A stretch of DNA of 58,515 nt from Paracoccaceae bacterium. GTDB taxonomy: Bacteria > Pseudomonadota > Alphaproteobacteria > Rhodobacterales > Rhodobacteraceae. The stretch is from positions 1 through 58,515 of the forward strand of contig JAHRVG010000049.1 of assembly GCA_019090795.1 (NCBI GenBank), written 5' to 3'. Positions 1 to 58,515 of this stretch are shown here, piece after piece (positions within the stretch are counted from its first letter, which is position 1; the number at the start of each line of letters is the position of its first letter). Made by a program: the position numbers and the translations under genes. Under the pieces are notes generated by a model, which was not told where the DNA came from, made no database searches, and worked only from the letters and a program-made list of their open reading frames with translations.

Positions 1-929
1 AAGAGGTGTTGGCCTATGATCATCTGGTATTGGCTACCGGTTCTGATCCGCGTCATTTGCCTGCCGCGATTGGTGGCGCACTGGAGGGGGTCTATGTTGT
101 GCGCAACCTGCAGGACGTTGACGCAATGGCACCGGAATTTGTTGGCGGTAAGCGCGTTTTGATTATCGGTGGGGGTTATATCGGGCTGGAAGCGGCGGCA
201 GTGGCGGCCTCGAAGGGGTTGCAAGTAACGTTGGTGGAAATGGCCGAGCGGATTTTGCAGCGGGTGGCTTGCCCGCAGACCTCGGATTTTTTCCGCGAAT
301 TGCACCGCGCACATGGAGTGGAAATCCTGGAAGGCGTTGGCCTGAAAGAGCTAACAGGAGAGGATCGCGTGAATGGCGCGATTCTGAGTGATGGTACCGA
401 GCTGGCAGTTGATTTTGCAATTGTTGGCGTGGGAGTTACCCCGGCTGCAACCTTGGCCGAAATGGCTGGCGTAGCACTGGATAACGGCATTGCAACCGAT
501 GCTTTTGGCAGGACATCTGTTGACAGAATTTGGGCGGCAGGCGATTGCGCCTCTTTCCCTTATCGCGGCGGGCGTATCCGGTTGGAGAGCGTTCCCAATG
601 CGATTGAACAGGCTGAAATAATCGCGCTGAACATTCTGGGAGAAAGCAAGGAATATATCGCCAAACCGTGGTTCTGGTCGGATCAGTATGACGTGAAATT
701 GCAAATTGCCGGGCTGAATACCGGCTATGATGATGTGATCGCCCGCAAAGGCGACAAGGAGGGGTCTGTGTCTTTTTGGTACTTCAAAGGCGATGAATTG
801 CTGGCGGTGGATGCGGCCAATGACCCGCGCAGTTACATGATCGGCAAACGCTTAATCGAAGCTAGAAAATCGCCAACCAAAGCGGCTATCTCTGATCCGG
901 CAACTGACATGAAATCCCTGCTGCGATGA
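1..929 (+). CDS. FAD/NAD-dependent ferredoxin reductase, 5' end cut by window
   Basis: This is the C-terminal three quarters or so of a two-dinucleotide-binding reductase of the putidaredoxin/rhodocoxin/rubredoxin reductase type. Such enzymes pass electrons from NAD(P)H through FAD to a small ferredoxin or rubredoxin. The reading frame is open to the window edge and enters inside the first FAD domain (YDHLVLATGSDPR), so the gene starts upstream. Visible parts are the NAD-binding loop IIGGGYIGLEAA, the second FAD motif IWAAGDCAS and the C-terminal reductase domain (FWSDQYDVKLQIAG). The stop overlaps the rsmD start (ATGA), so the two are probably co-transcribed. AlkB, which needs such a reductase, lies 1.5 kb downstream on the other strand, but pairing them is inference. 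Confidence 0.88.
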   Translation, partial: EVLAYDHLVLATGSDPRHLPAAIGGALEGVYVVRNLQDVDAMAPEFVGGKRVLIIGGGYIGLEAAAVAASKGLQVTLVEMAERILQRVACPQTSDFFRELHRAHGVEILEGVGLKELTGEDRVNGAILSDGTELAVDFAIVGVGVTPAATLAEMAGVALDNGIATDAFGRTSVDRIWAAGDCASFPYRGGRIRLESVPNAIEQAEIIALNILGESKEYIAKPWFWSDQYDVKLQIAGLNTGYDDVIARKGDKEGSVSFWYFKGDELLAVDAANDPRSYMIGKRLIEARKSPTKAAISDPATDMKSLLR

Positions 930-1489
930 GGATCATTTCCGGCCGCTTTAAAGGCACAGCTTTGGCATCGTTAGGCAAGGGCGACACCAGCGCCCACTTG
1001 CGCCCCACCACAGATCGGGTGCGCGAGAGTATTTTTAACCTGCTGGTAAACGGCGGTTATGGCGACCCGATCACAGGTGCGCGGGTGCTGGACCTGTTCG
1101 CGGGAACCGGCGCATTGGGGTTCGAGGCACTATCGCGCGGCGCTGCCTTTGGCCTGTTTGTCGATGACGGCGCAAAGTCACGCGCTCTGGTGCGCCAAAA
1201 CATCGACATTCTACGCCTGATTGGTACAACCAAGCTGTTTCGCCGTGATGCAACACAGCTGGGCGAGGCGAAAAACGGCGTGTTTGATCTGCTGTTTTTG
1301 GATCCGCCTTATGGCAAAGGCTTAGGAGAGAAGGCACTGGTTTCAGCGCTAATAGGCGGTTGGCTGGCGGAAAATGCTTTGATTGTCTGGGAAGAGAACG
1401 CCGAGCAGACCGCACCGGATGGCTTTAACATGCTGGATTCGCGGCGTTATGGCGATACCTGGGTGCATATTCTGGAGCAACGTATCTAG
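926..1489 (+). CDS. rsmD: 16S rRNA (guanine966-N2)-methyltransferase RsmD
   Basis: A 187-residue class I SAM-dependent methyltransferase that modifies G966 of 16S rRNA during 30S assembly. The N-terminus MRIISGRFKG and LRPTTDRVRESIFN (about 26-39) are family hallmarks. The SAM-binding motif VLDLFAGTGALGFEALSRG lies at about 54-72, and the catalytic DPPY tetrad at 126-129 matches the usual (N/D)PPY of N-methyltransferases. Length is normal for RsmD. The start codon overlaps the stop of the upstream reductase by 4 bp, so translation is probably coupled. No gene follows for about 130 bp. Confidence 0.95.
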   Translation: MRIISGRFKGTALASLGKGDTSAHLRPTTDRVRESIFNLLVNGGYGDPITGARVLDLFAGTGALGFEALSRGAAFGLFVDDGAKSRALVRQNIDILRLIGTTKLFRRDATQLGEAKNGVFDLLFLDPPYGKGLGEKALVSALIGGWLAENALIVWEENAEQTAPDGFNMLDSRRYGDTWVHILEQRI

Positions 1490-1620
1490 CCCAACTTTCA
1501 ATCCTAGGATGTTTTTAGTTGACAAAATCACTGATGGGCGTTGCCCGAACCAGCACTTTGACACAGCGGCTCTGGACCTAAACAAGGCACTCCTGCTAGG
1601 CTAGCCGCAGGGGTGATTTT

Positions 1621-2439
1621 ATGGCGGGTTTACAGTCGGCACTTTCAAGCTACTGGCGTGGCAATGCCCCGTTCAGTGTCGTACTGGTAACGCTGTTGGT
1701 TGCTGGAATTGCCACTGATTTCTTGCCGACTCAAGAAAGCCATCTGGCGCGGTATAGCCAATCTGCCGGGTTAATCCTGATCACCGTTTGGCTGACAATT
1801 GGTGCCATTCGCACGGTAAACCGGATCGTTCTGGATAGCCCCGGAGCGGTTTCGATTTGGGCATTGTATAGTGCGGTTCTAATGTTGCTAGTGCTGACAG
1901 CCCTTCAGGTTGCAAGTCTGTTCTTGCCTGCCTCAGAGGTGGTCACACCGGATGCCGACAAGCCGCCGAAAGTCACGCATACGGGCGATGACGTCTTTAT
2001 CAAAGGCCGCATTGATTACCGAATTCTAACCGAATTACGCCCATTTTTGGCCAACGATCCACCTGCCAAAGTGATCTGGCTGCAAAGCACCGGAGGGAAT
2101 GTAATTGCCGGGCGTTCAATCGGGTTGGCGATTGAGCAGTCGGGGCTAGACACAAAAGTTGACGGTCACTGCTATTCTGCCTGCACACTGGCGTTTGCCG
2201 GTGGCCGCAACCGAATCCTGCCACAGGGCGCTACAATGGGGTTTCACGGCTATCGTTTTGACAGTGTGTTGCGGGTGCAGACCGTCAGCAGCGCAGAAAT
2301 CCAGGCTAAGGATCGGGTGTTTCTGGCGCGGCGCGGCGTTGCCGCCGGGTTTCTGGACCGGATCTACAAGATCAGGCCGGAGGACATCTGGATTCCTACC
2401 CGCATCGAATTGCAGCAAGCGGGGGTAATCACGCAATAG
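1621..2439 (+). CDS. Membrane protein with ClpP/crotonase-like domain (COG3904-like)
   Basis: A 272-residue protein with about three hydrophobic segments in the first 105 residues, followed by a soluble domain resembling the ClpP/SppA/crotonase fold. In that domain VIWLQSTGGNVIAGRSIG resembles the oxyanion-hole strand of ClpP-class proteases, CYSACTLAFAGG places a Ser at residue 186 where ClpP has its nucleophile, and ATMGFHGYRF places a His at 209. I recognise the pattern of the COG3904 group (predicted periplasmic or membrane proteins), whose function is not established. A strong ribosome-binding site (AGGGGTGA) precedes the ATG. The gene converges on alkB, and the two stop codons abut. Peptidase activity is only an inference. 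Confidence 0.75.
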   Translation: MAGLQSALSSYWRGNAPFSVVLVTLLVAGIATDFLPTQESHLARYSQSAGLILITVWLTIGAIRTVNRIVLDSPGAVSIWALYSAVLMLLVLTALQVASLFLPASEVVTPDADKPPKVTHTGDDVFIKGRIDYRILTELRPFLANDPPAKVIWLQSTGGNVIAGRSIGLAIEQSGLDTKVDGHCYSACTLAFAGGRNRILPQGATMGFHGYRFDSVLRVQTVSSAEIQAKDRVFLARRGVAAGFLDRIYKIRPEDIWIPTRIELQQAGVITQ

Positions 2440-3570
2440 CTATTTCGGTGGCGGATTGAGCGCCTTGTTATAGGGGTGCCAATCCTCAATATCCGGATAA
2501 TATTTGCGCCGCCAATCCCGCACTTTGGGGTTCATATAGCGTTTCCACAGCGGGGGTGCTGCGGCCAGCATGGTCATGATCGGATATCCAAAGGGCAGTT
2601 GGGGGGCCTCGTCCTCATCATAGGTTTGCAGCAAGGGAAAACGGCGGCCCGGTTTATAGTGGTGGTCAGAATGGCGTTGCAGGTTGAGCAGGAAATAATT
2701 GGTCACCCGATGTGAGGCATTCCATGAATGGCGCGGCAAAACGTGTTCGTATTTACCCTCTCCCAAATAGCGGCGGGTTAATCCGTAGTGCTCCACATAG
2801 TTCACGATCTCGAGCTGCCAAACCGCCACTGCGGCCTGCACCAAAAACAACCCGACACCGACCCAACCACCAATCACAAAGGCCAATGTTAGCCAGCCGA
2901 ATTGCCAGATGGCGTATTTCCAAAACGGGTTGCTTTGGTGCCACCAAGGCAGGTTTTTGCGCTCCAGCATTTCACGCTCGGCCCTAAAAGACGATTTCAG
3001 GCACCCAATCAAAACGCGGGGAAAGAACCGGTGAAACCCCTCATTATAGCGCGCCGTCACCGGATCACGCGGGGTGCCGACATGGCGGTGATGCACCAGC
3101 AGGTGCTCAGAGCGAAAATGCCCATAAAGCACCATAGTCATCAGGCCATCGCCCAAAAACCGTTCCCACTTGGGCTGCTGGTGCATCAATTCATGGGCAT
3201 AAACGATACCGATAGATCCCGACGCAATGCCAAGGGTCATCATGAAAATAATGGTTTCGGATGTGTCGAGCCGGTCTGTCCAACTGACATAGGCAAGGCT
3301 GCCGAAAACCAGACAGGTCTGGATTGGCAGCCACATTATTGTAATCAAACGATACCAGAACAGATCGGCAGGCGCATCTGGATCGGGGTTTTCAGTATTC
3401 CGCCCCGCAGCAAAATCCAGCAGCGTTGTTATGTACCAGACAAAAACTGGCGTCAGAGCCAGCCACCAACCGCCCTTCCAGCCTGCAAAGGCAATAATCG
3501 GAATAAACGCCAATGACATCCAGAACGGCAATGCCGCCATGAAATTGGTGCGAAGAGGTTGTTGGGCCAT
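2440..3570 (-). CDS. alkB: Alkane 1-monooxygenase (AlkB family)
   Basis: A 376-residue integral-membrane di-iron hydroxylase that oxidises terminal carbons of alkanes (or similar alkyl chains) using O2 and electrons delivered by rubredoxin. Several transmembrane segments alternate with the three histidine clusters: HELMH (126-130), HLLVHH (156-161) and LQRHSDHH (297-304). The AlkB hallmark NYVEHYGL is at 257-264. Length is slightly short of the roughly 400 residues of classic AlkB and lacks a fused rubredoxin; no rubredoxin gene is visible in the window. Start: ATG with GAGG five bases upstream. The LQRHSDHH box, not a fatty-acid desaturase box, is the reason for choosing AlkB over desaturases or xylene monooxygenase. 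Confidence 0.9.
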   Translation of the reverse strand: MAQQPLRTNFMAALPFWMSLAFIPIIAFAGWKGGWWLALTPVFVWYITTLLDFAAGRNTENPDPDAPADLFWYRLITIMWLPIQTCLVFGSLAYVSWTDRLDTSETIIFMMTLGIASGSIGIVYAHELMHQQPKWERFLGDGLMTMVLYGHFRSEHLLVHHRHVGTPRDPVTARYNEGFHRFFPRVLIGCLKSSFRAEREMLERKNLPWWHQSNPFWKYAIWQFGWLTLAFVIGGWVGVGLFLVQAAVAVWQLEIVNYVEHYGLTRRYLGEGKYEHVLPRHSWNASHRVTNYFLLNLQRHSDHHYKPGRRFPLLQTYDEDEAPQLPFGYPIMTMLAAAPPLWKRYMNPKVRDWRRKYYPDIEDWHPYNKALNPPPK

Positions 3571-3650
3571 GATTGCCTCGTGTTTTTACGCAGTTTGTCA
3601 CGAAGGAGCTGTTCAAACAACTGTGTCATTTTCCTCAAAGCGTGTTGTTT

Positions 3651-4700
3651 CTATTGTGCCAAATCCCAAACCTTGCGCATCACTGTCGGCAAATCAGAAG
3701 GGTTGAATTCACCCGCCGGTACAAAATGACCTGTCGCGGGCTTGTGATCTTGCAGCGCGCTTCCTTTCATCACCCTCAGTCGCAGATGAAAATGGGTAAA
3801 GGTGTGGCGCACTTCTTCTGGCATTTCCTGCCATTCCACCCCCTGTGGTTCCTGATGTTGCGGCAACACCTCGGCCCAATCGCTGCCCTGCCAACCCAAC
3901 ATGCCCCCGAGCAACCCCTTGTCGGGTCGCCGTTCCAGAAGAACCGCGCCGTCCGCACGGATCAACACATAGGCGATGCCCAGACGTGTGGGTTTCCTTA
4001 GCTTGGGCAGCTTACGCGGGAACTCTGCCGCATCCCCAGCTTGTCGCGCGACACAGCTAATCTGCCAAGGGCAAATCCCGCAAGAGGGGGAACGGGGCGT
4101 GCAAACCGTTGCCCCCAAATCCATCACTGCCTGCGCGTAATCCCCGCAGCGCTTGGGCGGGGTAATGTGTTTGGCAAACTCGCGCAGGGTTTCTTTGGAT
4201 GTAGGCAGCGGTTCCCCAACACGGTGTAGCCGCGCTATCACCCGCTCTACATTCCCATCAAGAACCGTCGCCGGATGATCAAAGGCAATCGCGCGGATCG
4301 CAGCGGCGGTATAGGGGCCGATTCCCGGCAGTTTCAGCAATTCTGCCTCGGCTTCCGGAAACTGGCCCCGCCAATCCCGCGTCACTACCCGCGCGCATTT
4401 CAGCAGATTTCGGGCGCGTGCGTAATAGCCCAGACCGGCCCATGCTGCCATTACATCTGCATCCTTTGCTGCTGCCAGATCGCCAACACTGGGCCAGCGC
4501 TCTACGAACTTCAGAAAGTAACTTTTCACTGTCACAACAGTTGTTTGCTGCAACATCACTTCGGACAACCAGACGTGATAGGGATCTGGCACCACCCCCG
4601 CCAAACGCTGCGCAGGGGGCACACGCCAAGGCATCTCACGGGCATTCACATCATACCAAGCCAGCAATTTCGCCGCGCGTGTTTCAAACCCGTCACACAA
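3651..4700 (-). CDS. mutY: A/G-specific adenine DNA glycosylase MutY
   Basis: A 349-residue base-excision repair enzyme that removes adenine mispaired with 8-oxoguanine. It shows the catalytic Glu47 in LSEVMLQQT, the helix-hairpin-helix LPGIGPYTAAAIRAIAF, the catalytic Asp in VLDGNVERV, and a [4Fe-4S] loop with canonical C-x6-C-x2-C-x5-C spacing (CTPRSPSCGICPWQISC). The C-terminal third resembles the NUDIX-like 8-oxoG recognition domain. The start used is TTG at 4700; no ATG or GTG lies suitably close, and residues before the conserved MPWR are then of normal length. It is divergent from dciA, with 82 bp between them, a common pairing in Rhodobacterales. Confidence 0.93.
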   Translation of the reverse strand: MCDGFETRAAKLLAWYDVNAREMPWRVPPAQRLAGVVPDPYHVWLSEVMLQQTTVVTVKSYFLKFVERWPSVGDLAAAKDADVMAAWAGLGYYARARNLLKCARVVTRDWRGQFPEAEAELLKLPGIGPYTAAAIRAIAFDHPATVLDGNVERVIARLHRVGEPLPTSKETLREFAKHITPPKRCGDYAQAVMDLGATVCTPRSPSCGICPWQISCVARQAGDAAEFPRKLPKLRKPTRLGIAYVLIRADGAVLLERRPDKGLLGGMLGWQGSDWAEVLPQHQEPQGVEWQEMPEEVRHTFTHFHLRLRVMKGSALQDHKPATGHFVPAGEFNPSDLPTVMRKVWDLAQ

Positions 4701-4782
4701 GATTTATCACCCTTAACCCGTTATCTGCTGGCATCCGTCGCCTTCAGCGCTAAAATACCCTAACTTTAACCTTTGGATAGCC

Positions 4783-5322
4783 ATGGCCCGCGCATTTACA
4801 GCCAAAAACAACGCAAAACCAGCCTCCAAACGGGGACGGAGGGGATTCTTGCAAACCGGGGGCATTCTGAACGCCCAGATTCGCAAAGCATCCGAGAAGC
4901 GCGGCTTTGCCGAAACGCGGCTGTTGACCCATTGGGCGGAAATTGCGGGCGAGGCTGTGGCGCGAATCGCACGACCTGTAAAGGTAAACTACAATCGCCA
5001 AGGCATTGGCGCGTCTTTAACCCTGCTGTGCACCGGTGCCAATGCACCAATGCTGCAGATGCAACTGCCCCAGATCATTGCGCGCGTGAATGGCTGTTAC
5101 GGTTATTCTGCCATCAGCCGGATTCATATTACCCAGACAGCACCTACAGGTTTTTCCGAACATGGCGCCAGTTTCACTCCGGTACCGCAAGAACCCCAAA
5201 TCAGCCCGCAGGACCGTGCCAAACTGGACACCCATGTTGCTGATGTTGCAGATGAGGGCCTCAGGCAGGCTCTTGCCAATCTAGGCGAAAAGATACTGAC
5301 AAAACCAAAGAACCAACAGTGA
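4783..5322 (+). CDS. DUF721/DciA family protein
   Basis: A 179-residue DUF721 protein. The family includes DciA, which helps load the replicative helicase DnaB in bacteria lacking DnaC. The conserved core LLTHWAEIAGEAVARIARP and the following beta-rich segment (LTLLCTGANAPMLQMQLP) are seen at about 47-95. The basic N-terminus and the low-complexity C-terminal half fit family members. It begins a two-gene unit with the DsbA-like gene 7 bp downstream and is divergent from mutY. Assignment to the family is secure; the helicase-loader role is carried over from characterised relatives. Confidence 0.85.
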   Translation: MARAFTAKNNAKPASKRGRRGFLQTGGILNAQIRKASEKRGFAETRLLTHWAEIAGEAVARIARPVKVNYNRQGIGASLTLLCTGANAPMLQMQLPQIIARVNGCYGYSAISRIHITQTAPTGFSEHGASFTPVPQEPQISPQDRAKLDTHVADVADEGLRQALANLGEKILTKPKNQQ

Positions 5323-5329
5323 GGCCAAA

Positions 5330-5956
5330 ATGAACTATACCCGCAGAACCGCGATGAAAACCATCGCTGCCGGAGCCGCAACCCTGCTTGCTTTCCCCCA
5401 AACCGTCTTTGCGCAGGATGACGCATCCAAAGTGATCGAAATGACACTCGGAGCAGAGGACGCACCGATCACCATGATCGAATACGCCTCGTTCACTTGT
5501 CCCCATTGCGCCAATTTTCACACCGATGTTATGGGCGACCTGAAGGCAGACTACATCGACACCGGCAAAGTAAAATTCATTTACCGAGAAGTGTATTTTG
5601 ACCGCTTTGGGCTTTGGGCCGGTTTGCTGGCACGTTGTGGTGGAGAAGCAAAATACTTTGGCTTTATCGATCTGCTGTATTCCCGCCAGCGCGAATGGAT
5701 GGCAGGTGGAGCAGAACCTGCAACAATCATCGCAAATATGAAAAAGCTGGGAAAGATTGCCGGGTTGGGCGACGAAACCATGGATGCCTGTTTGCAGGAT
5801 CAGGAAAAAGCGCAGGCTATGGTTGCCGAATTCCAGAAGAATGCCACAGCGGATGAAATCAACGCCACCCCGACATTTATGATTGATGGCGAGCAGTATT
5901 CAAATATGGCCTACAGCGAACTGAAAGAACTGCTGGATTCCAAACTGGGCAGTTAG
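5330..5956 (+). CDS. DsbA-family periplasmic thiol:disulfide oxidoreductase
   Basis: A 208-residue exported thioredoxin-fold protein. The N-terminus has a twin-arginine-like run (YTRRTAMK) and a hydrophobic stretch ending near AFAQ-type cleavage (TVFAQD, about 26-30). The active site is CPHC at 57-60 in FTCPHCANFH, followed by a helical insertion and the cis-Pro loop INATPTFMIDG. This matches the DsbA/BdbD-like proteins paired with DUF721 genes in Rhodobacterales. A role in oxidative folding of envelope proteins is likely, although some members act as isomerases or reductases. The ribosome-binding site GAGG precedes the ATG. Its stop overlaps, tail to tail by 4 bp, the stop of the metallo-hydrolase gene. 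Confidence 0.9.
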   Translation: MNYTRRTAMKTIAAGAATLLAFPQTVFAQDDASKVIEMTLGAEDAPITMIEYASFTCPHCANFHTDVMGDLKADYIDTGKVKFIYREVYFDRFGLWAGLLARCGGEAKYFGFIDLLYSRQREWMAGGAEPATIIANMKKLGKIAGLGDETMDACLQDQEKAQAMVAEFQKNATADEINATPTFMIDGEQYSNMAYSELKELLDSKLGS

Positions 5957-6933
5957 CCAGCGTCCTGCCAGCGCCAAAGCGCCGGAATAAAACGATAGTC
6001 TGCACCATTGCGCACCACATGGCCAACGCCGGGGAACGGGAAATGATAGCCCAGAACCGCCATGCCATCGGTTGCCGCCATATCAAGCAGACGCATACGG
6101 GTGGTGACGGTTTTGTCACCATCCATATCAAATCCATTGACCCATGTGGGTTTCTCGAAACTCATATACGCGTGGGTCATCGCGTCGCCTAAAACGATCA
6201 GTGACTGTCCTTCGCTTTCCACAATCAGGCTCATGTGCCCGAGCGTGTGGCCCGGTGTATCAATCAACCGGATGCCGCTGGCAATTTCATACCCGTCCTT
6301 GGCGATGCTCCATTCCAACCCTTCGGCAGTTAGCGAGTTAACCGCACCCACGACAAATTGCTGCATGGCTTGGGCAACTGTGTTGGCCAGATCATCCTGC
6401 ATCCACCAATCATATTCGGACCCGCCAATGATATATTCCGCTTCCGGAAAAATAGGCTCGTCGAAATCATCACGAATGCCCCAGATGTGATCCGGGTGCG
6501 CGTGGGTGATAAACACATGTGTAATATCCTCGGGTGCAAACCCTGCGGTCTCGAGGTTATTCATCAAGCGGCCCGCCGAAGATTGGAAACGGTCGCCAGA
6601 ACCCACATCAACCAGCAGTTTCATCTCGTCCAGCTCAATTAGAATGTGATTGGTATGGGAATAGTTTTCCGTCTCCGACAACGCGTGGGCTTTTAGGAAT
6701 GCTTGCACTTCCTCGCGCGGGGCGTTCACCCCCAAGCCCGAAGTCGCCAGATTCAGATTGCCATCCGACAATACAGTAACCTGCGCCTGACCCACCCGAA
6801 ACCGATGAAACGCCGCACTTTGCGGGACACTTGGTGCCAGAATGCTGGCCGAGCCAATGGCGGGCAATGCCAACAACGGGGCCACAAGAGCAGTTTCCAA
6901 CAGGTGGCGGCGGGTTGGTTTGAACAGGGTCAT
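5953..6933 (-). CDS. Tat-exported MBL-fold metallo-hydrolase
   Basis: A 326-residue metallo-beta-lactamase-fold enzyme. The N-terminus has a twin-arginine signal (PTRRHLLETALVAPLLALPA), so it is probably folded in the cytoplasm and exported. The zinc signature HAHPDH is at 144-149 (THAHPDHIWG). Further metal ligands fit the later His in DTPGHTLGHMSL and the Asp in IVLGDAMTHAY. It resembles the quorum-quenching or generic hydrolase branch rather than true beta-lactamases or glyoxalase II; substrate unknown. It stands alone on this strand, with 144 bp to the glycosyltransferase operon end. Confidence 0.85.
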   Translation of the reverse strand: MTLFKPTRRHLLETALVAPLLALPAIGSASILAPSVPQSAAFHRFRVGQAQVTVLSDGNLNLATSGLGVNAPREEVQAFLKAHALSETENYSHTNHILIELDEMKLLVDVGSGDRFQSSAGRLMNNLETAGFAPEDITHVFITHAHPDHIWGIRDDFDEPIFPEAEYIIGGSEYDWWMQDDLANTVAQAMQQFVVGAVNSLTAEGLEWSIAKDGYEIASGIRLIDTPGHTLGHMSLIVESEGQSLIVLGDAMTHAYMSFEKPTWVNGFDMDGDKTVTTRMRLLDMAATDGMAVLGYHFPFPGVGHVVRNGADYRFIPALWRWQDAG

Positions 6934-7004
6934 GGGCGTTTCCGATTGCTTGTTACATTCGCAAATTTACATATATTCCATCTTAAAGCAAACCCTCCCG
7001 CCCC

Positions 7005-7026
7005 TTCGCCGATTTCTGGCGAAATC
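7005..7026 (-). terminator. Pair of overlapping hairpins after the glycosyltransferase operon
   Basis: Two mutually exclusive 6-bp stems share bases here: TTCGCC with GGCGAA (7005-7010 with 7018-7023) and GATTTC with GAAATC (7011-7016 with 7021-7026). The site lies about 50 bp beyond the stop of the last operon gene on the minus strand. No run of U follows, so an intrinsic terminator is only a weak guess. It could also be a chance structure. Confidence 0.25.
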
Positions 7027-7077
7027 TAAAAGCGTTGGGCGTGGCCTCGCTTCGCTCGGAGGAATACCCAGCTGTCC

Positions 7078-7554
7078 TTATGCCTGATAAAAATAATAAC
7101 GATCCGGCGCGATATGAGCAGGGCCTTGAAGCGCCTTAAATTCAACCAGCGGCTGGCCGGAAACAATGATCCCGCCCTTGACCATGACCTTGGCAATGAG
7201 GGGGCTGAAACGGGCGGCTTCTGCGACGTCCTTCTCCTTTACACCAAATCCGAAATCATAGTGTGACAAGGCGACTTCCACGCCCAAACCGGCAAGTTTT
7301 GCCAAGCTCTCTTCTGCCTCGCCTTGCAGAAAATCCTGCTCCGGCGGCACGCAACTATGGTGGCATTGCAATATCCGGTCCATCACCCAGATACGGCGGT
7401 CCGGCATGATTTCCCGCATGTGGTCATAGGTGCGCCCATTGCCCAGCCCCATATCGAGCGCATCCCCTGGGAGCTGCGCAACCTTTTCCGCCGCCCAGTT
7501 CAACCCGTCCCGTTGGGCCGTAAAACGGCGCAACATACTGTCTAATCTGCTCAT
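7078..7554 (-). CDS. Class I SAM-dependent methyltransferase, last gene of glycan operon
   Basis: A 158-residue small methyltransferase-like protein. The fold's motif I appears as ALDMGLGNGRTYDHMRE, followed by an acidic end of strand two (RIWVMDR). The protein is short, lacking the C-terminal elaborations of most enzymes of this class. The start chosen is the ATG at 7554, whose ATGA overlaps the stop of the upstream deacetylase-like gene; an 11-residue extension upstream would lie wholly inside that gene. As the last gene of a coupled operon with four glycosyltransferases, it may methylate a sugar or terminate chain growth, but that is inference; a small metabolite substrate is equally possible. 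Confidence 0.72.
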   Translation of the reverse strand: MSRLDSMLRRFTAQRDGLNWAAEKVAQLPGDALDMGLGNGRTYDHMREIMPDRRIWVMDRILQCHHSCVPPEQDFLQGEAEESLAKLAGLGVEVALSHYDFGFGVKEKDVAEAARFSPLIAKVMVKGGIIVSGQPLVEFKALQGPAHIAPDRYYFYQA

Positions 7555-8315
7555 GTTATTGATCCTTTCAGGGTGTGGGCATTCCACAAAGAGACGGGAC
7601 CAGCCAGCATGGTTTCAAGAAACCCAACCGAGAAATCCCAAATCGCTGCATCATGCACCAAATGGTGCGTAAGAAAACCGAGGGGTTCACTATTATCCTG
7701 CGACCCTTTCCGGCGGTTTATCAAGAGTTCAACGGTTTGGGCAATCAGCATATCAGCGGAATGGGCCGAGCGGGTGCCATGCCAGTCTATCGGGTCGATA
7801 TGCGTGTTGATCTGCGCCAGCCCCGCACAAGCTTCTGGTCTCTGACGTGGGGTGAATGTTGATATGGCCAAAAAACCAGCATCAGCCAGAATCGGTAGAT
7901 GGATAGGTGCAAAACGGTTCCAAGGCGGCACAAACACAGGTGCAATATTCGGACCAAACAGTTTTTGCATTTTAACTGCACCATTCGAGATATCATCCTG
8001 AACTGCCTTTTGTGCCCTGTTCGCCCCGAATTCGCATTTCTTTTCACCTTCGGGCGCATGGTTCTGATGCAAAAACCCGTGAACAACCGGAACGGCCAAC
8101 GGAGTATCCGCCAGCCGTTCCGCAAGCTCCTGCGTTGCCCGACGGGGAATCACTGCCAAATGAACCGGCAGACCGTTTTCGCCAACTAATTCGAGCAACT
8201 GATCCAGCTGCCTGCTTGGCGCTATCGCATCGTCATCCCGCCACCAAAATGGCAGTTGCAACCCCTCACCCCGCCAGATCTCCAATTCTGTCTTGAGCGG
8301 TTTCCAGTCAGTCAA
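7551..8315 (-). CDS. Polysaccharide-deacetylase-like protein
   Basis: A 254-residue protein of the NodB/CE4 barrel type. Recognisable pieces are FWWRDDDAIAPS (in the place of the FDDG metal/base motif), a His-rich HGFLHQNHAP (in place of H-x3-H) and VPPWNRFAP. The departures from the consensus suggest either a divergent subfamily or altered chemistry. Two TTG starts are possible; 8315 is preferred because GGAGAG lies five bases upstream and the overlap with the preceding gene is then 8 bp. The alternative at 8342 adds nine residues. Next gene starts by ATGA overlap. It probably removes an acyl group from the glycan made by this operon (inference). Confidence 0.72.
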   Translation of the reverse strand: MTDWKPLKTELEIWRGEGLQLPFWWRDDDAIAPSRQLDQLLELVGENGLPVHLAVIPRRATQELAERLADTPLAVPVVHGFLHQNHAPEGEKKCEFGANRAQKAVQDDISNGAVKMQKLFGPNIAPVFVPPWNRFAPIHLPILADAGFLAISTFTPRQRPEACAGLAQINTHIDPIDWHGTRSAHSADMLIAQTVELLINRRKGSQDNSEPLGFLTHHLVHDAAIWDFSVGFLETMLAGPVSLWNAHTLKGSIT

Positions 8316-9441
8316 TTGAACTCTCCAGAACCCGTGTGACAATGCGAACTACCTCATTTGCACCATCAAAATGATTCCGCGACGGGGGGTCTTTTCGCAC
8401 GGCCTTTGAAAGACCCGCAAGCAAAGCTTCGGGCGTCAGATCGGCGGTTTTCACAACTGCAAACTGAGAATGCCGGGCAAGGCTCTTGGCACGCAATCCT
8501 TGCTCTACCTCGCCCCCTGCATCGAAGGGTACAAAAACCGCCGGTGTTCCGGTTTGCAGCAAATCCATCGCCGTGTTGTAACCGCACATGGCCACCGCCG
8601 CCGCCGCATGATGTAGCATTTGGCGAAAATCCGGCCGAGTTGGTTCAATGATCGTATGCGCCCCTGCCAACGCCTGAAGCCTGTTGATTTGTTGCGCTGC
8701 ATCCGCCCCCCCAACCAACAAGCGCCAAGGCCGGTTGTCCAGCTTTGCGGCCTCAACCGCCACTGTAAACAAAGCCTCGCCAACACCGCCGCCGCCCGCT
8801 GTGACCAGAACCTCGCCCGCACCGGTACCCAAGGGGTGCGCATCCGGCACCGGCGGCGCGACATATCCGGTATAGGCCAATTTAGCAGACAAAGCGGGCG
8901 TCACGGGCCAACTAGTTTCGAGGGGGGTTTGTTCTGGATCAGAATGGACTAGAACAGCGTCATAGTACTGGGTAATTCTTTGCTCTGTTTGTGTCGCCTT
9001 TTCAGGTTTGGAAGGGGGCGCTAGTATATCGCGGATAGAGCAGAATACCCGCGGTCTGCGAGGCAGGGAATGCGCTGTTTTCAACATCGCAGTGAACTCG
9101 GCGGCCAGAATACGGCGGCCAAAGGGGAAAAGTTCAGTAATCAGAACGTCCGGTGTAGTTTCCCGCAATATCCGGCACAGAGTATCCACACGATCTTGCA
9201 GATAGTGCTGATTGACCGGCCTGTTTTCCGCATCCAGCAAATGGGTAAAATTCACCCCATCGGATTTAACTGGTGGCAGTTGATGCAGCGTGACACCGCT
9301 GTAATCCAGATTGGCAACGCCCCCGCCGCCAGAAACCAGATCAACCGAATGGCCCTGCCGTGCAAATGCTCGGCCAAGGGTCAATGCGCGGCTTAAATGG
9401 CCGGTGCCCAATAAATGGGTGACACAGATCAGAACACGCAT
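8308..9441 (-). CDS. GT28/MurG-like glycosyltransferase
   Basis: A 377-residue GT-B fold glycosyltransferase. The N-terminal glycine-rich loop is THLLGTGHLSRAL. The C-terminal donor-binding domain shows VTAGGGGVGEAL and AMCGYNTAMDLL, followed by a Pro-Val-Phe-Val-Pro segment, as in MurG-related enzymes that use nucleotide sugars. Start: ATG at 9441, four bases after the stop of the phosphatase gene; the longer reading frame to 9501 would overlap that gene and does not resemble the family. The same loop and GGYNT-type motif occur in the first gene of this operon (12361-13680), so the two are probably paralogues. Sugar specificity cannot be read from the sequence. Confidence 0.82.
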   Translation of the reverse strand: MRVLICVTHLLGTGHLSRALTLGRAFARQGHSVDLVSGGGGVANLDYSGVTLHQLPPVKSDGVNFTHLLDAENRPVNQHYLQDRVDTLCRILRETTPDVLITELFPFGRRILAAEFTAMLKTAHSLPRRPRVFCSIRDILAPPSKPEKATQTEQRITQYYDAVLVHSDPEQTPLETSWPVTPALSAKLAYTGYVAPPVPDAHPLGTGAGEVLVTAGGGGVGEALFTVAVEAAKLDNRPWRLLVGGADAAQQINRLQALAGAHTIIEPTRPDFRQMLHHAAAAVAMCGYNTAMDLLQTGTPAVFVPFDAGGEVEQGLRAKSLARHSQFAVVKTADLTPEALLAGLSKAVRKDPPSRNHFDGANEVVRIVTRVLESSID

Positions 9442-9445
9442 GTTA

Positions 9446-10024
9446 TCATCGCTCCAACAGTCTCTCCGGTACAGCCGTGTGTTGCAGTGTCCCGTTATCA
9501 ATATCTATTATAAACAGATGGTTACGCTTTACTTTGAAACTAGGTTCACCCTGAAACTCCCACCCTGTAGCCATTGCCAGAAGAACCCGCATGATACCGA
9601 TATGACAGACGGCCACAGTGTCTTGATCTAGCGTATCAAGCCATCCCAGCAACCGCTGTCGAACCTGCGCCGGGCTCTCGCCGTTGGGCGGGTGGTAATC
9701 CCAGCCCCAATCCTCCAGATCACGAAACCCGGAGCAGGGATCGGCCCTTAGATCAATGCCTTTTAGGCCCTCCCAGTCGCCCCAATCCATCTCGGTCAGC
9801 GCGGCAATTTCCACTGGCGCATGTACGGTAATCAACTCCGCGGTCTGCACCGCACGGCGCAAGGGGCTAGAAACCAGCGCCGCCTTTCGCCACCTTTCCG
9901 GCAGGACAAGGCGCGACAGTTCAGCAACCGCGCCCTCGTCCAGCGGAATATCCGTGCGCCCCTGTATCTGCCCAAGGCGATTCCACGCGGTGTGGCCGTG
10001 GCGGATCAGTGCCAAACGTATCAT
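9446..10024 (-). CDS. Histidine phosphatase family protein
   Basis: A 192-residue phosphoglycerate-mutase-like histidine phosphatase. The catalytic LIRHGHTAWNRLGQIQGRTD is at the N-terminus, and SSPLRRAVQTAE and the second His region AVCHIGIMRVLLA follow at their expected places. The family acts on phosphorylated sugars, cofactor precursors (CobC) or proteins. Start: ATG at 10024 in an ATGA overlap with the preceding glycosyltransferase, giving the standard short N-terminus. Lying in the middle of a glycosyltransferase operon, it more plausibly acts on a sugar phosphate or glycolipid phosphate than on cobalamin precursors, but this rests on context only. Confidence 0.85.
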   Translation of the reverse strand: MIRLALIRHGHTAWNRLGQIQGRTDIPLDEGAVAELSRLVLPERWRKAALVSSPLRRAVQTAELITVHAPVEIAALTEMDWGDWEGLKGIDLRADPCSGFRDLEDWGWDYHPPNGESPAQVRQRLLGWLDTLDQDTVAVCHIGIMRVLLAMATGWEFQGEPSFKVKRNHLFIIDIDNGTLQHTAVPERLLER

Positions 10025-11121
10025 TTCCGCTCCCTTAGCAAGCGTTGAAACTCCTGCTCTAACTTCAGCGAAGCCGCCGGGCGCAAGTGGTTCTTTGTTA
10101 TATAGTCTCTTGCCGCTATTTGTGCCAGCTTCCACCGCTTCCGATCCAGCAACAATGCGTCAACTGCGGCTGCAAATTCTTGGGGCTGACCCAGCGGAAC
10201 CAACACCCCACCCGCACCAACAACATCTCGAACGCCGGGGCGATCCTGTGCCACAACGGGCAATCCGTGCGACTGAGCCTCCAGATAAACCATGCCAAAG
10301 GCCTCGTTTACACCGGGCCAGACGAACAAGTTGGCATGGGCCATTTGATCCGCCACTTCGGCACCTGAAAGCTGCCCGAGAAACCGGACCCGCGCCCCAA
10401 ACGGAGCGAACAATTCCTGCACTCTGGTTTGCGCCGACCCATCGCCTACCACATGCAACTGCCACTGCGTTTTTGAGTGGTGAAGCGTGTCGGCCAACAG
10501 CTCATATGATGCCAGTTTATCGCCTTCTCGCAACATTCCAACCACCAGCAACACCGGGGGCCCATCATTTCCGATGGTTGTTTCAGGCAGGGAATCGCGG
10601 TTCAAAAATGGCGGCAGGTTCAGCAAAGACTGCGCTTGTGTTTGACCGGCTATTAACGCCGGTTTATCGCGATCTGTCATGTAGAAAATACTATCAGCCG
10701 CATCACAGGCTGCCTCGGCCTGTTTCGCAAATTCTGCCCACGGCCCGTACAAACGTTTTGGAGAGCGGCTCGCCTCTATTAAAACATAGGGAATTTTCAA
10801 CGCCCTGGTGATCTGGGGCCCCAGTAAATCCGGCGCTTTATAGTAGTTGTGATAGGTCACCCAGATCTGCCAGTCTTGGGCCTGTGGCAGTTGTAAAATG
10901 CGGTCGGCTTCTTGTGCAGCAGCTGCCAGAATTTTCCGTTGAACTGTGGCGTCCCCTGCACCGTCACGGCTGCGAAATTCGGAAACCAGATCTACCTTTG
11001 GCGTGGATGACATCCCCATCAATGCCGCCATCAACCCCTGCGCCATGGCTCGATCCCCGGAAGGAACCGGATGGTTTGGCGATTTCATTGGTGCGTAAAA
11101 AGCAATCCGGTTTGGCGTCAT
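10021..11121 (-). CDS. Family 4 glycosyltransferase
   Basis: A 366-residue GT-B retaining glycosyltransferase. The donor-site region is EAFGMVYLEAQSHGLPVVA with the E-x7-E pair, preceded by VRFLGQLSGAEVADQMAHAN and VWPG. The N-terminal acceptor domain begins RIAFYAPMKSPNHPVPSGDR, typical of GT4 enzymes. Start: ATG at 11121, one base after the upstream TGA; a TTG five codons earlier (11136) is possible. Second of two GT4 genes placed head to tail, both flanked by GT28-like genes. It is cytoplasmic or membrane-peripheral and probably adds one hexose-type residue to a growing glycan; the sugar is unknown. Confidence 0.85.
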   Translation of the reverse strand: MTPNRIAFYAPMKSPNHPVPSGDRAMAQGLMAALMGMSSTPKVDLVSEFRSRDGAGDATVQRKILAAAAQEADRILQLPQAQDWQIWVTYHNYYKAPDLLGPQITRALKIPYVLIEASRSPKRLYGPWAEFAKQAEAACDAADSIFYMTDRDKPALIAGQTQAQSLLNLPPFLNRDSLPETTIGNDGPPVLLVVGMLREGDKLASYELLADTLHHSKTQWQLHVVGDGSAQTRVQELFAPFGARVRFLGQLSGAEVADQMAHANLFVWPGVNEAFGMVYLEAQSHGLPVVAQDRPGVRDVVGAGGVLVPLGQPQEFAAAVDALLLDRKRWKLAQIAARDYITKNHLRPAASLKLEQEFQRLLRERK

Positions 11122-11122
11122 A

Positions 11123-12364
11123 TCAGACCCCGTCAATGATTGCGTCCAACCGCCGCGTCAGTTGGTCAATTCCCTTTTGCACCCCAAACTCCGCCCGCAG
11201 CCGCTTGAGGGCAGCGGTTGCCATCGCTTTGCGCCTATCCCCGTCAGCAGCCATTGATTGCATTGCCTCGGCGATTTCTGCAGGGTCATCGTTCACCAGC
11301 AAGCCATGGGTACCACTGTCGATAAATTCCGGTATCGCAGAAACCGGAGTTGAGAGGATAGGCAGCATTTGTGATGCGGCCTCCATCAGCACATTGGGCA
11401 GACCGTCACGATCCCCATCAGAGGCAACGCGTGAGGGCAGAACAAACAAATCAGCATCGCGCATGGCGGCAATGACTTCGGGCTGATCACAGGCCCCTTG
11501 CCAAGTGATACGGGTGGTCAGGTTCAAACGTTCCGCGTGGGCTTGCATCTGATCGTTCAGGGAACCGCCACCAATATGGGTCCAGTGCCAATCCAAGCTA
11601 TCTGGCAACAGCGCCAGCGCATCAATCAGGCGGTCAAAGCCTTTCTTTTCAACCAGACGCCCCACAGACATCATGTGAAATTTGCCACCAGATGGAAACG
11701 CTCTTTTTGGCGGTTCTGGAAAGCGAGTCAGATCAAGACCATGATACAACAATTCCATATTGTCGGAATTATGAGCCAGCCCTTGCAAATATTCAGCCCC
11801 GAAACCGGTGCAAGTGACCCCGAACGCGGCCCCATCTGTACCGCCGGACAATTTTTCGCGCAACTCCCACTCCGGCGATGTCCAGATGTCTTTGGCATGC
11901 GCAGAGAAGCTCCACGGGATGGCGCGCATGATGGCGGCATAACGGGCGACAGAGGAGGGTGTGTGCAGGAAATGGGCATAGAGGGCTTGGGTCTCGGTAG
12001 GCAATTCCTGCGCCATTACGCAGGCCTGACCAAAGCGGCGGATGCGGTTTCGGGTTCGATCACGGCGAAAATCCTTGGCCCAGATCTGGCGCGCCAGACG
12101 ATAGCCCGGAAGCTTGCGGCAGGCTAGCCAAGCACGCATAACCCGCAGCGGTTCCTGATGTAGATATTCTGGCAGATAGCGCACTCTGGCGCTGATCTGA
12201 TCGTGCAAGGGGTGGCGTTTTTTGTCGGTAGGAAATCGCAGGGACCAAATATCAAACGGCCTGCCACTACGTTCCAGCGCGGCCAGCTCTTGCGCAATAA
12301 AGGTCTCAGACAGGCGCGGCCAGCCCTTGACCACTACCGCCAAAGCAGGGTGTTTTTCGGTCAT
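11123..12364 (-). CDS. Family 4 glycosyltransferase
   Basis: A 413-residue GT4-type enzyme. Acceptor-domain start LAVVVKGWPRLSETFIAQEL is characteristic of exopolysaccharide and lipopolysaccharide transferases. The C-terminal half has MMSVGRLVEKKGFDRLIDAL (about 240-259) and RDGLPNVLMEAASQMLP with the E-x7-E-like acidic pair. The ATG overlaps the stop of the preceding gene (ATGA), so translation is coupled. It shares the N-terminal KGWPRLSETFI pattern with amylovoran/colanic acid type transferases, which supports a surface-glycan role. Specificity cannot be assigned. Confidence 0.86.
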   Translation of the reverse strand: MTEKHPALAVVVKGWPRLSETFIAQELAALERSGRPFDIWSLRFPTDKKRHPLHDQISARVRYLPEYLHQEPLRVMRAWLACRKLPGYRLARQIWAKDFRRDRTRNRIRRFGQACVMAQELPTETQALYAHFLHTPSSVARYAAIMRAIPWSFSAHAKDIWTSPEWELREKLSGGTDGAAFGVTCTGFGAEYLQGLAHNSDNMELLYHGLDLTRFPEPPKRAFPSGGKFHMMSVGRLVEKKGFDRLIDALALLPDSLDWHWTHIGGGSLNDQMQAHAERLNLTTRITWQGACDQPEVIAAMRDADLFVLPSRVASDGDRDGLPNVLMEAASQMLPILSTPVSAIPEFIDSGTHGLLVNDDPAEIAEAMQSMAADGDRRKAMATAALKRLRAEFGVQKGIDQLTRRLDAIIDGV

Positions 12365-13680
12365 GCGGTCGCCTTGATCGATTCCGGTTGCAACAGGACA
12401 TCAACCCGTTCAACAATGTATTCCAACCCTGTTAACAAATCAGGGTACTTGCTGGTCGAGGGCGGTTTCTGGTTGGGCAGGTCTCGGATTGCCGCAACCA
12501 TCACCGCCGCAGAAGTGCCATCCCTATCCGGATCAAGCATGCGCACCAGTGACAATTCTTCGGCCCGTGACGCCCGGATGTATTGTTCCAGCCGGGGGGT
12601 TTTTCGGGGCATGATTATCGCCGGTTTGTCAAAAGAAAGAATTTCACAAAACGTGTTGTAACCGCCCATAGCAATCACGCCCTGCGCCCCTGCCATCAGG
12701 CTTTCCATGCGCGAGTCAAAACCCAAGCTTACAACACGGCCATTCAGGGCCTCGACCCGTTCTTCAAATTCAACCCGTGTCTGCCCTGACAGGAACGGCC
12801 CGTAAATAATATGCGCGCGCGGGGTTAGCGTCGGATCTGTTTCATAGGCCTGCAAAACCTGATCCACCAGCAACTCACCATCGCCACCACCGCCGGGTGT
12901 TACCAAAATATACGGTTCCTCGTCACGTTCTGCCTGCCCCCAGCTATCGCGACGCAAGTAACCGGTCCAATGCATCCGCTCGTCCACAGAAGGCGGGTAA
13001 TCCAAACCTTGCAACGGATTATAGATATTACGCAGACCATATACCCAGATTTCATCATAAAACTGCGCCATGGCTGAAACCGCGCCTTTGCGATCCCACT
13101 CCTCTGCCAGCGCTTTGGCATCATCCAGCACGTCGCGCAGGCCCAGCACAATTTTTGTATTGGTGTTTTCCTTGAGCCACTCCAGCGATTGCAGTAACTC
13201 ACCCCGAAAACCCGTGGGTTCTTTATCAACAATCACCAGATCTGGCACAAACTTCTCAACTGCAGTGCGGATCAGACCTGCGCGCAGGGCCGTTGTTTCG
13301 TCAATGTCCAGCCCCAAGGCCTCGGATACATACGACCCGTCGGTCAGTTTGGTCACGCCGGGCAAGCGAATGTGATCCACTCGCTCAGGAAAAGTAAACC
13401 GCCCGGCCACAGGCGACCCAGTTAGAATCAACGCAGACAGATGATCGTTCGCTTTTGTTAACGCCCCCGCGATTGTACGTGAGCGGCGCAAATGACCCAG
13501 CCCGAAAGTGTCGTGGCTGTAGAGCAACACACGAGGAGCAGGAGTCTCGGGAAACCTGCCAGCGCTGTGGTCCGAATACTGCAATCTTTGGCCCTTCACT
13601 TCCCTATGCGCGCACTGCAATAAGCGGAGTAGCGCCTGAACCCGCATCATACTGCCTGTTTCAGTTAACGCTATGGCCAT
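12361..13680 (-). CDS. GT28-like glycosyltransferase (COG4671-like), first gene of operon
   Basis: A 439-residue GT-B enzyme resembling the predicted glycosyltransferases of COG4671. The acceptor-domain loop is SHDTFGLGHLRRSR (about 54-67). The donor domain contains VTPGGGGDGELL and AMGGYNTFCEIL followed by PAIIMPRKTPRLEQ. The N-terminal 45 residues before VLLYSHD are not conserved-looking and may be over-long: ATGs at 13650 and 13647 follow an AGG and are good alternative starts. It opens a seven-gene minus-strand operon; the 244 bp upstream are shared with the divergent mscS gene and must hold both promoters. It is related to the fifth gene downstream (8308-9441). Confidence 0.82.
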   Translation of the reverse strand: MAIALTETGSMMRVQALLRLLQCAHREVKGQRLQYSDHSAGRFPETPAPRVLLYSHDTFGLGHLRRSRTIAGALTKANDHLSALILTGSPVAGRFTFPERVDHIRLPGVTKLTDGSYVSEALGLDIDETTALRAGLIRTAVEKFVPDLVIVDKEPTGFRGELLQSLEWLKENTNTKIVLGLRDVLDDAKALAEEWDRKGAVSAMAQFYDEIWVYGLRNIYNPLQGLDYPPSVDERMHWTGYLRRDSWGQAERDEEPYILVTPGGGGDGELLVDQVLQAYETDPTLTPRAHIIYGPFLSGQTRVEFEERVEALNGRVVSLGFDSRMESLMAGAQGVIAMGGYNTFCEILSFDKPAIIMPRKTPRLEQYIRASRAEELSLVRMLDPDRDGTSAAVMVAAIRDLPNQKPPSTSKYPDLLTGLEYIVERVDVLLQPESIKATA

Positions 13681-13924
13681 TTAGCGCATTTATTGGGGAA
13701 AATGGCCTATTTTTTACCTCGGCTGATCAAAATGTAACGGGTGCCCTTGCGACACAATTAACAAGTTCTCACTTGGAAATTTCCACTGTTTAATTCCTGT
13801 CACATTGTCTTGACGCGCGGTTACATTAAATAGATTTTACAATTCCGCCATTACTGCAGATAATCGCCCCCAATCCAGACAGCATCATTCCAGACGGCTG
13901 CAACAGAAAATGCAAGGAACCCAC

Positions 13925-16231
13925 ATGCTTTTGATGCGACTTGGCCGATTGGTTTTAGCAACCGTGGTGGTATTATTGCTGGCACTTCCGGTTGCGGCAC
14001 AAGAATCAGCCAATCCGATGGCTGATATCGTAAAATCCGCAACCGATGCGGGAATGAAAGTTATCGTCATTGAGGGCAGCGGAACAAGTGCCACAGTAGA
14101 AGCCAAAGCAGAGACCGCCCATGAATCTATGATGATGAGCACCCAAAAGAAGATGGATGCCTTTTGGGAAAAACTGTCTCTTCGTTTAAGCCGTGCACCG
14201 GCACTGATCGAAGAAGTAATCTATATTACCAACTACGCCAGCCCCACAGGACATTTTTCGCATTACTTTGTCATCCTGATCTGGATATTGGCGCTCTTAC
14301 TTATCTCAGAGCAAATTATTCGCCATGGCGTGGGCCGTAGGTTTTTTGGAGAGTGGTTTATCGGGCTGCAAACCGAAAATCCCATTGGGTATACGCAAAA
14401 ATTGCCAATCCTGTTAACCCGTAGCTTAATGGCCGTAGTTTCGCTGACTATGGTTGTGCTGATTTCCTATGCACTGGGTCGGCTGTTTTTTGGTAAAGCA
14501 GACAATGATATAGTGCGCCTAACCGTGGCGTATATTTATGCAAGTTATTTCTCATCTCGCGGCATTGTATTTCTGTGGCGCATGATATTGGCACCCTATC
14601 TTGAGCAATACCGGATACCCCATTTTTCTGATACCGACGCACGCAAGCTGTATTACTGGCTGCTGACCGTTTCCAGTTTTGCGATTGTGGCGCTGAATTT
14701 TGTAAGCTGGATACAAGAGCTGGGCGTTGGCTACGACATTCATGCACTGTTGAATTCAGCGCTTACATTTCTAGTCGTCGTGATGAATATTGCCATGGTC
14801 ATTGCTAACTACAGAGCTATTTCCAACGCCATCCTGAATGGTGAAAACCTGCGAGAGGTATCCATTGCCGCACAGTTTTTTTCGCGTGCCTGGGCACCTG
14901 CTGTCATTCTCTATTTCTTTGTCGCTTGGGGGGAAATGACCTATCGGCTGGTCATGAACTTTCCCTTGGCGACCTCTTTGATAACAGGGTTTTACGGAAT
15001 ACTTTTGGCGGTTCTGGTGGCCTATGGTTTAGTAGGTTACATTATTGAGCGGATATTCAACCGTCGCCGCATGCTAGAAGCAATGCGCTTGCAAGCTTTG
15101 GAATCCGAACAAGAGGAAGGCGAAGATACGCCCTCGGCCGAGGCCACAGTTAACGACGCCCCGCTGCGCACACATAAAATGCGAACTTTTGAGGATTTGT
15201 CCCGCCGCCTTGCCAATATTTTAGCCCTGTTTGCCGGCGCTTGGGCTTTATCAATGATTTGGCGCATTGATATAGATATGGTGAGCATAGTATCCGCCCA
15301 ACGCAGCTATGATCTCGCCTTTGTCCTGTTGATTGGCTATATTGTTTATCACACTGTACGCATCTGGATGGACCAGAAAATCGAGGAAGAAGGCGGCGGC
15401 GATGTCGAGGTCGCCCCCGGTGACGAAGGCGGCGCCGCCGGTTCGTCCCGGCTGGCCACCTTGCTGCCGTTGTTCCGGAACTTCGTGCTCATTGTGATTG
15501 CTGTTACCGTTGGTTTGATTGCCCTAACCGATTTGGGTATCAACGTGGCCCCGCTGTTTGCTGGTGCGGGTGTTGTCGGTCTGGCCATCGGTTTTGGCGC
15601 GCAAACGCTGGTGCGGGATATTCTTTCGGGCGCGTTTTACCTGTTTGATGACGCCTTTCGTAAAGGCGAGTACATCGACATTGGCAACGTAAAAGGAACG
15701 GTTGAACGGGTGTCGGCCCGCTCGTTTCAATTGCGCCATCACCTTGGCCCCTTGCACACTGTGCCATTTGGTGAAATCCAGTTTCTCACCAATTTTTCCC
15801 GTGATTGGGTAATGATGAAACTGCCCCTGCGCGTGACCTATGACACGGATGTGGAAAAGGTGCGCAAACTGGTGAAAAAGCTAGGGCTGGAATTGCTGGA
15901 AGACGAGGTGGTCGGTTCACAATTCCTGCAACCGCTGAAATCACAAGGCGTGATTGAAATGCAAGACAGCGCCATGATAATCCGGGTCAAGTTCATGACT
16001 AAACCTGGGGATCAGTGGATATTGCGCAAACGGGTCTATCAGGAAATCCGTGACCTGTTTGAGCGCGAAGGCATCAAGTTTGCCCACAAAGAGGTTACAG
16101 TTCGGCTGGCCGATGGCAACAAGGTTGCCGACCTGACCGAGGAAGAGAAACAAACCATCAGCGCCGCCGCGCTGGCAGAAGAAGAGCCGCCTGTCGGCGC
16201 CAAGAAAGGCAGCAGCGGTGATGACCGATAA
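13925..16231 (+). CDS. Large MscS-family mechanosensitive channel
   Basis: A 768-residue mechanosensitive channel. A signal peptide (hydrophobic run ending LALPVAAQ) leads to a periplasmic segment, then a long series of membrane helices (about 85-500) as in the large MscK/YbiO/Ynai-type channels. The conserved pore-lining helix and beta domain begin near residue 548 (GLAIGFGAQTLVRDILSG, then FRKGEYIDIG). The C-terminal cytoplasmic domain runs to the end with a Glu- and Lys-rich tail. Start: ATG at 13925 with AAGGA six bases upstream; an ATG five codons earlier lacks such a site. The channel releases solutes on osmotic downshock. Divergent from the glycosyltransferase operon; convergent with an ABC importer. 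Confidence 0.9.
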   Translation: MLLMRLGRLVLATVVVLLLALPVAAQESANPMADIVKSATDAGMKVIVIEGSGTSATVEAKAETAHESMMMSTQKKMDAFWEKLSLRLSRAPALIEEVIYITNYASPTGHFSHYFVILIWILALLLISEQIIRHGVGRRFFGEWFIGLQTENPIGYTQKLPILLTRSLMAVVSLTMVVLISYALGRLFFGKADNDIVRLTVAYIYASYFSSRGIVFLWRMILAPYLEQYRIPHFSDTDARKLYYWLLTVSSFAIVALNFVSWIQELGVGYDIHALLNSALTFLVVVMNIAMVIANYRAISNAILNGENLREVSIAAQFFSRAWAPAVILYFFVAWGEMTYRLVMNFPLATSLITGFYGILLAVLVAYGLVGYIIERIFNRRRMLEAMRLQALESEQEEGEDTPSAEATVNDAPLRTHKMRTFEDLSRRLANILALFAGAWALSMIWRIDIDMVSIVSAQRSYDLAFVLLIGYIVYHTVRIWMDQKIEEEGGGDVEVAPGDEGGAAGSSRLATLLPLFRNFVLIVIAVTVGLIALTDLGINVAPLFAGAGVVGLAIGFGAQTLVRDILSGAFYLFDDAFRKGEYIDIGNVKGTVERVSARSFQLRHHLGPLHTVPFGEIQFLTNFSRDWVMMKLPLRVTYDTDVEKVRKLVKKLGLELLEDEVVGSQFLQPLKSQGVIEMQDSAMIIRVKFMTKPGDQWILRKRVYQEIRDLFEREGIKFAHKEVTVRLADGNKVADLTEEEKQTISAAALAEEEPPVGAKKGSSGDDR

Positions 16232-16262
16232 AGTATCCGTCTTGATCAAGACGGATACTTTA
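16229..16262. terminator. 34-nt perfect palindrome, bidirectional terminator containing both stops
   Basis: The 34 bases form a perfect inverted repeat (each arm 17 nt, centred on TTGATCAA). The first three bases are the TAA stop of mscS and the last three, read on the other strand, are the TAA of the ABC permease gene. CGA and TCG flanking bases extend the stem after a one-base bulge. RNA from either strand would fold into the same hairpin ending in CUUUA. No long U-run follows. A shared bidirectional terminator or mRNA 3'-end stabiliser is the simplest reading. Confidence 0.7.
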
Positions 16263-17417
16263 ATCGTGAGAGTAGGGATCAAGTGAATCCCTAAGGCCGT
16301 CACCCAGAAAATTGAAAGCCAGCACCACAAAGATTACCGGCAGCATCGGAATAGCCGTCCACGGGTAAATCTCGATCGAGGCAAGGTTTTGCGCATCATT
16401 CAGCATCACTCCCCAGCTCACTGCGGGCGCACGCAGGCCAAGGCCCAAGAACGACAACGCTGTTTCGCCAAGGATCATGGCGGGGATCGACAGCATCGCA
16501 CTGGCTATCAGATGACTGGCGAAATTGGGCAGCAAATGCTTGCGAATAATCCTTGAGGGTTTCGCGCCCATCATCTCCGCTGCGCGCACGAACTCCTCTT
16601 CTCGCAGGCTAAGGAACTTTGATCGCACTGCACGCGCCAGCCCCGGCCAATCCAGCAACCCCAGAATGATCGAAATGATAAAGAAAACGGCGACTGGCCC
16701 CCAATGCGAGGGCACGGCGGCGGATAAGGCAAGCCAAAGTGGCAATTCAGGAATCGAGCGCAGAACCTCGATTATCCGGTTCACCACCCAGTCTATCCAG
16801 CCCCCGAAATAACCCGCGATCCCGCCTATGGAGATGCCTAAAACAAAGGACACGGTGATGCCTATCAAGCCCACTGTAAGCGACAATTGCCCGCCATAAA
16901 AAATACGCGAGAACACATCCCGGCCCAAACGATCCGCACCCCACAGGAACACAGTCGCCCCTTCTGGTGCACAGAATAAATGCCGGTCAGTCTTGATAAA
17001 GCCCAGAAAGTAATGTGTCCCGCCCTTGCAAAAGAATTCCAGCTTGGCCGGATGATCATAGTCCGAGGTATAGACCCAGCGAAACTGCTCCAGATCCGCT
17101 GTCGCGGTTTCAGGATAGACAAAGGGGCCGATAAATTTGCCTTCATGGAAAAAATGCACCATTTGCGGCGCTGCATAGAGGTGATCCGCATTCCGTTCAT
17201 TGGGCGTATAGGGCGCGATAAAGCCGGCGAAGGGCATCATCAGATAGGAAATCGCTAAAAACACGGCCGAGATCAGGCCCAGCTTGTGGCGCCGGAACTT
17301 GCGCCAGATTAACAGCCAGTTCGGGGCATCCAGATCAGGGTGCGCGGGTGCGCTAGTCTCGGCATTCGCATCATAGGGTGCGCTGTCAACATAATGGTCG
17401 TCGGTCAGATTGGTCAT
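16260..17417 (-). CDS. ABC transporter permease, YejE/OppC type
   Basis: A 385-residue inner-membrane permease of the dipeptide/oligopeptide type. After a 40-residue cytoplasmic N-terminus comes TM1, then an extended periplasmic insert (about 70-155), as in YejE, and then the core helices. The EAA loop that contacts the ATPase is EEFVRAAEMMGAKPSRIIRK. The insert holds two cysteines (130 and 149) that could form a disulfide. ATGA overlap with the preceding permease. The substrate of the four-gene importer is unknown; peptides, opines or similar are typical. Confidence 0.9.
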   Translation of the reverse strand: MTNLTDDHYVDSAPYDANAETSAPAHPDLDAPNWLLIWRKFRRHKLGLISAVFLAISYLMMPFAGFIAPYTPNERNADHLYAAPQMVHFFHEGKFIGPFVYPETATADLEQFRWVYTSDYDHPAKLEFFCKGGTHYFLGFIKTDRHLFCAPEGATVFLWGADRLGRDVFSRIFYGGQLSLTVGLIGITVSFVLGISIGGIAGYFGGWIDWVVNRIIEVLRSIPELPLWLALSAAVPSHWGPVAVFFIISIILGLLDWPGLARAVRSKFLSLREEEFVRAAEMMGAKPSRIIRKHLLPNFASHLIASAMLSIPAMILGETALSFLGLGLRAPAVSWGVMLNDAQNLASIEIYPWTAIPMLPVIFVVLAFNFLGDGLRDSLDPYSHD

Positions 17418-18442
17418 CGATCACGCCCCCCATAGCGTATCCGCGGGTCCAGCAGCATCAGCAACACATCGGAAACCATTGTCCCAATCAGTGTAAGCCC
17501 TGCCACAAACAACAGAATAAAGCCCGCCAAGAACTGGTCTTGCGACTTTAACGCCGTAAGCAAGGCCGGGCCGATTGTCTGTAACCCCAGCACCACCGAT
17601 ACCAGCACAGAGCCGGAAATCAACGAGGGCAGCAAGTTACCAATGTCGGCAACAAATGGGTTGAACGCAACCCGCAACGGGTATTTCAGAATGGCCTTCA
17701 CCGGCGGCACCCCTTTGGCGCGGGCGGTATCAACATAGGGTTTGCTCAGCTCGTCCAACAGATTGGCCCGAAGCCGCTGCATCATCGCCGCCGCACCGGA
17801 AGTACCAATCACAAAGGTCGGAATGATCAGGTGCAACAACACCGATTTCACCTTGGCAGCAGACATCGGCTCGCCCTCGAATTCTGGGGCCATCAACCCG
17901 CCAATGGGCAAGTTCAAGTATTTGTGGCCATAGTAAAACAGCATCAGCGCCAGCAGAAAATTGGGCGTAGCCAACCCCAGATACCCAACAAAAGCAGAGG
18001 TGTAATCGACCCATGTCTTGGATCTCGCCGCCGCCAAAACACCCAAGGGCAGGGCCACCATATAGACAAACAGGATCGCTGCGACATTCACCAACACCGT
18101 CAACCAAAGCGCGCTGCCAACAATCTCAGATACCGGTTTATCAAATTCAAACGACCAGCCAAAATCACCCTGAAGGATACCTGAGAACCCGTGCGGGCCA
18201 GGATAAAACCCCATCCAGATCAGATATTGCCGCCAGAGCGGTTGATCCAGAGAATACTCCCGCCGCAGGAACTCCACCTTGGCCACGCCAGATTCCTGCC
18301 CGGTAGAGCGCAGTTCGGCGATGAGGTTAGAAAGATAGTCACCCGGTGGCAAGTTCATGATAAAAAACACTAGAGCGGACACAACTACCAAAGTCATCAG
18401 CATGGTGAAAAAGCGGAAAACTGCAAAGCGGATAATCGGCAT
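17414..18442 (-). CDS. ABC transporter permease, YejB/DppB type
   Basis: A 342-residue partner permease. The N-terminal helix (RFFTMLMTLVVVSALVFFIM) is followed by the usual periplasmic segment (GDYLSNLIAELRSTGQE) and five further helices. The coupling-loop sequence DTARAKGVPPVKAILKYPLR is the EAA motif of this class. The start codon shares a base with the stop of the substrate-binding gene (TAATG). Together with 16260-17417 it forms the heterodimeric channel of an oligopeptide-type importer. Confidence 0.9.
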   Translation of the reverse strand: MPIIRFAVFRFFTMLMTLVVVSALVFFIMNLPPGDYLSNLIAELRSTGQESGVAKVEFLRREYSLDQPLWRQYLIWMGFYPGPHGFSGILQGDFGWSFEFDKPVSEIVGSALWLTVLVNVAAILFVYMVALPLGVLAAARSKTWVDYTSAFVGYLGLATPNFLLALMLFYYGHKYLNLPIGGLMAPEFEGEPMSAAKVKSVLLHLIIPTFVIGTSGAAAMMQRLRANLLDELSKPYVDTARAKGVPPVKAILKYPLRVAFNPFVADIGNLLPSLISGSVLVSVVLGLQTIGPALLTALKSQDQFLAGFILLFVAGLTLIGTMVSDVLLMLLDPRIRYGGRDR

Positions 18443-20361
18443 TAGTAATCCCCCGCATCAATAAAAAAGGCTTCATCAACCCGGTGAATGCCAAAATGCG
18501 CGCCCGGATCCCATGCCCAAAGGCCCTTTTTCGGGACGTTGCGCAATCGGTTTGACACCACGACGGGTTGCGGGGCCTCGGCCAGAATACCAATACCATA
18601 CATTTCATCGGCGTGAATTTTCAACATCTCAGCCCAGATTTCCCCGCGCCGGGAATCCTCAGTTGCCACCTCCCATTCTGCCGCCAATTCCATCAAACGG
18701 CGCGGTTGGGGCATGTCAATCGGCTCGCCCGCCTCACCGTTGGTCTGGTAATACTGGCCCCATTTTGGCCAGGCAAAAAACTCTTGCGCCCGAGGGGCCA
18801 AATAATCAGGCGAAGTGGTGGCTGACGGAACGCCATTGTCCCAGCCATACCAAACGGACGCCATTGATTGGCCAGAAAACACATGTTGGCGCAGAATATC
18901 GCGGTCAAGCGGACGCACGACCAGTTCAATCCCGATGTCGCGCCATGTGTCTGCGGTGATTTGCAAGGCATTCTCGACCTCTTGCCGCTCACCCGCTGTT
19001 TCCACCAGAATACGCATGGCCTTCTCGTTGGGCAGTAACCGCAAGCCGTCACTGCGACGCTCGGAATAGCCCATTTCATCCAGTATCCTGTTCGCCTTGT
19101 CAGGATCATAGACCGCATCGTTCAAACGGTTTTCCATCGAAAAGAAAGGACTAGCGGGCAAAGCTGTCATGTTGCCCTCGGAAGCCAACCCAAAATACAG
19201 CGCCCGGTTGATCATGCGCCGGTCAACACCCAATGACAGTGCTTTGCGAAAGCGCACATCACGCAAAATTTTGCGCCAGTACGGGTCCGCATGATTCAAA
19301 TTCGGAAATATTGCAATCTGCGACGCCGTTCCTGCCTGCCACAAAAAAACTTTGTAATCAGCACCCTCGATTTCGCCCTTTTTCAGGATTGGCACATCTT
19401 TGAAATTCAGCCCGCGCGCCTGCAAATCTGCTTCTCCCGCGTTGGTTTTTGCGGCAACCAAGCCCTTGCCAACGATGCTCATTTCCACAGTGTCGATATA
19501 GGGCAGTTGCAAACCGGTGCTGTCGATCCGGTGGTAAAACGGATTGCGCACAAACTGGCGGCGGCTTTCTTTTCCGGTGTCTGCCGGTATCCATGGCTGC
19601 AAGGTTGGCAGGCGATGGTTGTTGAATTTATACATGTTGTCGCGCTTGTTATGCAGCGCGGCCCAACTGCGCACCTTTTTCTTGGCGATGGCTTTGGCCA
19701 GCTTTTCGGGATCAGCAAAATCCTTGTGGAATTGTTTCAGATAATGGGCGGGACGGTAAATAAACGGTGGGCGCGCCTGCGCCAAACGCGGCAGAAAACC
19801 GGGGTTTGGCCTGGACCAATCAAAAATCACAGTAACCTCATCGGGAAAGCTGACCTTTGGCAGATCGCCATCCAGACGCATGAAAGAGGGTGGGCCAGAG
19901 GGGGATAACTCAGCGTTATTGGCGATTTTTTCCCACCAATACTGAAAGTCATAACTGGTAAAAGGCTTGCCATCGGACCACTTGTGGTTTTTGCGTAGCC
20001 TAAAAGTGAACTTGCCGCCCTCGATTACCACATCCTGTAAAATATCTGGCACCAGCCGGTAGTTTTCATCATAGCCAACCAGTCGGGCATAGCCGTAGAC
20101 AACCATCTGCCGGATGTCTTTGGAGCGGGTGATCATTGTGCGCAATGTCCCCCCCTGCTGGCCCTGCAAACGCCCTTTTGCTGCCATATCAACAATGATC
20201 GGCGGGTCCGGCAAACGCCCTGCGATAGGAGGCATGACTTTATCCTTCACAGCATCCTGCCAAAATGCAGTCTCCTGCAACACAGGCAATTCACTCGCGA
20301 AGGTGGGGCAAGCGAGCAGTAATGCGGTCAATGTGCTGAAAACCTTGCGGGTCATTTTCAT
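18442..20361 (-). CDS. ABC transporter substrate-binding protein (SBP_bac_5)
   Basis: A 639-residue periplasmic binding protein of the peptide/nickel family (cluster C), longer than the typical 500-550 residues. A signal peptide (KVFSTLTALLLACPTFAS) is seen at the N-terminus. The family signature region YDENYRLVPDILQDVVIEGG and the following FRLRKNHKWSDGKPF are at about 100-140; MINRALYFGLASEGNMTALP marks the lobe hinge. The ATG lies in an ATGA overlap with the ATPase gene. It supplies substrate to the permeases encoded next. The substrate cannot be read from the sequence; the extra length resembles YejA-type proteins. Confidence 0.9.
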   Translation of the reverse strand: MKMTRKVFSTLTALLLACPTFASELPVLQETAFWQDAVKDKVMPPIAGRLPDPPIIVDMAAKGRLQGQQGGTLRTMITRSKDIRQMVVYGYARLVGYDENYRLVPDILQDVVIEGGKFTFRLRKNHKWSDGKPFTSYDFQYWWEKIANNAELSPSGPPSFMRLDGDLPKVSFPDEVTVIFDWSRPNPGFLPRLAQARPPFIYRPAHYLKQFHKDFADPEKLAKAIAKKKVRSWAALHNKRDNMYKFNNHRLPTLQPWIPADTGKESRRQFVRNPFYHRIDSTGLQLPYIDTVEMSIVGKGLVAAKTNAGEADLQARGLNFKDVPILKKGEIEGADYKVFLWQAGTASQIAIFPNLNHADPYWRKILRDVRFRKALSLGVDRRMINRALYFGLASEGNMTALPASPFFSMENRLNDAVYDPDKANRILDEMGYSERRSDGLRLLPNEKAMRILVETAGERQEVENALQITADTWRDIGIELVVRPLDRDILRQHVFSGQSMASVWYGWDNGVPSATTSPDYLAPRAQEFFAWPKWGQYYQTNGEAGEPIDMPQPRRLMELAAEWEVATEDSRRGEIWAEMLKIHADEMYGIGILAEAPQPVVVSNRLRNVPKKGLWAWDPGAHFGIHRVDEAFFIDAGDY

Positions 20362-22142
20362 AGCTGTACCCTCACGAAATGGCCGGGCTCTGATTCTACA
20401 AGATCAGGCGCTTGCATACCGGTAAAGCGAAAAGATTCGGGCCATGTATCAGGATTGCCCGCACCAATCGCCACCGCCTCGAGATCAACCTTTTGATCCA
20501 TACTCGGCTCCAGACAAGCTGCAATCAATGCCTTGGTGTAGGGGTGCTTGGGCGCAGTAAACAGAACATCCGGCGCCGCTTGTTCAACAATTTGTCCCCG
20601 CCGCATCACCGCAACCTCATCCGCGATGCGGGATACAACCGCCAAATCATGGCTAATGAACAAATAGGACAGGCCCAGATTATCGCGAATCTCCTCAAGC
20701 AGTTCCAGCACCTGCATTTGCACGGACAGATCCAGCGCCGAGGTCGGTTCATCGCAGACCAGCAAGCTGGGGTTCAGGGCTAAGGCGCGGGCGATTGACA
20801 AGCGTTGCCTCTGACCTCCGGAAAATGCATGCGGGTAGCGGCGCAACATGGACGGGTCAAGACCGACCTGTTCCAGCAATTCAATCGCACGGTCTTTGCG
20901 CTCTAAACGGGTGCCAATTTGGTGAATTTCAAGCGGCTCTGTCAGAATGTCGATCACCTGCATTCGCGGCGAAAGCGAACTGAACGGGTCTTGAAACACC
21001 ATCTGGGCCTGACGTTGAAAGTTGCGTTTCTCAGGCGGGGACAGGGTTTGCACTTCTATTGGCGGTTCACCCGCTTTTGGCCAAAACCGGATGATCCCGC
21101 CTGCATCAGAGGTGCGTGCGCCCAGCGCAATTTGTGCAACCGTGGATTTGCCGGAACCGGACTCGCCCACAATCGCGAAAGTTCCCCCGCGCTCTACGGT
21201 GATATTCACCCCGCGCACTGCTTTGATTATCGTGCTTTTAGAAAGAAACGAGCCGCCGCGCAGATCAAAGCTTTTCGAAATATTTTCAAGTTGCAGTATC
21301 GGATCTCGCACTACACGCGTACATGTCGGTTCGGCCTCATGTGGAATGCTGGGTGCCGCGGCAATCAGTTTTTGCGTATAGCCATGCACCGGATTATCCA
21401 GCACAGTTGCCACAGGGCCAGATTCCATAATCCGGCCATTGCGCATTACCACAACCTTATCCGCACAATTCGCCACCACGCCCAGATCATGGGTCACCAG
21501 AATGACCGCCATGCCGGTTTCTTGCTGCAAATCCCTGATTAACCCCAACACTTGCGCTTGGGTTGTTACATCAAGCGCCGTCGTCGGCTCGTCTGCAATC
21601 AGCAAATCAGGCTTGGCCACCATCGCCATGGCGATCATCGCGCGTTGGCGCATGCCGCCGGACAGCTCAAACGGATAGGACCGGTACACCTGTTCCGGTT
21701 CGGGAAATCCGACCCGCTCAAACGCTTGCAAAACAATCTCTTTGGCACTGCGCTTGGAATGGCCACGATGAAGGCACAAAACCTCGCTCACTTGCGCACC
21801 AACGCGATGCAGTGGGGAAAGAGAGTGCATGGGTTCTTGAAAAATCATCGAGATCAGGTTGCCGCGAATGTCGCGCAGTTTACGTTCAGACATCGCAATC
21901 AGATCAATGTCGCCCGTCTCTGAATTCAACAACACCGAACCAGAATGAATCCGTGCCGCCTTGGGCAGTATCCGCAATATCGCCCGACAGGTCTGGGTTT
22001 TTCCGGAACCGGATTCCCCGACCAATGCAAGGGTTTCTCCGCGTGAAACATCAAAGTTTATATCGCGGATTAACGGCTCTCCCGACCCGAAACCAATTGC
22101 CAAGTCTCGTACTTGCAACAACGGTGTTTCTTGCGAATTCAT
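20358..22142 (-). CDS. Fused dual ABC ATPase, YejF/OppDF type
   Basis: A 594-residue protein with two complete nucleotide-binding domains, equivalent to OppD and OppF joined. Domain 1 has Walker [11 protein letters not shown], signature [13 protein letters not shown] and Walker [13 protein letters not shown]. Domain 2 has [25 protein letters not shown] and [13 protein letters not shown]-terminal CLEPSMDQ belongs to the oligopeptide-type tail. It is the promoter-proximal gene of the importer operon; GGGGAGG lies upstream of the ATG. The 171 bp to the neighbouring epimerase gene is AT-rich and probably carries the operon promoter, though no clear -35/-10 pair stands out. Confidence 0.92.
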
Positions 22143-22313
22143 GCTAAAGTAGCCTCCCCAATCCGCACGCAGAGTATTTTTTACCGTATGTTGTGCCTAG
22201 CCAGTTAAACGAACCGTGATTTAAAAAACAAGGATAATAAGCAGATTGTGATTTTAACGTTATCGGTTAAAAAACTTGGGCTTAGACCCTCCAGCTCTTT
22301 GATTACTCAGGCC

Positions 22314-23333
22314 TTAAAGCCCGTAATAATCCCTGTACCATTCAACAAACCGATCAACACCTTGCTGAACCGAGGTGCGCGGTTGGTAGTTCACCAGATT
22401 TTTCAACAGCTCGCAATTAGCCCAAGATGCCGACACATCGCCGGGTTGAATGTCCATGTAGTTGCGGGTGATCTTGCGCTCAATCGCATTTTCGATCGCC
22501 TGGATATAGTCTAACAAGAGCACCTTTTCAGAGTTCCCGATATTGATCACCCGAAACGGGGCGACATCGCTCAGGGAGTCCCCCTCAACAGGTTGCCAAT
22601 TGGCACGCTCCGAAACTTTCGGTGGCGGGGCTTTGATTAGCAGGGAAATGGCGCTGACAATATCGCCGACATAGGTAAAGTCGCGCTCCATCTTGCCATA
22701 GTTAAATACATCAATCGGTTTACCTTCCAGCCCGGCCTTGGTGAATTTAAACAACGCCATATCAGGGCGCCCCCAAGGGCCATAAACAGTGAAAAACCGG
22801 AACATGGTCGTCGGCAACTCCCAAAGGTGTGCATAGGAATGCCCCATGCTTTCTCCCGCCTTTTTCGTTGCCGCATAAAGCGACATTTGCGTGTCGGCCT
22901 TTTGGGTCTCAGCAAAGGGCATTTCGCGATTTGCACCGTATACTGAACTGGTAGAGGCCATCAACAAATGGTCCACCGTCAGTTCGCGGGCACACTCCAT
23001 CACATTAAACGTCCCAATCAGGTTGGTCTCAATATAGGTGCGCGGGTCCTCAATAGAATGGCGCACACCGGCTTGGGCCGCGAGGTGTACGATCACATCC
23101 GGGCAAAACGCCTTTGCCGTTGCCAGCAATGCGTCATAATCGCAGATATCGACTTCGCTGGCAGTGAACCTAGCGTTCTGCAGCAAAATATCGTGGCGCC
23201 GCCGCTTTAGCTTCGTGTCATAATAATCCGTAATCGCATCAATGCCGAGCACCTCATGCCCCTGATCCAGCAACAGCCGTGCCAGATGGAAGCCAATGAA
23301 GCCCGCGCTTCCGGTTACCAAAATTTTTTGCAT
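22314..23333 (-). CDS. UDP-glucuronate 4-epimerase
   Basis: A 339-residue short-chain dehydrogenase of the extended type. It interconverts UDP-glucuronate and UDP-galacturonate, a precursor for capsule and lipopolysaccharide. Seen are the NAD loop GSAGFIGFHLARLL, the family-typical GIDAITDYYDTKLKRRR, catalytic YAATKKAGE (Tyr-x3-Lys) and RFFTVYGPWGRPDMALFKF. The length equals CapI/LspL-type epimerases. The gene stands alone, but the product would supply an acidic nucleotide sugar that the glycosyltransferase operon of this window could use (inference). dTDP-glucose dehydratase is less likely because of the DYYDTKLK signature. Confidence 0.9.
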   Translation of the reverse strand: MQKILVTGSAGFIGFHLARLLLDQGHEVLGIDAITDYYDTKLKRRRHDILLQNARFTASEVDICDYDALLATAKAFCPDVIVHLAAQAGVRHSIEDPRTYIETNLIGTFNVMECARELTVDHLLMASTSSVYGANREMPFAETQKADTQMSLYAATKKAGESMGHSYAHLWELPTTMFRFFTVYGPWGRPDMALFKFTKAGLEGKPIDVFNYGKMERDFTYVGDIVSAISLLIKAPPPKVSERANWQPVEGDSLSDVAPFRVINIGNSEKVLLLDYIQAIENAIERKITRNYMDIQPGDVSASWANCELLKNLVNYQPRTSVQQGVDRFVEWYRDYYGL

Positions 23334-23519
23334 GTTCGAGCTGCCTGTTATTTTCGCCTGCCTTGCGCAGATTGGGCCTTATGGCATCAAGGACGCGCAC
23401 CAACAAGAGGCGTCGCATTCAGCATTGCCAGCCTCATAGCATCGTGATTTAGTCTAATCCAACGTGACCCGCCGCGCATTTGACAATTGCAGGAAACCCT
23501 ATCAACAAAGGCCCAAGGC

Positions 23520-24353
23520 ATGGAAATACTATCAGAGAACACTTGTTTTGGCGGTATTCAGGGGGTTTATTCCCACAAGTCGACGGCCTGTAAATGCGAC
23601 ATGACCTTTGGCCTGTTTTTGCCCCCTCAGGCCAAGACCCAAAGGGTTCCGGTTTTATGGTATCTTTCCGGCCTGACCTGCACCCATGAAAATGCCATGA
23701 CCAAAGCGGGCGCGCAGGGCTGGGCCGCTCTGCACGGTATTGCACTGGTCTTCCCCGATACTTCTCCCCGGGGCAAAGGCGTGGCGGACAGTGATAATTA
23801 CACACTGGGCCAAGGGGCCGGATTTTATGTGAATGCAACACAAGACCCATGGAAACCCCATTTCCAGATGTGGGATTACATTGCCAGCGAACTGCCTGCT
23901 CTGTTAATGGCGGAATTCCCGCTGATTGAGGATTTACAAGCGATCACGGGCCATTCCATGGGTGGCCACGGCGCACTGACCTTGGCGATGAACCTGCCAG
24001 ATCAATATAAATCCGTTTCCGCCTTTGCGCCAATTGCCAACCCATCAACATCTGATTGGGGCAGCGAACAGCTGTCTGCCTATCTTGGCGACAACAAGGA
24101 TAATTGGGCCGCCCATGACAGCACGTTTCTGATGCGCGACAAGGGGCATCCCGGTCATGTTTTGATTGATCAAGGCGCATCCGATCCGTTTTTGAACCTG
24201 TTGCAACCGGAAAAATTGTCTGAGGCAATAGCCGCCAAGCGCCAGCAGGGCACGTTCAGGATGCAAGCGGGCTATGATCACAGTTATTACTTTGTGGCCA
24301 GCTTCATGGAAGACCATATCGGGTTTCATGCCCAAGCCTTGTTGGGGGAGTAA
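23520..24353 (+). CDS. fghA: S-formylglutathione hydrolase
   Basis: A 277-residue esterase-D-type serine hydrolase that splits S-formylglutathione to formate and glutathione, the last step of glutathione-dependent formaldehyde oxidation. Hallmarks are WYLSGLTCTHENAMTKAG, FPDTSPRG, the nucleophile Ser146 in GHSMGGHGAL and the catalytic His in YDHSYYF near the C-terminus. Start: ATG at 23520 with AAAGG eight bases upstream; an upstream TTG extension does not look like the family. The partner formaldehyde dehydrogenase is not in the window. Followed after 3 bp by the YaiI-family gene. Confidence 0.94.
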   Translation: MEILSENTCFGGIQGVYSHKSTACKCDMTFGLFLPPQAKTQRVPVLWYLSGLTCTHENAMTKAGAQGWAALHGIALVFPDTSPRGKGVADSDNYTLGQGAGFYVNATQDPWKPHFQMWDYIASELPALLMAEFPLIEDLQAITGHSMGGHGALTLAMNLPDQYKSVSAFAPIANPSTSDWGSEQLSAYLGDNKDNWAAHDSTFLMRDKGHPGHVLIDQGASDPFLNLLQPEKLSEAIAAKRQQGTFRMQAGYDHSYYFVASFMEDHIGFHAQALLGE

Positions 24354-24356
24354 CCA

Positions 24357-24818
24357 GTGACTCGCATTTTTATAGACGCAGATGCCTGCCCGGTTCGCAA
24401 AGAGGCCCAGCGCGTGGCCAGCCGCCACAAATTGCAGGTTTATGTGGTCTGTAACGGTGGGTTGCGGCTCGATCCTGATCCACTGGTAGAGACTGTGATC
24501 GTGCCGGATGGCCCCGATATTGCCGATATGTGGATTGCAGATCGTGCTGGCAAGGGGGATGTTGTCATCACCGGTGATATCCCGCTGGCTGCCAAATGTG
24601 TTGAAAGTGGCGCGCGCGTTCTGCGCCACAATGGAGAAGTGTTCACGCCATCAAACATCGGCAACTTGTTGGCCACACGCGACCTGATGGCCGATTTACG
24701 CGCCGCCGACCCGTTTCGTCAGGGGGGCGGAAAACCGTTTTCCAAGGCGGATCGCTCGCGGTTTCTGGACACGATGGAGCGCGAAGTGCGGTTTGCAAAA
24801 CGGGATCTCGCCGGATGA
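24357..24818 (+). CDS. YaiI/YqxD family protein (UPF0178, DUF188)
   Basis: A 153-residue protein of the UPF0178 family. The N-terminal RIFIDADACPVRKEA and the later DIADMWIADRAGKGDVVITG are family signatures with conserved acidic residues reminiscent of PIN/NYN nuclease folds. Function is not established; nuclease activity has been proposed from the fold. The start is GTG, with a strong GGGGGAG site upstream inside the end of fghA. Stop overlaps the next start (ATGA). Confidence 0.9.
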   Translation: MTRIFIDADACPVRKEAQRVASRHKLQVYVVCNGGLRLDPDPLVETVIVPDGPDIADMWIADRAGKGDVVITGDIPLAAKCVESGARVLRHNGEVFTPSNIGNLLATRDLMADLRAADPFRQGGGKPFSKADRSRFLDTMEREVRFAKRDLAG

Positions 24819-25447
24819 GCACTATTCACGCAGTCGTCTTTGACATTGGCAACGTGCTGATTGAATGGCAGCCAGAGCGGTTTTATGATCAAGTGATCGG
24901 TGAAGCTGCACGCCGAAAGATGTTCGCCGCCATAGACCTTCATATGATGAACGAAGTTGTCGATTTGGGCGCACCCTTGCATGACACGGTTTACTCTCAC
25001 GCGCAAAAATATCCAGAGCACGCCAAGGATATTCGCCTTTGGTCAGATCGCTGGATTGAAATGGCTTCACCGGCCATCGAGTGGTCGGTTTCACTAATGG
25101 CGGGCTTGCAATCCAATGATGTTCCGGTGCTGGCTTTGTCGAATTTTGGTACCGATACCTTTGCCCAAGCCCAAACCGTTTATCCTTTTCTACATAACTT
25201 TGATCAACTGTTTGTTTCGGGGCATCTTGGCCACGTGAAACCCTATCCCGAGATCTATGAAATGCTTGAAAATGACAGCGAAATAGCCCCTGAATCCCTG
25301 CTATTTGTAGATGATCGCCCCAAAAACATAGAGGCCGCCAAACAACGCGGCTGGCAGGGGCATATATTCACTGAACCAAAAGGCTGGGCCGAACGTCTGG
25401 TTGTCGAGGGGTTGTTGACCCGTGATCAGGCAGGATTGGAGACCTAG
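24815..25447 (+). CDS. HAD-superfamily phosphatase (YihX-like)
   Basis: A 210-residue HAD subfamily IA hydrolase. Motif I is VVFDIGNVLIEWQP with Asp-x-Gly in place of Asp-x-Asp, as in YihX and the N-terminal domain of epoxide hydrolase 2. Motif II is LALSNFG, motif III Lys is in GHLGHVKPYPEIYE and motif IV is LLFVDDRPKNIEAAK. YihX dephosphorylates glucose-1-phosphate; broad sugar-phosphate activity is likely here. It begins a run of coupled genes: the ATG overlaps the YaiI stop and its own stop is directly followed by the next ATG. Confidence 0.88.
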   Translation: MSTIHAVVFDIGNVLIEWQPERFYDQVIGEAARRKMFAAIDLHMMNEVVDLGAPLHDTVYSHAQKYPEHAKDIRLWSDRWIEMASPAIEWSVSLMAGLQSNDVPVLALSNFGTDTFAQAQTVYPFLHNFDQLFVSGHLGHVKPYPEIYEMLENDSEIAPESLLFVDDRPKNIEAAKQRGWQGHIFTEPKGWAERLVVEGLLTRDQAGLET

Positions 25448-26371
25448 ATGAACATTCCCTTTATCGGCTTTGACGAAATGGACAGGCACCTGAGCTGGCA
25501 GGGCATCACCGATGCGATGATCGCCGGTCATAAGCTGGCAAAACCCAGCATTGCCGACGGATTCGCCTATCGCGATGACGATACCTTGCTGTCCCGCGCC
25601 GCTTGGATTGACGGGCTTGGGGTTGCTGTCAAAAGCGCCACGATCATGCCAGGAAATGTGGCCAAGGGCCTGCCGATGATACACGGTGGTGTTATGGTTT
25701 TTTCTGATGATACCGGAGAGTTAGAGGCCGTTATTGATTTCCATCTGGTCACGAAATGGAAAACTGCGGGGGATAGTCTGTTGGGCGCAAAGCTATTGGC
25801 GCGCCGGGATATCAAGAATGTGTTGATTATTGGTGCGGGCACGGTCGGGGCCAATTTGGTTGCAGCCTATGATTCCGCCTTTGAAGGGCTGGAATTTACA
25901 ATATGGAACCGGACAACAGACACAGCAGTCGCCTTTGCCCATCACTTGGGCATCAACGTCACCACCAATTTGGCCCAAGCTGTTGCGACCGCAGATGTTA
26001 TCTGCTGCGCCACCATGAGCACCGATCCCGTGCTGCTGGGCGATTGGCTGCAACCGGGCCAGCATGTTGATCTGATCGGGGCTTATCGCCCTGATATGCG
26101 CGAGGCAGACGACACGGCGCTTACCCGTTCCCGTATTTTTGTGGACAGCCGGGAAACAACAATTGCCCATATCGGCGAGTTGAAAATCCCGTTGGAACAG
26201 GGTGTCATCTCGCAATCCGATGTGGTCGGGGATCTGTACGATCTGGTCGAGGGCAGCGCCGGGCGCAAATCCGCAACTGAGATCACACTGTTTAAAAACG
26301 GCGGCGGGGCACATTTGGATTTGATGACGGCCAAATATATCTTGCAGAAATGGAAGGAGAAAAACCCGTGA
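25448..26371 (+). CDS. Ornithine cyclodeaminase/mu-crystallin family protein
   Basis: A 307-residue NAD(P)-dependent enzyme. Substrate-side features are AVKSATIMPGN; the nucleotide loop VLIIGAGTVGANLVAAY is at about 122-138, and DLIGAYRPDMREADD and IFVDSRE follow as in the family. Members include ornithine cyclodeaminase, alanine dehydrogenase (archaeal) and ketimine reductases, so the substrate is open. Begins immediately after the HAD stop. The next gene's GTG overlaps its stop. The context (HAD, this, Fe/2-oxoglutarate oxygenase, alpha/beta hydrolase) suggests a small amino-compound pathway. Confidence 0.88.
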   Translation: MNIPFIGFDEMDRHLSWQGITDAMIAGHKLAKPSIADGFAYRDDDTLLSRAAWIDGLGVAVKSATIMPGNVAKGLPMIHGGVMVFSDDTGELEAVIDFHLVTKWKTAGDSLLGAKLLARRDIKNVLIIGAGTVGANLVAAYDSAFEGLEFTIWNRTTDTAVAFAHHLGINVTTNLAQAVATADVICCATMSTDPVLLGDWLQPGQHVDLIGAYRPDMREADDTALTRSRIFVDSRETTIAHIGELKIPLEQGVISQSDVVGDLYDLVEGSAGRKSATEITLFKNGGGAHLDLMTAKYILQKWKEKNP

Positions 26372-27168
26372 CAAAACCAGTTGTAACCGAAAAACAAATC
26401 ACCGCCTTTCAACGGGATGGCGCTGTTCTGATACCCGGTGCCTTGACCGATTGGGTTGGTGTCATGACCGACGGAATTACCCGCAACCTGAATGATCCAA
26501 GCGATCTCGCCAGCGAAAACAACGTTAAGAAAGGCCGGTTCTTTGACGACTATTGCAATTGGCAGCGCATCCCAGAATTCGAGGATGTGATCCGCAACAG
26601 CCCTGCCGCCGAAATCGCAGCCAAGTTGATGCGCTCCAAAACTGCGCAGATTTTCCATGATCATGTGCTGGTCAAGGAAAGCGGCACCCCGACCCCAACC
26701 CCTTGGCATCAGGATGGGCCATACTATTTCGTTGAAGGGGAGCAAACCATCAGCATGTGGATTCCGGTTGATCCGGTGAGTGATGCCTCTCTGCGCATGA
26801 TCGCTGGGTCGCACCGTTGGGGTAAACCGGTTCGCCCGGTCAGTTGGGCCGATAACAGCGATTTCTACGCCAAAAGTGAAGATTGGATCGAGGTTCCAGA
26901 TCCTGACGCCGATCCAGCCAGTTTTGAGGTTCTGGAATGGCCGATGGAACCTGGTGATATTGTTCTTTTTGATTTCCGCACAGTTCACGGCGCACGCGGT
27001 AACCCCGAGGGTACCTCGCGCCGTGCTTTGTCGTTGCGCTGGGTCGGGGATGATGCGCGCTATGTGGAACGCTCTGGGTGCACATCCCCGCCCTATCCCG
27101 GGCACGGGATGGTGACTGGGCAAAGACTGCGCGCCGACTGGTTTCCGGTGATCTGGGATCAAGGGTAA
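26368..27168 (+). CDS. Phytanoyl-CoA dioxygenase family Fe(II)/2-oxoglutarate oxygenase
   Basis: A 266-residue jelly-roll dioxygenase. The metal triad is visible as H-x-D in PWHQDGPYYF and the distal His in FDFRTVHGARGNP, with the 2-oxoglutarate Arg soon after (SRRALSLRW). N-terminal FQRDGAVLIPGAL is family-typical. Start: GTG at 26368, overlapping the previous TGA, with GGAG nine bases upstream; an in-frame ATG at 26350 would sit well inside the previous gene. The family hydroxylates diverse substrates (phytanoyl-CoA, ectoine, quaternary amines), so the substrate is unknown. Its stop shares one base with the next ATG (TAATG). Confidence 0.88.
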   Translation: MTKPVVTEKQITAFQRDGAVLIPGALTDWVGVMTDGITRNLNDPSDLASENNVKKGRFFDDYCNWQRIPEFEDVIRNSPAAEIAAKLMRSKTAQIFHDHVLVKESGTPTPTPWHQDGPYYFVEGEQTISMWIPVDPVSDASLRMIAGSHRWGKPVRPVSWADNSDFYAKSEDWIEVPDPDADPASFEVLEWPMEPGDIVLFDFRTVHGARGNPEGTSRRALSLRWVGDDARYVERSGCTSPPYPGHGMVTGQRLRADWFPVIWDQG

Positions 27169-28010
27169 TGGCCCGCTATTCGGCAGAGGGTGGAAACTAT
27201 GTCGAAGTTTCTAACGGCCGTCTGTTCTATCGCCAGTATGGGGATGCAAGCGGGCCGGTTCTGGTCTTGGTTCACGGCCTGACCACACCCAGCTTTGTGT
27301 GGCGCGACATGTTGCCGGATTTAATCGCGGCGGGGTTTCAAATTCTGACCTTCGACCACTTTGGCCGCGGGTTTTCATCCTACCCGAAACAGCCCCAAAC
27401 CTTAGATTTTTTTATTCAGGAACTCGAAGAGCTACTGGATTCCCTGAACATCAACACCCCCGTCCACCTGCTGGGCTATTCTATGGGCGGCGGTATTGTA
27501 GCCGCTTTTACCGCACGCCACCCTGCCCGCGTCAACCGGCTCGTCATGCTTGCCCCCGCAGGGTTTCGTGCTGAATTAGGCGGCTTTTTTGATTGGGCTG
27601 CCCGAACACCCTTACTGGGTGATCTGGCGATGCACCTGTTTGGTGGGCGGCTTTTCCGCCAAGGATCAGAGGCTTCAATACAACAGGAGGGGGCCGATCC
27701 GGAAATGGTTGCAATGCAATGTCATGAAACACGAAATTCGGGTTTTGCGGCGGCTGTGCTCAGCAGTATGCGCAATGTCACATCAAAAAACTTGCATTCA
27801 GAACATGCCCGGATTGCCGAGCAGAAAACCCCCTCGCTGGTAATTTTTGCAGCCGATGATACGGTCATTCCGATATCCAGCGCAAAAGCATTAAGCGCAG
27901 CAAACCCGAATGCCAAAATAGTAATCGTGCCAAACTCAGGGCATTGCCTCGCCTATACGCATTCCGGCACAGTAAACAAAGCGGTTCTGGAGTTCCTGAA
28001 CCGCGATTGA
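27168..28010 (+). CDS. Alpha/beta hydrolase
   Basis: A 280-residue alpha/beta-hydrolase. LVLVHGLTTPSFVWRDML supplies the oxyanion loop, GYSMGGG the nucleophile elbow, and the C-terminal FAADDTVIPISSAKAL and NSGHCLAYTH the catalytic Asp and His. Start: ATG at 27168 in the TAATG junction with the dioxygenase gene, with AAGGG just upstream; the longer open frame to 27078 overlaps the upstream gene and is not family-like. Last gene of the coupled run. It converges on the small membrane protein gene, with stops adjoining. Confidence 0.9.
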   Translation: MARYSAEGGNYVEVSNGRLFYRQYGDASGPVLVLVHGLTTPSFVWRDMLPDLIAAGFQILTFDHFGRGFSSYPKQPQTLDFFIQELEELLDSLNINTPVHLLGYSMGGGIVAAFTARHPARVNRLVMLAPAGFRAELGGFFDWAARTPLLGDLAMHLFGGRLFRQGSEASIQQEGADPEMVAMQCHETRNSGFAAAVLSSMRNVTSKNLHSEHARIAEQKTPSLVIFAADDTVIPISSAKALSAANPNAKIVIVPNSGHCLAYTHSGTVNKAVLEFLNRD

Positions 28011-28232
28011 TTACATGTTCAGAAAGGCCATGCGCGCCAGTTTAACCAACAGCAAAACCGGCAGCCACAAGTGCCAGATCAGATCGAATATGTCGATGGG
28101 TTTGGTCAAAGTCCCGTTCATCAACATACGCGTTTTTTCAACCAGATGCGGTTCGGGAAAAAAGGGGGCAAGGCCCAATAGCAACGCAGCAAAAGCAAGG
28201 GTAAGCAGCGGGATTTTATCAATCAGGGACAT
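28011..28232 (-). CDS. Small two-helix membrane protein (often annotated RND transporter in Rhodobacterales)
   Basis: A 73-residue protein with two hydrophobic helices, one near the N-terminus (LTLAFAALLLGLAPF) and one at the C-terminus (LWLPVLLLVKLARMAFL). Between them is a conserved-looking PEPHLVEKTRML...GTLTKPIDIFD segment. I recognise it as a common small protein of Roseobacter genomes that databases often label as RND transporter, although it is too short to be one; its role is unknown. Good ribosome-binding site (GGAG, six bases from ATG) supports expression. It lies between trxA and the alpha/beta hydrolase. Confidence 0.72.
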   Translation of the reverse strand: MSLIDKIPLLTLAFAALLLGLAPFFPEPHLVEKTRMLMNGTLTKPIDIFDLIWHLWLPVLLLVKLARMAFLNM

Positions 28233-28288
28233 TTGTTTGCTCCTTTTCAGTCTCTATATGGCTATGGAAAACAGATGCCATCAAACAC

Positions 28289-28313
28289 AAAAAAGGGCGA
28301 CAATAGCCGCCCT
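28289..28313 (-). terminator. Intrinsic terminator after trxA
   Basis: Read on the minus strand, a 6-bp stem AGGGCG/CGCCCT (28308-28313 with 28294-28299) encloses an 8-nt loop and runs straight into a stretch of five to six U. It lies 23 bp past the trxA stop. This is the clearest classical terminator on the minus strand of the window and separates trxA from the small membrane protein gene. Confidence 0.8.
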
Positions 28314-28335
28314 CAAAACTCTGCGGATCTAACAA

Positions 28336-28656
28336 TCAGATGCTTTCGTTGATCCACTTGGCCAGTGCCGCTTTGGGCGCGGCACCGGTTTTGTTAGATA
28401 CAACCTGACCGTCTTTGAACAGAAACAGCGCCGGAATGCCGCGAACACCCAATTGTGCCGGTGAATTGGGGTTTTCATCCACATTCACTTTGACAATCTT
28501 CACTTTGCCGTCCAGCTCTACCGCCAGCTCTTCCAATGAGGGGCCAATTTGCTTGCAAGGGCCACACCATTCAGCCCAAAAATCCACAACTACCGGAAGA
28601 TCGGAGTTTGTTACTTCGGCTTCAAACGTGGTATCGGTCACTTTTACAGTTGTCAT
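28336..28656 (-). CDS. trxA: Thioredoxin 1
   Basis: A 106-residue thioredoxin. The active site [13 protein letters not shown] and the cis-Pro loop [11 protein letters not shown] are intact, and length is standard. It reduces protein disulfides in the cytoplasm using thioredoxin reductase. The ATG follows GGAG at seven bases. It follows addA by 60 bp, in the order addB-addA-trxA usual for Rhodobacterales, but a promoter-like pair at the addA 3' end suggests it also has its own transcription start; a strong terminator follows. Confidence 0.96.
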
Positions 28657-28691
28657 TTTTCTCTCCTACACAGGATTCTTCAGTTGGCCGT

Positions 28692-28720
28692 AATCTATGT
28701 TTCCCCGCCCCTAGGGTCAA
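28692..28720 (-). promoter_or_regulatory. Putative sigma-70 promoter for trxA
   Basis: On the minus strand TTGACC (28720-28715) and TAGATT (28697-28692) are separated by exactly 17 bases. The -35 box overlaps the addA stop codon, and the -10 ends about 36 bases before the trxA start. The match is five of six and four of six to the consensus, so it is credible but not proven. Confidence 0.5.
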
Positions 28721-31700
28721 GATGTAGTGGGCGCTTGTAGGGCGTTCATCACAATGTCGTTTGGAATTGGCATGAGCCGGGCATTTCTGGTCCAGAGGAT
28801 CGCCACCTCGATTTTGCGGTCGCTATAGATTTGACGTAAGGCGCAGGCATATACAGCCATCTGGCGTAAAACGCCAAGCGGCGTGTCTTGTGGATTATCA
28901 GGAACAATCTGGTTCGTCTTGAAATCTATGGCTAAAACCCGGTCATTCGTAACAATCAGGCGATCTATTACCCCATCAATTTGCCTTCCGCCCAGTTCTG
29001 GCAACACTGCGCTAACGCCGACTTCTGCCAACGCATCGCTGGTAAAAACCGGGGCCAAATCCGGGCTATCCAGAACACTGCACACCTCCTGCAAAACCTG
29101 CGGCAATTCGCCTGCCTCGGCAGGGCGGTTCTCACCTATCAGTAATTTTTCGGCAAGTGCCTGACGGTTCTGCGGATCAACGCCTGCAAGATGCTCCAAC
29201 AGTACATGCACTTGTCTACCCTTTCGCAGGGCGTCCGCCTCTGAAACCGGCTCACCCTCGCCAAACAGCGCTTTTGCCCCATCCAGTTTCGATGGAGACA
29301 AGGGTTGTTCCAATCGCTCAATCGGCGGGGTCTGTGTTTCCATCCATCCCGGAGGTAGTAGATCTTGCTCGTGTGATACTTCTTGGCCTTTGGCAGAAGC
29401 CTCGAACCATTTATATAGCAACGAACGCTCGCCATCCATCAATGGTAATTCTGCCTCCTGAACAGGCAACTGCTCTAGGCCTTGGCGTACAAGATCATAC
29501 CAACTCTCTCCCTCTTTCCCCATATCGCCAGCCCCGCAAACCACAAGCCAGCTCTCGGCGCGGGTCATCGCCACATAAAGCAATCGCATCCGTTCTTGCA
29601 GCTCGAATTTCTTGCGGTTTTCAAGCGCCAGCAACTGGGCATCGGTCGCGTTCTTTTCATCAGTTTTCCAAACGGCAGAACCATCCTGTAAAACAACAAT
29701 CTGGTCAAAATTGGGAGGTCTGCGCTTTGCCGTATCCGGCAGGATCACAATCGGCGCTTCCAGCCCTTTGGCACCGTGCACCGTCATCACCCGAACCTGG
29801 TTGACAGCGCTGTCCATCTCACGCTTGATCTCTAATTTTCCCGATTGAAACCAGTTCAGAAATCCGGCCAGTGTTGGTACATCAACCTGCTCGTATCGCA
29901 GTGCCTGAGACAGCAGTTCATTGATGCCATCGGCCACTTCACCCCCCAGTCTTGCGACAAGTTTCTCACGACCCTTGAACTCGGTGAGGATCATTTCAAT
30001 CAATTCATATGGACGTAGAAAATCAGCCTGATTCAAAAGCTTGCGAAGTATTTGTAATGTATCCGGATGAATATCCTCCATGGCGCGCAATTGCTGCCAA
30101 AGACTTGCTTTGCGCCCATAGGCAAGGGTAAACAATTGACCTTCTGAAAACCCAAGCAAGGGGGACCGCAACGCCTCTGCAAGTGATAAATCGTCTTCTG
30201 GCAAATCCGCGAATTTCAGCAATGACAGTATATCGCGCACCGCCAGTTCCTGCCCCACATCTAGGCGATCGGCCCCAGCCACAGCGACACCGCGCGCCTT
30301 TAGGGATTTGATAATCGCCTTGAACAACGGCCCCCTGCTTTGCACCAGAATCAAAATATCACCCGGTGTTATCGCGCGCGGCGGTTCAGTGCCCGGTAGC
30401 ACCATTTTGCTCTCGGTCACATGGGCGATCCAATCGGCAACTTGCCCCCCCAATATTGCACGCGGATCATCGGGGGAAGGCGTGTCCACCGGCTTGAACC
30501 ACACCATATCCTCGGTTGTTTTCTCAACCTCGAGAAACGGCCAGAGGTCCACGCGCCCCGGCTTGTCCGACTTAATCGCCCTATGGCGAATTTCGCCTTC
30601 CAAACCCTCACCCGCGTCACCTTTAAATACTTGATCCACTAGGCTCAGGACAGGTCGGGCAGAGCGAAACGAATACTGTAAATCCTGCCGCATCAGCTTC
30701 TCACGAATTTGAAAATACCGCGCCTCAAAACGGGCGTACATTTTACTGAACTCCGCCGGATCTGCCCCTTGAAATGAATAAATCGACTGTTTTTCATCCC
30801 CCACAACAAACAGTGTGCGCTCCACATCGCTCGCGCTCTCGCCAGTGGTAAATTCATCCGCCAACCGCGCAATTACCGCCCATTGCGCCGGGCTGGTATC
30901 CTGCGCTTCATCCACCAGTATGTGGTCTATCCCGCCGTCCAGCTTGTACAAAACCCATTGCGCCGAAGCAGAATTTCCCAGCAAGGCGGCTGCTTTGGCG
31001 ATCAGATCATCAAAATCCAGCTTGCCTGTCCGCCCCTTGCGGCGGTCATATTCAGCCAGAAATGCAACCCCGAAACGCGTCAGTGCATTGGCGCGCGCAT
31101 AAGATAGCACCCCGACACGTCTGCGGCGTGCCGACTCAACTTGTTGCGAGAAATCCGCAAGCTCACTGCACAGCTGCGGGTTGGCGTTTTGCAGCTTCTT
31201 GGTCATTATCGCTGTGCCTTTGGCGGAATTTGGCCCGTGAATTTTGCTATTTTTGTAAAGAAGAATACCCTCAAGCGCCCTGAGCGTTTCTGACGGGTTA
31301 TCCTGTGGCAGTAATTTCTCAAAAGAACCGGCATGTTTTACATCGGTAACTGATCCCTCTCGCATAACGGTAATCACGCGCCGCAACAGATCAATATTGG
31401 GTTCCGTCAGGGTCTCAGCCAAAACACTTGCAACGGTTTCACCCTCATCAACCCCAAAATTCGCCGCATCCACCGGCAGGCACACGGCGGCACGCTTTGA
31501 CACGATCTCTCGCAACAACCCGTCCGGCTCTGTGCCCCCAATGTATCGCGCCAACCCATCCACGGCACCTGTCGCCTTGCCATCGGCCAGCTCCTCCAAC
31601 ACCTCTTCACGCAACAGCTTGGCTTGCCGGTCTTCTAGCACCTCGAACAACGGCGAAACGCCAGCCTCAAGTGGAAAGCGCCGCAACAGCTTGTCGCAAA

Positions 31701-32079
31701 AAGAGTGGATCGTCTGAATTTTCAACCCCCCCGGCGTTTCCAGTGCATTGGCAAACAGTGTGCGGGCAAGGCGCAGCTTTTCCGCCCCCAAATCACCGCG
31801 CGGCTCACCCAGATTGGCCAGTGTATCGCGCAGCGTTTCATCCGGCATCATCGCCCAGTCACCGAGCCGTTCAAACAGCCGGTTCTGCATCTCGGCTGCG
31901 GCGGCCTTGGTGTAGGTCAGGCACAGGATTTTCTGTGGTTCTGTCCCATGCAACAACAAGCGTGCCACACGATCCGTCAGTACCCGTGTTTTGCCAGACC
32001 CCGCATTAGCAGAAACCCAGGTCGAAGCCGCCGGATCAGCCGCGCGGATCTGGGCATTTGTTGCCTCTTTGATACTCAT
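28717..32079 (-). CDS. addA: Double-strand break repair helicase-nuclease AddA
   Basis: A 1120-residue UvrD-type helicase with a C-terminal RecB-family nuclease, the alphaproteobacterial AddAB (RecBCD substitute). Walker A STWVSANAGSGKTRVLTDRV is at the N-terminus; helicase motifs DHILVDEAQDTSPAQW, VVGDEKQSIYSFQGADP and MTVHGAKGLEAPIVILPD follow. The nuclease core LAIDFKTNQ with upstream IDGVIDRL lies near the C-terminus. It resects DNA ends for RecA loading. ATGA overlap with addB couples translation, as the subunits form a heterodimer. Confidence 0.96.
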   Translation of the reverse strand: MSIKEATNAQIRAADPAASTWVSANAGSGKTRVLTDRVARLLLHGTEPQKILCLTYTKAAAAEMQNRLFERLGDWAMMPDETLRDTLANLGEPRGDLGAEKLRLARTLFANALETPGGLKIQTIHSFCDKLLRRFPLEAGVSPLFEVLEDRQAKLLREEVLEELADGKATGAVDGLARYIGGTEPDGLLREIVSKRAAVCLPVDAANFGVDEGETVASVLAETLTEPNIDLLRRVITVMREGSVTDVKHAGSFEKLLPQDNPSETLRALEGILLYKNSKIHGPNSAKGTAIMTKKLQNANPQLCSELADFSQQVESARRRRVGVLSYARANALTRFGVAFLAEYDRRKGRTGKLDFDDLIAKAAALLGNSASAQWVLYKLDGGIDHILVDEAQDTSPAQWAVIARLADEFTTGESASDVERTLFVVGDEKQSIYSFQGADPAEFSKMYARFEARYFQIREKLMRQDLQYSFRSARPVLSLVDQVFKGDAGEGLEGEIRHRAIKSDKPGRVDLWPFLEVEKTTEDMVWFKPVDTPSPDDPRAILGGQVADWIAHVTESKMVLPGTEPPRAITPGDILILVQSRGPLFKAIIKSLKARGVAVAGADRLDVGQELAVRDILSLLKFADLPEDDLSLAEALRSPLLGFSEGQLFTLAYGRKASLWQQLRAMEDIHPDTLQILRKLLNQADFLRPYELIEMILTEFKGREKLVARLGGEVADGINELLSQALRYEQVDVPTLAGFLNWFQSGKLEIKREMDSAVNQVRVMTVHGAKGLEAPIVILPDTAKRRPPNFDQIVVLQDGSAVWKTDEKNATDAQLLALENRKKFELQERMRLLYVAMTRAESWLVVCGAGDMGKEGESWYDLVRQGLEQLPVQEAELPLMDGERSLLYKWFEASAKGQEVSHEQDLLPPGWMETQTPPIERLEQPLSPSKLDGAKALFGEGEPVSEADALRKGRQVHVLLEHLAGVDPQNRQALAEKLLIGENRPAEAGELPQVLQEVCSVLDSPDLAPVFTSDALAEVGVSAVLPELGGRQIDGVIDRLIVTNDRVLAIDFKTNQIVPDNPQDTPLGVLRQMAVYACALRQIYSDRKIEVAILWTRNARLMPIPNDIVMNALQAPTTS

Positions 32080-35030
32080 GGCACCTGTTCCGATACCGGT
32101 TCATCGCTGTCTTCCCATTCTCCGCGCCGTGACAAGTGATCGTAATCAGAATAATCTTGGTCTTTCTGCATCCTTGCCCGCGCCGAATACCCCTGCTCGG
32201 GGGCTTGATAAGCCGTTATCAGTTGGCGTAATTCATTCCAGACAGTTACCGCCAAATCGGCCTCTATCTCAATGGGTTGCACCTTTCCCACAGATTCATG
32301 GGGCGAAGAACCAAGCCCGATATATTGCAACCCAGAAACGCTGTTGACCTCAACCCCGTCGAACCCTCCAGCCTCAGCAATCGCTGCTTCTAATTGCAGC
32401 TGTTTATCAAAGTTTTCGATAACCCCTTTCGAGGGGGGCGCTCCGGATTTATAGTCATAAATCAACAGACTACCGGACGTATCCAAATCGATTCTATCTG
32501 CTTTCGCTGTCAGTAGAAAATCAAGCTCCTCAAATCGTCTCTCACCTTTGCGTTCCTGCACAAGAACCCGTCCTTTTTCGCGACGGGAACGCTCGGATGT
32601 TACAAACCAATCCGCAATGCGTGCCAGCCGCGCGAGCCAGAACCGGCGCTCGGCTGGCCATGGGGCTTCTTTCTCTAGTACCTCTGCCGATATTTGAAGA
32701 AAGACACTTGTCGCGTCAGGCGGCATGTTATCGATTGTCTGGGTAATAAACTGTTCAAGAACCTCGTGCAAAGCGATGCCACGCGCAAGCGCGTCCGGTT
32801 GTTTTCCCAATGGATCAATCCGTTTCAGGCCCAAAATTGAACTGGCGTAGATCGCGTAAGGATCGCGGATCAGTGTCTTGATCCGCGTGACCGATAGTCG
32901 GCGGGGCCGCACCTTTACAGGGGGGCAAGGTGCCGGTCGGTTTGCGCGCAGTACCGGTCGCTTTGGCCTATCCAAAAGACCGGCCAAAGCAAGTAATTCA
33001 TCGCCACGCTGCTGCATTTCCTGCAGCGCTGTCTTTCCTTCCTCGCCCAGCCCATTCAGCAAATTGGTCAGGCGGATCAGCCAGCGCGACGCAACAGAAG
33101 GGGCATCCCCCACGCGCGCAGCGCGGGACAGAACAACCTTTGGTGCCGAAATCGCCTGCTGAAAGTCATGGGCTGACAACCCGATCTGGCGCTCGGGGGG
33201 GGGCAGACCGATTTGCTGGCGCATACTTCGGTTCAACCAAGGGTCAGGTGCCTCTAGTTTAGGCCAGACACCCTCATTCAATCCGGCAAGAATCACCAGT
33301 TCTGCGCCTTGTTCGCGCGCTTCGCGTGGCCCCATGATAGCAATTTGGGGATGCGGCGTAATGGATTCGCGCACCTCGCCTTCGTGCAACACCTGCGAAA
33401 AAAGAGCATTGTATTCCGCAGCCGACATATCTGCGGCGGCATCCGCCTCTCTTTCCAGCTTGTCAAAAACCTGCACCGCTTGCTTGCCTGCCTCCCGCTC
33501 CCACAATGTACCGCTTCCAGCAGTTTCCGGGCCCGAAGCAAGATTTTCCGCCAGTGTCCGGTGTCTTGCCAACCATTCGGATAAAGAGGCTGTTTTATTT
33601 CCCTGTAGGGGTTCAAACATTTGTCGCAGCCAACCGGCCCAAATACGTGTTTCCGGCTTATCAGACTTATCCGCCCAAATTGAAATCCGGTTAAAATCTA
33701 CAAAAGGCGCACCTCCACGCAATTCGGTGCGCTCCAGATTGCGTGCTAACAGGCGATAATCTCCGCCCTCCTTGGCGCGCGCACACAGGGGGTGTTTTAG
33801 CATTGAGACCAGGGCAAGCGGCGTCAGGCGTTGGCCAAAACAGCCTGCGGTTAAGCGCAATAGTATACCCGGTGGCGTTTGATGCAGGGGCCTGCCTGCG
33901 CTGTCATCTGGCAGTATCCCCCAGCGCAACAGCGCGGCGGTCACGCGGCGGGTTAATTCCCTGTCCGGTGAAATCAGAACCGCCGCTTGGCCTTCCTCCG
34001 CCGCTTTACGCAAACGAAGCGCCACAGCGCGCGCCTCGTCTTTTTGTGTGTCGGCAATAATCATCGAAACATTGCCCGTTGCCTCTGCAAGCGCAGGGAT
34101 CAGGGCCGGACCCTGAGCAAGCCACTGATCGGTAAAGGGTGCTGGACGCAAAGCCAGCGAAACCAACCTGTTACGTGCAACATGCTGTTGTTGGAAATCT
34201 TGCCAGCTCGGCAGATCATAAATATTACAATTCAACCCCTTACAGAACTTAAATAAACTTGCTTGCGGGTGGTCCATAGACACTTTTTTGTCTTCAAAAT
34301 CGGCCCAAGCCTGCGGGGATAGTTCAGTATCGACACCCGGCAACACCACTGCACCCTGGGGTAAGGATGCTACTGCACGCATAAAGAGCGCAGAAGCCCC
34401 CCGTGATCCGGTTGAACCGGCAACAACCACCGGATGATCAGGCGGTGATTGCACCCATTTTCCCGCCAAAGCCAACGCTGATACTCGCTGGCGATCCTGT
34501 GGATCAACCGGCAACTGTGGATCCCAATGCGATGCCAAAATTCGCAAAAAGCCGAGGCTTCGCTCCCAGTGCCCGGACAGCTCGCCCGTTTTGATTTCCT
34601 CTAGTAATTCGAAAGCAACGCCCTCGCCTTGCATTTCGTCTAACAAGGTCGCCAATGATCCGGCCAGATCAAAAACAGCAGATTGCGGGGCCAAATCAGG
34701 TTGTTGCATTAACAGCACCTTGACCAACTGCGCCAACAGCAACCGTCGCCGAAGACCGGACACAGGGGCAGGCAGGTCAATTGGCAACCCCGGCAGGCCA
34801 GAGATGTCGGTGATTAACCGCACGCGGGGCAACAACAGCGCGCCCTGTTGCAACAGCAGGGTATGAACGCGGCGCTCCATACGACGGGTATTTACAAAAA
34901 TTTCAACCCGCGCCAAAGCCTCGGGCGGGTGGCCCTCAAACCGTTTCAACAATCCATCCACGAAAACACGGGCAAAATCGGCCCCGACAGGAATTGCAAA
35001 GAGTCGCGGCGCTGCCTTGCTGTCAAACAT
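32076..35030 (-). CDS. addB: Double-strand break repair protein AddB
   Basis: A 984-residue partner of AddA. The N-terminal two thirds is an inactive helicase-like region with REAREQGAELVILAGLNEGVWP and the C-terminal third a RecB-type nuclease, with LLIYDYKSGAPPSKG holding the D-x-K catalytic residues and FLLTAKADRIDLD the upstream Asp. No obvious four-cysteine iron-sulfur cluster frames the nuclease, in line with the alphaproteobacterial type. GGAG precedes the ATG by five bases; the start overlaps the murU 3' end by 8 bp. Confidence 0.95.
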   Translation of the reverse strand: MFDSKAAPRLFAIPVGADFARVFVDGLLKRFEGHPPEALARVEIFVNTRRMERRVHTLLLQQGALLLPRVRLITDISGLPGLPIDLPAPVSGLRRRLLLAQLVKVLLMQQPDLAPQSAVFDLAGSLATLLDEMQGEGVAFELLEEIKTGELSGHWERSLGFLRILASHWDPQLPVDPQDRQRVSALALAGKWVQSPPDHPVVVAGSTGSRGASALFMRAVASLPQGAVVLPGVDTELSPQAWADFEDKKVSMDHPQASLFKFCKGLNCNIYDLPSWQDFQQQHVARNRLVSLALRPAPFTDQWLAQGPALIPALAEATGNVSMIIADTQKDEARAVALRLRKAAEEGQAAVLISPDRELTRRVTAALLRWGILPDDSAGRPLHQTPPGILLRLTAGCFGQRLTPLALVSMLKHPLCARAKEGGDYRLLARNLERTELRGGAPFVDFNRISIWADKSDKPETRIWAGWLRQMFEPLQGNKTASLSEWLARHRTLAENLASGPETAGSGTLWEREAGKQAVQVFDKLEREADAAADMSAAEYNALFSQVLHEGEVRESITPHPQIAIMGPREAREQGAELVILAGLNEGVWPKLEAPDPWLNRSMRQQIGLPPPERQIGLSAHDFQQAISAPKVVLSRAARVGDAPSVASRWLIRLTNLLNGLGEEGKTALQEMQQRGDELLALAGLLDRPKRPVLRANRPAPCPPVKVRPRRLSVTRIKTLIRDPYAIYASSILGLKRIDPLGKQPDALARGIALHEVLEQFITQTIDNMPPDATSVFLQISAEVLEKEAPWPAERRFWLARLARIADWFVTSERSRREKGRVLVQERKGERRFEELDFLLTAKADRIDLDTSGSLLIYDYKSGAPPSKGVIENFDKQLQLEAAIAEAGGFDGVEVNSVSGLQYIGLGSSPHESVGKVQPIEIEADLAVTVWNELRQLITAYQAPEQGYSARARMQKDQDYSDYDHLSRRGEWEDSDEPVSEQVP

Positions 35031-35730
35031 ATCCGCTCCTTTTCAATTCGGCTTCAGCCGTGGCGATGCCCTCGGGGCGGCCAACATCTACCCAACCCCC
35101 ATCATGGGAAATACCATAGACACGCCGATCTTTCATCATCTGATCCCAAACGAGGTTAAGCGAAAAGCTGCGCTGTGCAAAATGCCCAAGCAGGTCAGTT
35201 TTAATGATTTGCGCACCGGAATATACGTGGGGTGCGGTTGGCCTGCCTCCACGCCGCTCCAGCACTCCGGTATGATCCATCAGGAAATCTCCGCAACCGG
35301 TATTCTCCTGCGCATTTTCAAGCGGGATCAACATCAGTAAGGCATCCATACGCGCAGGATCCCAAGCTCGTTTAAGCGCCTCAAGCGGATTGCTTCCCGT
35401 CCAAATCATATCAGAATTGAGAGTGAATACCGGCGCCCCACCCAAATGCGGCAGTGCATTTTTCAGGCCACCGCCTGTTTCCAGTATATCAGGCAGTTCC
35501 AGCACCACCCTGATATTTGATTCCGCCAAAAGATGGGCCTGCAACTGATCTGCCCTATAGTGAGCATTCACAACAATGTTTTCCAAACCGGTATCGCGCG
35601 CCAGATCCAATGCATAATCTATCAGCGCCCGCCCCTGAACCGGGATCAGTGGTTTCGGGCGATCCCGTGTCATCTCTCCCATTCGCGTACCAAAACCGGC
35701 AGCAAAGACCATGATCGCATCAGGCTCCAC
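35023..35730 (-). CDS. murU: N-acetylmuramate-1-phosphate uridylyltransferase MurU-like
   Basis: A 235-residue nucleotidyltransferase. The signature FAAGFGTRMGEMTRDRPKPL is the nucleotide-binding loop, with Asp in NSDMIW the metal ligand and NPLEALKRAWDP typical of MurU. With AmgK it converts recycled MurNAc via MurNAc-1-phosphate to UDP-MurNAc, bypassing de novo synthesis. Start is uncertain: GTG at 35730 gives the short leader seen in relatives, ATG at 35712 would cut directly before the loop, and a TTG at 35754 is also open. It overlaps amgK. The amgK neighbour makes MurU more likely than a generic sugar nucleotidyltransferase. Confidence 0.82.
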   Translation of the reverse strand: MEPDAIMVFAAGFGTRMGEMTRDRPKPLIPVQGRALIDYALDLARDTGLENIVVNAHYRADQLQAHLLAESNIRVVLELPDILETGGGLKNALPHLGGAPVFTLNSDMIWTGSNPLEALKRAWDPARMDALLMLIPLENAQENTGCGDFLMDHTGVLERRGGRPTAPHVYSGAQIIKTDLLGHFAQRSFSLNLVWDQMMKDRRVYGISHDGGWVDVGRPEGIATAEAELKRSGYV

Positions 35731-36742
35731 TTGTTGTAGCCCGAATTTTAACAACTATGGCCTCGCTTGGTTCCGGAACGTTTTGCGCAATCCAACGCTG
35801 CAAACCGGCGAGTGACGGATGCTCCAGATCCCTTTGAAGGTGCACCCAAACACCCGCCATCAAATCAAGGTACTGCGCCTTGCCATCCCGCAAATAGAGC
35901 CGGGTAAAAATCCCCAATATCTTTAGATTCCGCTGGGCCCCAAGAATGCTATACGCCTGTTTGAAATTTGCCTCCTCAACACCCGTTTTATCCAGATAGC
36001 GTTGCAACATTTCTGACTGTAACATCACAGATGTGTCTCTTCTGGCATCCTCAAGCAATGACACCAGATCATAGGCCGGATGACCGGCCAGCGCATCTTG
36101 ATAATCCAGCAACCCGACCCGTTTGATACCCTCACGATCTGGCAGCCAAAGCAGGTTTTCAGCGTGATAATCCCTTTGCACCAGAACCGGGTTGCTGTTG
36201 GGAACGAGCGTACAAACCTCACAAATCAGGCGATCAAATGCGGCACTAACGTCCCGATCCACAGGCGCGCCCGTAGCCGCAGGCAGATACCACTGCGTAA
36301 ACAAACGCGCCTCGCGAAGATACGCTTTGATATTGTATGGCGCGATTTCTGGCGCTGCCGGGTGCCAGTGCAACGCGACAAGCAAATCAATTGCCGATTG
36401 ATACAGCGCGGCCTCAAGAGACCCATCAGTTAGACACACTTTGGCAAAGAGATCATCGCCAAGGTCTTCCAGCAACAGGAACCCGTTTTCCAAATCTACG
36501 CCCAATATTTCGGGTGCAGAGAACTCGTACCCCCGCAGTATTTCAGTTACTTGTATGAATGCTTTGATGTTCGATCCAATATCCACCGGCGCATTCATCA
36601 AGACTGCTGAACGGGTTTTTACCGGGCAGAATAATCTGTCATAGCTGCGGGTAGAAGCATCGGCTGCCAGTTCTACCCTTTCTGCATCTTGCCAACCATT
36701 GGCTTGAACAAAGGTTTGCAATGCCAACCCACGATTATCCAT
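35720..36742 (-). CDS. amgK: Anomeric MurNAc/GlcNAc kinase AmgK-like phosphotransferase
   Basis: A 340-residue aminoglycoside-phosphotransferase-fold kinase. The catalytic loop VQRDYHAENLLWL and the following metal motif VGLLDYQDALAGHPAYDL are intact, and the N-terminal DASTRSYDRLF and LLLEDLGDDLFA are as in the AmgK group. AmgK phosphorylates MurNAc (and GlcNAc) at the anomeric position during murein recycling. It shares one base with the tsaE stop (TAATG) and overlaps murU, giving the tsaE-amgK-murU-addBA order known in alphaproteobacteria. Older annotations call it simply a phosphotransferase. Confidence 0.85.
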   Translation of the reverse strand: MDNRGLALQTFVQANGWQDAERVELAADASTRSYDRLFCPVKTRSAVLMNAPVDIGSNIKAFIQVTEILRGYEFSAPEILGVDLENGFLLLEDLGDDLFAKVCLTDGSLEAALYQSAIDLLVALHWHPAAPEIAPYNIKAYLREARLFTQWYLPAATGAPVDRDVSAAFDRLICEVCTLVPNSNPVLVQRDYHAENLLWLPDREGIKRVGLLDYQDALAGHPAYDLVSLLEDARRDTSVMLQSEMLQRYLDKTGVEEANFKQAYSILGAQRNLKILGIFTRLYLRDGKAQYLDLMAGVWVHLQRDLEHPSLAGLQRWIAQNVPEPSEAIVVKIRATTSGA

Positions 36743-37236
36743 TAGTTACCCTGAACCTCGTTCAACATCATTGCTATCATATCACCCGCAGTGTCCCATT
36801 TCGAATCCGACCATTCAAGGTGTAACACTCTGGTATTTTCGCCAGTGATTTCAAGATGCAGCCGCATTGCGTCCTCCGGCGCTTGATCCCCCATTCGCTC
36901 CGGCCACTCAACCAGACTAATCGCGTCATCAAAGGCTGCTTCCAACCCCAGCTCGTACAATTCATCAACATTGCTCAAGCGATACAAGTCTGCATGCCAA
37001 ATCTGCACCAGCCCCAAATCATAGGTTTGTATCAGTGTGAAGGTTGGCGAGGGCACGTCCTCGATCAAGCCGAATTCACCTTGACGGTTTTGAATAAATC
37101 GACGGGCAAAATCCGTCTTACCGGCACCTACTTGCCCTTGCAGCAAAAGGGTATCACCCGCTACCGCAACTTCGGCAAAACACTTTGCCGCGCTTTCAGT
37201 ATCAACTGTGTTATTTAAAAGAAAACTACGCCTCAT
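36742..37236 (-). CDS. tsaE: tRNA N6-threonylcarbamoyladenosine ATPase TsaE
   Basis: A 164-residue P-loop ATPase required for t6A37 tRNA modification along with TsaB, TsaC and TsaD (tsaD lies at 46903-48000). The Walker A is LLQGQVGAGKTDFARRFIQ, preceded by LNNTVDTESAAKCFAEV; FTLIQTYDLGLVQIWHADLYRL and SLVEWPERM are the conserved TsaE segments. Length is normal. First gene of the tsaE-amgK-murU-addB-addA unit; its ATG sits 45 bp downstream of the PAS gene stop. Confidence 0.93.
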   Translation of the reverse strand: MRRSFLLNNTVDTESAAKCFAEVAVAGDTLLLQGQVGAGKTDFARRFIQNRQGEFGLIEDVPSPTFTLIQTYDLGLVQIWHADLYRLSNVDELYELGLEAAFDDAISLVEWPERMGDQAPEDAMRLHLEITGENTRVLHLEWSDSKWDTAGDMIAMMLNEVQGN

Positions 37237-37281
37237 AATACCCAGTAGGGCGATCCAGCCTTGAATGACAAGGGCAGAACG

Positions 37282-38532
37282 TCAGGCCCGATGCTTGTTG
37301 CGCCCCTCAATGGCCACCGGAATCCTATCGGCCACCTTGAACTCACAAAAAACCTGACCCCCGCAAATCGGTGAAAATGTCATATAAACACTGCCCCCCG
37401 CATTCAAACAGACTTCGGCTTGCCAAAGGCTGCGCTCGGATGAATCCAGCACAAATTCCCTGAAATCACCCCAAGCTGGCGACGGGGCGCATTTTTCCTG
37501 CAACAGGCGGCTGAAATCAATCACATTCACCGGATTGACAGCCCCCGCCAAATTGCTGCCCCAGATTTCATCAAACGCGTCATTCACGAAAACCAATTCC
37601 CCCGCCGGATCAAAAATAGCAACACCATCGGCAAGACTGTCGAGAGCAGAGTAAACCTGCTCTAACTCTGCCCGGTACTGCCGTTCGATCATCACGGATT
37701 TGGAAATGTCTTCAAACAGCAGCGCTAACCCGCCCCTGACATGCGGCCGACCAACGACACGGTAGACCCGCCCGCTCGCCAGTGTCCATTCCGCTTGATA
37801 GGTGCCATTGATTGACCCGCTCTCAAGCTTCTTAAATTCCTGCCGAATCGACTGAAAATCCTCTGGTTCGGGCATAATGCCCTCGCTGCGCAACTTGTCG
37901 AGAAAGCTCATTAACCCGGGGCGGCGCGCCAGCCATTCTGCTGGCAAATCCAACAGACCGGACAAAGCGGGATTGAACAATGACAGGTCACGCCTTTTGT
38001 CAAAGATTGCCAAACCAATCGGCAGATGCGCGAAAGTTTCCGTAAGGGTTTGAATGAAGCGCTGCAGCTCCTGCTCTGCTTCAATAAGCCGTTCCGCATT
38101 CGATCCGTAGTAATAATCTACCCCATCAATCTGAGATTTCTCAAGACTGAACTCTACCGGCTCGGCCAAATTCGAGTGGATCAGTCGCACACGGGTCGAC
38201 GCAAAGTTCGCATTCGGTTCCGTTTTCAGGTTAAATGCGCTAATCCCCTGAACCTCCCCACCCCCAAACAATTTTTCATAGGATTTATTGTACCAAATCA
38301 CAGCATCATTTTGCTCGGCCCACATCACGGTTGACGTGTGGTCCAATACAGCTTGCGGATTGATAGTTGCACTGGATTCGGACCGCGCAGTACTTGGAGA
38401 CGGTTTGGCACCTCGGCTACCCAAAGCCCAAGCCAACCCCGCACCTGACAAGAACAGGAAAACAAGTGGTAGCGCAGAAGAAATAAGAAGGTCAGACAAT
38501 GTCAAGCCGTTGGTGGTTACAGTAATTTCCAA
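37282..38532 (-). CDS. Membrane-anchored PAS-domain protein without output domain
   Basis: A 416-residue protein with one N-terminal transmembrane helix (about 11-38) and then two or three PAS domains: one containing HTSTVMWAEQNDAVIWYNKS (about 64-83), one around LPIGLAIFDKRRDLSLFNPA and one around SLADGVAIFDPAGELVFVND. The second PAS ends in a linker VMIERQYRAELEQVYSALDS typical of sensor kinases, but the protein ends after the third, with no HisKA, GGDEF or other output. The start is TTG at 38532 with a poor ribosome-binding site, so the N-terminus is uncertain. It sits between tsaE and regB. It may pass signals to a partner protein. Confidence 0.8.
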   Translation of the reverse strand: MEITVTTNGLTLSDLLISSALPLVFLFLSGAGLAWALGSRGAKPSPSTARSESSATINPQAVLDHTSTVMWAEQNDAVIWYNKSYEKLFGGGEVQGISAFNLKTEPNANFASTRVRLIHSNLAEPVEFSLEKSQIDGVDYYYGSNAERLIEAEQELQRFIQTLTETFAHLPIGLAIFDKRRDLSLFNPALSGLLDLPAEWLARRPGLMSFLDKLRSEGIMPEPEDFQSIRQEFKKLESGSINGTYQAEWTLASGRVYRVVGRPHVRGGLALLFEDISKSVMIERQYRAELEQVYSALDSLADGVAIFDPAGELVFVNDAFDEIWGSNLAGAVNPVNVIDFSRLLQEKCAPSPAWGDFREFVLDSSERSLWQAEVCLNAGGSVYMTFSPICGGQVFCEFKVADRIPVAIEGRNKHRA

Positions 38533-38590
38533 CTAAAACTATAGTCAGCATAGATCGCAATAACAACCTTAAATAATACCTTTCATGTCG

Positions 38591-40006
38591 TTATTCAACC
38601 TGTGGATTTGGATCAATCGCCCCGCCCCTAGCACGTTCAATCTGCGGCCTTTCCCAGCGAACATTGACAACCGCACCGGTCACACCAACCATACTACGCA
38701 AATATCGGTGCTGGCCTACGTTAATGTATCCATCCATTGCCGCATTCGCAAATGTCAGCTGCGCCCCGGTACGTTCCAGCATTGTCTTGGCGATAAACAA
38801 CCCCAATCCCATACCCTCGTATCCATCTCGCGACCCGCCCTTTTTTGTCCCAGACTTGCGTTTTCCAAGGTAGGGTTCACCAATACGCCCCAACAATTCC
38901 ACGGGATAGCCCTTGCCATTGTCACCAATCAATATGCGAATGGATTTATCGGTCCAGACGGATTGAACCCACACAGTTGTAGTTGAGAAATCAACGGCAT
39001 TCTGGATCAAATTGCGAATCCCGTGAATGATTTCCAGGCTATTCTCAACAAAAGGGATATCGTCCAACACTGCAAAATCGTCTTCGCCATTTGCAAGATA
39101 GATGATCTCTTTGCCGCGATTTTCATGCGGTTCGCCAGCTGAACGAACAAGGCTCGTCAATGGAATTTTCTTGATCAACATATCTTCTTTGCCTGCCTGC
39201 CCCATATCGCGCAGAATCTGGCGCAAACGGTCTGTCTGATCGCCAATTAGCTGGACGTCCTGTTGTAGTTCAGGTTGTTGCTTCAGATCATACTCGAGCT
39301 CCGATGCCGCCAGTTTTATTGTCGCCAACGGTGTTCCCATCTCATGGGCAGCAGCCGCGACAACGCCCCCTAACATTGACAATTCATGCTCTCGTGCCAT
39401 TGCCATCTGCGTTGCAACCAGCGCCTGAGACATAGTGAAAGTTTCTACCGTCACCCGACGGGCATAGATAGAAAGGAATAATATACCAATCACCAAGGCC
39501 GCCCACTTGCCGACCAAATACAGTTCCGGCAATTGCATTGATCGGCCGGACATCGTGTGCAGCGGTTGGTAGTAAAACAGCAACAAGGTGATCGCAGCCA
39601 TTGCCACCCCGGCCACCATAAAGGTTGCATCCCGCTTAAGCGCCGTGGCCGAGACTGTAACAGGGGCCAAAATCAGCAACACAAAAGGGTTGTTCAACCC
39701 GCCATTCAAATAAAGTAAAAACACCAGTTGCCCCAGATCAAAAAGCAAGGTCAGGATGGCCTGACGTTGCGACAATCGTTTGCTTTCCGGCGAAACAAAG
39801 GTCGCAATCAGGTTGAACATCACCGAGGCACCAATTGCCAACATGCACAGGTCAACCCGTAAATCCAGTTCCAGGTAATAGACGCAAACAAACACCGCGA
39901 TCGTTTGCCCAGCAATGGCCAGCCAGCGCAACACGATCAGAGTGCGCACCCGCACCCAGTCGCTGCGAGCGGAACCATCAAAAATACTCAACTGGGGTTG
40001 TTCCAT
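38591..40006 (-). CDS. regB: RegB/PrrB/ActS sensor histidine kinase lacking the redox cysteine
   Basis: A 471-residue redox-sensing kinase. Six membrane helices cover about 25-185, with the quinone-binding motif GGLNNPF at 102-108. The phosphorylated His221 is in AAHEMGTPLATIKL. The ATPase domain has N-box IRNLIQNAVDFS, G1 IGDNGKGYP and G2 YEGMGLGLFIAK. In characterised RegB the redox-active cysteine lies 40 residues past the H-box His; here that position is Leu261 (codon TTG) and the only cysteines (41 and 54) are in the membrane region. Divergent from senC-regA, so it shares their 99-bp control region. It phosphorylates RegA. Confidence 0.94.
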   Translation of the reverse strand: MEQPQLSIFDGSARSDWVRVRTLIVLRWLAIAGQTIAVFVCVYYLELDLRVDLCMLAIGASVMFNLIATFVSPESKRLSQRQAILTLLFDLGQLVFLLYLNGGLNNPFVLLILAPVTVSATALKRDATFMVAGVAMAAITLLLFYYQPLHTMSGRSMQLPELYLVGKWAALVIGILFLSIYARRVTVETFTMSQALVATQMAMAREHELSMLGGVVAAAAHEMGTPLATIKLAASELEYDLKQQPELQQDVQLIGDQTDRLRQILRDMGQAGKEDMLIKKIPLTSLVRSAGEPHENRGKEIIYLANGEDDFAVLDDIPFVENSLEIIHGIRNLIQNAVDFSTTTVWVQSVWTDKSIRILIGDNGKGYPVELLGRIGEPYLGKRKSGTKKGGSRDGYEGMGLGLFIAKTMLERTGAQLTFANAAMDGYINVGQHRYLRSMVGVTGAVVNVRWERPQIERARGGAIDPNPQVE

Positions 40007-40105
40007 GGTTTTTCACCGACTTGTGACGATTTAGGGCCTTGCCATTTGTGCTTCAAGGTTAGACCAAGACAATGATAGATGAAACAGCACAATCAGAGGT
40101 CATAA

Positions 40106-40714
40106 ATGTCAAAATGGACTGTCATCGCAGCATCGGCTGCCATTGCAATCGGGGTAGGTGCCGGGGCGGTATTCTTGCTCGATCCTTTTAGCCAGAAAAC
40201 TTGCGGTAGTGCTGTTGTCGCAGGGGGCAAGGCTGCTATCGGGGGGCCGTTCACACTGGTCAACCACAAGGGAGAAACGGTTACAGATAAAGACATAATT
40301 ACCGGCCCGACCCTGATTTACTTTGGCTATACATTCTGCCCGGATGTCTGCCCTCTCGATACTGCGCGCAACGCCGAAGCGATTGATATTCTGGAGGCAA
40401 AAGGCATTGATGTCCTGCCGGTTTTCATTTCCATCGATCCGGAACGGGATGATCCTCGGTCCCTTGCCGACTTTGTCGAGGGTGTCCACCCGCGCATGAT
40501 CGGCCTGACGGGGACAACGGATCAGGTGAAAGCCGCCTCAAAAGCCTATAAAACCTACTTTCGCAAAAACGGCGAGGGAGAGGATTACCTGATGGACCAC
40601 TCCACCTTTGCCTATCTCATGGGGCCAGATGGCCTGTGGGAATTTTTCAAGCGTGACCAGACACCGGAAGAAGTGGCCGATGTGATAGCCTGTTTCGTCG
40701 ATCAGAAAAGCTAG
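40106..40714 (+). CDS. senC: SCO1/SenC/PrrC family copper-binding protein
   Basis: A 202-residue membrane-anchored thioredoxin-fold protein needed for assembly of the CuA or CuB centre of cytochrome oxidase and linked to signal flow to RegB. One N-terminal helix anchors it; copper ligands are Cys78 and Cys82 in FGYTFCPDVCPLD and His165 in YLMDHSTFAYLMG, the complete CPxxC...H set. GAGG lies six bases before the ATG. The order regB (divergent), senC, regA is that of Rhodobacter. A promoter-like pair separates it from regA. Confidence 0.94.
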   Translation: MSKWTVIAASAAIAIGVGAGAVFLLDPFSQKTCGSAVVAGGKAAIGGPFTLVNHKGETVTDKDIITGPTLIYFGYTFCPDVCPLDTARNAEAIDILEAKGIDVLPVFISIDPERDDPRSLADFVEGVHPRMIGLTGTTDQVKAASKAYKTYFRKNGEGEDYLMDHSTFAYLMGPDGLWEFFKRDQTPEEVADVIACFVDQKS

Positions 40715-40722
40715 ACACAGAT

Positions 40723-40751
40723 TTGACCTACACAGCCAGACCGACTAAAAC
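40723..40751 (+). promoter_or_regulatory. Putative sigma-70 promoter for regA
   Basis: TTGACC (40723-40728) and TAAAAC (40746-40751) are exactly 17 bases apart in the 75-bp gap between senC and regA, and the -10 box ends 38 bases before the regA ATG. This would allow regA to be transcribed apart from senC, as described in Rhodobacter relatives. Matches are five and four of six. Confidence 0.45.
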
Positions 40752-40789
40752 CGGATCAGCAACGGATTTTAATCAGGGCAGGCGCAATT

Positions 40790-41344
40790 ATGGTTGAACG
40801 GCAACTTCAGAACATTGGTGAAGATAATACCCTGCTTATTCTGGATGATGATGAACCGTTTCGCGGTCGTTTAGCCCGCGCTATGGACAAACGCGGCTTT
40901 AATAGCACTGCTTTAGGCTCTGTCACTGCCGGGCGGGCATTCTGCACTGCAACACCGCCTGCTTATGCCGTGGTTGATCTGCGTCTGGAGGATGGCACCG
41001 GCCTTGACGTGGTCGAAGTTCTGCGCGCCAAACGTCCAGATGCCAAGGTCATAGTGCTTACTGGATACGGCGCAATTGCCACAGCCGTTGCCGCCGTGAA
41101 AATCGGGGCCACGGATTACCTGTCCAAACCGGCGGATGCCAATGACGTTACCAACGCCTTGCTGGCAATCCCCGGCGACAAGCCCCCCCCGCCGGAGAAC
41201 CCTATGTCCGCAGATCGGGTGCGCTGGGAACATATCCAGCGGGTTTTTGAGCTGTGTGATCGCAATGTTTCTGAAACGGCGCGCCGCCTGAACATGCACC
41301 GCCGCACCTTGCAGCGCATTTTAGCAAAACGTAGCCCGCGCTAA
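40790..41344 (+). CDS. regA: RegA/PrrA/ActR response regulator
   Basis: A 184-residue response regulator of the Fis-type family that controls photosynthesis, respiration, nitrogen and carbon metabolism genes by redox state. The receiver has the acidic pocket ILDDDEPFRGR and phosphoacceptor Asp63 in VVDLRLEDGTGLDV; the Thr/Lys switch is in IVLTGYGAI and YLSKPADAND. A proline-rich linker (KPPPPENPM) leads to the helix-turn-helix ETARRLNMHRRTLQRILAKR at the C-terminus. Its stop overlaps the stop of the HD gene by 4 bp. Confidence 0.96.
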   Translation: MVERQLQNIGEDNTLLILDDDEPFRGRLARAMDKRGFNSTALGSVTAGRAFCTATPPAYAVVDLRLEDGTGLDVVEVLRAKRPDAKVIVLTGYGAIATAVAAVKIGATDYLSKPADANDVTNALLAIPGDKPPPPENPMSADRVRWEHIQRVFELCDRNVSETARRLNMHRRTLQRILAKRSPR

Positions 41345-41922
41345 AGCAATGCCGCATGGCGTGCGGTAAACTCTTTGCGCACGTCCAGAGGTGGCCTCAG
41401 CCTAATTTCGAGACCTTTGACAAGGCTAGCAACAGGTTTGCCAAATAACTTGTCTGCCTCGCTCTCGGTAAATCCGGCAATCTGGGTCGCCTCTAGCCAA
41501 GCGCTGACAATATCCGCCTTTTTTATCTGCTTTTTTATCATAGTAGGTAAAACTGCTGGCAAACCAAAGCGGATATGAATTGCCGCCGCCAGCCGATCAT
41601 CCAACACACCGTAATCCGGCCCCACCGCCGCCTTGACCGGTGAAATCATATCTCCAATCACATATTCCGGCGCATCGTGCAACAATGCCGCCAACCGCCA
41701 CTTCGCCGGAGCTTTGGGCTGAATCAGCCCGTATATCTGTTCAACCAACAGCGAGTGCTCTGCAACCGAATAAGCAAAATCACCTACCGTCTGCCCATTC
41801 CAGCGCGCCACAAACGACAAGCCGTGCGCAATATCTTCGATCTCGATATCCAATGGCGACGGGTCAAGCAAATCAAGCCGACGGCCAGAGAGCATTCGTT
41901 GCCAAGCGCGTGGGTGTGTCAT
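41341..41922 (-). CDS. HD-domain phosphohydrolase (YfbR/HDDC2-like)
   Basis: A 193-residue HD protein. The metal ligands are visible as His in VAEHSLLVE, the His-Asp pair in AALLHDAPEYVIGDM and a later Asp in VLDDRLAAAIHIRF. YfbR-like members hydrolyse deoxynucleoside monophosphates. Start: ATG at 41922 with AAGGG six bases upstream, giving the MTHPRAWQRMLSGRRLDLLD leader typical of the order; ATGs at 41928 and 41949 are less well placed. Convergent with regA, overlapping by 4 bp, a neighbourhood kept widely in Rhodobacterales. Confidence 0.85.
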   Translation of the reverse strand: MTHPRAWQRMLSGRRLDLLDPSPLDIEIEDIAHGLSFVARWNGQTVGDFAYSVAEHSLLVEQIYGLIQPKAPAKWRLAALLHDAPEYVIGDMISPVKAAVGPDYGVLDDRLAAAIHIRFGLPAVLPTMIKKQIKKADIVSAWLEATQIAGFTESEADKLFGKPVASLVKGLEIRLRPPLDVRKEFTARHAALL

Positions 41923-41988
41923 GGGCATCCCTTTAAAACCAGTTTTCATTTGTCCGGTATTCCGGCGGGATTTTCAAGTGACCACTAC

Positions 41989-42002
41989 ATGATATAAGTC
42001 AA
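41989..42002 (+). promoter_or_regulatory. Possible FNR/NnrR-type operator upstream of nnrS
   Basis: The 14-mer ATGATATAAGTCAA matches TTGAT-N4-ATCAA at eight of ten positions. It lies 87 bp before the chosen nnrS start. NnrS genes in denitrifying alphaproteobacteria are controlled by NnrR through such sites. One imperfect copy in an AT-rich region can arise by chance. Confidence 0.35.
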
Positions 42003-42088
42003 GGAATTCATCTTCAGTGGCATTAGTATTGATGGTTAGGCAAAGCATCAGGCTTACCCAGCCAAATATGTTCAGAAACGAGAGCCCG

Positions 42089-43297
42089 ATGTCCAAGAAA
42101 ACCCCACCAACCTTTCAAGGCCCAACAATTTTTAGCTACGGGTTTCGCCCGTTCTTCTTGTCTGCCAGCATATTCGCCCTGATTGTCATCCCCTTATGGA
42201 TGGCGATTCAGGCCGGAATGATCACGCTCGACTCTGTCTTTAAACCCACCGTCTGGCACATCCATGAGATGTTATTCGGCTATGCCGCTGCTGTGATCGC
42301 GGGCTTTCTTTTTACAGCTATCCCCAACTGGACAGGCCGAATGCCGGTGCGCGGCTGGCCGCTGGCAATGATGGTTTCTCTGTGGTTTTTGGGGCGTATT
42401 TCGGTCGCTGGCCCTCTGAACCTAGGTGCGCCACTGGTCCTAATTGCCGATTGTGCTTTCCTCGCCTCTATCGTGTTGATGATCACAAGAGAGATCGTTG
42501 CGGGTAAAAACTGGCGCAACCTGAAAGTGCTGCTTCCGGTGGTTACCCTTTTTCTAGCGAACATCGTTTTTCACTTTGAGGCGATGGAAACAGGTCTCGC
42601 AGAAAACAGCACACGCCTGGGCTTTGGTGCAATCATCTTTCTGGTGATGCTGATCGGAGGACGCGTCATTCCAGCCTTCACCCGGAACTGGCTGGTTAAA
42701 CAAGGCCCCGGTGCGCTGCCAATCCCCTTCTCCAAATACGACGCAATAAGCATTCTGGTGGGCGCTTTGGCCTTGGGCGGTTGGGTGCTGTTTCCCAACT
42801 CCCCGATTATCGGCAGCCTGTTAATAGTTGTCGCCGGAATGCACGTTTTCCGCCTCAGCCGTTGGCAGGGATTGCGCACTTTCCCCTCTCCCTTGCTATT
42901 GATGCTGCACATCGCCTACGCCTTTGTACCCGCAGGCATTCTGCTGCTGGGTCTCGACAGTGTAAGCGACAGGTTTGATACCTACATCACCGGCTTGCAT
43001 CTGTTGGGCATCGGGGCCATTGGTGGCATTACCGTAGCCGTGATGATGCGCGCCACTTTGGGCCACACCGGGCGCGCACTGGTTGCCCCCAAAATCCTGA
43101 CCTTCGCATTTGCTCTCATCATCTTCGCAAGCCTGTTTCGCAGTTTTCTGGATAACATTGAGATCGCGGGCTATAACGGCATCGAAATCGCCGCTACACT
43201 GTGGACTATCGGCTTTGCCATTTTCGTCGTCAAAGTTGGCAGTTGGCTGGCTACCCCCAGAGAACAAAAACGCAAAGCCAACCCTGCTCAAAGGTGA
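42089..43297 (+). CDS. nnrS: NnrS family haem-copper membrane protein
   Basis: A 402-residue membrane protein with about twelve helices. NnrS is expressed with denitrification genes and relieves nitric-oxide stress; it binds haem and copper. The start motif [19 protein letters not shown] and the [18 protein letters not shown] and [11 protein letters not shown] segments are family hallmarks, with [12 protein letters not shown] further on. Start: ATG at 42089 with GAGAG four bases upstream; ATG at 42068 and a GTG at 42017 add hydrophilic residues without clear sites. It follows the RegBA region, with ahcY 68 bp downstream. No nitrate, nitrite or NO reductase gene is seen. Confidence 0.9.
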
Positions 43298-43365
43298 GAT
43301 GTTGCCCAATTGCCAAACGGATGCTATCTGGGCGCAGAATTACCGAAATTAGCAGGAGCGTGGCC

Positions 43366-44750
<1,385 letters not shown>

Positions 44751-44770
44751 TTGTCTTTACTGCCTCCCGA

Positions 44771-44797
44771 AAACGGCCCTCTCGGGCCGTTTTTTTT
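44771..44797 (+). terminator. Intrinsic terminator of ahcY
   Basis: A 9-bp stem (AAACGGCCC 44771-44779 with GGGCCGTTT 44784-44792) has a 4-base loop and continues into a run of eight T. It lies 20 bp after the ahcY stop. Strong classical rho-independent terminator. Confidence 0.92.
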
Positions 44798-44958
44798 CGC
44801 CAATATGCAGCGCTTGGCAGGCTATCCCCAAGAAAATAACGCAGGCCCCTTTTTTTACGCCCCTAAATCTCCTACATTTCGCCAAGGGGAGGGAACCCGT
44901 AACGGGCCCTCTGTGGAAGGATACCGAAATTATTCGGTGAGCAAACTAGGAGAAGACA

Positions 44959-45300
44959 ATGGGTAAGCGCGACGATTTAATTGCCAAATATGCAGATGAC
45001 CTGAAAAATAAATGTGGCATGTCGCCTGACATGGATTTGCTAACCAAAGTGACCATCGGTTGTGGCCCGGCGATTTACAACGCTGATGCGTCCACCGTGG
45101 CGGCTACCCAAGAAAGCGAACTGGAAACCGTCAAGAACAACTTCTTGATCAAAAAACTCGGCCTTGCAGACAGCCCCGCATTGATGGCAGGTATCAACAA
45201 AGCCTTGGAAACCTATGGAAAATCAGAGCGCAACAAATATCGCGCGGTTGTGTATTACATGCTGACCAAAGAATTTGGCAAAGAATCCGTATACGGCTAA
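44959..45300 (+). CDS. DUF2853 family protein
   Basis: A 113-residue soluble, highly charged helical protein of the DUF2853 family, common in Roseobacter genomes; function unknown. N-terminal KRDDLIAKYADDLKNKCG and the C-terminal SERNKYRAVVYYMLTKEFGK are the conserved ends. The ATG follows AGGAG by six bases. Single-gene unit bounded by the ahcY terminator and its own terminator. The 208-bp leader holds a small hairpin (ACCGAA/TTCGGT, 44923-44938) just upstream of the ribosome-binding site. Confidence 0.88.
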   Translation: MGKRDDLIAKYADDLKNKCGMSPDMDLLTKVTIGCGPAIYNADASTVAATQESELETVKNNFLIKKLGLADSPALMAGINKALETYGKSERNKYRAVVYYMLTKEFGKESVYG

Positions 45301-45316
45301 TTCAGGCCTGCATCCG

Positions 45317-45346
45317 AAAAAAGGCACCCGTTCGTGGTGCCTTTTT
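45317..45346 (+). terminator. Intrinsic terminator of the DUF2853 gene
   Basis: Stem AAAAGGCACC with GGTGCCTTTT (45319-45328 with 45336-45345), 7-base loop, then T. Placed 17 bp after the stop. The A- and T-tracts on both sides make it usable in either direction. Confidence 0.88.
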
Positions 45347-45350
45347 AGTT

Positions 45351-45366
45351 TTAATATTAAGTTAAC
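45351..45366 (+). promoter_or_regulatory. CtrA-box-like sequence in a convergent gap
   Basis: TTAA-N7-TTAAC matches the full CtrA recognition pattern exactly (TTAA 45351-45354, TTAAC 45362-45366). It lies between two genes that converge, so no coding gene starts downstream of it. The sequence is AT-rich and may be a chance match, or it could serve an unannotated small RNA in the following 150 bp. Confidence 0.3.
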
Positions 45367-45479
45367 AACTTGATTTACCTAAATTTTTTAGAAACTAGCG
45401 TTTGCGTTAATCCTGCAGAAAGTCTATCCGAAACTCAGATACCCGTTAGCGAGGGCCCCTTGTCGGGGTTTGGGGTGAG

Positions 45480-45507
45480 GGGAGGCTTTGTACCAGCAAG
45501 GCCTCCC
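45480..45507 (-). terminator. GC-rich hairpin at 3' end of EVE/gpsA/tsaD operon
   Basis: GGGAGGC pairs with GCCTCCC, and the stem extends four more pairs (one G-U) to a 6-base loop. It lies just beyond the EVE gene stop. On the minus strand no U-run follows, on the plus strand TTTT follows closely. Probable terminator or 3'-end stabiliser; direction uncertain. Confidence 0.45.
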
Positions 45508-45518
45508 TGCCTTTTGAC

Positions 45519-45932
45519 TCATAAACCGCCCATTTCGCAAACCAAGCGCCATTCAGCATTGGTAACTGGCTGCACGGACAAACGCGAATTGCGCACCAGT
45601 ACCATGTCCGCCAACCTCGGCTCTGCTTTGATCTCCGCAAGGGGTACCGGTTCAGGAAGGCTTTCTACCGCCTTGATATCCACACACTCCCAACGCGAAT
45701 CATCGGTAGTGCTGTCGGGATGACAAAGGGCGCACACCTCAACGATTCCGACCACTGACTTCTCTTTCAGCGAATGATAAAAAAACCCGCGGTCCCCGAT
45801 TTGCATTTGTCGCATAAAATTGCGCGCCTGATAATTACGCACCCCGTCCCATTCTTCGCCAACGTCGCCCTTGGCAACCTGCTGGTCCCAACCCCATGTG
45901 TTTGGTTCAGACTTAAACAGCCAATACGCCAT
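45519..45932 (-). CDS. EVE domain protein
   Basis: A 137-residue single-domain EVE protein (PUA-like fold). These bind modified bases in DNA or [20 protein letters not shown], the WDGVRNYQARNFMR region, FYHSLKEKSVVGIVEV and the C-terminal LVRNSRLSVQPVT fit the thymocyte nuclear protein 1/YhcB-like group. AAGGAG inside the gpsA end provides its ribosome-binding site; only 2 bp separate the genes. Target modification is unknown. Third and last gene of the tsaD-gpsA-EVE operon. Confidence 0.92.
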   Translation of the reverse strand: MAYWLFKSEPNTWGWDQQVAKGDVGEEWDGVRNYQARNFMRQMQIGDRGFFYHSLKEKSVVGIVEVCALCHPDSTTDDSRWECVDIKAVESLPEPVPLAEIKAEPRLADMVLVRNSRLSVQPVTNAEWRLVCEMGGL

Positions 45933-45934
45933 CG

Positions 45935-46906
45935 CTAACTCTCCTTTTTCAAAGGTCGCGCCATCAAGGTTTTCAGGGCTTGCGGCACCGTCAGTTTCTT
46001 TTCCAAAACATCCGCCACCACCCGGGCGATTGGCATCTCGATACCATGGTTTTTCGCCAACTCCACTACAGCACGTGCCGTGGCGATCCCCTCAACCGTC
46101 GTGCCGGTACCAAAATCACCGGATCGCGCCAAAACCGCGCCAAACGCAAAATTTCGAGATTGAGGCGAGGTGCAGGTGAGCGCCAAATCGCCAAAACCCG
46201 ACAAGCCGGCCAGCGTTTCAGCCTTGGCCCCCAAGGCTTGTGCCAACCGCGACATTTCCGCAAAACCGCGTGTCAAAAGGGCGGCCCGTGCGCTCTCTCC
46301 CAAATCCGCCCCCACCACAATTCCGCAAGCAATCGCATAAACGTTTTTCAGCGCGCCACCCAGTTGAACGCCCGCAATGTCGTTCGTCAAATACAGCCGC
46401 AAACTGGCAGACGACAGCTCGGCCTGCAACCGTTGCCCCATGTCACTATCAGCACAGGCAATTGACAAGGCCGTCGGCTTACCTTGGGCAATCTCTCCGG
46501 CAAATCCGGGGCCAGAGATTACCGCCATTGGTGCGGTTATCTGCTGGTCTTGGGCAATTTGCGTTTGCAACATGCCAGTGCCTGTTTCCAAGCCTTTGGC
46601 ACAAAACACAATCGGACAGGTGTAGAGGGCAAGGTCATGCTCTTGTAAAAATCCGCGTAACTGTTGGGCTGGAACAACCACGAGCAGCGCAGTTAAATCC
46701 TTTAATTCATCGAAGTTTGCCGTCATCATCAAGGTTGCTGGAAACATAACTTCCGGCAAATACCGATCATTGCGCCCTGTCTCTTGCATCCGCGAAACTT
46801 GCGCCCCATCTCGTCCCCAAAGAACCACTTCATGACCCGCGCGTGCTATTGCGCATCCCAATCCGGTGCCAAATGCCCCTGCACCAATAACGCCTATCCT
46901 GCTCAT
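45935..46906 (-). CDS. gpsA: NAD(P)H-dependent glycerol-3-phosphate dehydrogenase
   Basis: A 323-residue enzyme making sn-glycerol-3-phosphate from dihydroxyacetone phosphate for phospholipid synthesis. The nucleotide loop [18 protein letters not shown] opens the protein; [11 protein letters not shown], the catalytic-lysine region [16 protein letters not shown] and [20 protein letters not shown] follow in order. ATGA overlap with tsaD. Normal length. Confidence 0.95.
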
Positions 46907-48000
46907 GCTTTCGCACCTTTTTTACCGGATCCTAACATCGGTGCGGCCTCTCGATCCAATGGCCAGCGAGGCCGTGCGGCGAGGGTAAGATCGTCGCGAA
47001 ATCCCTTGCTGAACCGCTCTAAGCCCGCCCAGGCAATCATCGCCGCATTATCCGTACAGAATTTTAAAGGTGGTGCCAAAAATTCAAATCCAGTACTGTC
47101 TGCAACCTGTTGTAAAGACGCTCTAATCACTGAATTCGCCGCCACGCCCCCTGCAACCGCTAAAACCGGTTTTTGCGCTTTCGCCACATCTTGAAACACC
47201 AGACAGGCCCGGCGCGTTTTCTCGCCCAGCGTATCAGCCACTGCCATTTGAAAGCTGGCACATAAATCCGCGCGATCTTGGCGGGTTAGCCCACCTTTGT
47301 CGTCCACCAGTAAATCTCGCGCACGGCGCAATGCAGTTTTCAGTCCAGAAAAGGACATGTCTTGCCCCGGCCGATCCAACAAAGGCCGCGGTAATTTAAA
47401 CCTTGCATTGTCACCCCTTAACGCCTCCTTCTCAACCAAAGGGCCGCCCGGATACCCAAGACCCAACAACTTGGCCGTCTTGTCAAAAGCCTCTCCCGGC
47501 GCGTCGTCAATGGTGCCGCCAAGGCGCTTGAAATGGTCCTCTGAATAGACTGCAAGAAATTGGCAATGCCCCCCTGATACCAACAACATCAGATAGGGGT
47601 AGGCTACTTGGTCGGTCATCCGTGGGGTCAGGGCGTGACCCGCCAAATGGTTTACCCCAAGCAGCGGTTTGCCCGACCCAACCGAGAGACCCTTGCCACA
47701 CATGACACCACTCAGAACCCCGCCAATCAACCCTGGCCCTGCCGTTACAGCAATGGCGTCCACCTCACCCAGTGCCAAACCGGCTTGCTCCAAAGCGCGT
47801 TCGACGCAGATATCCAGCCGCTCCGCATGGGCGCGCGCAGCAATTTCCGGCACCACTCCACCAAAATCCGCGTGCAACTCATCCTGCCCCCAAACCACCG
47901 ATGACATTACTTGCGGCCCCTCAGCCGTGCGCCGCACCACAGCCGCAGCCGTGTCATCGCAGCTGCTTTCCAGCCCTAAAACGGTAAGTGTCTCTGTCAT
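46903..48000 (-). CDS. tsaD: tRNA N6-adenosine threonylcarbamoyltransferase TsaD
   Basis: A 365-residue ASKHA-fold metalloenzyme that transfers threonylcarbamoyl to A37 of tRNA. Seen are [15 protein letters not shown], the metal motif [14 protein letters not shown] (two His), [30 protein letters not shown] and [12 protein letters not shown]. It needs TsaE (36742-37236), TsaB and TsaC. First gene of the tsaD-gpsA-EVE operon, divergent from hemD with 80 bp between. Length is normal. Confidence 0.96.
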
Positions 48001-48080
48001 TGCAAAATCCGGTTCATCGTGATCTTTTGTATCGCGCAGCTAGCAGCAGTGCAAACCCCAAGCAATGGCCCCGCCCCGAT

Positions 48081-48785
48081 ATGACCCACCGTGCCCTTTT
48101 GATGATTCGCCCTGAAAAACCGGCTCGCGACTTTGTTCAGGCGCTGGAAGCCGCCTTTGGAAAGCCTCTGAACGCTTTTTACAGCCCCTTGATCCGCATA
48201 GATCCCCTACCCAGCGATTTCTCGCTCAAAGGTATTACCCTATTATTATTCACCTCCGTGAACGGGGTCGAACATTATGCGCGCAAATACTCCAATCGGG
48301 ATATTCCTGCTTTTTGCGTCGGAAAGACCACGCAAAAAGCAGCTATCGCGATAGGCTTGCAAGCAAAACATGCCAATGGCACAGCGAAAACCTTGTTGGA
48401 TGCAACTCTGAAAGCCTGCGACCCCAAAACTGCAAATGTATTGTATGTCAGTGGGGCGGAAGTGTCTTTTGATCTTGTATCAGCCTTGCATTCCGCTGGA
48501 ATCCGCGCATCGCAGGCGGCTCTTTATCGTCAGACTGCATTGCCACTCTGCGCCAAGGCCTTCGCATTGCTGTCTGAAAACCCGGTGATTGTGCCCGTGT
48601 TTTCGGCAAACAGCGCCAAAATGCTGTTGAATACCCTAAAAGAAACCCGCCCAACCGATTTAGAAGTTTTATGCATCAGCCCAAATGTCGCGAAGCTTTT
48701 TGCAGGAACCATTATCTCTAAAATCCACACTGCATTTGAGCCAAGTCGCGAAGGAATGATTAACGCCCTGGGTGAATTGATGTAA
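48081..48785 (+). CDS. hemD: Uroporphyrinogen-III synthase
   Basis: A 234-residue HemD-type protein that closes the tetrapyrrole ring. Family conservation is low, as usual; visible features are MIRPEKPARDFVQALEA, ITLLLFTSVNGVEHYAR, AFCVGKTTQKAAIAIG and VPVFSANSAKMLLNTL. Start: ATG at 48081; an ATG at 48102 is an alternative. Downstream Mic60 and HemY genes fix its identity, since this trio is conserved. The usual partner hemC is absent from the 80 bp upstream. Confidence 0.86.
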   Translation: MTHRALLMIRPEKPARDFVQALEAAFGKPLNAFYSPLIRIDPLPSDFSLKGITLLLFTSVNGVEHYARKYSNRDIPAFCVGKTTQKAAIAIGLQAKHANGTAKTLLDATLKACDPKTANVLYVSGAEVSFDLVSALHSAGIRASQAALYRQTALPLCAKAFALLSENPVIVPVFSANSAKMLLNTLKETRPTDLEVLCISPNVAKLFAGTIISKIHTAFEPSREGMINALGELM

Positions 48786-48899
48786 TTTCTCACATGCTTC
48801 CTTATAGGCTTGAGGCTGCTTTCGCATAGGCGTACTTTCATCCTAGGGATTCCATCCTATATCTAAAACGACGCATTTCAGACAGGATAACCAAGCCCC

Positions 48900-50105
48900 G
48901 TGCCAGATAGAAAAGATACCGACCCAGAAAATGCCGACGTTGTGGAAAAGCCTGAGGAGCAGTCTGAAGCCGAGCAGCCTCTTGAGGACGAAGAGCACAC
49001 AACATCACTGCCCGCACAGGTACTGAAAGTCCTGTTTCTAGTTGCTCTGGGTTGCGGAATCGGGCTGTGGGGTGCGCCCAAACTGGCCCCCTTGCTGCCG
49101 ACAGGAATGGCCCCTGTCGCTGAATTCCTGATGCCCGGTCAATCTGTGGCCAAGGCAGAAGTCATCGCCCTGCGCGCCGAGGTCAAAGCCAAGATTGCCG
49201 AGCTGGAAGCCCGCCCAACCAGCAACATCACGCAAGAAGACATAGATCAGGCGATTGCTGCCTATGACGCCAATAACGCCAAGGTTCTGGGTGCGTTGAA
49301 AGACCAAATCAGCGCAACAGATGGTCAGGACATAGAATCCCGGCTGGCAACTGTAGAAACCCGGCTTCAGGGTGCAACGGCTGAATTGGCCGCGATAAGC
49401 GAACGGCTCTCGCTGCAGGTCACGGAAAATGGTGCCGCGTTATCAGAGGAAGCAGTGGGAAAACTATCCGGCTATCAAGCCGTGATTGACGGGTTAAAGG
49501 CCCAATTGGATGGCTTGGCTGCAAAACAGGGCACGCTCAACCAAAGAATCGACGAAGTATCATCTGCTTCTGCACGCCGAGTAGAGGAGGCCAGCACAAA
49601 AGCCGCCTCTTCAGCCGCAACCAAATTGGTCTCCGACATTAATTCAGCGCTGGATTCTGGTGCATCCTTTCAGGCTGCACTTGATGGTTTGGCCAAGATT
49701 GCGCAGATCGAACCGCCGCTAGAACTGTCCGGCATCGCCGCAACCGGTACCGCAAGCTGGGCAAATCTGCGAGGCCAGTTTTCCGAGGTTGCCCACACCG
49801 CCCTGCGTGCGGATACCCAAGCCAATGCCAGTGATGGCGCAGTCGGCAAGTTCGGTGCTTTTTTGCGTACACAAGTCGGCACCCGTTCCTTGCAACGCCG
49901 CGAAGGCAATGATGCAAATGCAATCCTGTCGCGGGTGGAAGACGAATTGATCCGCGGCAACCTGAGCAAAGCGCTAGGGGAGTCCGAGAATTTGGGCGAT
50001 GCCCCAAAGGAAGCCATGAAAGACTGGCTCGCCGCGCTTGATCGTCTGTCTGCTGCACACACCGCAATGGCGCAAATCATAAGCACACTTGGCGTAGCGA
50101 AATAA
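48900..50105 (+). CDS. Mic60/mitofilin-family inner-membrane protein
   Basis: A 401-residue COG4223 protein. An acidic cytoplasmic N-terminus (PEEQSEAEQPLEDEEHTT) is followed by one transmembrane helix (VLKVLFLVALGCGIGLWG, about 46-63), a long coiled-coil (about 80-260) and the conserved mitofilin signature domain near the C-terminus (TRSLQRREGNDANAILSRVE). Alphaproteobacterial Mic60 shapes membrane contact sites and intracytoplasmic membranes. Start is GTG with a distant AGGA. Located between hemD and hemY, as in relatives. Confidence 0.9.
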   Translation: MPDRKDTDPENADVVEKPEEQSEAEQPLEDEEHTTSLPAQVLKVLFLVALGCGIGLWGAPKLAPLLPTGMAPVAEFLMPGQSVAKAEVIALRAEVKAKIAELEARPTSNITQEDIDQAIAAYDANNAKVLGALKDQISATDGQDIESRLATVETRLQGATAELAAISERLSLQVTENGAALSEEAVGKLSGYQAVIDGLKAQLDGLAAKQGTLNQRIDEVSSASARRVEEASTKAASSAATKLVSDINSALDSGASFQAALDGLAKIAQIEPPLELSGIAATGTASWANLRGQFSEVAHTALRADTQANASDGAVGKFGAFLRTQVGTRSLQRREGNDANAILSRVEDELIRGNLSKALGESENLGDAPKEAMKDWLAALDRLSAAHTAMAQIISTLGVAK

Positions 50106-50117
50106 AAGGGGAACAAC

Positions 50118-51557
50118 ATGTTCTGGTCACTTATCCGCATTTTCCTCTTTGTCGGCATCATCACCGCTGCTGCATTTGGCACTACCTACCTGATTGAAAA
50201 CGGTGGCGATGTTCGCCTGTCTTTTGGCGGCAATGAATATGTTTTCCAGCCCCTGATTGCGATTATCGGCATCCTGCTGTTTCTGGTTGCCCTCTGGGTC
50301 ACTTTCAAAGCCCTCGGGCTGTTACTGGCGGTATTCCGGTTTTTCAACGGGGATGAAACCGCTATTTCCCGCTATTTCAGCCGCAACCGCGAGCAGCGCG
50401 GGTTTGAGGCACTGGCCGATGGAATGGTCGCAATCGCCTCTGGCGAGGGGCGCACAGCTGTTGCAAAGGCTGCAAAGGCGGAAAAACTGCTTGAGCGCCC
50501 TGAACTTACCAACCTGATGAACGCTCAAGCTGCCGTGATGAACGGCGACAATGCGCGGGCGCTTGTCTATTACAAGCACCTGCTGGAAAATGATCGCACC
50601 CGTTTTGTGGGCGTACAGGGTATCATGAAGCAAAAGCTGGCAGACGGTGATACCGATACCGCGCTAAAACTAGCCGAAAAAGCCTTTGCGTTGCATCCGC
50701 AACACAAGGCAACAATGGATACCCTGTTTTCCCTGCAAACCGACAAAGAACAATGGGCGAATGCCAAGAAAACCATTGAGGCAAAACTGCACGCACACGC
50801 CCTGCCCCGCGATGTGGCTCGGCGACGTGAGGCTGTTTTGGCGCTGGCAAATGGGCGTCAATTGTTGGATGCTGGCAATGTAACCGATGGCAAAGAGGCT
50901 GCCTTGCAAGCCAACCGCCTATCACCTGACCTGATACCGGCCGCTATATTGGCCGCAGAAATGCAAACCAACGACAACAGCAAACGGGCCGCGACCAAGA
51001 TTATCAAGAAAGCATGGGAAGCCACGCCGCACCCAGATCTTGCCGCCAGCTTTGCTGAAATAGAACCGGATGAAACCCCAGCTAAAAGGGTGAAACGGTT
51101 TAATGCGCTGGTCAAATTGCACCCTGAACATTCTGAATCCAAAATGCTACAGGCAGAACTGATGCTTGCAGCCGAGGATTTCCCCGGTGCCCGGCGCACC
51201 ATTGGTACGCTGGCAGATACCGAACCAACCGCCCGCTCGCTCACAATAATGGCAGCTATTGCCCGTGGCGAAGGGGCCGAGGAAACTGTTGTACGCGGTT
51301 GGCTAGCCAAAGCGCTGAGCGCGTCTCGTGGACCGCAGTGGATTTGTTCCTCTTGCAACAAAATTCATTCGCAATGGGCACCAAAATGCGACAATTGCAG
51401 CGGTTTTGATACGATGGGTTGGCAAACACCACCTGAAAGCGACGATGCGATCTCAAACACAGCGATGTTGCCATTGATGGGTGGGTTACTGGCCGAAGAG
51501 CAAGTAATCGAAAAGACTGAAATCAGTGAGGAAGAAGAGAAGACGGTCGAGAGTTAG
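50118..51557 (+). CDS. HemY-family TPR membrane protein with rubredoxin-like tail
   Basis: A 479-residue protein with two N-terminal membrane helices (about 5-22 and 42-66), HemY_N-type segment FNGDETAISRYFSRNREQRG, then TPR-like helices to about 395. Near the C-terminus is a metal-binding knuckle pair with Cys410, Cys413, Cys424 and Cys427 (C-x2-C-x10-C-x2-C, then a Trp). This matches the tail of LapB (YciM), which controls lipopolysaccharide synthesis. GGGG precedes the ATG. The HemY name is historical; no enzyme activity is implied. Stop overlaps the folC stop. Confidence 0.9.
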   Translation: MFWSLIRIFLFVGIITAAAFGTTYLIENGGDVRLSFGGNEYVFQPLIAIIGILLFLVALWVTFKALGLLLAVFRFFNGDETAISRYFSRNREQRGFEALADGMVAIASGEGRTAVAKAAKAEKLLERPELTNLMNAQAAVMNGDNARALVYYKHLLENDRTRFVGVQGIMKQKLADGDTDTALKLAEKAFALHPQHKATMDTLFSLQTDKEQWANAKKTIEAKLHAHALPRDVARRREAVLALANGRQLLDAGNVTDGKEAALQANRLSPDLIPAAILAAEMQTNDNSKRAATKIIKKAWEATPHPDLAASFAEIEPDETPAKRVKRFNALVKLHPEHSESKMLQAELMLAAEDFPGARRTIGTLADTEPTARSLTIMAAIARGEGAEETVVRGWLAKALSASRGPQWICSSCNKIHSQWAPKCDNCSGFDTMGWQTPPESDDAISNTAMLPLMGGLLAEEQVIEKTEISEEEEKTVES

Positions 51558-52828
51558 CCGTTTTCCTGCAAGATTTTTCCGGCCAGATACAGTGATCCGC
51601 AAATCAGGATACGAGCTTGCGGATGCTGTGCTTTGATGTGCTGAACCGCTGCCAGTACCGAATGCGCCTCAACCGCCTCAATCCCGACATCCCGAGCCGC
51701 CGCAACCGTTTCGCCTGCGGGCAGCGTTGCTGCTTCCCCAGGAATTGAGACGCCATGCAAGCTGGCTGCGCGTCGCGCCAGCGGGGCCAAATAACCGCGC
51801 ACGTCTTTGGTGTTTAACATTCCAACAATCATGTGCAGAGGACGATCCGGCAGTCGCCCCAAAGCCTCTGCCAAGGCTTCACCAGCGGCGACATTATGGC
51901 CACCATCCAGCCAAATTTCGGCCTCAGGCGCGGCGTCGAGCAGCGGTCCAAACTTGAGTTTTTGCAGCCGTGCACGCCATTCTACTTCAACCAGTGCAGC
52001 AGCACAGGCGGCCTCGTCTTTGCCCAACAATCGCAGCGCGGCAATGGCAATGCCGGCATTCATCACCTGATGCGCCCCGATCAAGGCAGGCATCGGCAAA
52101 TCCAGCAATCCGTTTTCATCCTGATAGATCAACCGCCCATTTTCTTCCCATACATGCCAGTGCTGGCCATAGGTTTTCAACGTCGCCCCAACTTCTGCGG
52201 CTTTGGCCTCAATCACCTCAAGCGCCGCGTCAGACTGAGGCCCGACAACGCCAAAACAATTACGTTTTAAAATGCCCGCTTTTTCGCCCGCAATTTCTTC
52301 GATTGTTTCGCCAAGAAATTGCTGATGGTCGATAGAAACCGGCGTGATAATCGAAATTTTCGGATGATCAATCACGTTGGTAGCATCCAAACGCCCGCCT
52401 AAACCGACCTCCAAAATAGTATACTCTGCCGGTATACGTGCGAACATCATCAACGCCGCGCAAGTAGTTATTTCGAAATAGGTAATCGAGGTTTTACCAT
52501 TTGCAAGCTCACACTCTTCCAGCGCTGCTGATAACACCTCCTCAGAGATCAGCTCCCCCGCCAACCGGATACGTTCATGGAACCGCGCCAGGTGCGGCGA
52601 AGTATAGGCATGAGTACGCTCGCCCGAAGCCTCTAGCCCGGCGCGGATCATAGCAGAAACAGAGCCTTTGCCATTGGTGCCCGCCACATGAATGACCGGC
52701 GGCAAGGAACGTTCAGGATTTCCCAAAGCATCCAGAAGCCGTGTCATCCGATCCAGCGTCAGATCAATGATCTTGGGGTGCAGTGTCATTAACCGATCAA
52801 GAATGGTATCACTCGACGGGCTTGTCAC
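51554..52828 (-). CDS. folC: Bifunctional folylpolyglutamate/dihydrofolate synthase
   Basis: A 424-residue Mur-ligase-family enzyme that joins glutamate to dihydropteroate and folates. P-loop VIHVAGTNGKGSVSAMI is at about 44-60; TSPHLARFHERIRLAGELIS, TYFEITTCAALMMFA, LEVGLGGRLDATNVIDHP and the C-terminal WLDGGHNVAAGEAL are in order. The start is GTG in a GTGA overlap with accD. Adjoining accD is the usual arrangement. Confidence 0.95.
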   Translation of the reverse strand: MTSPSSDTILDRLMTLHPKIIDLTLDRMTRLLDALGNPERSLPPVIHVAGTNGKGSVSAMIRAGLEASGERTHAYTSPHLARFHERIRLAGELISEEVLSAALEECELANGKTSITYFEITTCAALMMFARIPAEYTILEVGLGGRLDATNVIDHPKISIITPVSIDHQQFLGETIEEIAGEKAGILKRNCFGVVGPQSDAALEVIEAKAAEVGATLKTYGQHWHVWEENGRLIYQDENGLLDLPMPALIGAHQVMNAGIAIAALRLLGKDEAACAAALVEVEWRARLQKLKFGPLLDAAPEAEIWLDGGHNVAAGEALAEALGRLPDRPLHMIVGMLNTKDVRGYLAPLARRAASLHGVSIPGEAATLPAGETVAAARDVGIEAVEAHSVLAAVQHIKAQHPQARILICGSLYLAGKILQENG

Positions 52829-53748
52829 TTGCTGCCGCCCTTGCTTGCCACATTTTGTTGTGTTGGCTCAGGGGCAGGTAAATCACCTTTGATTGCGGGC
52901 GTTTGCTTCATCAGCATCCGAGTAATGGTTATCAGTTCCTCGCGCATATCTTTGCGATGAGTCACTCGATCCAGCATTCCGTGCTCTAACAAATATTCCG
53001 CCCGCTGAAAGCCCTCAGGCAGTTTCTCTCGAATGGTTTGTTCGATCACCCGAGGCCCGGCAAAACAAATCAACGCTTTAGGTTCTGCTATATGAACATC
53101 CCCCAGCATTGCATAGCTCGCTGTTACCCCGCCCGTTGTCGGATGGGTCAACACAACAATGAACGGCAGTTTGGCCTCTTTGAGCATTTGCAAAGCAACG
53201 GTTGTACGAGGCATTTGCATCAACGACAGGATGCCTTCTTGCATACGCGCCCCACCAGCGGCAGAGAATAGAACCAGCGGGCATTTCTTTTTAATGGCAA
53301 GTTTGCAGGCCGCAATGATAGCGTTGCCCACATACATCCCCATCGACCCGCCCATAAACGAGAAATCCTGACCCGCCAGAACGACAGGAGCACGGCCCAT
53401 ATCGCCTGTGGCAACCAGCATCGCCTCTTTTTCATGGGTGTTTTTTATAGCGGCCTTCATCCGATCGGGATATTTTTTCTGATCCTTGAAATGCAGGGGG
53501 TCAGCCAGAGGTTCGGGTACATCTACCTCAGTAAACAACCCACCATCGAACAGGTTCGCAAACCGCTCTCTGGGCGAAATACGCAGGTGGTGTTTACAGT
53601 TCTGGCAAACATTCAACCCATCTGTCAGCTCACGATGAAACAGCATCGTGTCGCATTCCGGGCATTTCGTCCACAGGTTGTCCGGCACTTCGCGGCGCGA
53701 AAACAACGAGTTGATCTTGGGCCGAACGTAATTGGAAATCCAGTTCAT
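52825..53748 (-). CDS. accD: Acetyl-CoA carboxylase carboxyltransferase subunit beta
   Basis: A 307-residue carboxyltransferase subunit that with AccA makes malonyl-CoA. The zinc ribbon is WTKCPECDTMLFHREL and VCQNCKHHLRIS (four cysteines). The crotonase-like core has GGSMGMYVGNAIIAACKLAI, FSAAGGARMQEGILSLMQM, TGGVTASYAMLGDVHIAEP and IGFAGPRVIE-type sequence here as ICFAGPRVIEQTIREKLP. A proline-rich acidic tail ends the protein. Co-transcribed with folC. Confidence 0.96.
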   Translation of the reverse strand: MNWISNYVRPKINSLFSRREVPDNLWTKCPECDTMLFHRELTDGLNVCQNCKHHLRISPRERFANLFDGGLFTEVDVPEPLADPLHFKDQKKYPDRMKAAIKNTHEKEAMLVATGDMGRAPVVLAGQDFSFMGGSMGMYVGNAIIAACKLAIKKKCPLVLFSAAGGARMQEGILSLMQMPRTTVALQMLKEAKLPFIVVLTHPTTGGVTASYAMLGDVHIAEPKALICFAGPRVIEQTIREKLPEGFQRAEYLLEHGMLDRVTHRKDMREELITITRMLMKQTPAIKGDLPAPEPTQQNVASKGGSK

Positions 53749-53810
53749 TTGAGCCTTGTCCTGACTATCTAGCTAAGGCGTTACATAAGGTTTGCCCACA
53801 TAAAATGCAA

Positions 53811-54728
53811 TCATGCGACGCGTTTGATGCGAATAGCGAACAGATAAATCAGATAGGTGGTCAGCATCAACCCGATATCCCAAATCATCAGGATTCGGAT
53901 CGCATCATTATCATTCGCCCCAAACGGTGTTGTGTAAAGGCTCAGGCCCGACATTTTGCCCTGCATCGAGGTCACAAACATCGCAGAAAAGTTATTGGTA
54001 AAGTGCAGCCCAAAAGCCGCGCCAAGATTTCCGGTTCTAGCTGTCAGATCTGCGGCAAACACACCAAACAGCGTGGTACTGCCCACAATCAGCCAAGCGT
54101 TGGAGCCGTATGTTTCTGCATCCCAGTGCAGTGACCCGAATATCACCGAGGGCACAAGAATCCAGACAAGCGGGGATTTGAACCGGGCCGCAAGCTCTTG
54201 CTGAAAATATCCGCGAAAAATCATTTCCTCTGCAGCAATCTGGATAAACAGAAGGGGAATAGCCAAAGGCAACCATCGTATCCATAGGGAAAAAGGCAAA
54301 TTTGGCTGTAAATCAAAATACACATGGGCAAAGACTGTACTAACGGCAATCAATGTTCCCAAAACCAGAATAACCACAAACATATTGCGCACTATCGGGC
54401 CGGTACCGATCAAGGACATCGGCGATCGCTCCCGCGTTACTCTGGCCATCAAGGTCACGGCGCCAAACATGCCGATGAAAGTGGCCAGCGCCAGAGTCAA
54501 CGCAAGAGGTGTATCAGCCGCTCCCAGCATGCGGGAAACCTGGGATAACCCAATTGCAAAACCGTCATCTCCGCCGATCACCGCTGCGAATAAGAACAGT
54601 AACAAATACATGAACTCTAGGTAAAAAATTACGATCAGGCACAAGCCAAGGATCACAAACCAGCCGCTGCGCTGGCTTTTGGCTGGCTCTACAAAGGCCT
54701 CAAATCTGCTGTTCATCTGCGGAAACAT
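53811..54728 (-). CDS. CPBP-family intramembrane metalloprotease
   Basis: A 305-residue membrane protein with about eight helices. The glutamate pair and Arg of the family appear as IAAEEMIFRGYFQQELAA, and the later His motifs as FGSLHWDA and AFGLHFTNNFSAM. CPBP proteins include CAAX prenyl proteases and bacteriocin-immunity proteins; which role applies is unknown. Start: ATG at 54728, with AAGG about ten bases upstream; TTG at 54746 has a better spaced GAGAAG and remains possible. Divergent from a lipoprotein gene. Confidence 0.85.
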   Translation of the reverse strand: MFPQMNSRFEAFVEPAKSQRSGWFVILGLCLIVIFYLEFMYLLLFLFAAVIGGDDGFAIGLSQVSRMLGAADTPLALTLALATFIGMFGAVTLMARVTRERSPMSLIGTGPIVRNMFVVILVLGTLIAVSTVFAHVYFDLQPNLPFSLWIRWLPLAIPLLFIQIAAEEMIFRGYFQQELAARFKSPLVWILVPSVIFGSLHWDAETYGSNAWLIVGSTTLFGVFAADLTARTGNLGAAFGLHFTNNFSAMFVTSMQGKMSGLSLYTTPFGANDNDAIRILMIWDIGLMLTTYLIYLFAIRIKRVA

Positions 54729-54859
54729 GCCTGATAGCCCTTGCAAATAACTTCTCGTTGCGTCCTAACCGCACCTAAGGCACTGGCTTATTGCGCTAGG
54801 TATGTGACGACAATACCAAAGCATGAGCAAGCGAAAGATGCCGCGATCAGGGGAAAATA

Positions 54860-55501
54860 ATGTTACAAACGTTGAAGCATATTAAAAGGTCAAATCTGGC
54901 CTTTATTGGCCTGATGGGATTTTTGGGTGGCTGTGTTGCCGCCGAGGTGCTGCCTTTTCAGGCGAAACCGGTTGAGACAACAATTGTAAATGTAAACGGT
55001 GCCCGCATTGCCATCGGTGGCCCGCCGGGGTTTTGCATAAACAACCGACAAAGCCATACAAGTGCAGAGGGGGCCTTTGTCGCGCTCGGCCCTTGCAACC
55101 CTGAGCAAACGGGCAGTTCCGAAATACGAGGCCTTCTTGTTGCAAATGTTTCCCCGGATGCAGCTTTTAGCAAAGCCATGGACCCAGCCACGCTGCAAAC
55201 GTTCTTCAAATCAACCGCCGGGCGCAAATCCCTCAGCAACTCCGGCGATGCCGAGACCGTCGACATTCTCGATACTATCTCTAGTAACGATGTGTTTTTT
55301 GTACACAGCCTTGACAGCTCTGATCCATTGATTCCCGACACCACATCCGAGAGCTGGCGCGGGTTCTTTCCTGTTTCCGGGCGTATGGTCTCGGTTTCTA
55401 TGATAAATTTTATCGAAAACCCGATTTCAGGTTCAATTGTGTTTAATCAATTGGAGTCATTCTCAACCCGAATAATCCAGCTAAACAGCGAAGACTCATA
55501 A
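54860..55501 (+). CDS. Hypothetical lipoprotein
   Basis: A 213-residue protein with a lipoprotein signal: basic start, hydrophobic SNLAFIGLMG and lipobox LGGC, putting the lipidated Cys at 25. The mature part has the conserved-looking INGARIAIGGPPGFCINNRQ-type patch (IAIGGPPGFCINNRQS) and three further cysteines, and ends in SGSIVFNQLESFS. I do not recognise a characterised family, though similar proteins are frequent in Roseobacter genomes. AGGGG is seven bases before the ATG. It faces the CPBP protease gene across 131 bp. Confidence 0.75.
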   Translation: MLQTLKHIKRSNLAFIGLMGFLGGCVAAEVLPFQAKPVETTIVNVNGARIAIGGPPGFCINNRQSHTSAEGAFVALGPCNPEQTGSSEIRGLLVANVSPDAAFSKAMDPATLQTFFKSTAGRKSLSNSGDAETVDILDTISSNDVFFVHSLDSSDPLIPDTTSESWRGFFPVSGRMVSVSMINFIENPISGSIVFNQLESFSTRIIQLNSEDS

Positions 55502-55618
55502 CCTACGGAGGATCGTTTCCGTCATGAAGACAATTTCATTCCCGCTTAGGGTATTGTTTCCTATTCCGCTGTAACCTAAATAGTAGCCAATCAAAAAACA
55601 CTTTTGGGACCTCTAAAA

Positions 55619-56392
55619 ATGCTTGACCGCCTGCGCAGTTTATTCAGTGAACGATCGCACAAGCGGCAATTGCAGCACTGGCAGGATGATGCAAAATCAG
55701 CCAGATCCATGTCACTTTCGGAGTTGCGCAACCTGCGCCGTAAAGCCAACCAGATCAAACGTCGTATTGATACGGTCAATCACATCGCCATTTCGCGGCT
55801 GACATTGCCGGTGATCGGGTCCAAAGCGATTCGCAAACCGGCCCGAACCGAATGGGCACATCGACCAGAAGCTTGGTCCGGTCCGGTGGAGCCTATAGGG
55901 GTTGCAGCGATAACCTCCAAAACCCGCATTGGCAGCGAGTTGACGATATTTCATGATTGCCGCAACAGCGAGCTGTCCCTACGCCAGGTCCGCAATACCC
56001 GTGAGGAAGATTTGGCTCCCTTTGGTATTCGCATGGATGTCTTTAACTTTGACGGCTCGTTTCTGTCTCTCGCAATCGAGATGCCCCCTGAATCTGTACA
56101 GGGCCTTAAGCGCAGCCATCTGTTACGTCTGAACATGATCGTCGAGAGCGAGCGCCCGCAAGAAATGTTCGCACGCCTCAACCTGCGCCACGGCCCCAAC
56201 ACCGAGCAAATCGTGCGGGAGCTGGATCTGGGGTCTCGTGAGCTTTGGGTGGAGTTCGATCTTTTTTACACCCAGTTCAATGAAAACCGGGGTGGCAGCA
56301 TGTGGATAGATCTGATCTTTGAAGGTCCGTCAATGAATCAGGTGGTCATCCGCGATATAACTCTGATCCGCAAACCACGGGCAAATATTTAG
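55619..56392 (+). CDS. DUF6478-like protein
   Basis: A 257-residue protein with a basic, helical N-terminus (LRNLRRKANQIKRRIDTV) followed by a beta-rich domain containing LTIFHDCRNSELSLRQVRN, GIRMDVFNFDGSFLSLAIEM and LWVEFDLFYTQFNENRGGS. It looks like a DUF6478 member of Rhodobacterales; function unknown. Start: ATG at 55619. No signal peptide or helices, so it is probably cytoplasmic. Followed after 9 bp by the next gene, so the pair is co-transcribed. Confidence 0.72.
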   Translation: MLDRLRSLFSERSHKRQLQHWQDDAKSARSMSLSELRNLRRKANQIKRRIDTVNHIAISRLTLPVIGSKAIRKPARTEWAHRPEAWSGPVEPIGVAAITSKTRIGSELTIFHDCRNSELSLRQVRNTREEDLAPFGIRMDVFNFDGSFLSLAIEMPPESVQGLKRSHLLRLNMIVESERPQEMFARLNLRHGPNTEQIVRELDLGSRELWVEFDLFYTQFNENRGGSMWIDLIFEGPSMNQVVIRDITLIRKPRANI

Positions 56393-56401
56393 GGGGTAGT
56401 G

Positions 56402-56788
56402 ATGGCGGTAAAGTTCCGGCTAACGAAAAAACAGATTATCGGCGGTCATTATGAGGGGTTGTTGAAATCTTCCTCCAAGGGTCAGTCAACCCCGGTGCTG
56501 GAGATGATCCACCAAGGGAATGTGGTGAGCAGCGTTTCAGTTGAGCAGGTGAATTCCGACGGAGACGCATGGCTGGTACGTGCGGAAATCCCGATGGAGT
56601 ATCTAATAGATGGCGTTCAAACCTTCCTGTTCGTCTTTGCAGGCCGCGCTGATATACTGGATCGTTTTTCGATGATCACGGGCGAACCGGTGGAAGACGA
56701 TCTGCGTGGTGAAATTGATCTTTTGCGGGCCGAACTGGACATGCTGAAACGCGCCTTCCGGCGTCACTGTATTGATACCATGCGCTGA
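56402..56788 (+). CDS. Hypothetical protein paired with the DUF6478 gene
   Basis: A 128-residue protein with a beta-rich N-terminal part (VLEMIHQGNVVSSVSVEQV) and a C-terminal heptad-like helix DLRGEIDLLRAELDMLKRAF that probably forms a coiled coil. No family recognised. Start: ATG at 56402, six bases after GGGGG; a GTG directly before it is equivalent. Its closeness to the DUF6478 gene and shared charge pattern suggest the two products work together, perhaps as a complex. Confidence 0.7.
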   Translation: MAVKFRLTKKQIIGGHYEGLLKSSSKGQSTPVLEMIHQGNVVSSVSVEQVNSDGDAWLVRAEIPMEYLIDGVQTFLFVFAGRADILDRFSMITGEPVEDDLRGEIDLLRAELDMLKRAFRRHCIDTMR

Positions 56789-56828
56789 CGTTGCGTTTTA
56801 GGTGACAAACAGGTCGGGTTATTCTTAA

Positions 56829-58515
<1,687 letters not shown>

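Follow-up and report, generated by a model that had tools for sequence, protein, structure and literature searches.

The closest described system to the locus treated here lies on pSymB of the alfalfa symbiont Sinorhizobium meliloti. The genes smb21252–smb21271 were given the provisional name 'PPP' (phazolicin-protecting polysaccharide) cluster by Travin et al. 2023 (PMC10128002), in a proposal that its authors word as 'we speculate'. According to the accessible parts of that report, nine genes within smb21252–smb21271 are depleted in Tn-seq, and smb21252 and smb21265 mutants are hypersensitive, with a PHZ MIC of 0.18 ug/mL versus 1.47 ug/mL for the wild type. Another described relative, here of a single protein, is SPH1118, the pectin-binding protein of Sphingomonas sp. 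A1, which is reported to serve pectin uptake and chemotaxis (PMC9314435, accessible parts). Our literature search found no publication on the gene set described below itself.

This gene set was found in a marine bacterium of the Rhodobacteraceae. The window, i.e. the whole stretch of DNA analysed, comprises 58,515 nt of a Paracoccaceae bacterium (GCA_019090795.1, contig JAHRVG010000049.1, positions 1–58,515 of the forward strand). An earlier note on this DNA had described seven minus-strand genes at 7078–13680, and the ORFs and Pfam matches agree: in the order g1 to g7, they encode a GT28-like protein, two GT4 proteins, a histidine phosphatase, another GT28-like protein, a NodB-fold deacetylase-like protein and a Methyltransf_17 protein (Table 1). 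The longest-ORF starts of g4 (10135), g5 (9501) and g7 (7587) sit too far upstream, as probably does that of g1, whose true start is probably internal to the longest ORF. With the starts that we ourselves chose as likeliest, the junctions are −4 bp (g1/g2), +1 bp (g2/g3), −4 bp (g3/g4), +4 bp (g4/g5), −8 bp (g5/g6) and −4 bp (g6/g7). Thus, the earlier description of the genes as separated by 'only overlaps or 1–4 bp gaps' is right.

Table 1. Features of the operon and its neighbourhood in the window.
Feature	Coordinates	Strand	Basis and remarks
g1: GT28/MurG-like glycosyltransferase (GT28a)	12361..13680	-	PF04101, 29.8 bits
g2: GT4 glycosyltransferase (GT4a)	11123..12364	-	PF00534, 96 bits
g3: GT4 glycosyltransferase (GT4b)	10021..11136	-	PF13692, 89.8 bits; likely start ATG 11121
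g4: histidine phosphatase branch 1	9446..10135	-	PF00300, 122.1 bits; likely start ATG 10024
g5: second GT28-like glycosyltransferase (GT28b)	8308..9501	-	PF04101, 35 bits; likely start ATG 9441
g6: NodB/CE4-fold deacetylase-like protein	7551..8342	-	AF2 model and Foldseek CE4 matches
g7: Methyltransf_17 SAM methyltransferase	7078..7587	-	PF12692, 234.6 bits; likely start ATG 7554
MscS-type mechanosensitive channel, divergent neighbour of operon	13910..16231	+	PF00924/PF21082/PF21088
ABC importer permease 2	16260..17417	-	syntenic homologue in same-family loci; annotated permease at matching place in a relative's locus
ABC importer permease 1	17414..18442	-	79% identical to annotated permease of Sulfitobacter L183
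ABC importer substrate-binding protein (SBP), family 5, 639 aa	18442..20361	-	PF00496
ABC importer ATPase (double)	20358..22142	-	two ABC_tran stretches
NAD-dependent sugar epimerase/dehydratase ahead of importer genes	22314..23333	-	PF01370, PF16363; system membership uncertain

In a 13-sequence alignment, the g1 proteins are 43–62% identical to the window protein, and g5 is 22% identical to g1. The best NCBIfam match of g2 is EpsE (127.5 bits, below the cut-off of 400), and 3iht is the PDB relative of g7. Residues R45, H46, R94, E115 and H178 of g4 are kept in at least 95% of 72 sequences. The only Pfam match of g6 is a sub-cut-off one to DUF2334 (19.4 versus 26 bits); in its predicted AF2 model (pLDDT 93.9), this protein has a NodB/CE4-type deacetylase fold. 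Foldseek placed 3rxz best; CE4 enzymes (2cc0 among them) and ArnD (8t0j) came next, with TM values to the query of 0.40–0.63 among the matches listed. Residues D36–D38, H88, H92 and P140–N142 are invariant in 23/23 g6 sequences. D37/D38, H88 and H92 are the putative metal-binding D-H-H of the NodB fold. The conserved residues in g4, g6 and g7 are presumably active-site residues. Assignment of g4 as the alpha-ribazole phosphatase CobC (cobalamin) was rejected (91.1 bits versus the equivalog cut-off of 162.9), as was a mycothiol/bacillithiol-type pathway, for which the MshA/BshA matches of g2 and g3 score 43.8–55 bits versus cut-offs of 462.5 (MshA) and 273.7 (BshA). When all seven proteins were scanned with Pfam and NCBIfam, no Wzx, Wzy, flippase, polymerase or ABC export subunit was found in the operon, in agreement with the earlier note. 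Likewise, the Pfam scan of the window, which covered 22 proteins, gave no match to a polymerase or an outer-membrane exporter.

The operon is an ancient and widely retained assembly line. Within the family, g7 had matches in 22 other genomes; loci were fetched from 20 of them, and g1–g7 are all present in the same order in 16 of these 20. In the four exceptions, the locus ends at a contig end (L039), the operon is broken into two blocks (L033), g1–g6 are accompanied by two g7 homologues beyond MscS (L051), or only a g7 homologue is found (L050). For the class, 241 Alphaproteobacteria were sampled with fixed E limits (1e-25, 1e-60, 1e-100) and no rows dropped; g1, called at E 1e-25, is present in 76 of them, with G185 (34%) counted as positive. 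The g1–g6 genes are kept in 14 of 20 loci fetched from these 76 genomes, and in 56 of 66 named loci of sufficient length. Operon loci of Ruegeria pomeroyi and Ruegeria sp. TM1040 are among the best 80 of 588 relatives, which were retained. C-P lyase-like genes come after the operon in Ruegeria-type loci, and we take these as lineage-specific. Pairwise protein distances for g1–g7, MscS and SBP over 31 loci and the window correlate with those of g1 at 0.73–0.92, and 0/500 permutations reach any of these correlations. Since the order is kept in 16/20 loci and the permutations never reach the correlations, the clustering is not due to chance. The earlier claim of one glycan assembly operon including a phosphatase, a deacetylase-like protein and a methyltransferase is supported, and the operon is co-inherited.

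In S. meliloti 1021, one 41-kb region of pSymB contains reciprocal best matches, determined within this region and not over the whole genome, for five of the seven operon genes: g1 (46% identity), g2 (50%), g3 (37%), g5 (36%) and g6 (36%). MscS and the importer also have reciprocal best matches there, as do the exporter-like protein, the cNMP protein and the sugar dehydrogenase of relatives (Sulfitobacter and Shinella queries). No counterpart of g4 or g7 was found in the 41-kb region. A count on strain R28 that starts at the LacI gene (SM_b21272) and runs backwards over 20 locus tags places smb21252–smb21271 inside the region and makes smb21265 the g1 orthologue; the left anchors, aminotransferase SMb21248 and sulfotransferase SMb21249, leave two numbers unaccounted for in this counting. 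Unlike S. meliloti, which separates g1-g2-g5 from g3-g6, the window has a single compact operon, and g4 and g7 are present in it. The PPP cluster further differs in having cyclase, polysaccharide lyase and FkbM methyltransferase genes, and a match for the exporter-like protein that the window genome is without. In the AZO_p4 locus of Azospirillum lipoferum 4B, g1–g6 stand in the same order, with the importer and a fused exporter-like/cNMP gene just upstream; unlike the window, the 21 kb compared contain no MscS match. The AZO_p4 record has generic product names only. Most likely, the operon represents, in roseobacters, a surface glycan system known genetically, not chemically. The earlier statement that no described product is known for this gene set holds in that we saw no description of the chemical product. 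The earlier note named a match to a characterised pathway as a refutation, and half of such a match is found: the homologous PPP cluster has a provisional name and, in the accessible parts of its report, a mutant phenotype, but no structure.

A binding-protein-dependent ABC importer (16260–22142) belongs to the system of the operon. Its SBP is found in 73 of the 241 Alphaproteobacteria: both g1 and SBP occur in 71 genomes, g1 only in 5, SBP only in 2 and neither in 163. The best PDB match of the SBP is 5ipw (7.5e-77), which is named oligopeptide-binding; SPH1118 (2.1e-61) is 28% identical. The window SBP shares several basic and aromatic residues of the SPH1118 cleft, but others differ. Among 61 sequences, R466 is kept in 55, R294 in 52, W594 in 50 and R438 in 43, and the SPH1118 residues R57, D483 and R496 are not kept. 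Because the ATPase passes the NCBIfam dipeptide subfamily cut-off (472 versus 408) and the nickel-type ATPase cut-off, and because of the name of 5ipw, peptides or metals could be what the importer takes up. YejABEF itself was rejected, as the best ATPase match, YejF (528.8 bits), is below the cut-off of 834. For the epimerase ahead of the importer, NCBIfam lists three matches at E 1e-30, each of them sub-cut-off. A relative (L102) has a sugar dehydrogenase at this place.

A further unit of the system in most g1 genomes sampled is an ABC-exporter-like protein with a cyclic-nucleotide-binding domain, which is either fused to it or encoded next door. The exporter-like protein and g1 occur together in 73 of the 241 Alphaproteobacteria, g1 only in 3, the exporter-like protein only in 4 and neither in 161. 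The two genes lie no more than 1 kb apart in at least 49 of the 73 genomes, a lower bound because adjacency was computed on 50 hand-picked pairs sharing one contig. In 120 genomes of the family, the corresponding numbers are 23/4/0/93, omitting five weak g1 matches (G035, G065, G072, G103 and G104; 32–40% identity) with which they become 23/9/0/88, and counting weak or piecewise exporter-like matches (e.g. G077, 29%; G101, 32%) among the 23. Fisher values for such co-occurrence take no account of common descent. The protein shares the fold of the ABC exporters MsbA, PCAT1 and TmrAB. However, all 20 sequences aligned (omitting the short L169 fragment) lack the GK[ST] end of Walker A and the DE end of Walker B, and the nucleotide-binding domain has some 250 extra residues and a Q-loop-like segment three times. 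Degeneration varies, and some members retain the Walker A lysine, a glutamate or the H-loop histidine. Judged by these motifs, the exporter-like protein is apparently ATP-dead. No match was found in the window's own genome (G000) or in the g1-carrying genus members G369, G370, G372, G375, G377, G379 and G388; 10 other genus members carry both genes. In the window's organism, the product must therefore leave by another exit, unless it does not pass the inner membrane at all. Since the importer and exporter-like units lie outside the operon and inside the same system, the earlier reading of a cytoplasmic assembly line without transport parts is not supported.

The genome encodes a dehydrogenase with putative TviB (UDP-GlcNAc C-6 dehydrogenase) activity, which passes the NCBIfam cut-off (608.5 versus 592 bits). 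It lies on another contig (C54), beside an SDR whose NCBIfam matches at E 1e-30 are all sub-cut-off, none being TviC. In L183, L188 and L214, the score falls short of the TviB cut-off. Homologues 49–53% identical to the Sulfitobacter dehydrogenase come after g7 in L213 and L214 and before the importer in L212 and L216. This dehydrogenase recalls the Salmonella Vi antigen, but the gene is off-contig from the operon and g2 has only weak, sub-cut-off TviE matches.

We consider it fairly probable that the operon provides the cytoplasmic assembly steps in a surface glycan system of PPP type, which is spread over the Alphaproteobacteria. In one reading of the steps, the four glycosyltransferases (two GT28-like, two GT4) would assemble an oligo- or polysaccharide of acidic character, with a lipid as its probable carrier, and the TviB-class dehydrogenase would supply a hexuronate or N-acetyl-hexuronate nucleotide sugar. 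g6 would take an acetyl group off an amino sugar, g4 would take a phosphate off an intermediate, and g7 would methylate the product. In most relatives, the exporter-like protein may help move the glycan or control its release, and the adjoining family-5 importer may take glycan fragments back up. The glycan would coat the envelope and keep antimicrobials out.

Alternatively, the product might be a short oligosaccharide, periplasmic or membrane-bound, that serves osmotic adaptation, with MscS and the importer balancing glycan across the inner membrane. This is unlikely in our estimation, even though MscS is found in 40 of 53 full-length named loci and in the S. meliloti region, and, of eight proteins compared, is the one whose distances follow those of g1 most closely (r 0.92). 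The lack of a polymerase in the operon, and the window genome keeping MscS and the importer without the exporter-like protein, also speak for it. However, the reported S. meliloti phenotype is antimicrobial sensitivity (PMC10128002, accessible parts), and several loci from other families have the exporter-like protein instead of MscS in the slot divergent from g1. The TviB-class precursor enzyme, too, suggests a charged surface polymer.

Two other explanations are improbable. In one, glycosyl transfer, dephosphorylation, deacetylation and methylation yield a soluble cytoplasmic product, e.g. a methylated oligosaccharide or a bacillithiol/mycothiol-like cofactor. The combination of glycosyltransferase, phosphatase, deacetylase and methyltransferase is reminiscent of the making of such cofactors, and the weak MshA/BshA matches and the missing exporter-like partner in the window genome would fit. 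Yet those matches are far from the cut-offs, there are four glycosyltransferases, and across the class sample g1 is almost perfectly accompanied by both the importer and the exporter-like protein, which makes this product hardly probable. About as doubtful is the idea of separate modules that share a neighbourhood, where the importer takes up oligouronides or peptides from the environment as food and is no part of the biosynthetic system. The role of SPH1118 in pectin uptake and chemotaxis (PMC9314435, accessible parts) and the subfamily cut-offs passed by the ATPase are in line with it, but a food uptake system is not expected to track a biosynthetic gene so closely as SBP tracks g1 (together in 71 and apart in 7 of 241 genomes).

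More tentatively, Alphaproteobacteria might share an undescribed system in which a glycan is made, released and recaptured. Its near-obligate partner might be a pseudo-ABC exporter that no longer hydrolyses ATP and responds to a cyclic nucleotide instead, so that release of the glycan would be gated by cAMP or cGMP and not powered by ATP, and the importer might retrieve oligouronide fragments; the lineage of the window might have lost the gate and have MscS where it stood.

g1 is carried by about one in three of the Alphaproteobacteria sampled, and the S. meliloti phenotypes, in the accessible parts of their report, tie such a cluster both to predator response and to antimicrobial-peptide resistance. 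The PPP-type system has so far been without chemistry, and its link to the roseobacter operon gives it a parts list. The product could be found in marine laboratory strains with such loci (Ruegeria pomeroyi, Ruegeria sp. TM1040). For a surface glycan to be moved or controlled by a near-universal exporter-like partner with a cyclic-nucleotide domain and no canonical ATPase motifs would be unusual.

The window comprises one entire contig. The earlier note described seven minus-strand genes lying almost end to end, and ORF calling recovered all seven at the coordinates and in the order claimed, with junctions of -4, +1, -4, +4, -8 and -4 bp when the start codons that we chose as likely are used. 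From g1 to g7, Pfam assigns the products as GT28-like, GT4, GT4, histidine phosphatase, GT28-like, a protein without an above-cut-off family (g6) and Methyltransf_17, while none of the seven proteins meets any cut-off in an NCBIfam scan. As judged from a confident predicted model and Foldseek, g6 is a NodB/CE4-fold protein; its alignment conserves D, H, H and PPWN residues, which we take, with their roles, to be those expected of this fold. Just downstream of the operon lies a gene for an MBL-fold relative of AidB-type AHL lactonases (137.6 bits against the AidB-type model, below its cut-off of 360), and this gene also adjoins the operon at the fetched loci L102 and L215.

Features of the operon, its surroundings and the compared loci
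Locus	Feature	Coordinates	Remark
Window	Seven-gene operon, g1-g7	7078-13680	minus strand
Window	g1	12361-13680	minus strand
Window	g7	7078-7587	minus strand
Window	MBL-fold protein	5953-6933	
Window	ABC importer, four genes	16260-22142	
L183 (Sulfitobacter)	ABC-exporter-like protein	20065-23169	cNMP domain fused or adjacent
L066	ABC-exporter-like protein	10636-13323	cNMP domain fused or adjacent
L120	ABC-exporter-like protein	5845-8949	cNMP domain fused or adjacent
L035	Second Methyltransf_17 gene	17933-18337	opposite strand to g7
L182 (Ruegeria sp. TM1040)	C-P lyase (phn) genes	20909-28859	after operon
L188 (Rhizobium leguminosarum)	DUF3095 and cyclase-like proteins	4429-8778	adjoin importer

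By gene order in relatives, g1-g7 form one unit. Among 120 genomes of the same family, 23 have a match to g7, the window's own being one of them. The synteny check proposed earlier was run on loci from 20 of the 22 other g7-positive genomes, 16 of which carry all seven genes in the same order. In G003, the block is split, with g4-g7 in one piece and g1-g3 past the importer and MscS, the divergent neighbour of g1. Around g1, 20 loci were taken from the 76 g1-positive genomes among 241 Alphaproteobacteria (the class sample); 14 keep g1-g6 in order, two of them from the same family, and the remaining six lack one to five of these genes nearby. Among the best 80 of 588 named records, the closest to the window's g1 are MAGs labelled Alphaproteobacteria (91%) and Amylibacter sp. 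(86%). Sixty-six of these 80 loci are long enough to reach 7.2 kb beyond the start of g1; the full set of seven is present in 35 of them and g1-g6 in 56, and 61 are collinear. Pairwise distances of g1-g7, MscS and the substrate-binding protein (SBP) of the importer also correlate (31 loci plus the window). This is a genuine and ancient operon whose genes are co-inherited.

In 14 same-family genomes, a divergent second Methyltransf_17 gene sits on the opposite strand, roughly 14-21 kb away from g7 (3 kb in G003); the same search of 120 genomes gave no such match in the window's genome. The operon of Ruegeria sp. TM1040 is followed by C-P lyase genes, and ORFs resembling DUF1045 and phn neighbours, putative by resemblance, recur in 17 of the best 80 named loci.

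Past MscS, the window carries an epimerase-like gene and the importer, whose SBP gene lies at 18442-20361. The importer also neighbours the cluster at many loci of Rhodobacterales, Azospirillum and rhizobia. In the class sample, 71 genomes have both SBP and g1, five only g1 and two only SBP. At the R. leguminosarum locus, the DUF3095 and cyclase-like pair is a possible source of cyclic nucleotide.

A further partner of the cluster is an exporter-like ABC_membrane protein. In Sulfitobacter it forms a single chain of 1034 aa with a cNMP-binding domain; at L066 the two are separate proteins of 895 and 152 aa. It tracks g1 closely: 73 class genomes have both, three only g1 and four only the partner, and the two genes are no more than 1 kb apart in at least 49 of those 73. 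When g1 is counted by its strong matches alone, the 120 same-family genomes divide into 23 with both, four with g1 only, none with the partner only and 93 with neither. In the genus sample (n=33), g1 occurs in 18, the partner in 11 and both in 10. In an alignment of 20 partner proteins, none retains the GK[ST] end of Walker A or the DE end of Walker B, both intact in the ordinary exporter of the E. coli plasmid relative. The decay is uneven: the Walker A lysine, a glutamate close to Walker B or the histidine of the H-loop survives in several partners, and that of L165 keeps LSAGQ. One segment is present three times in the nucleotide-binding domain; presumably it resembles the stretch after the Q loop. 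The predicted structure of the L120 protein, whose confidence is intermediate (pLDDT 76.6, pTM 0.48), matches PCAT1, TmrAB and MsbA in a structure search. We infer that the partner is incapable of ATP hydrolysis. On the E. coli plasmid, pCFSAN004179G, the ordinary exporter occurs together with homologues of g1 and g2, a sugar dehydrogenase, an alginate-export-type porin and two genes that carry a phosphotransferase annotation.

No match to the partner turned up in the window's genome, where g1-g7, the importer and MscS are all present. Two more class genomes have g1 and no match to the partner: G143, which is 86% complete, and G185, whose g1 match is weak. Nor was the partner found in G375, G388 and G377, the three genomes nearest in g1, all of which retain the operon and one of which, G375, is only 70% complete. 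An assembly gap alone is therefore unlikely to account for the absence.

On pSymB of S. meliloti 1021, one stretch of 41 kb contains reciprocal best hits, judged inside that stretch, for g1, g2, g3, g5, g6, MscS and the importer, as well as for exporter-like, cNMP and dehydrogenase queries from relatives; counterparts of g4 and g7 were not found there. In strain R28, 20 locus tags, of which one is not listed, cover the genes from the first GT4 up to FkbM, and a LacI regulator comes next. Since SM_b21272 is a LacI regulator (PMC11387232), the 20 tags before it make the stretch smb21252-smb21271 and the g1 orthologue, at 837144-838355 of pSymB, smb21265 by counting. With aminotransferase SMb21248 and sulfotransferase SMb21249 as left anchors (PMC5498481), two numbers are left over in the count. 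Travin et al. (2023) name smb21265 a 'glycosyltransferase family protein', call the cluster PPP (phazolicin-protecting polysaccharide), and report that nine of the cluster's genes are needed for fitness with phazolicin, that the phazolicin MIC of smb21252 and smb21265 mutants is eightfold lower and that the polysaccharide is as yet uncharacterised (PMC10128002). Seven of these nine genes are reported as up-regulated under Myxococcus attack (PMC10315480).

As to the product, contig C54 of the window's genome encodes, beside a sugar SDR, a nucleotide-sugar dehydrogenase over the TviB cut-off (608.5 vs 592). Homologues in near relatives lie directly after g7 at L213 and L214 and precede the importer at L212 and L216. 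The L102 dehydrogenase barely exceeds the cut-off (592.1), and those of L214, L183 and L188 miss it. The SBP is 28% identical to SPH1118, which binds pectin and for which structures with bound galacturonate ligands have been solved (PMC9314435). Across 61 SBPs, SPH1118 residues R466 (55), R294 (52), W594 (50) and R438 (43) are kept, and R57, D483 and R496 are not. Taken together, the TviB-class dehydrogenase and the SPH1118-related SBP suggest a hexuronate-containing glycan. Against this count the best PDB match of the SBP, named oligopeptide-binding, and the importer ATPase, which passes dipeptide-type and nickel-type NCBIfam models.

In titles and abstract openings from one open-access collection of papers, a few word combinations returned no description of a class-wide glycosyltransferase operon with an importer and a cNMP-linked exporter-like protein. 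The window operon likely belongs to the PPP group, sharing five genes with S. meliloti. It differs in adding g4 and g7, in its compact order and in the missing partner; we regard it as a variant because this part, common elsewhere, was looked for and is missing here. The reading that we favour is a roseobacter form of a PPP-type surface glycan system, in which an acidic surface glycan would be assembled in the cytoplasm, with a linked importer.
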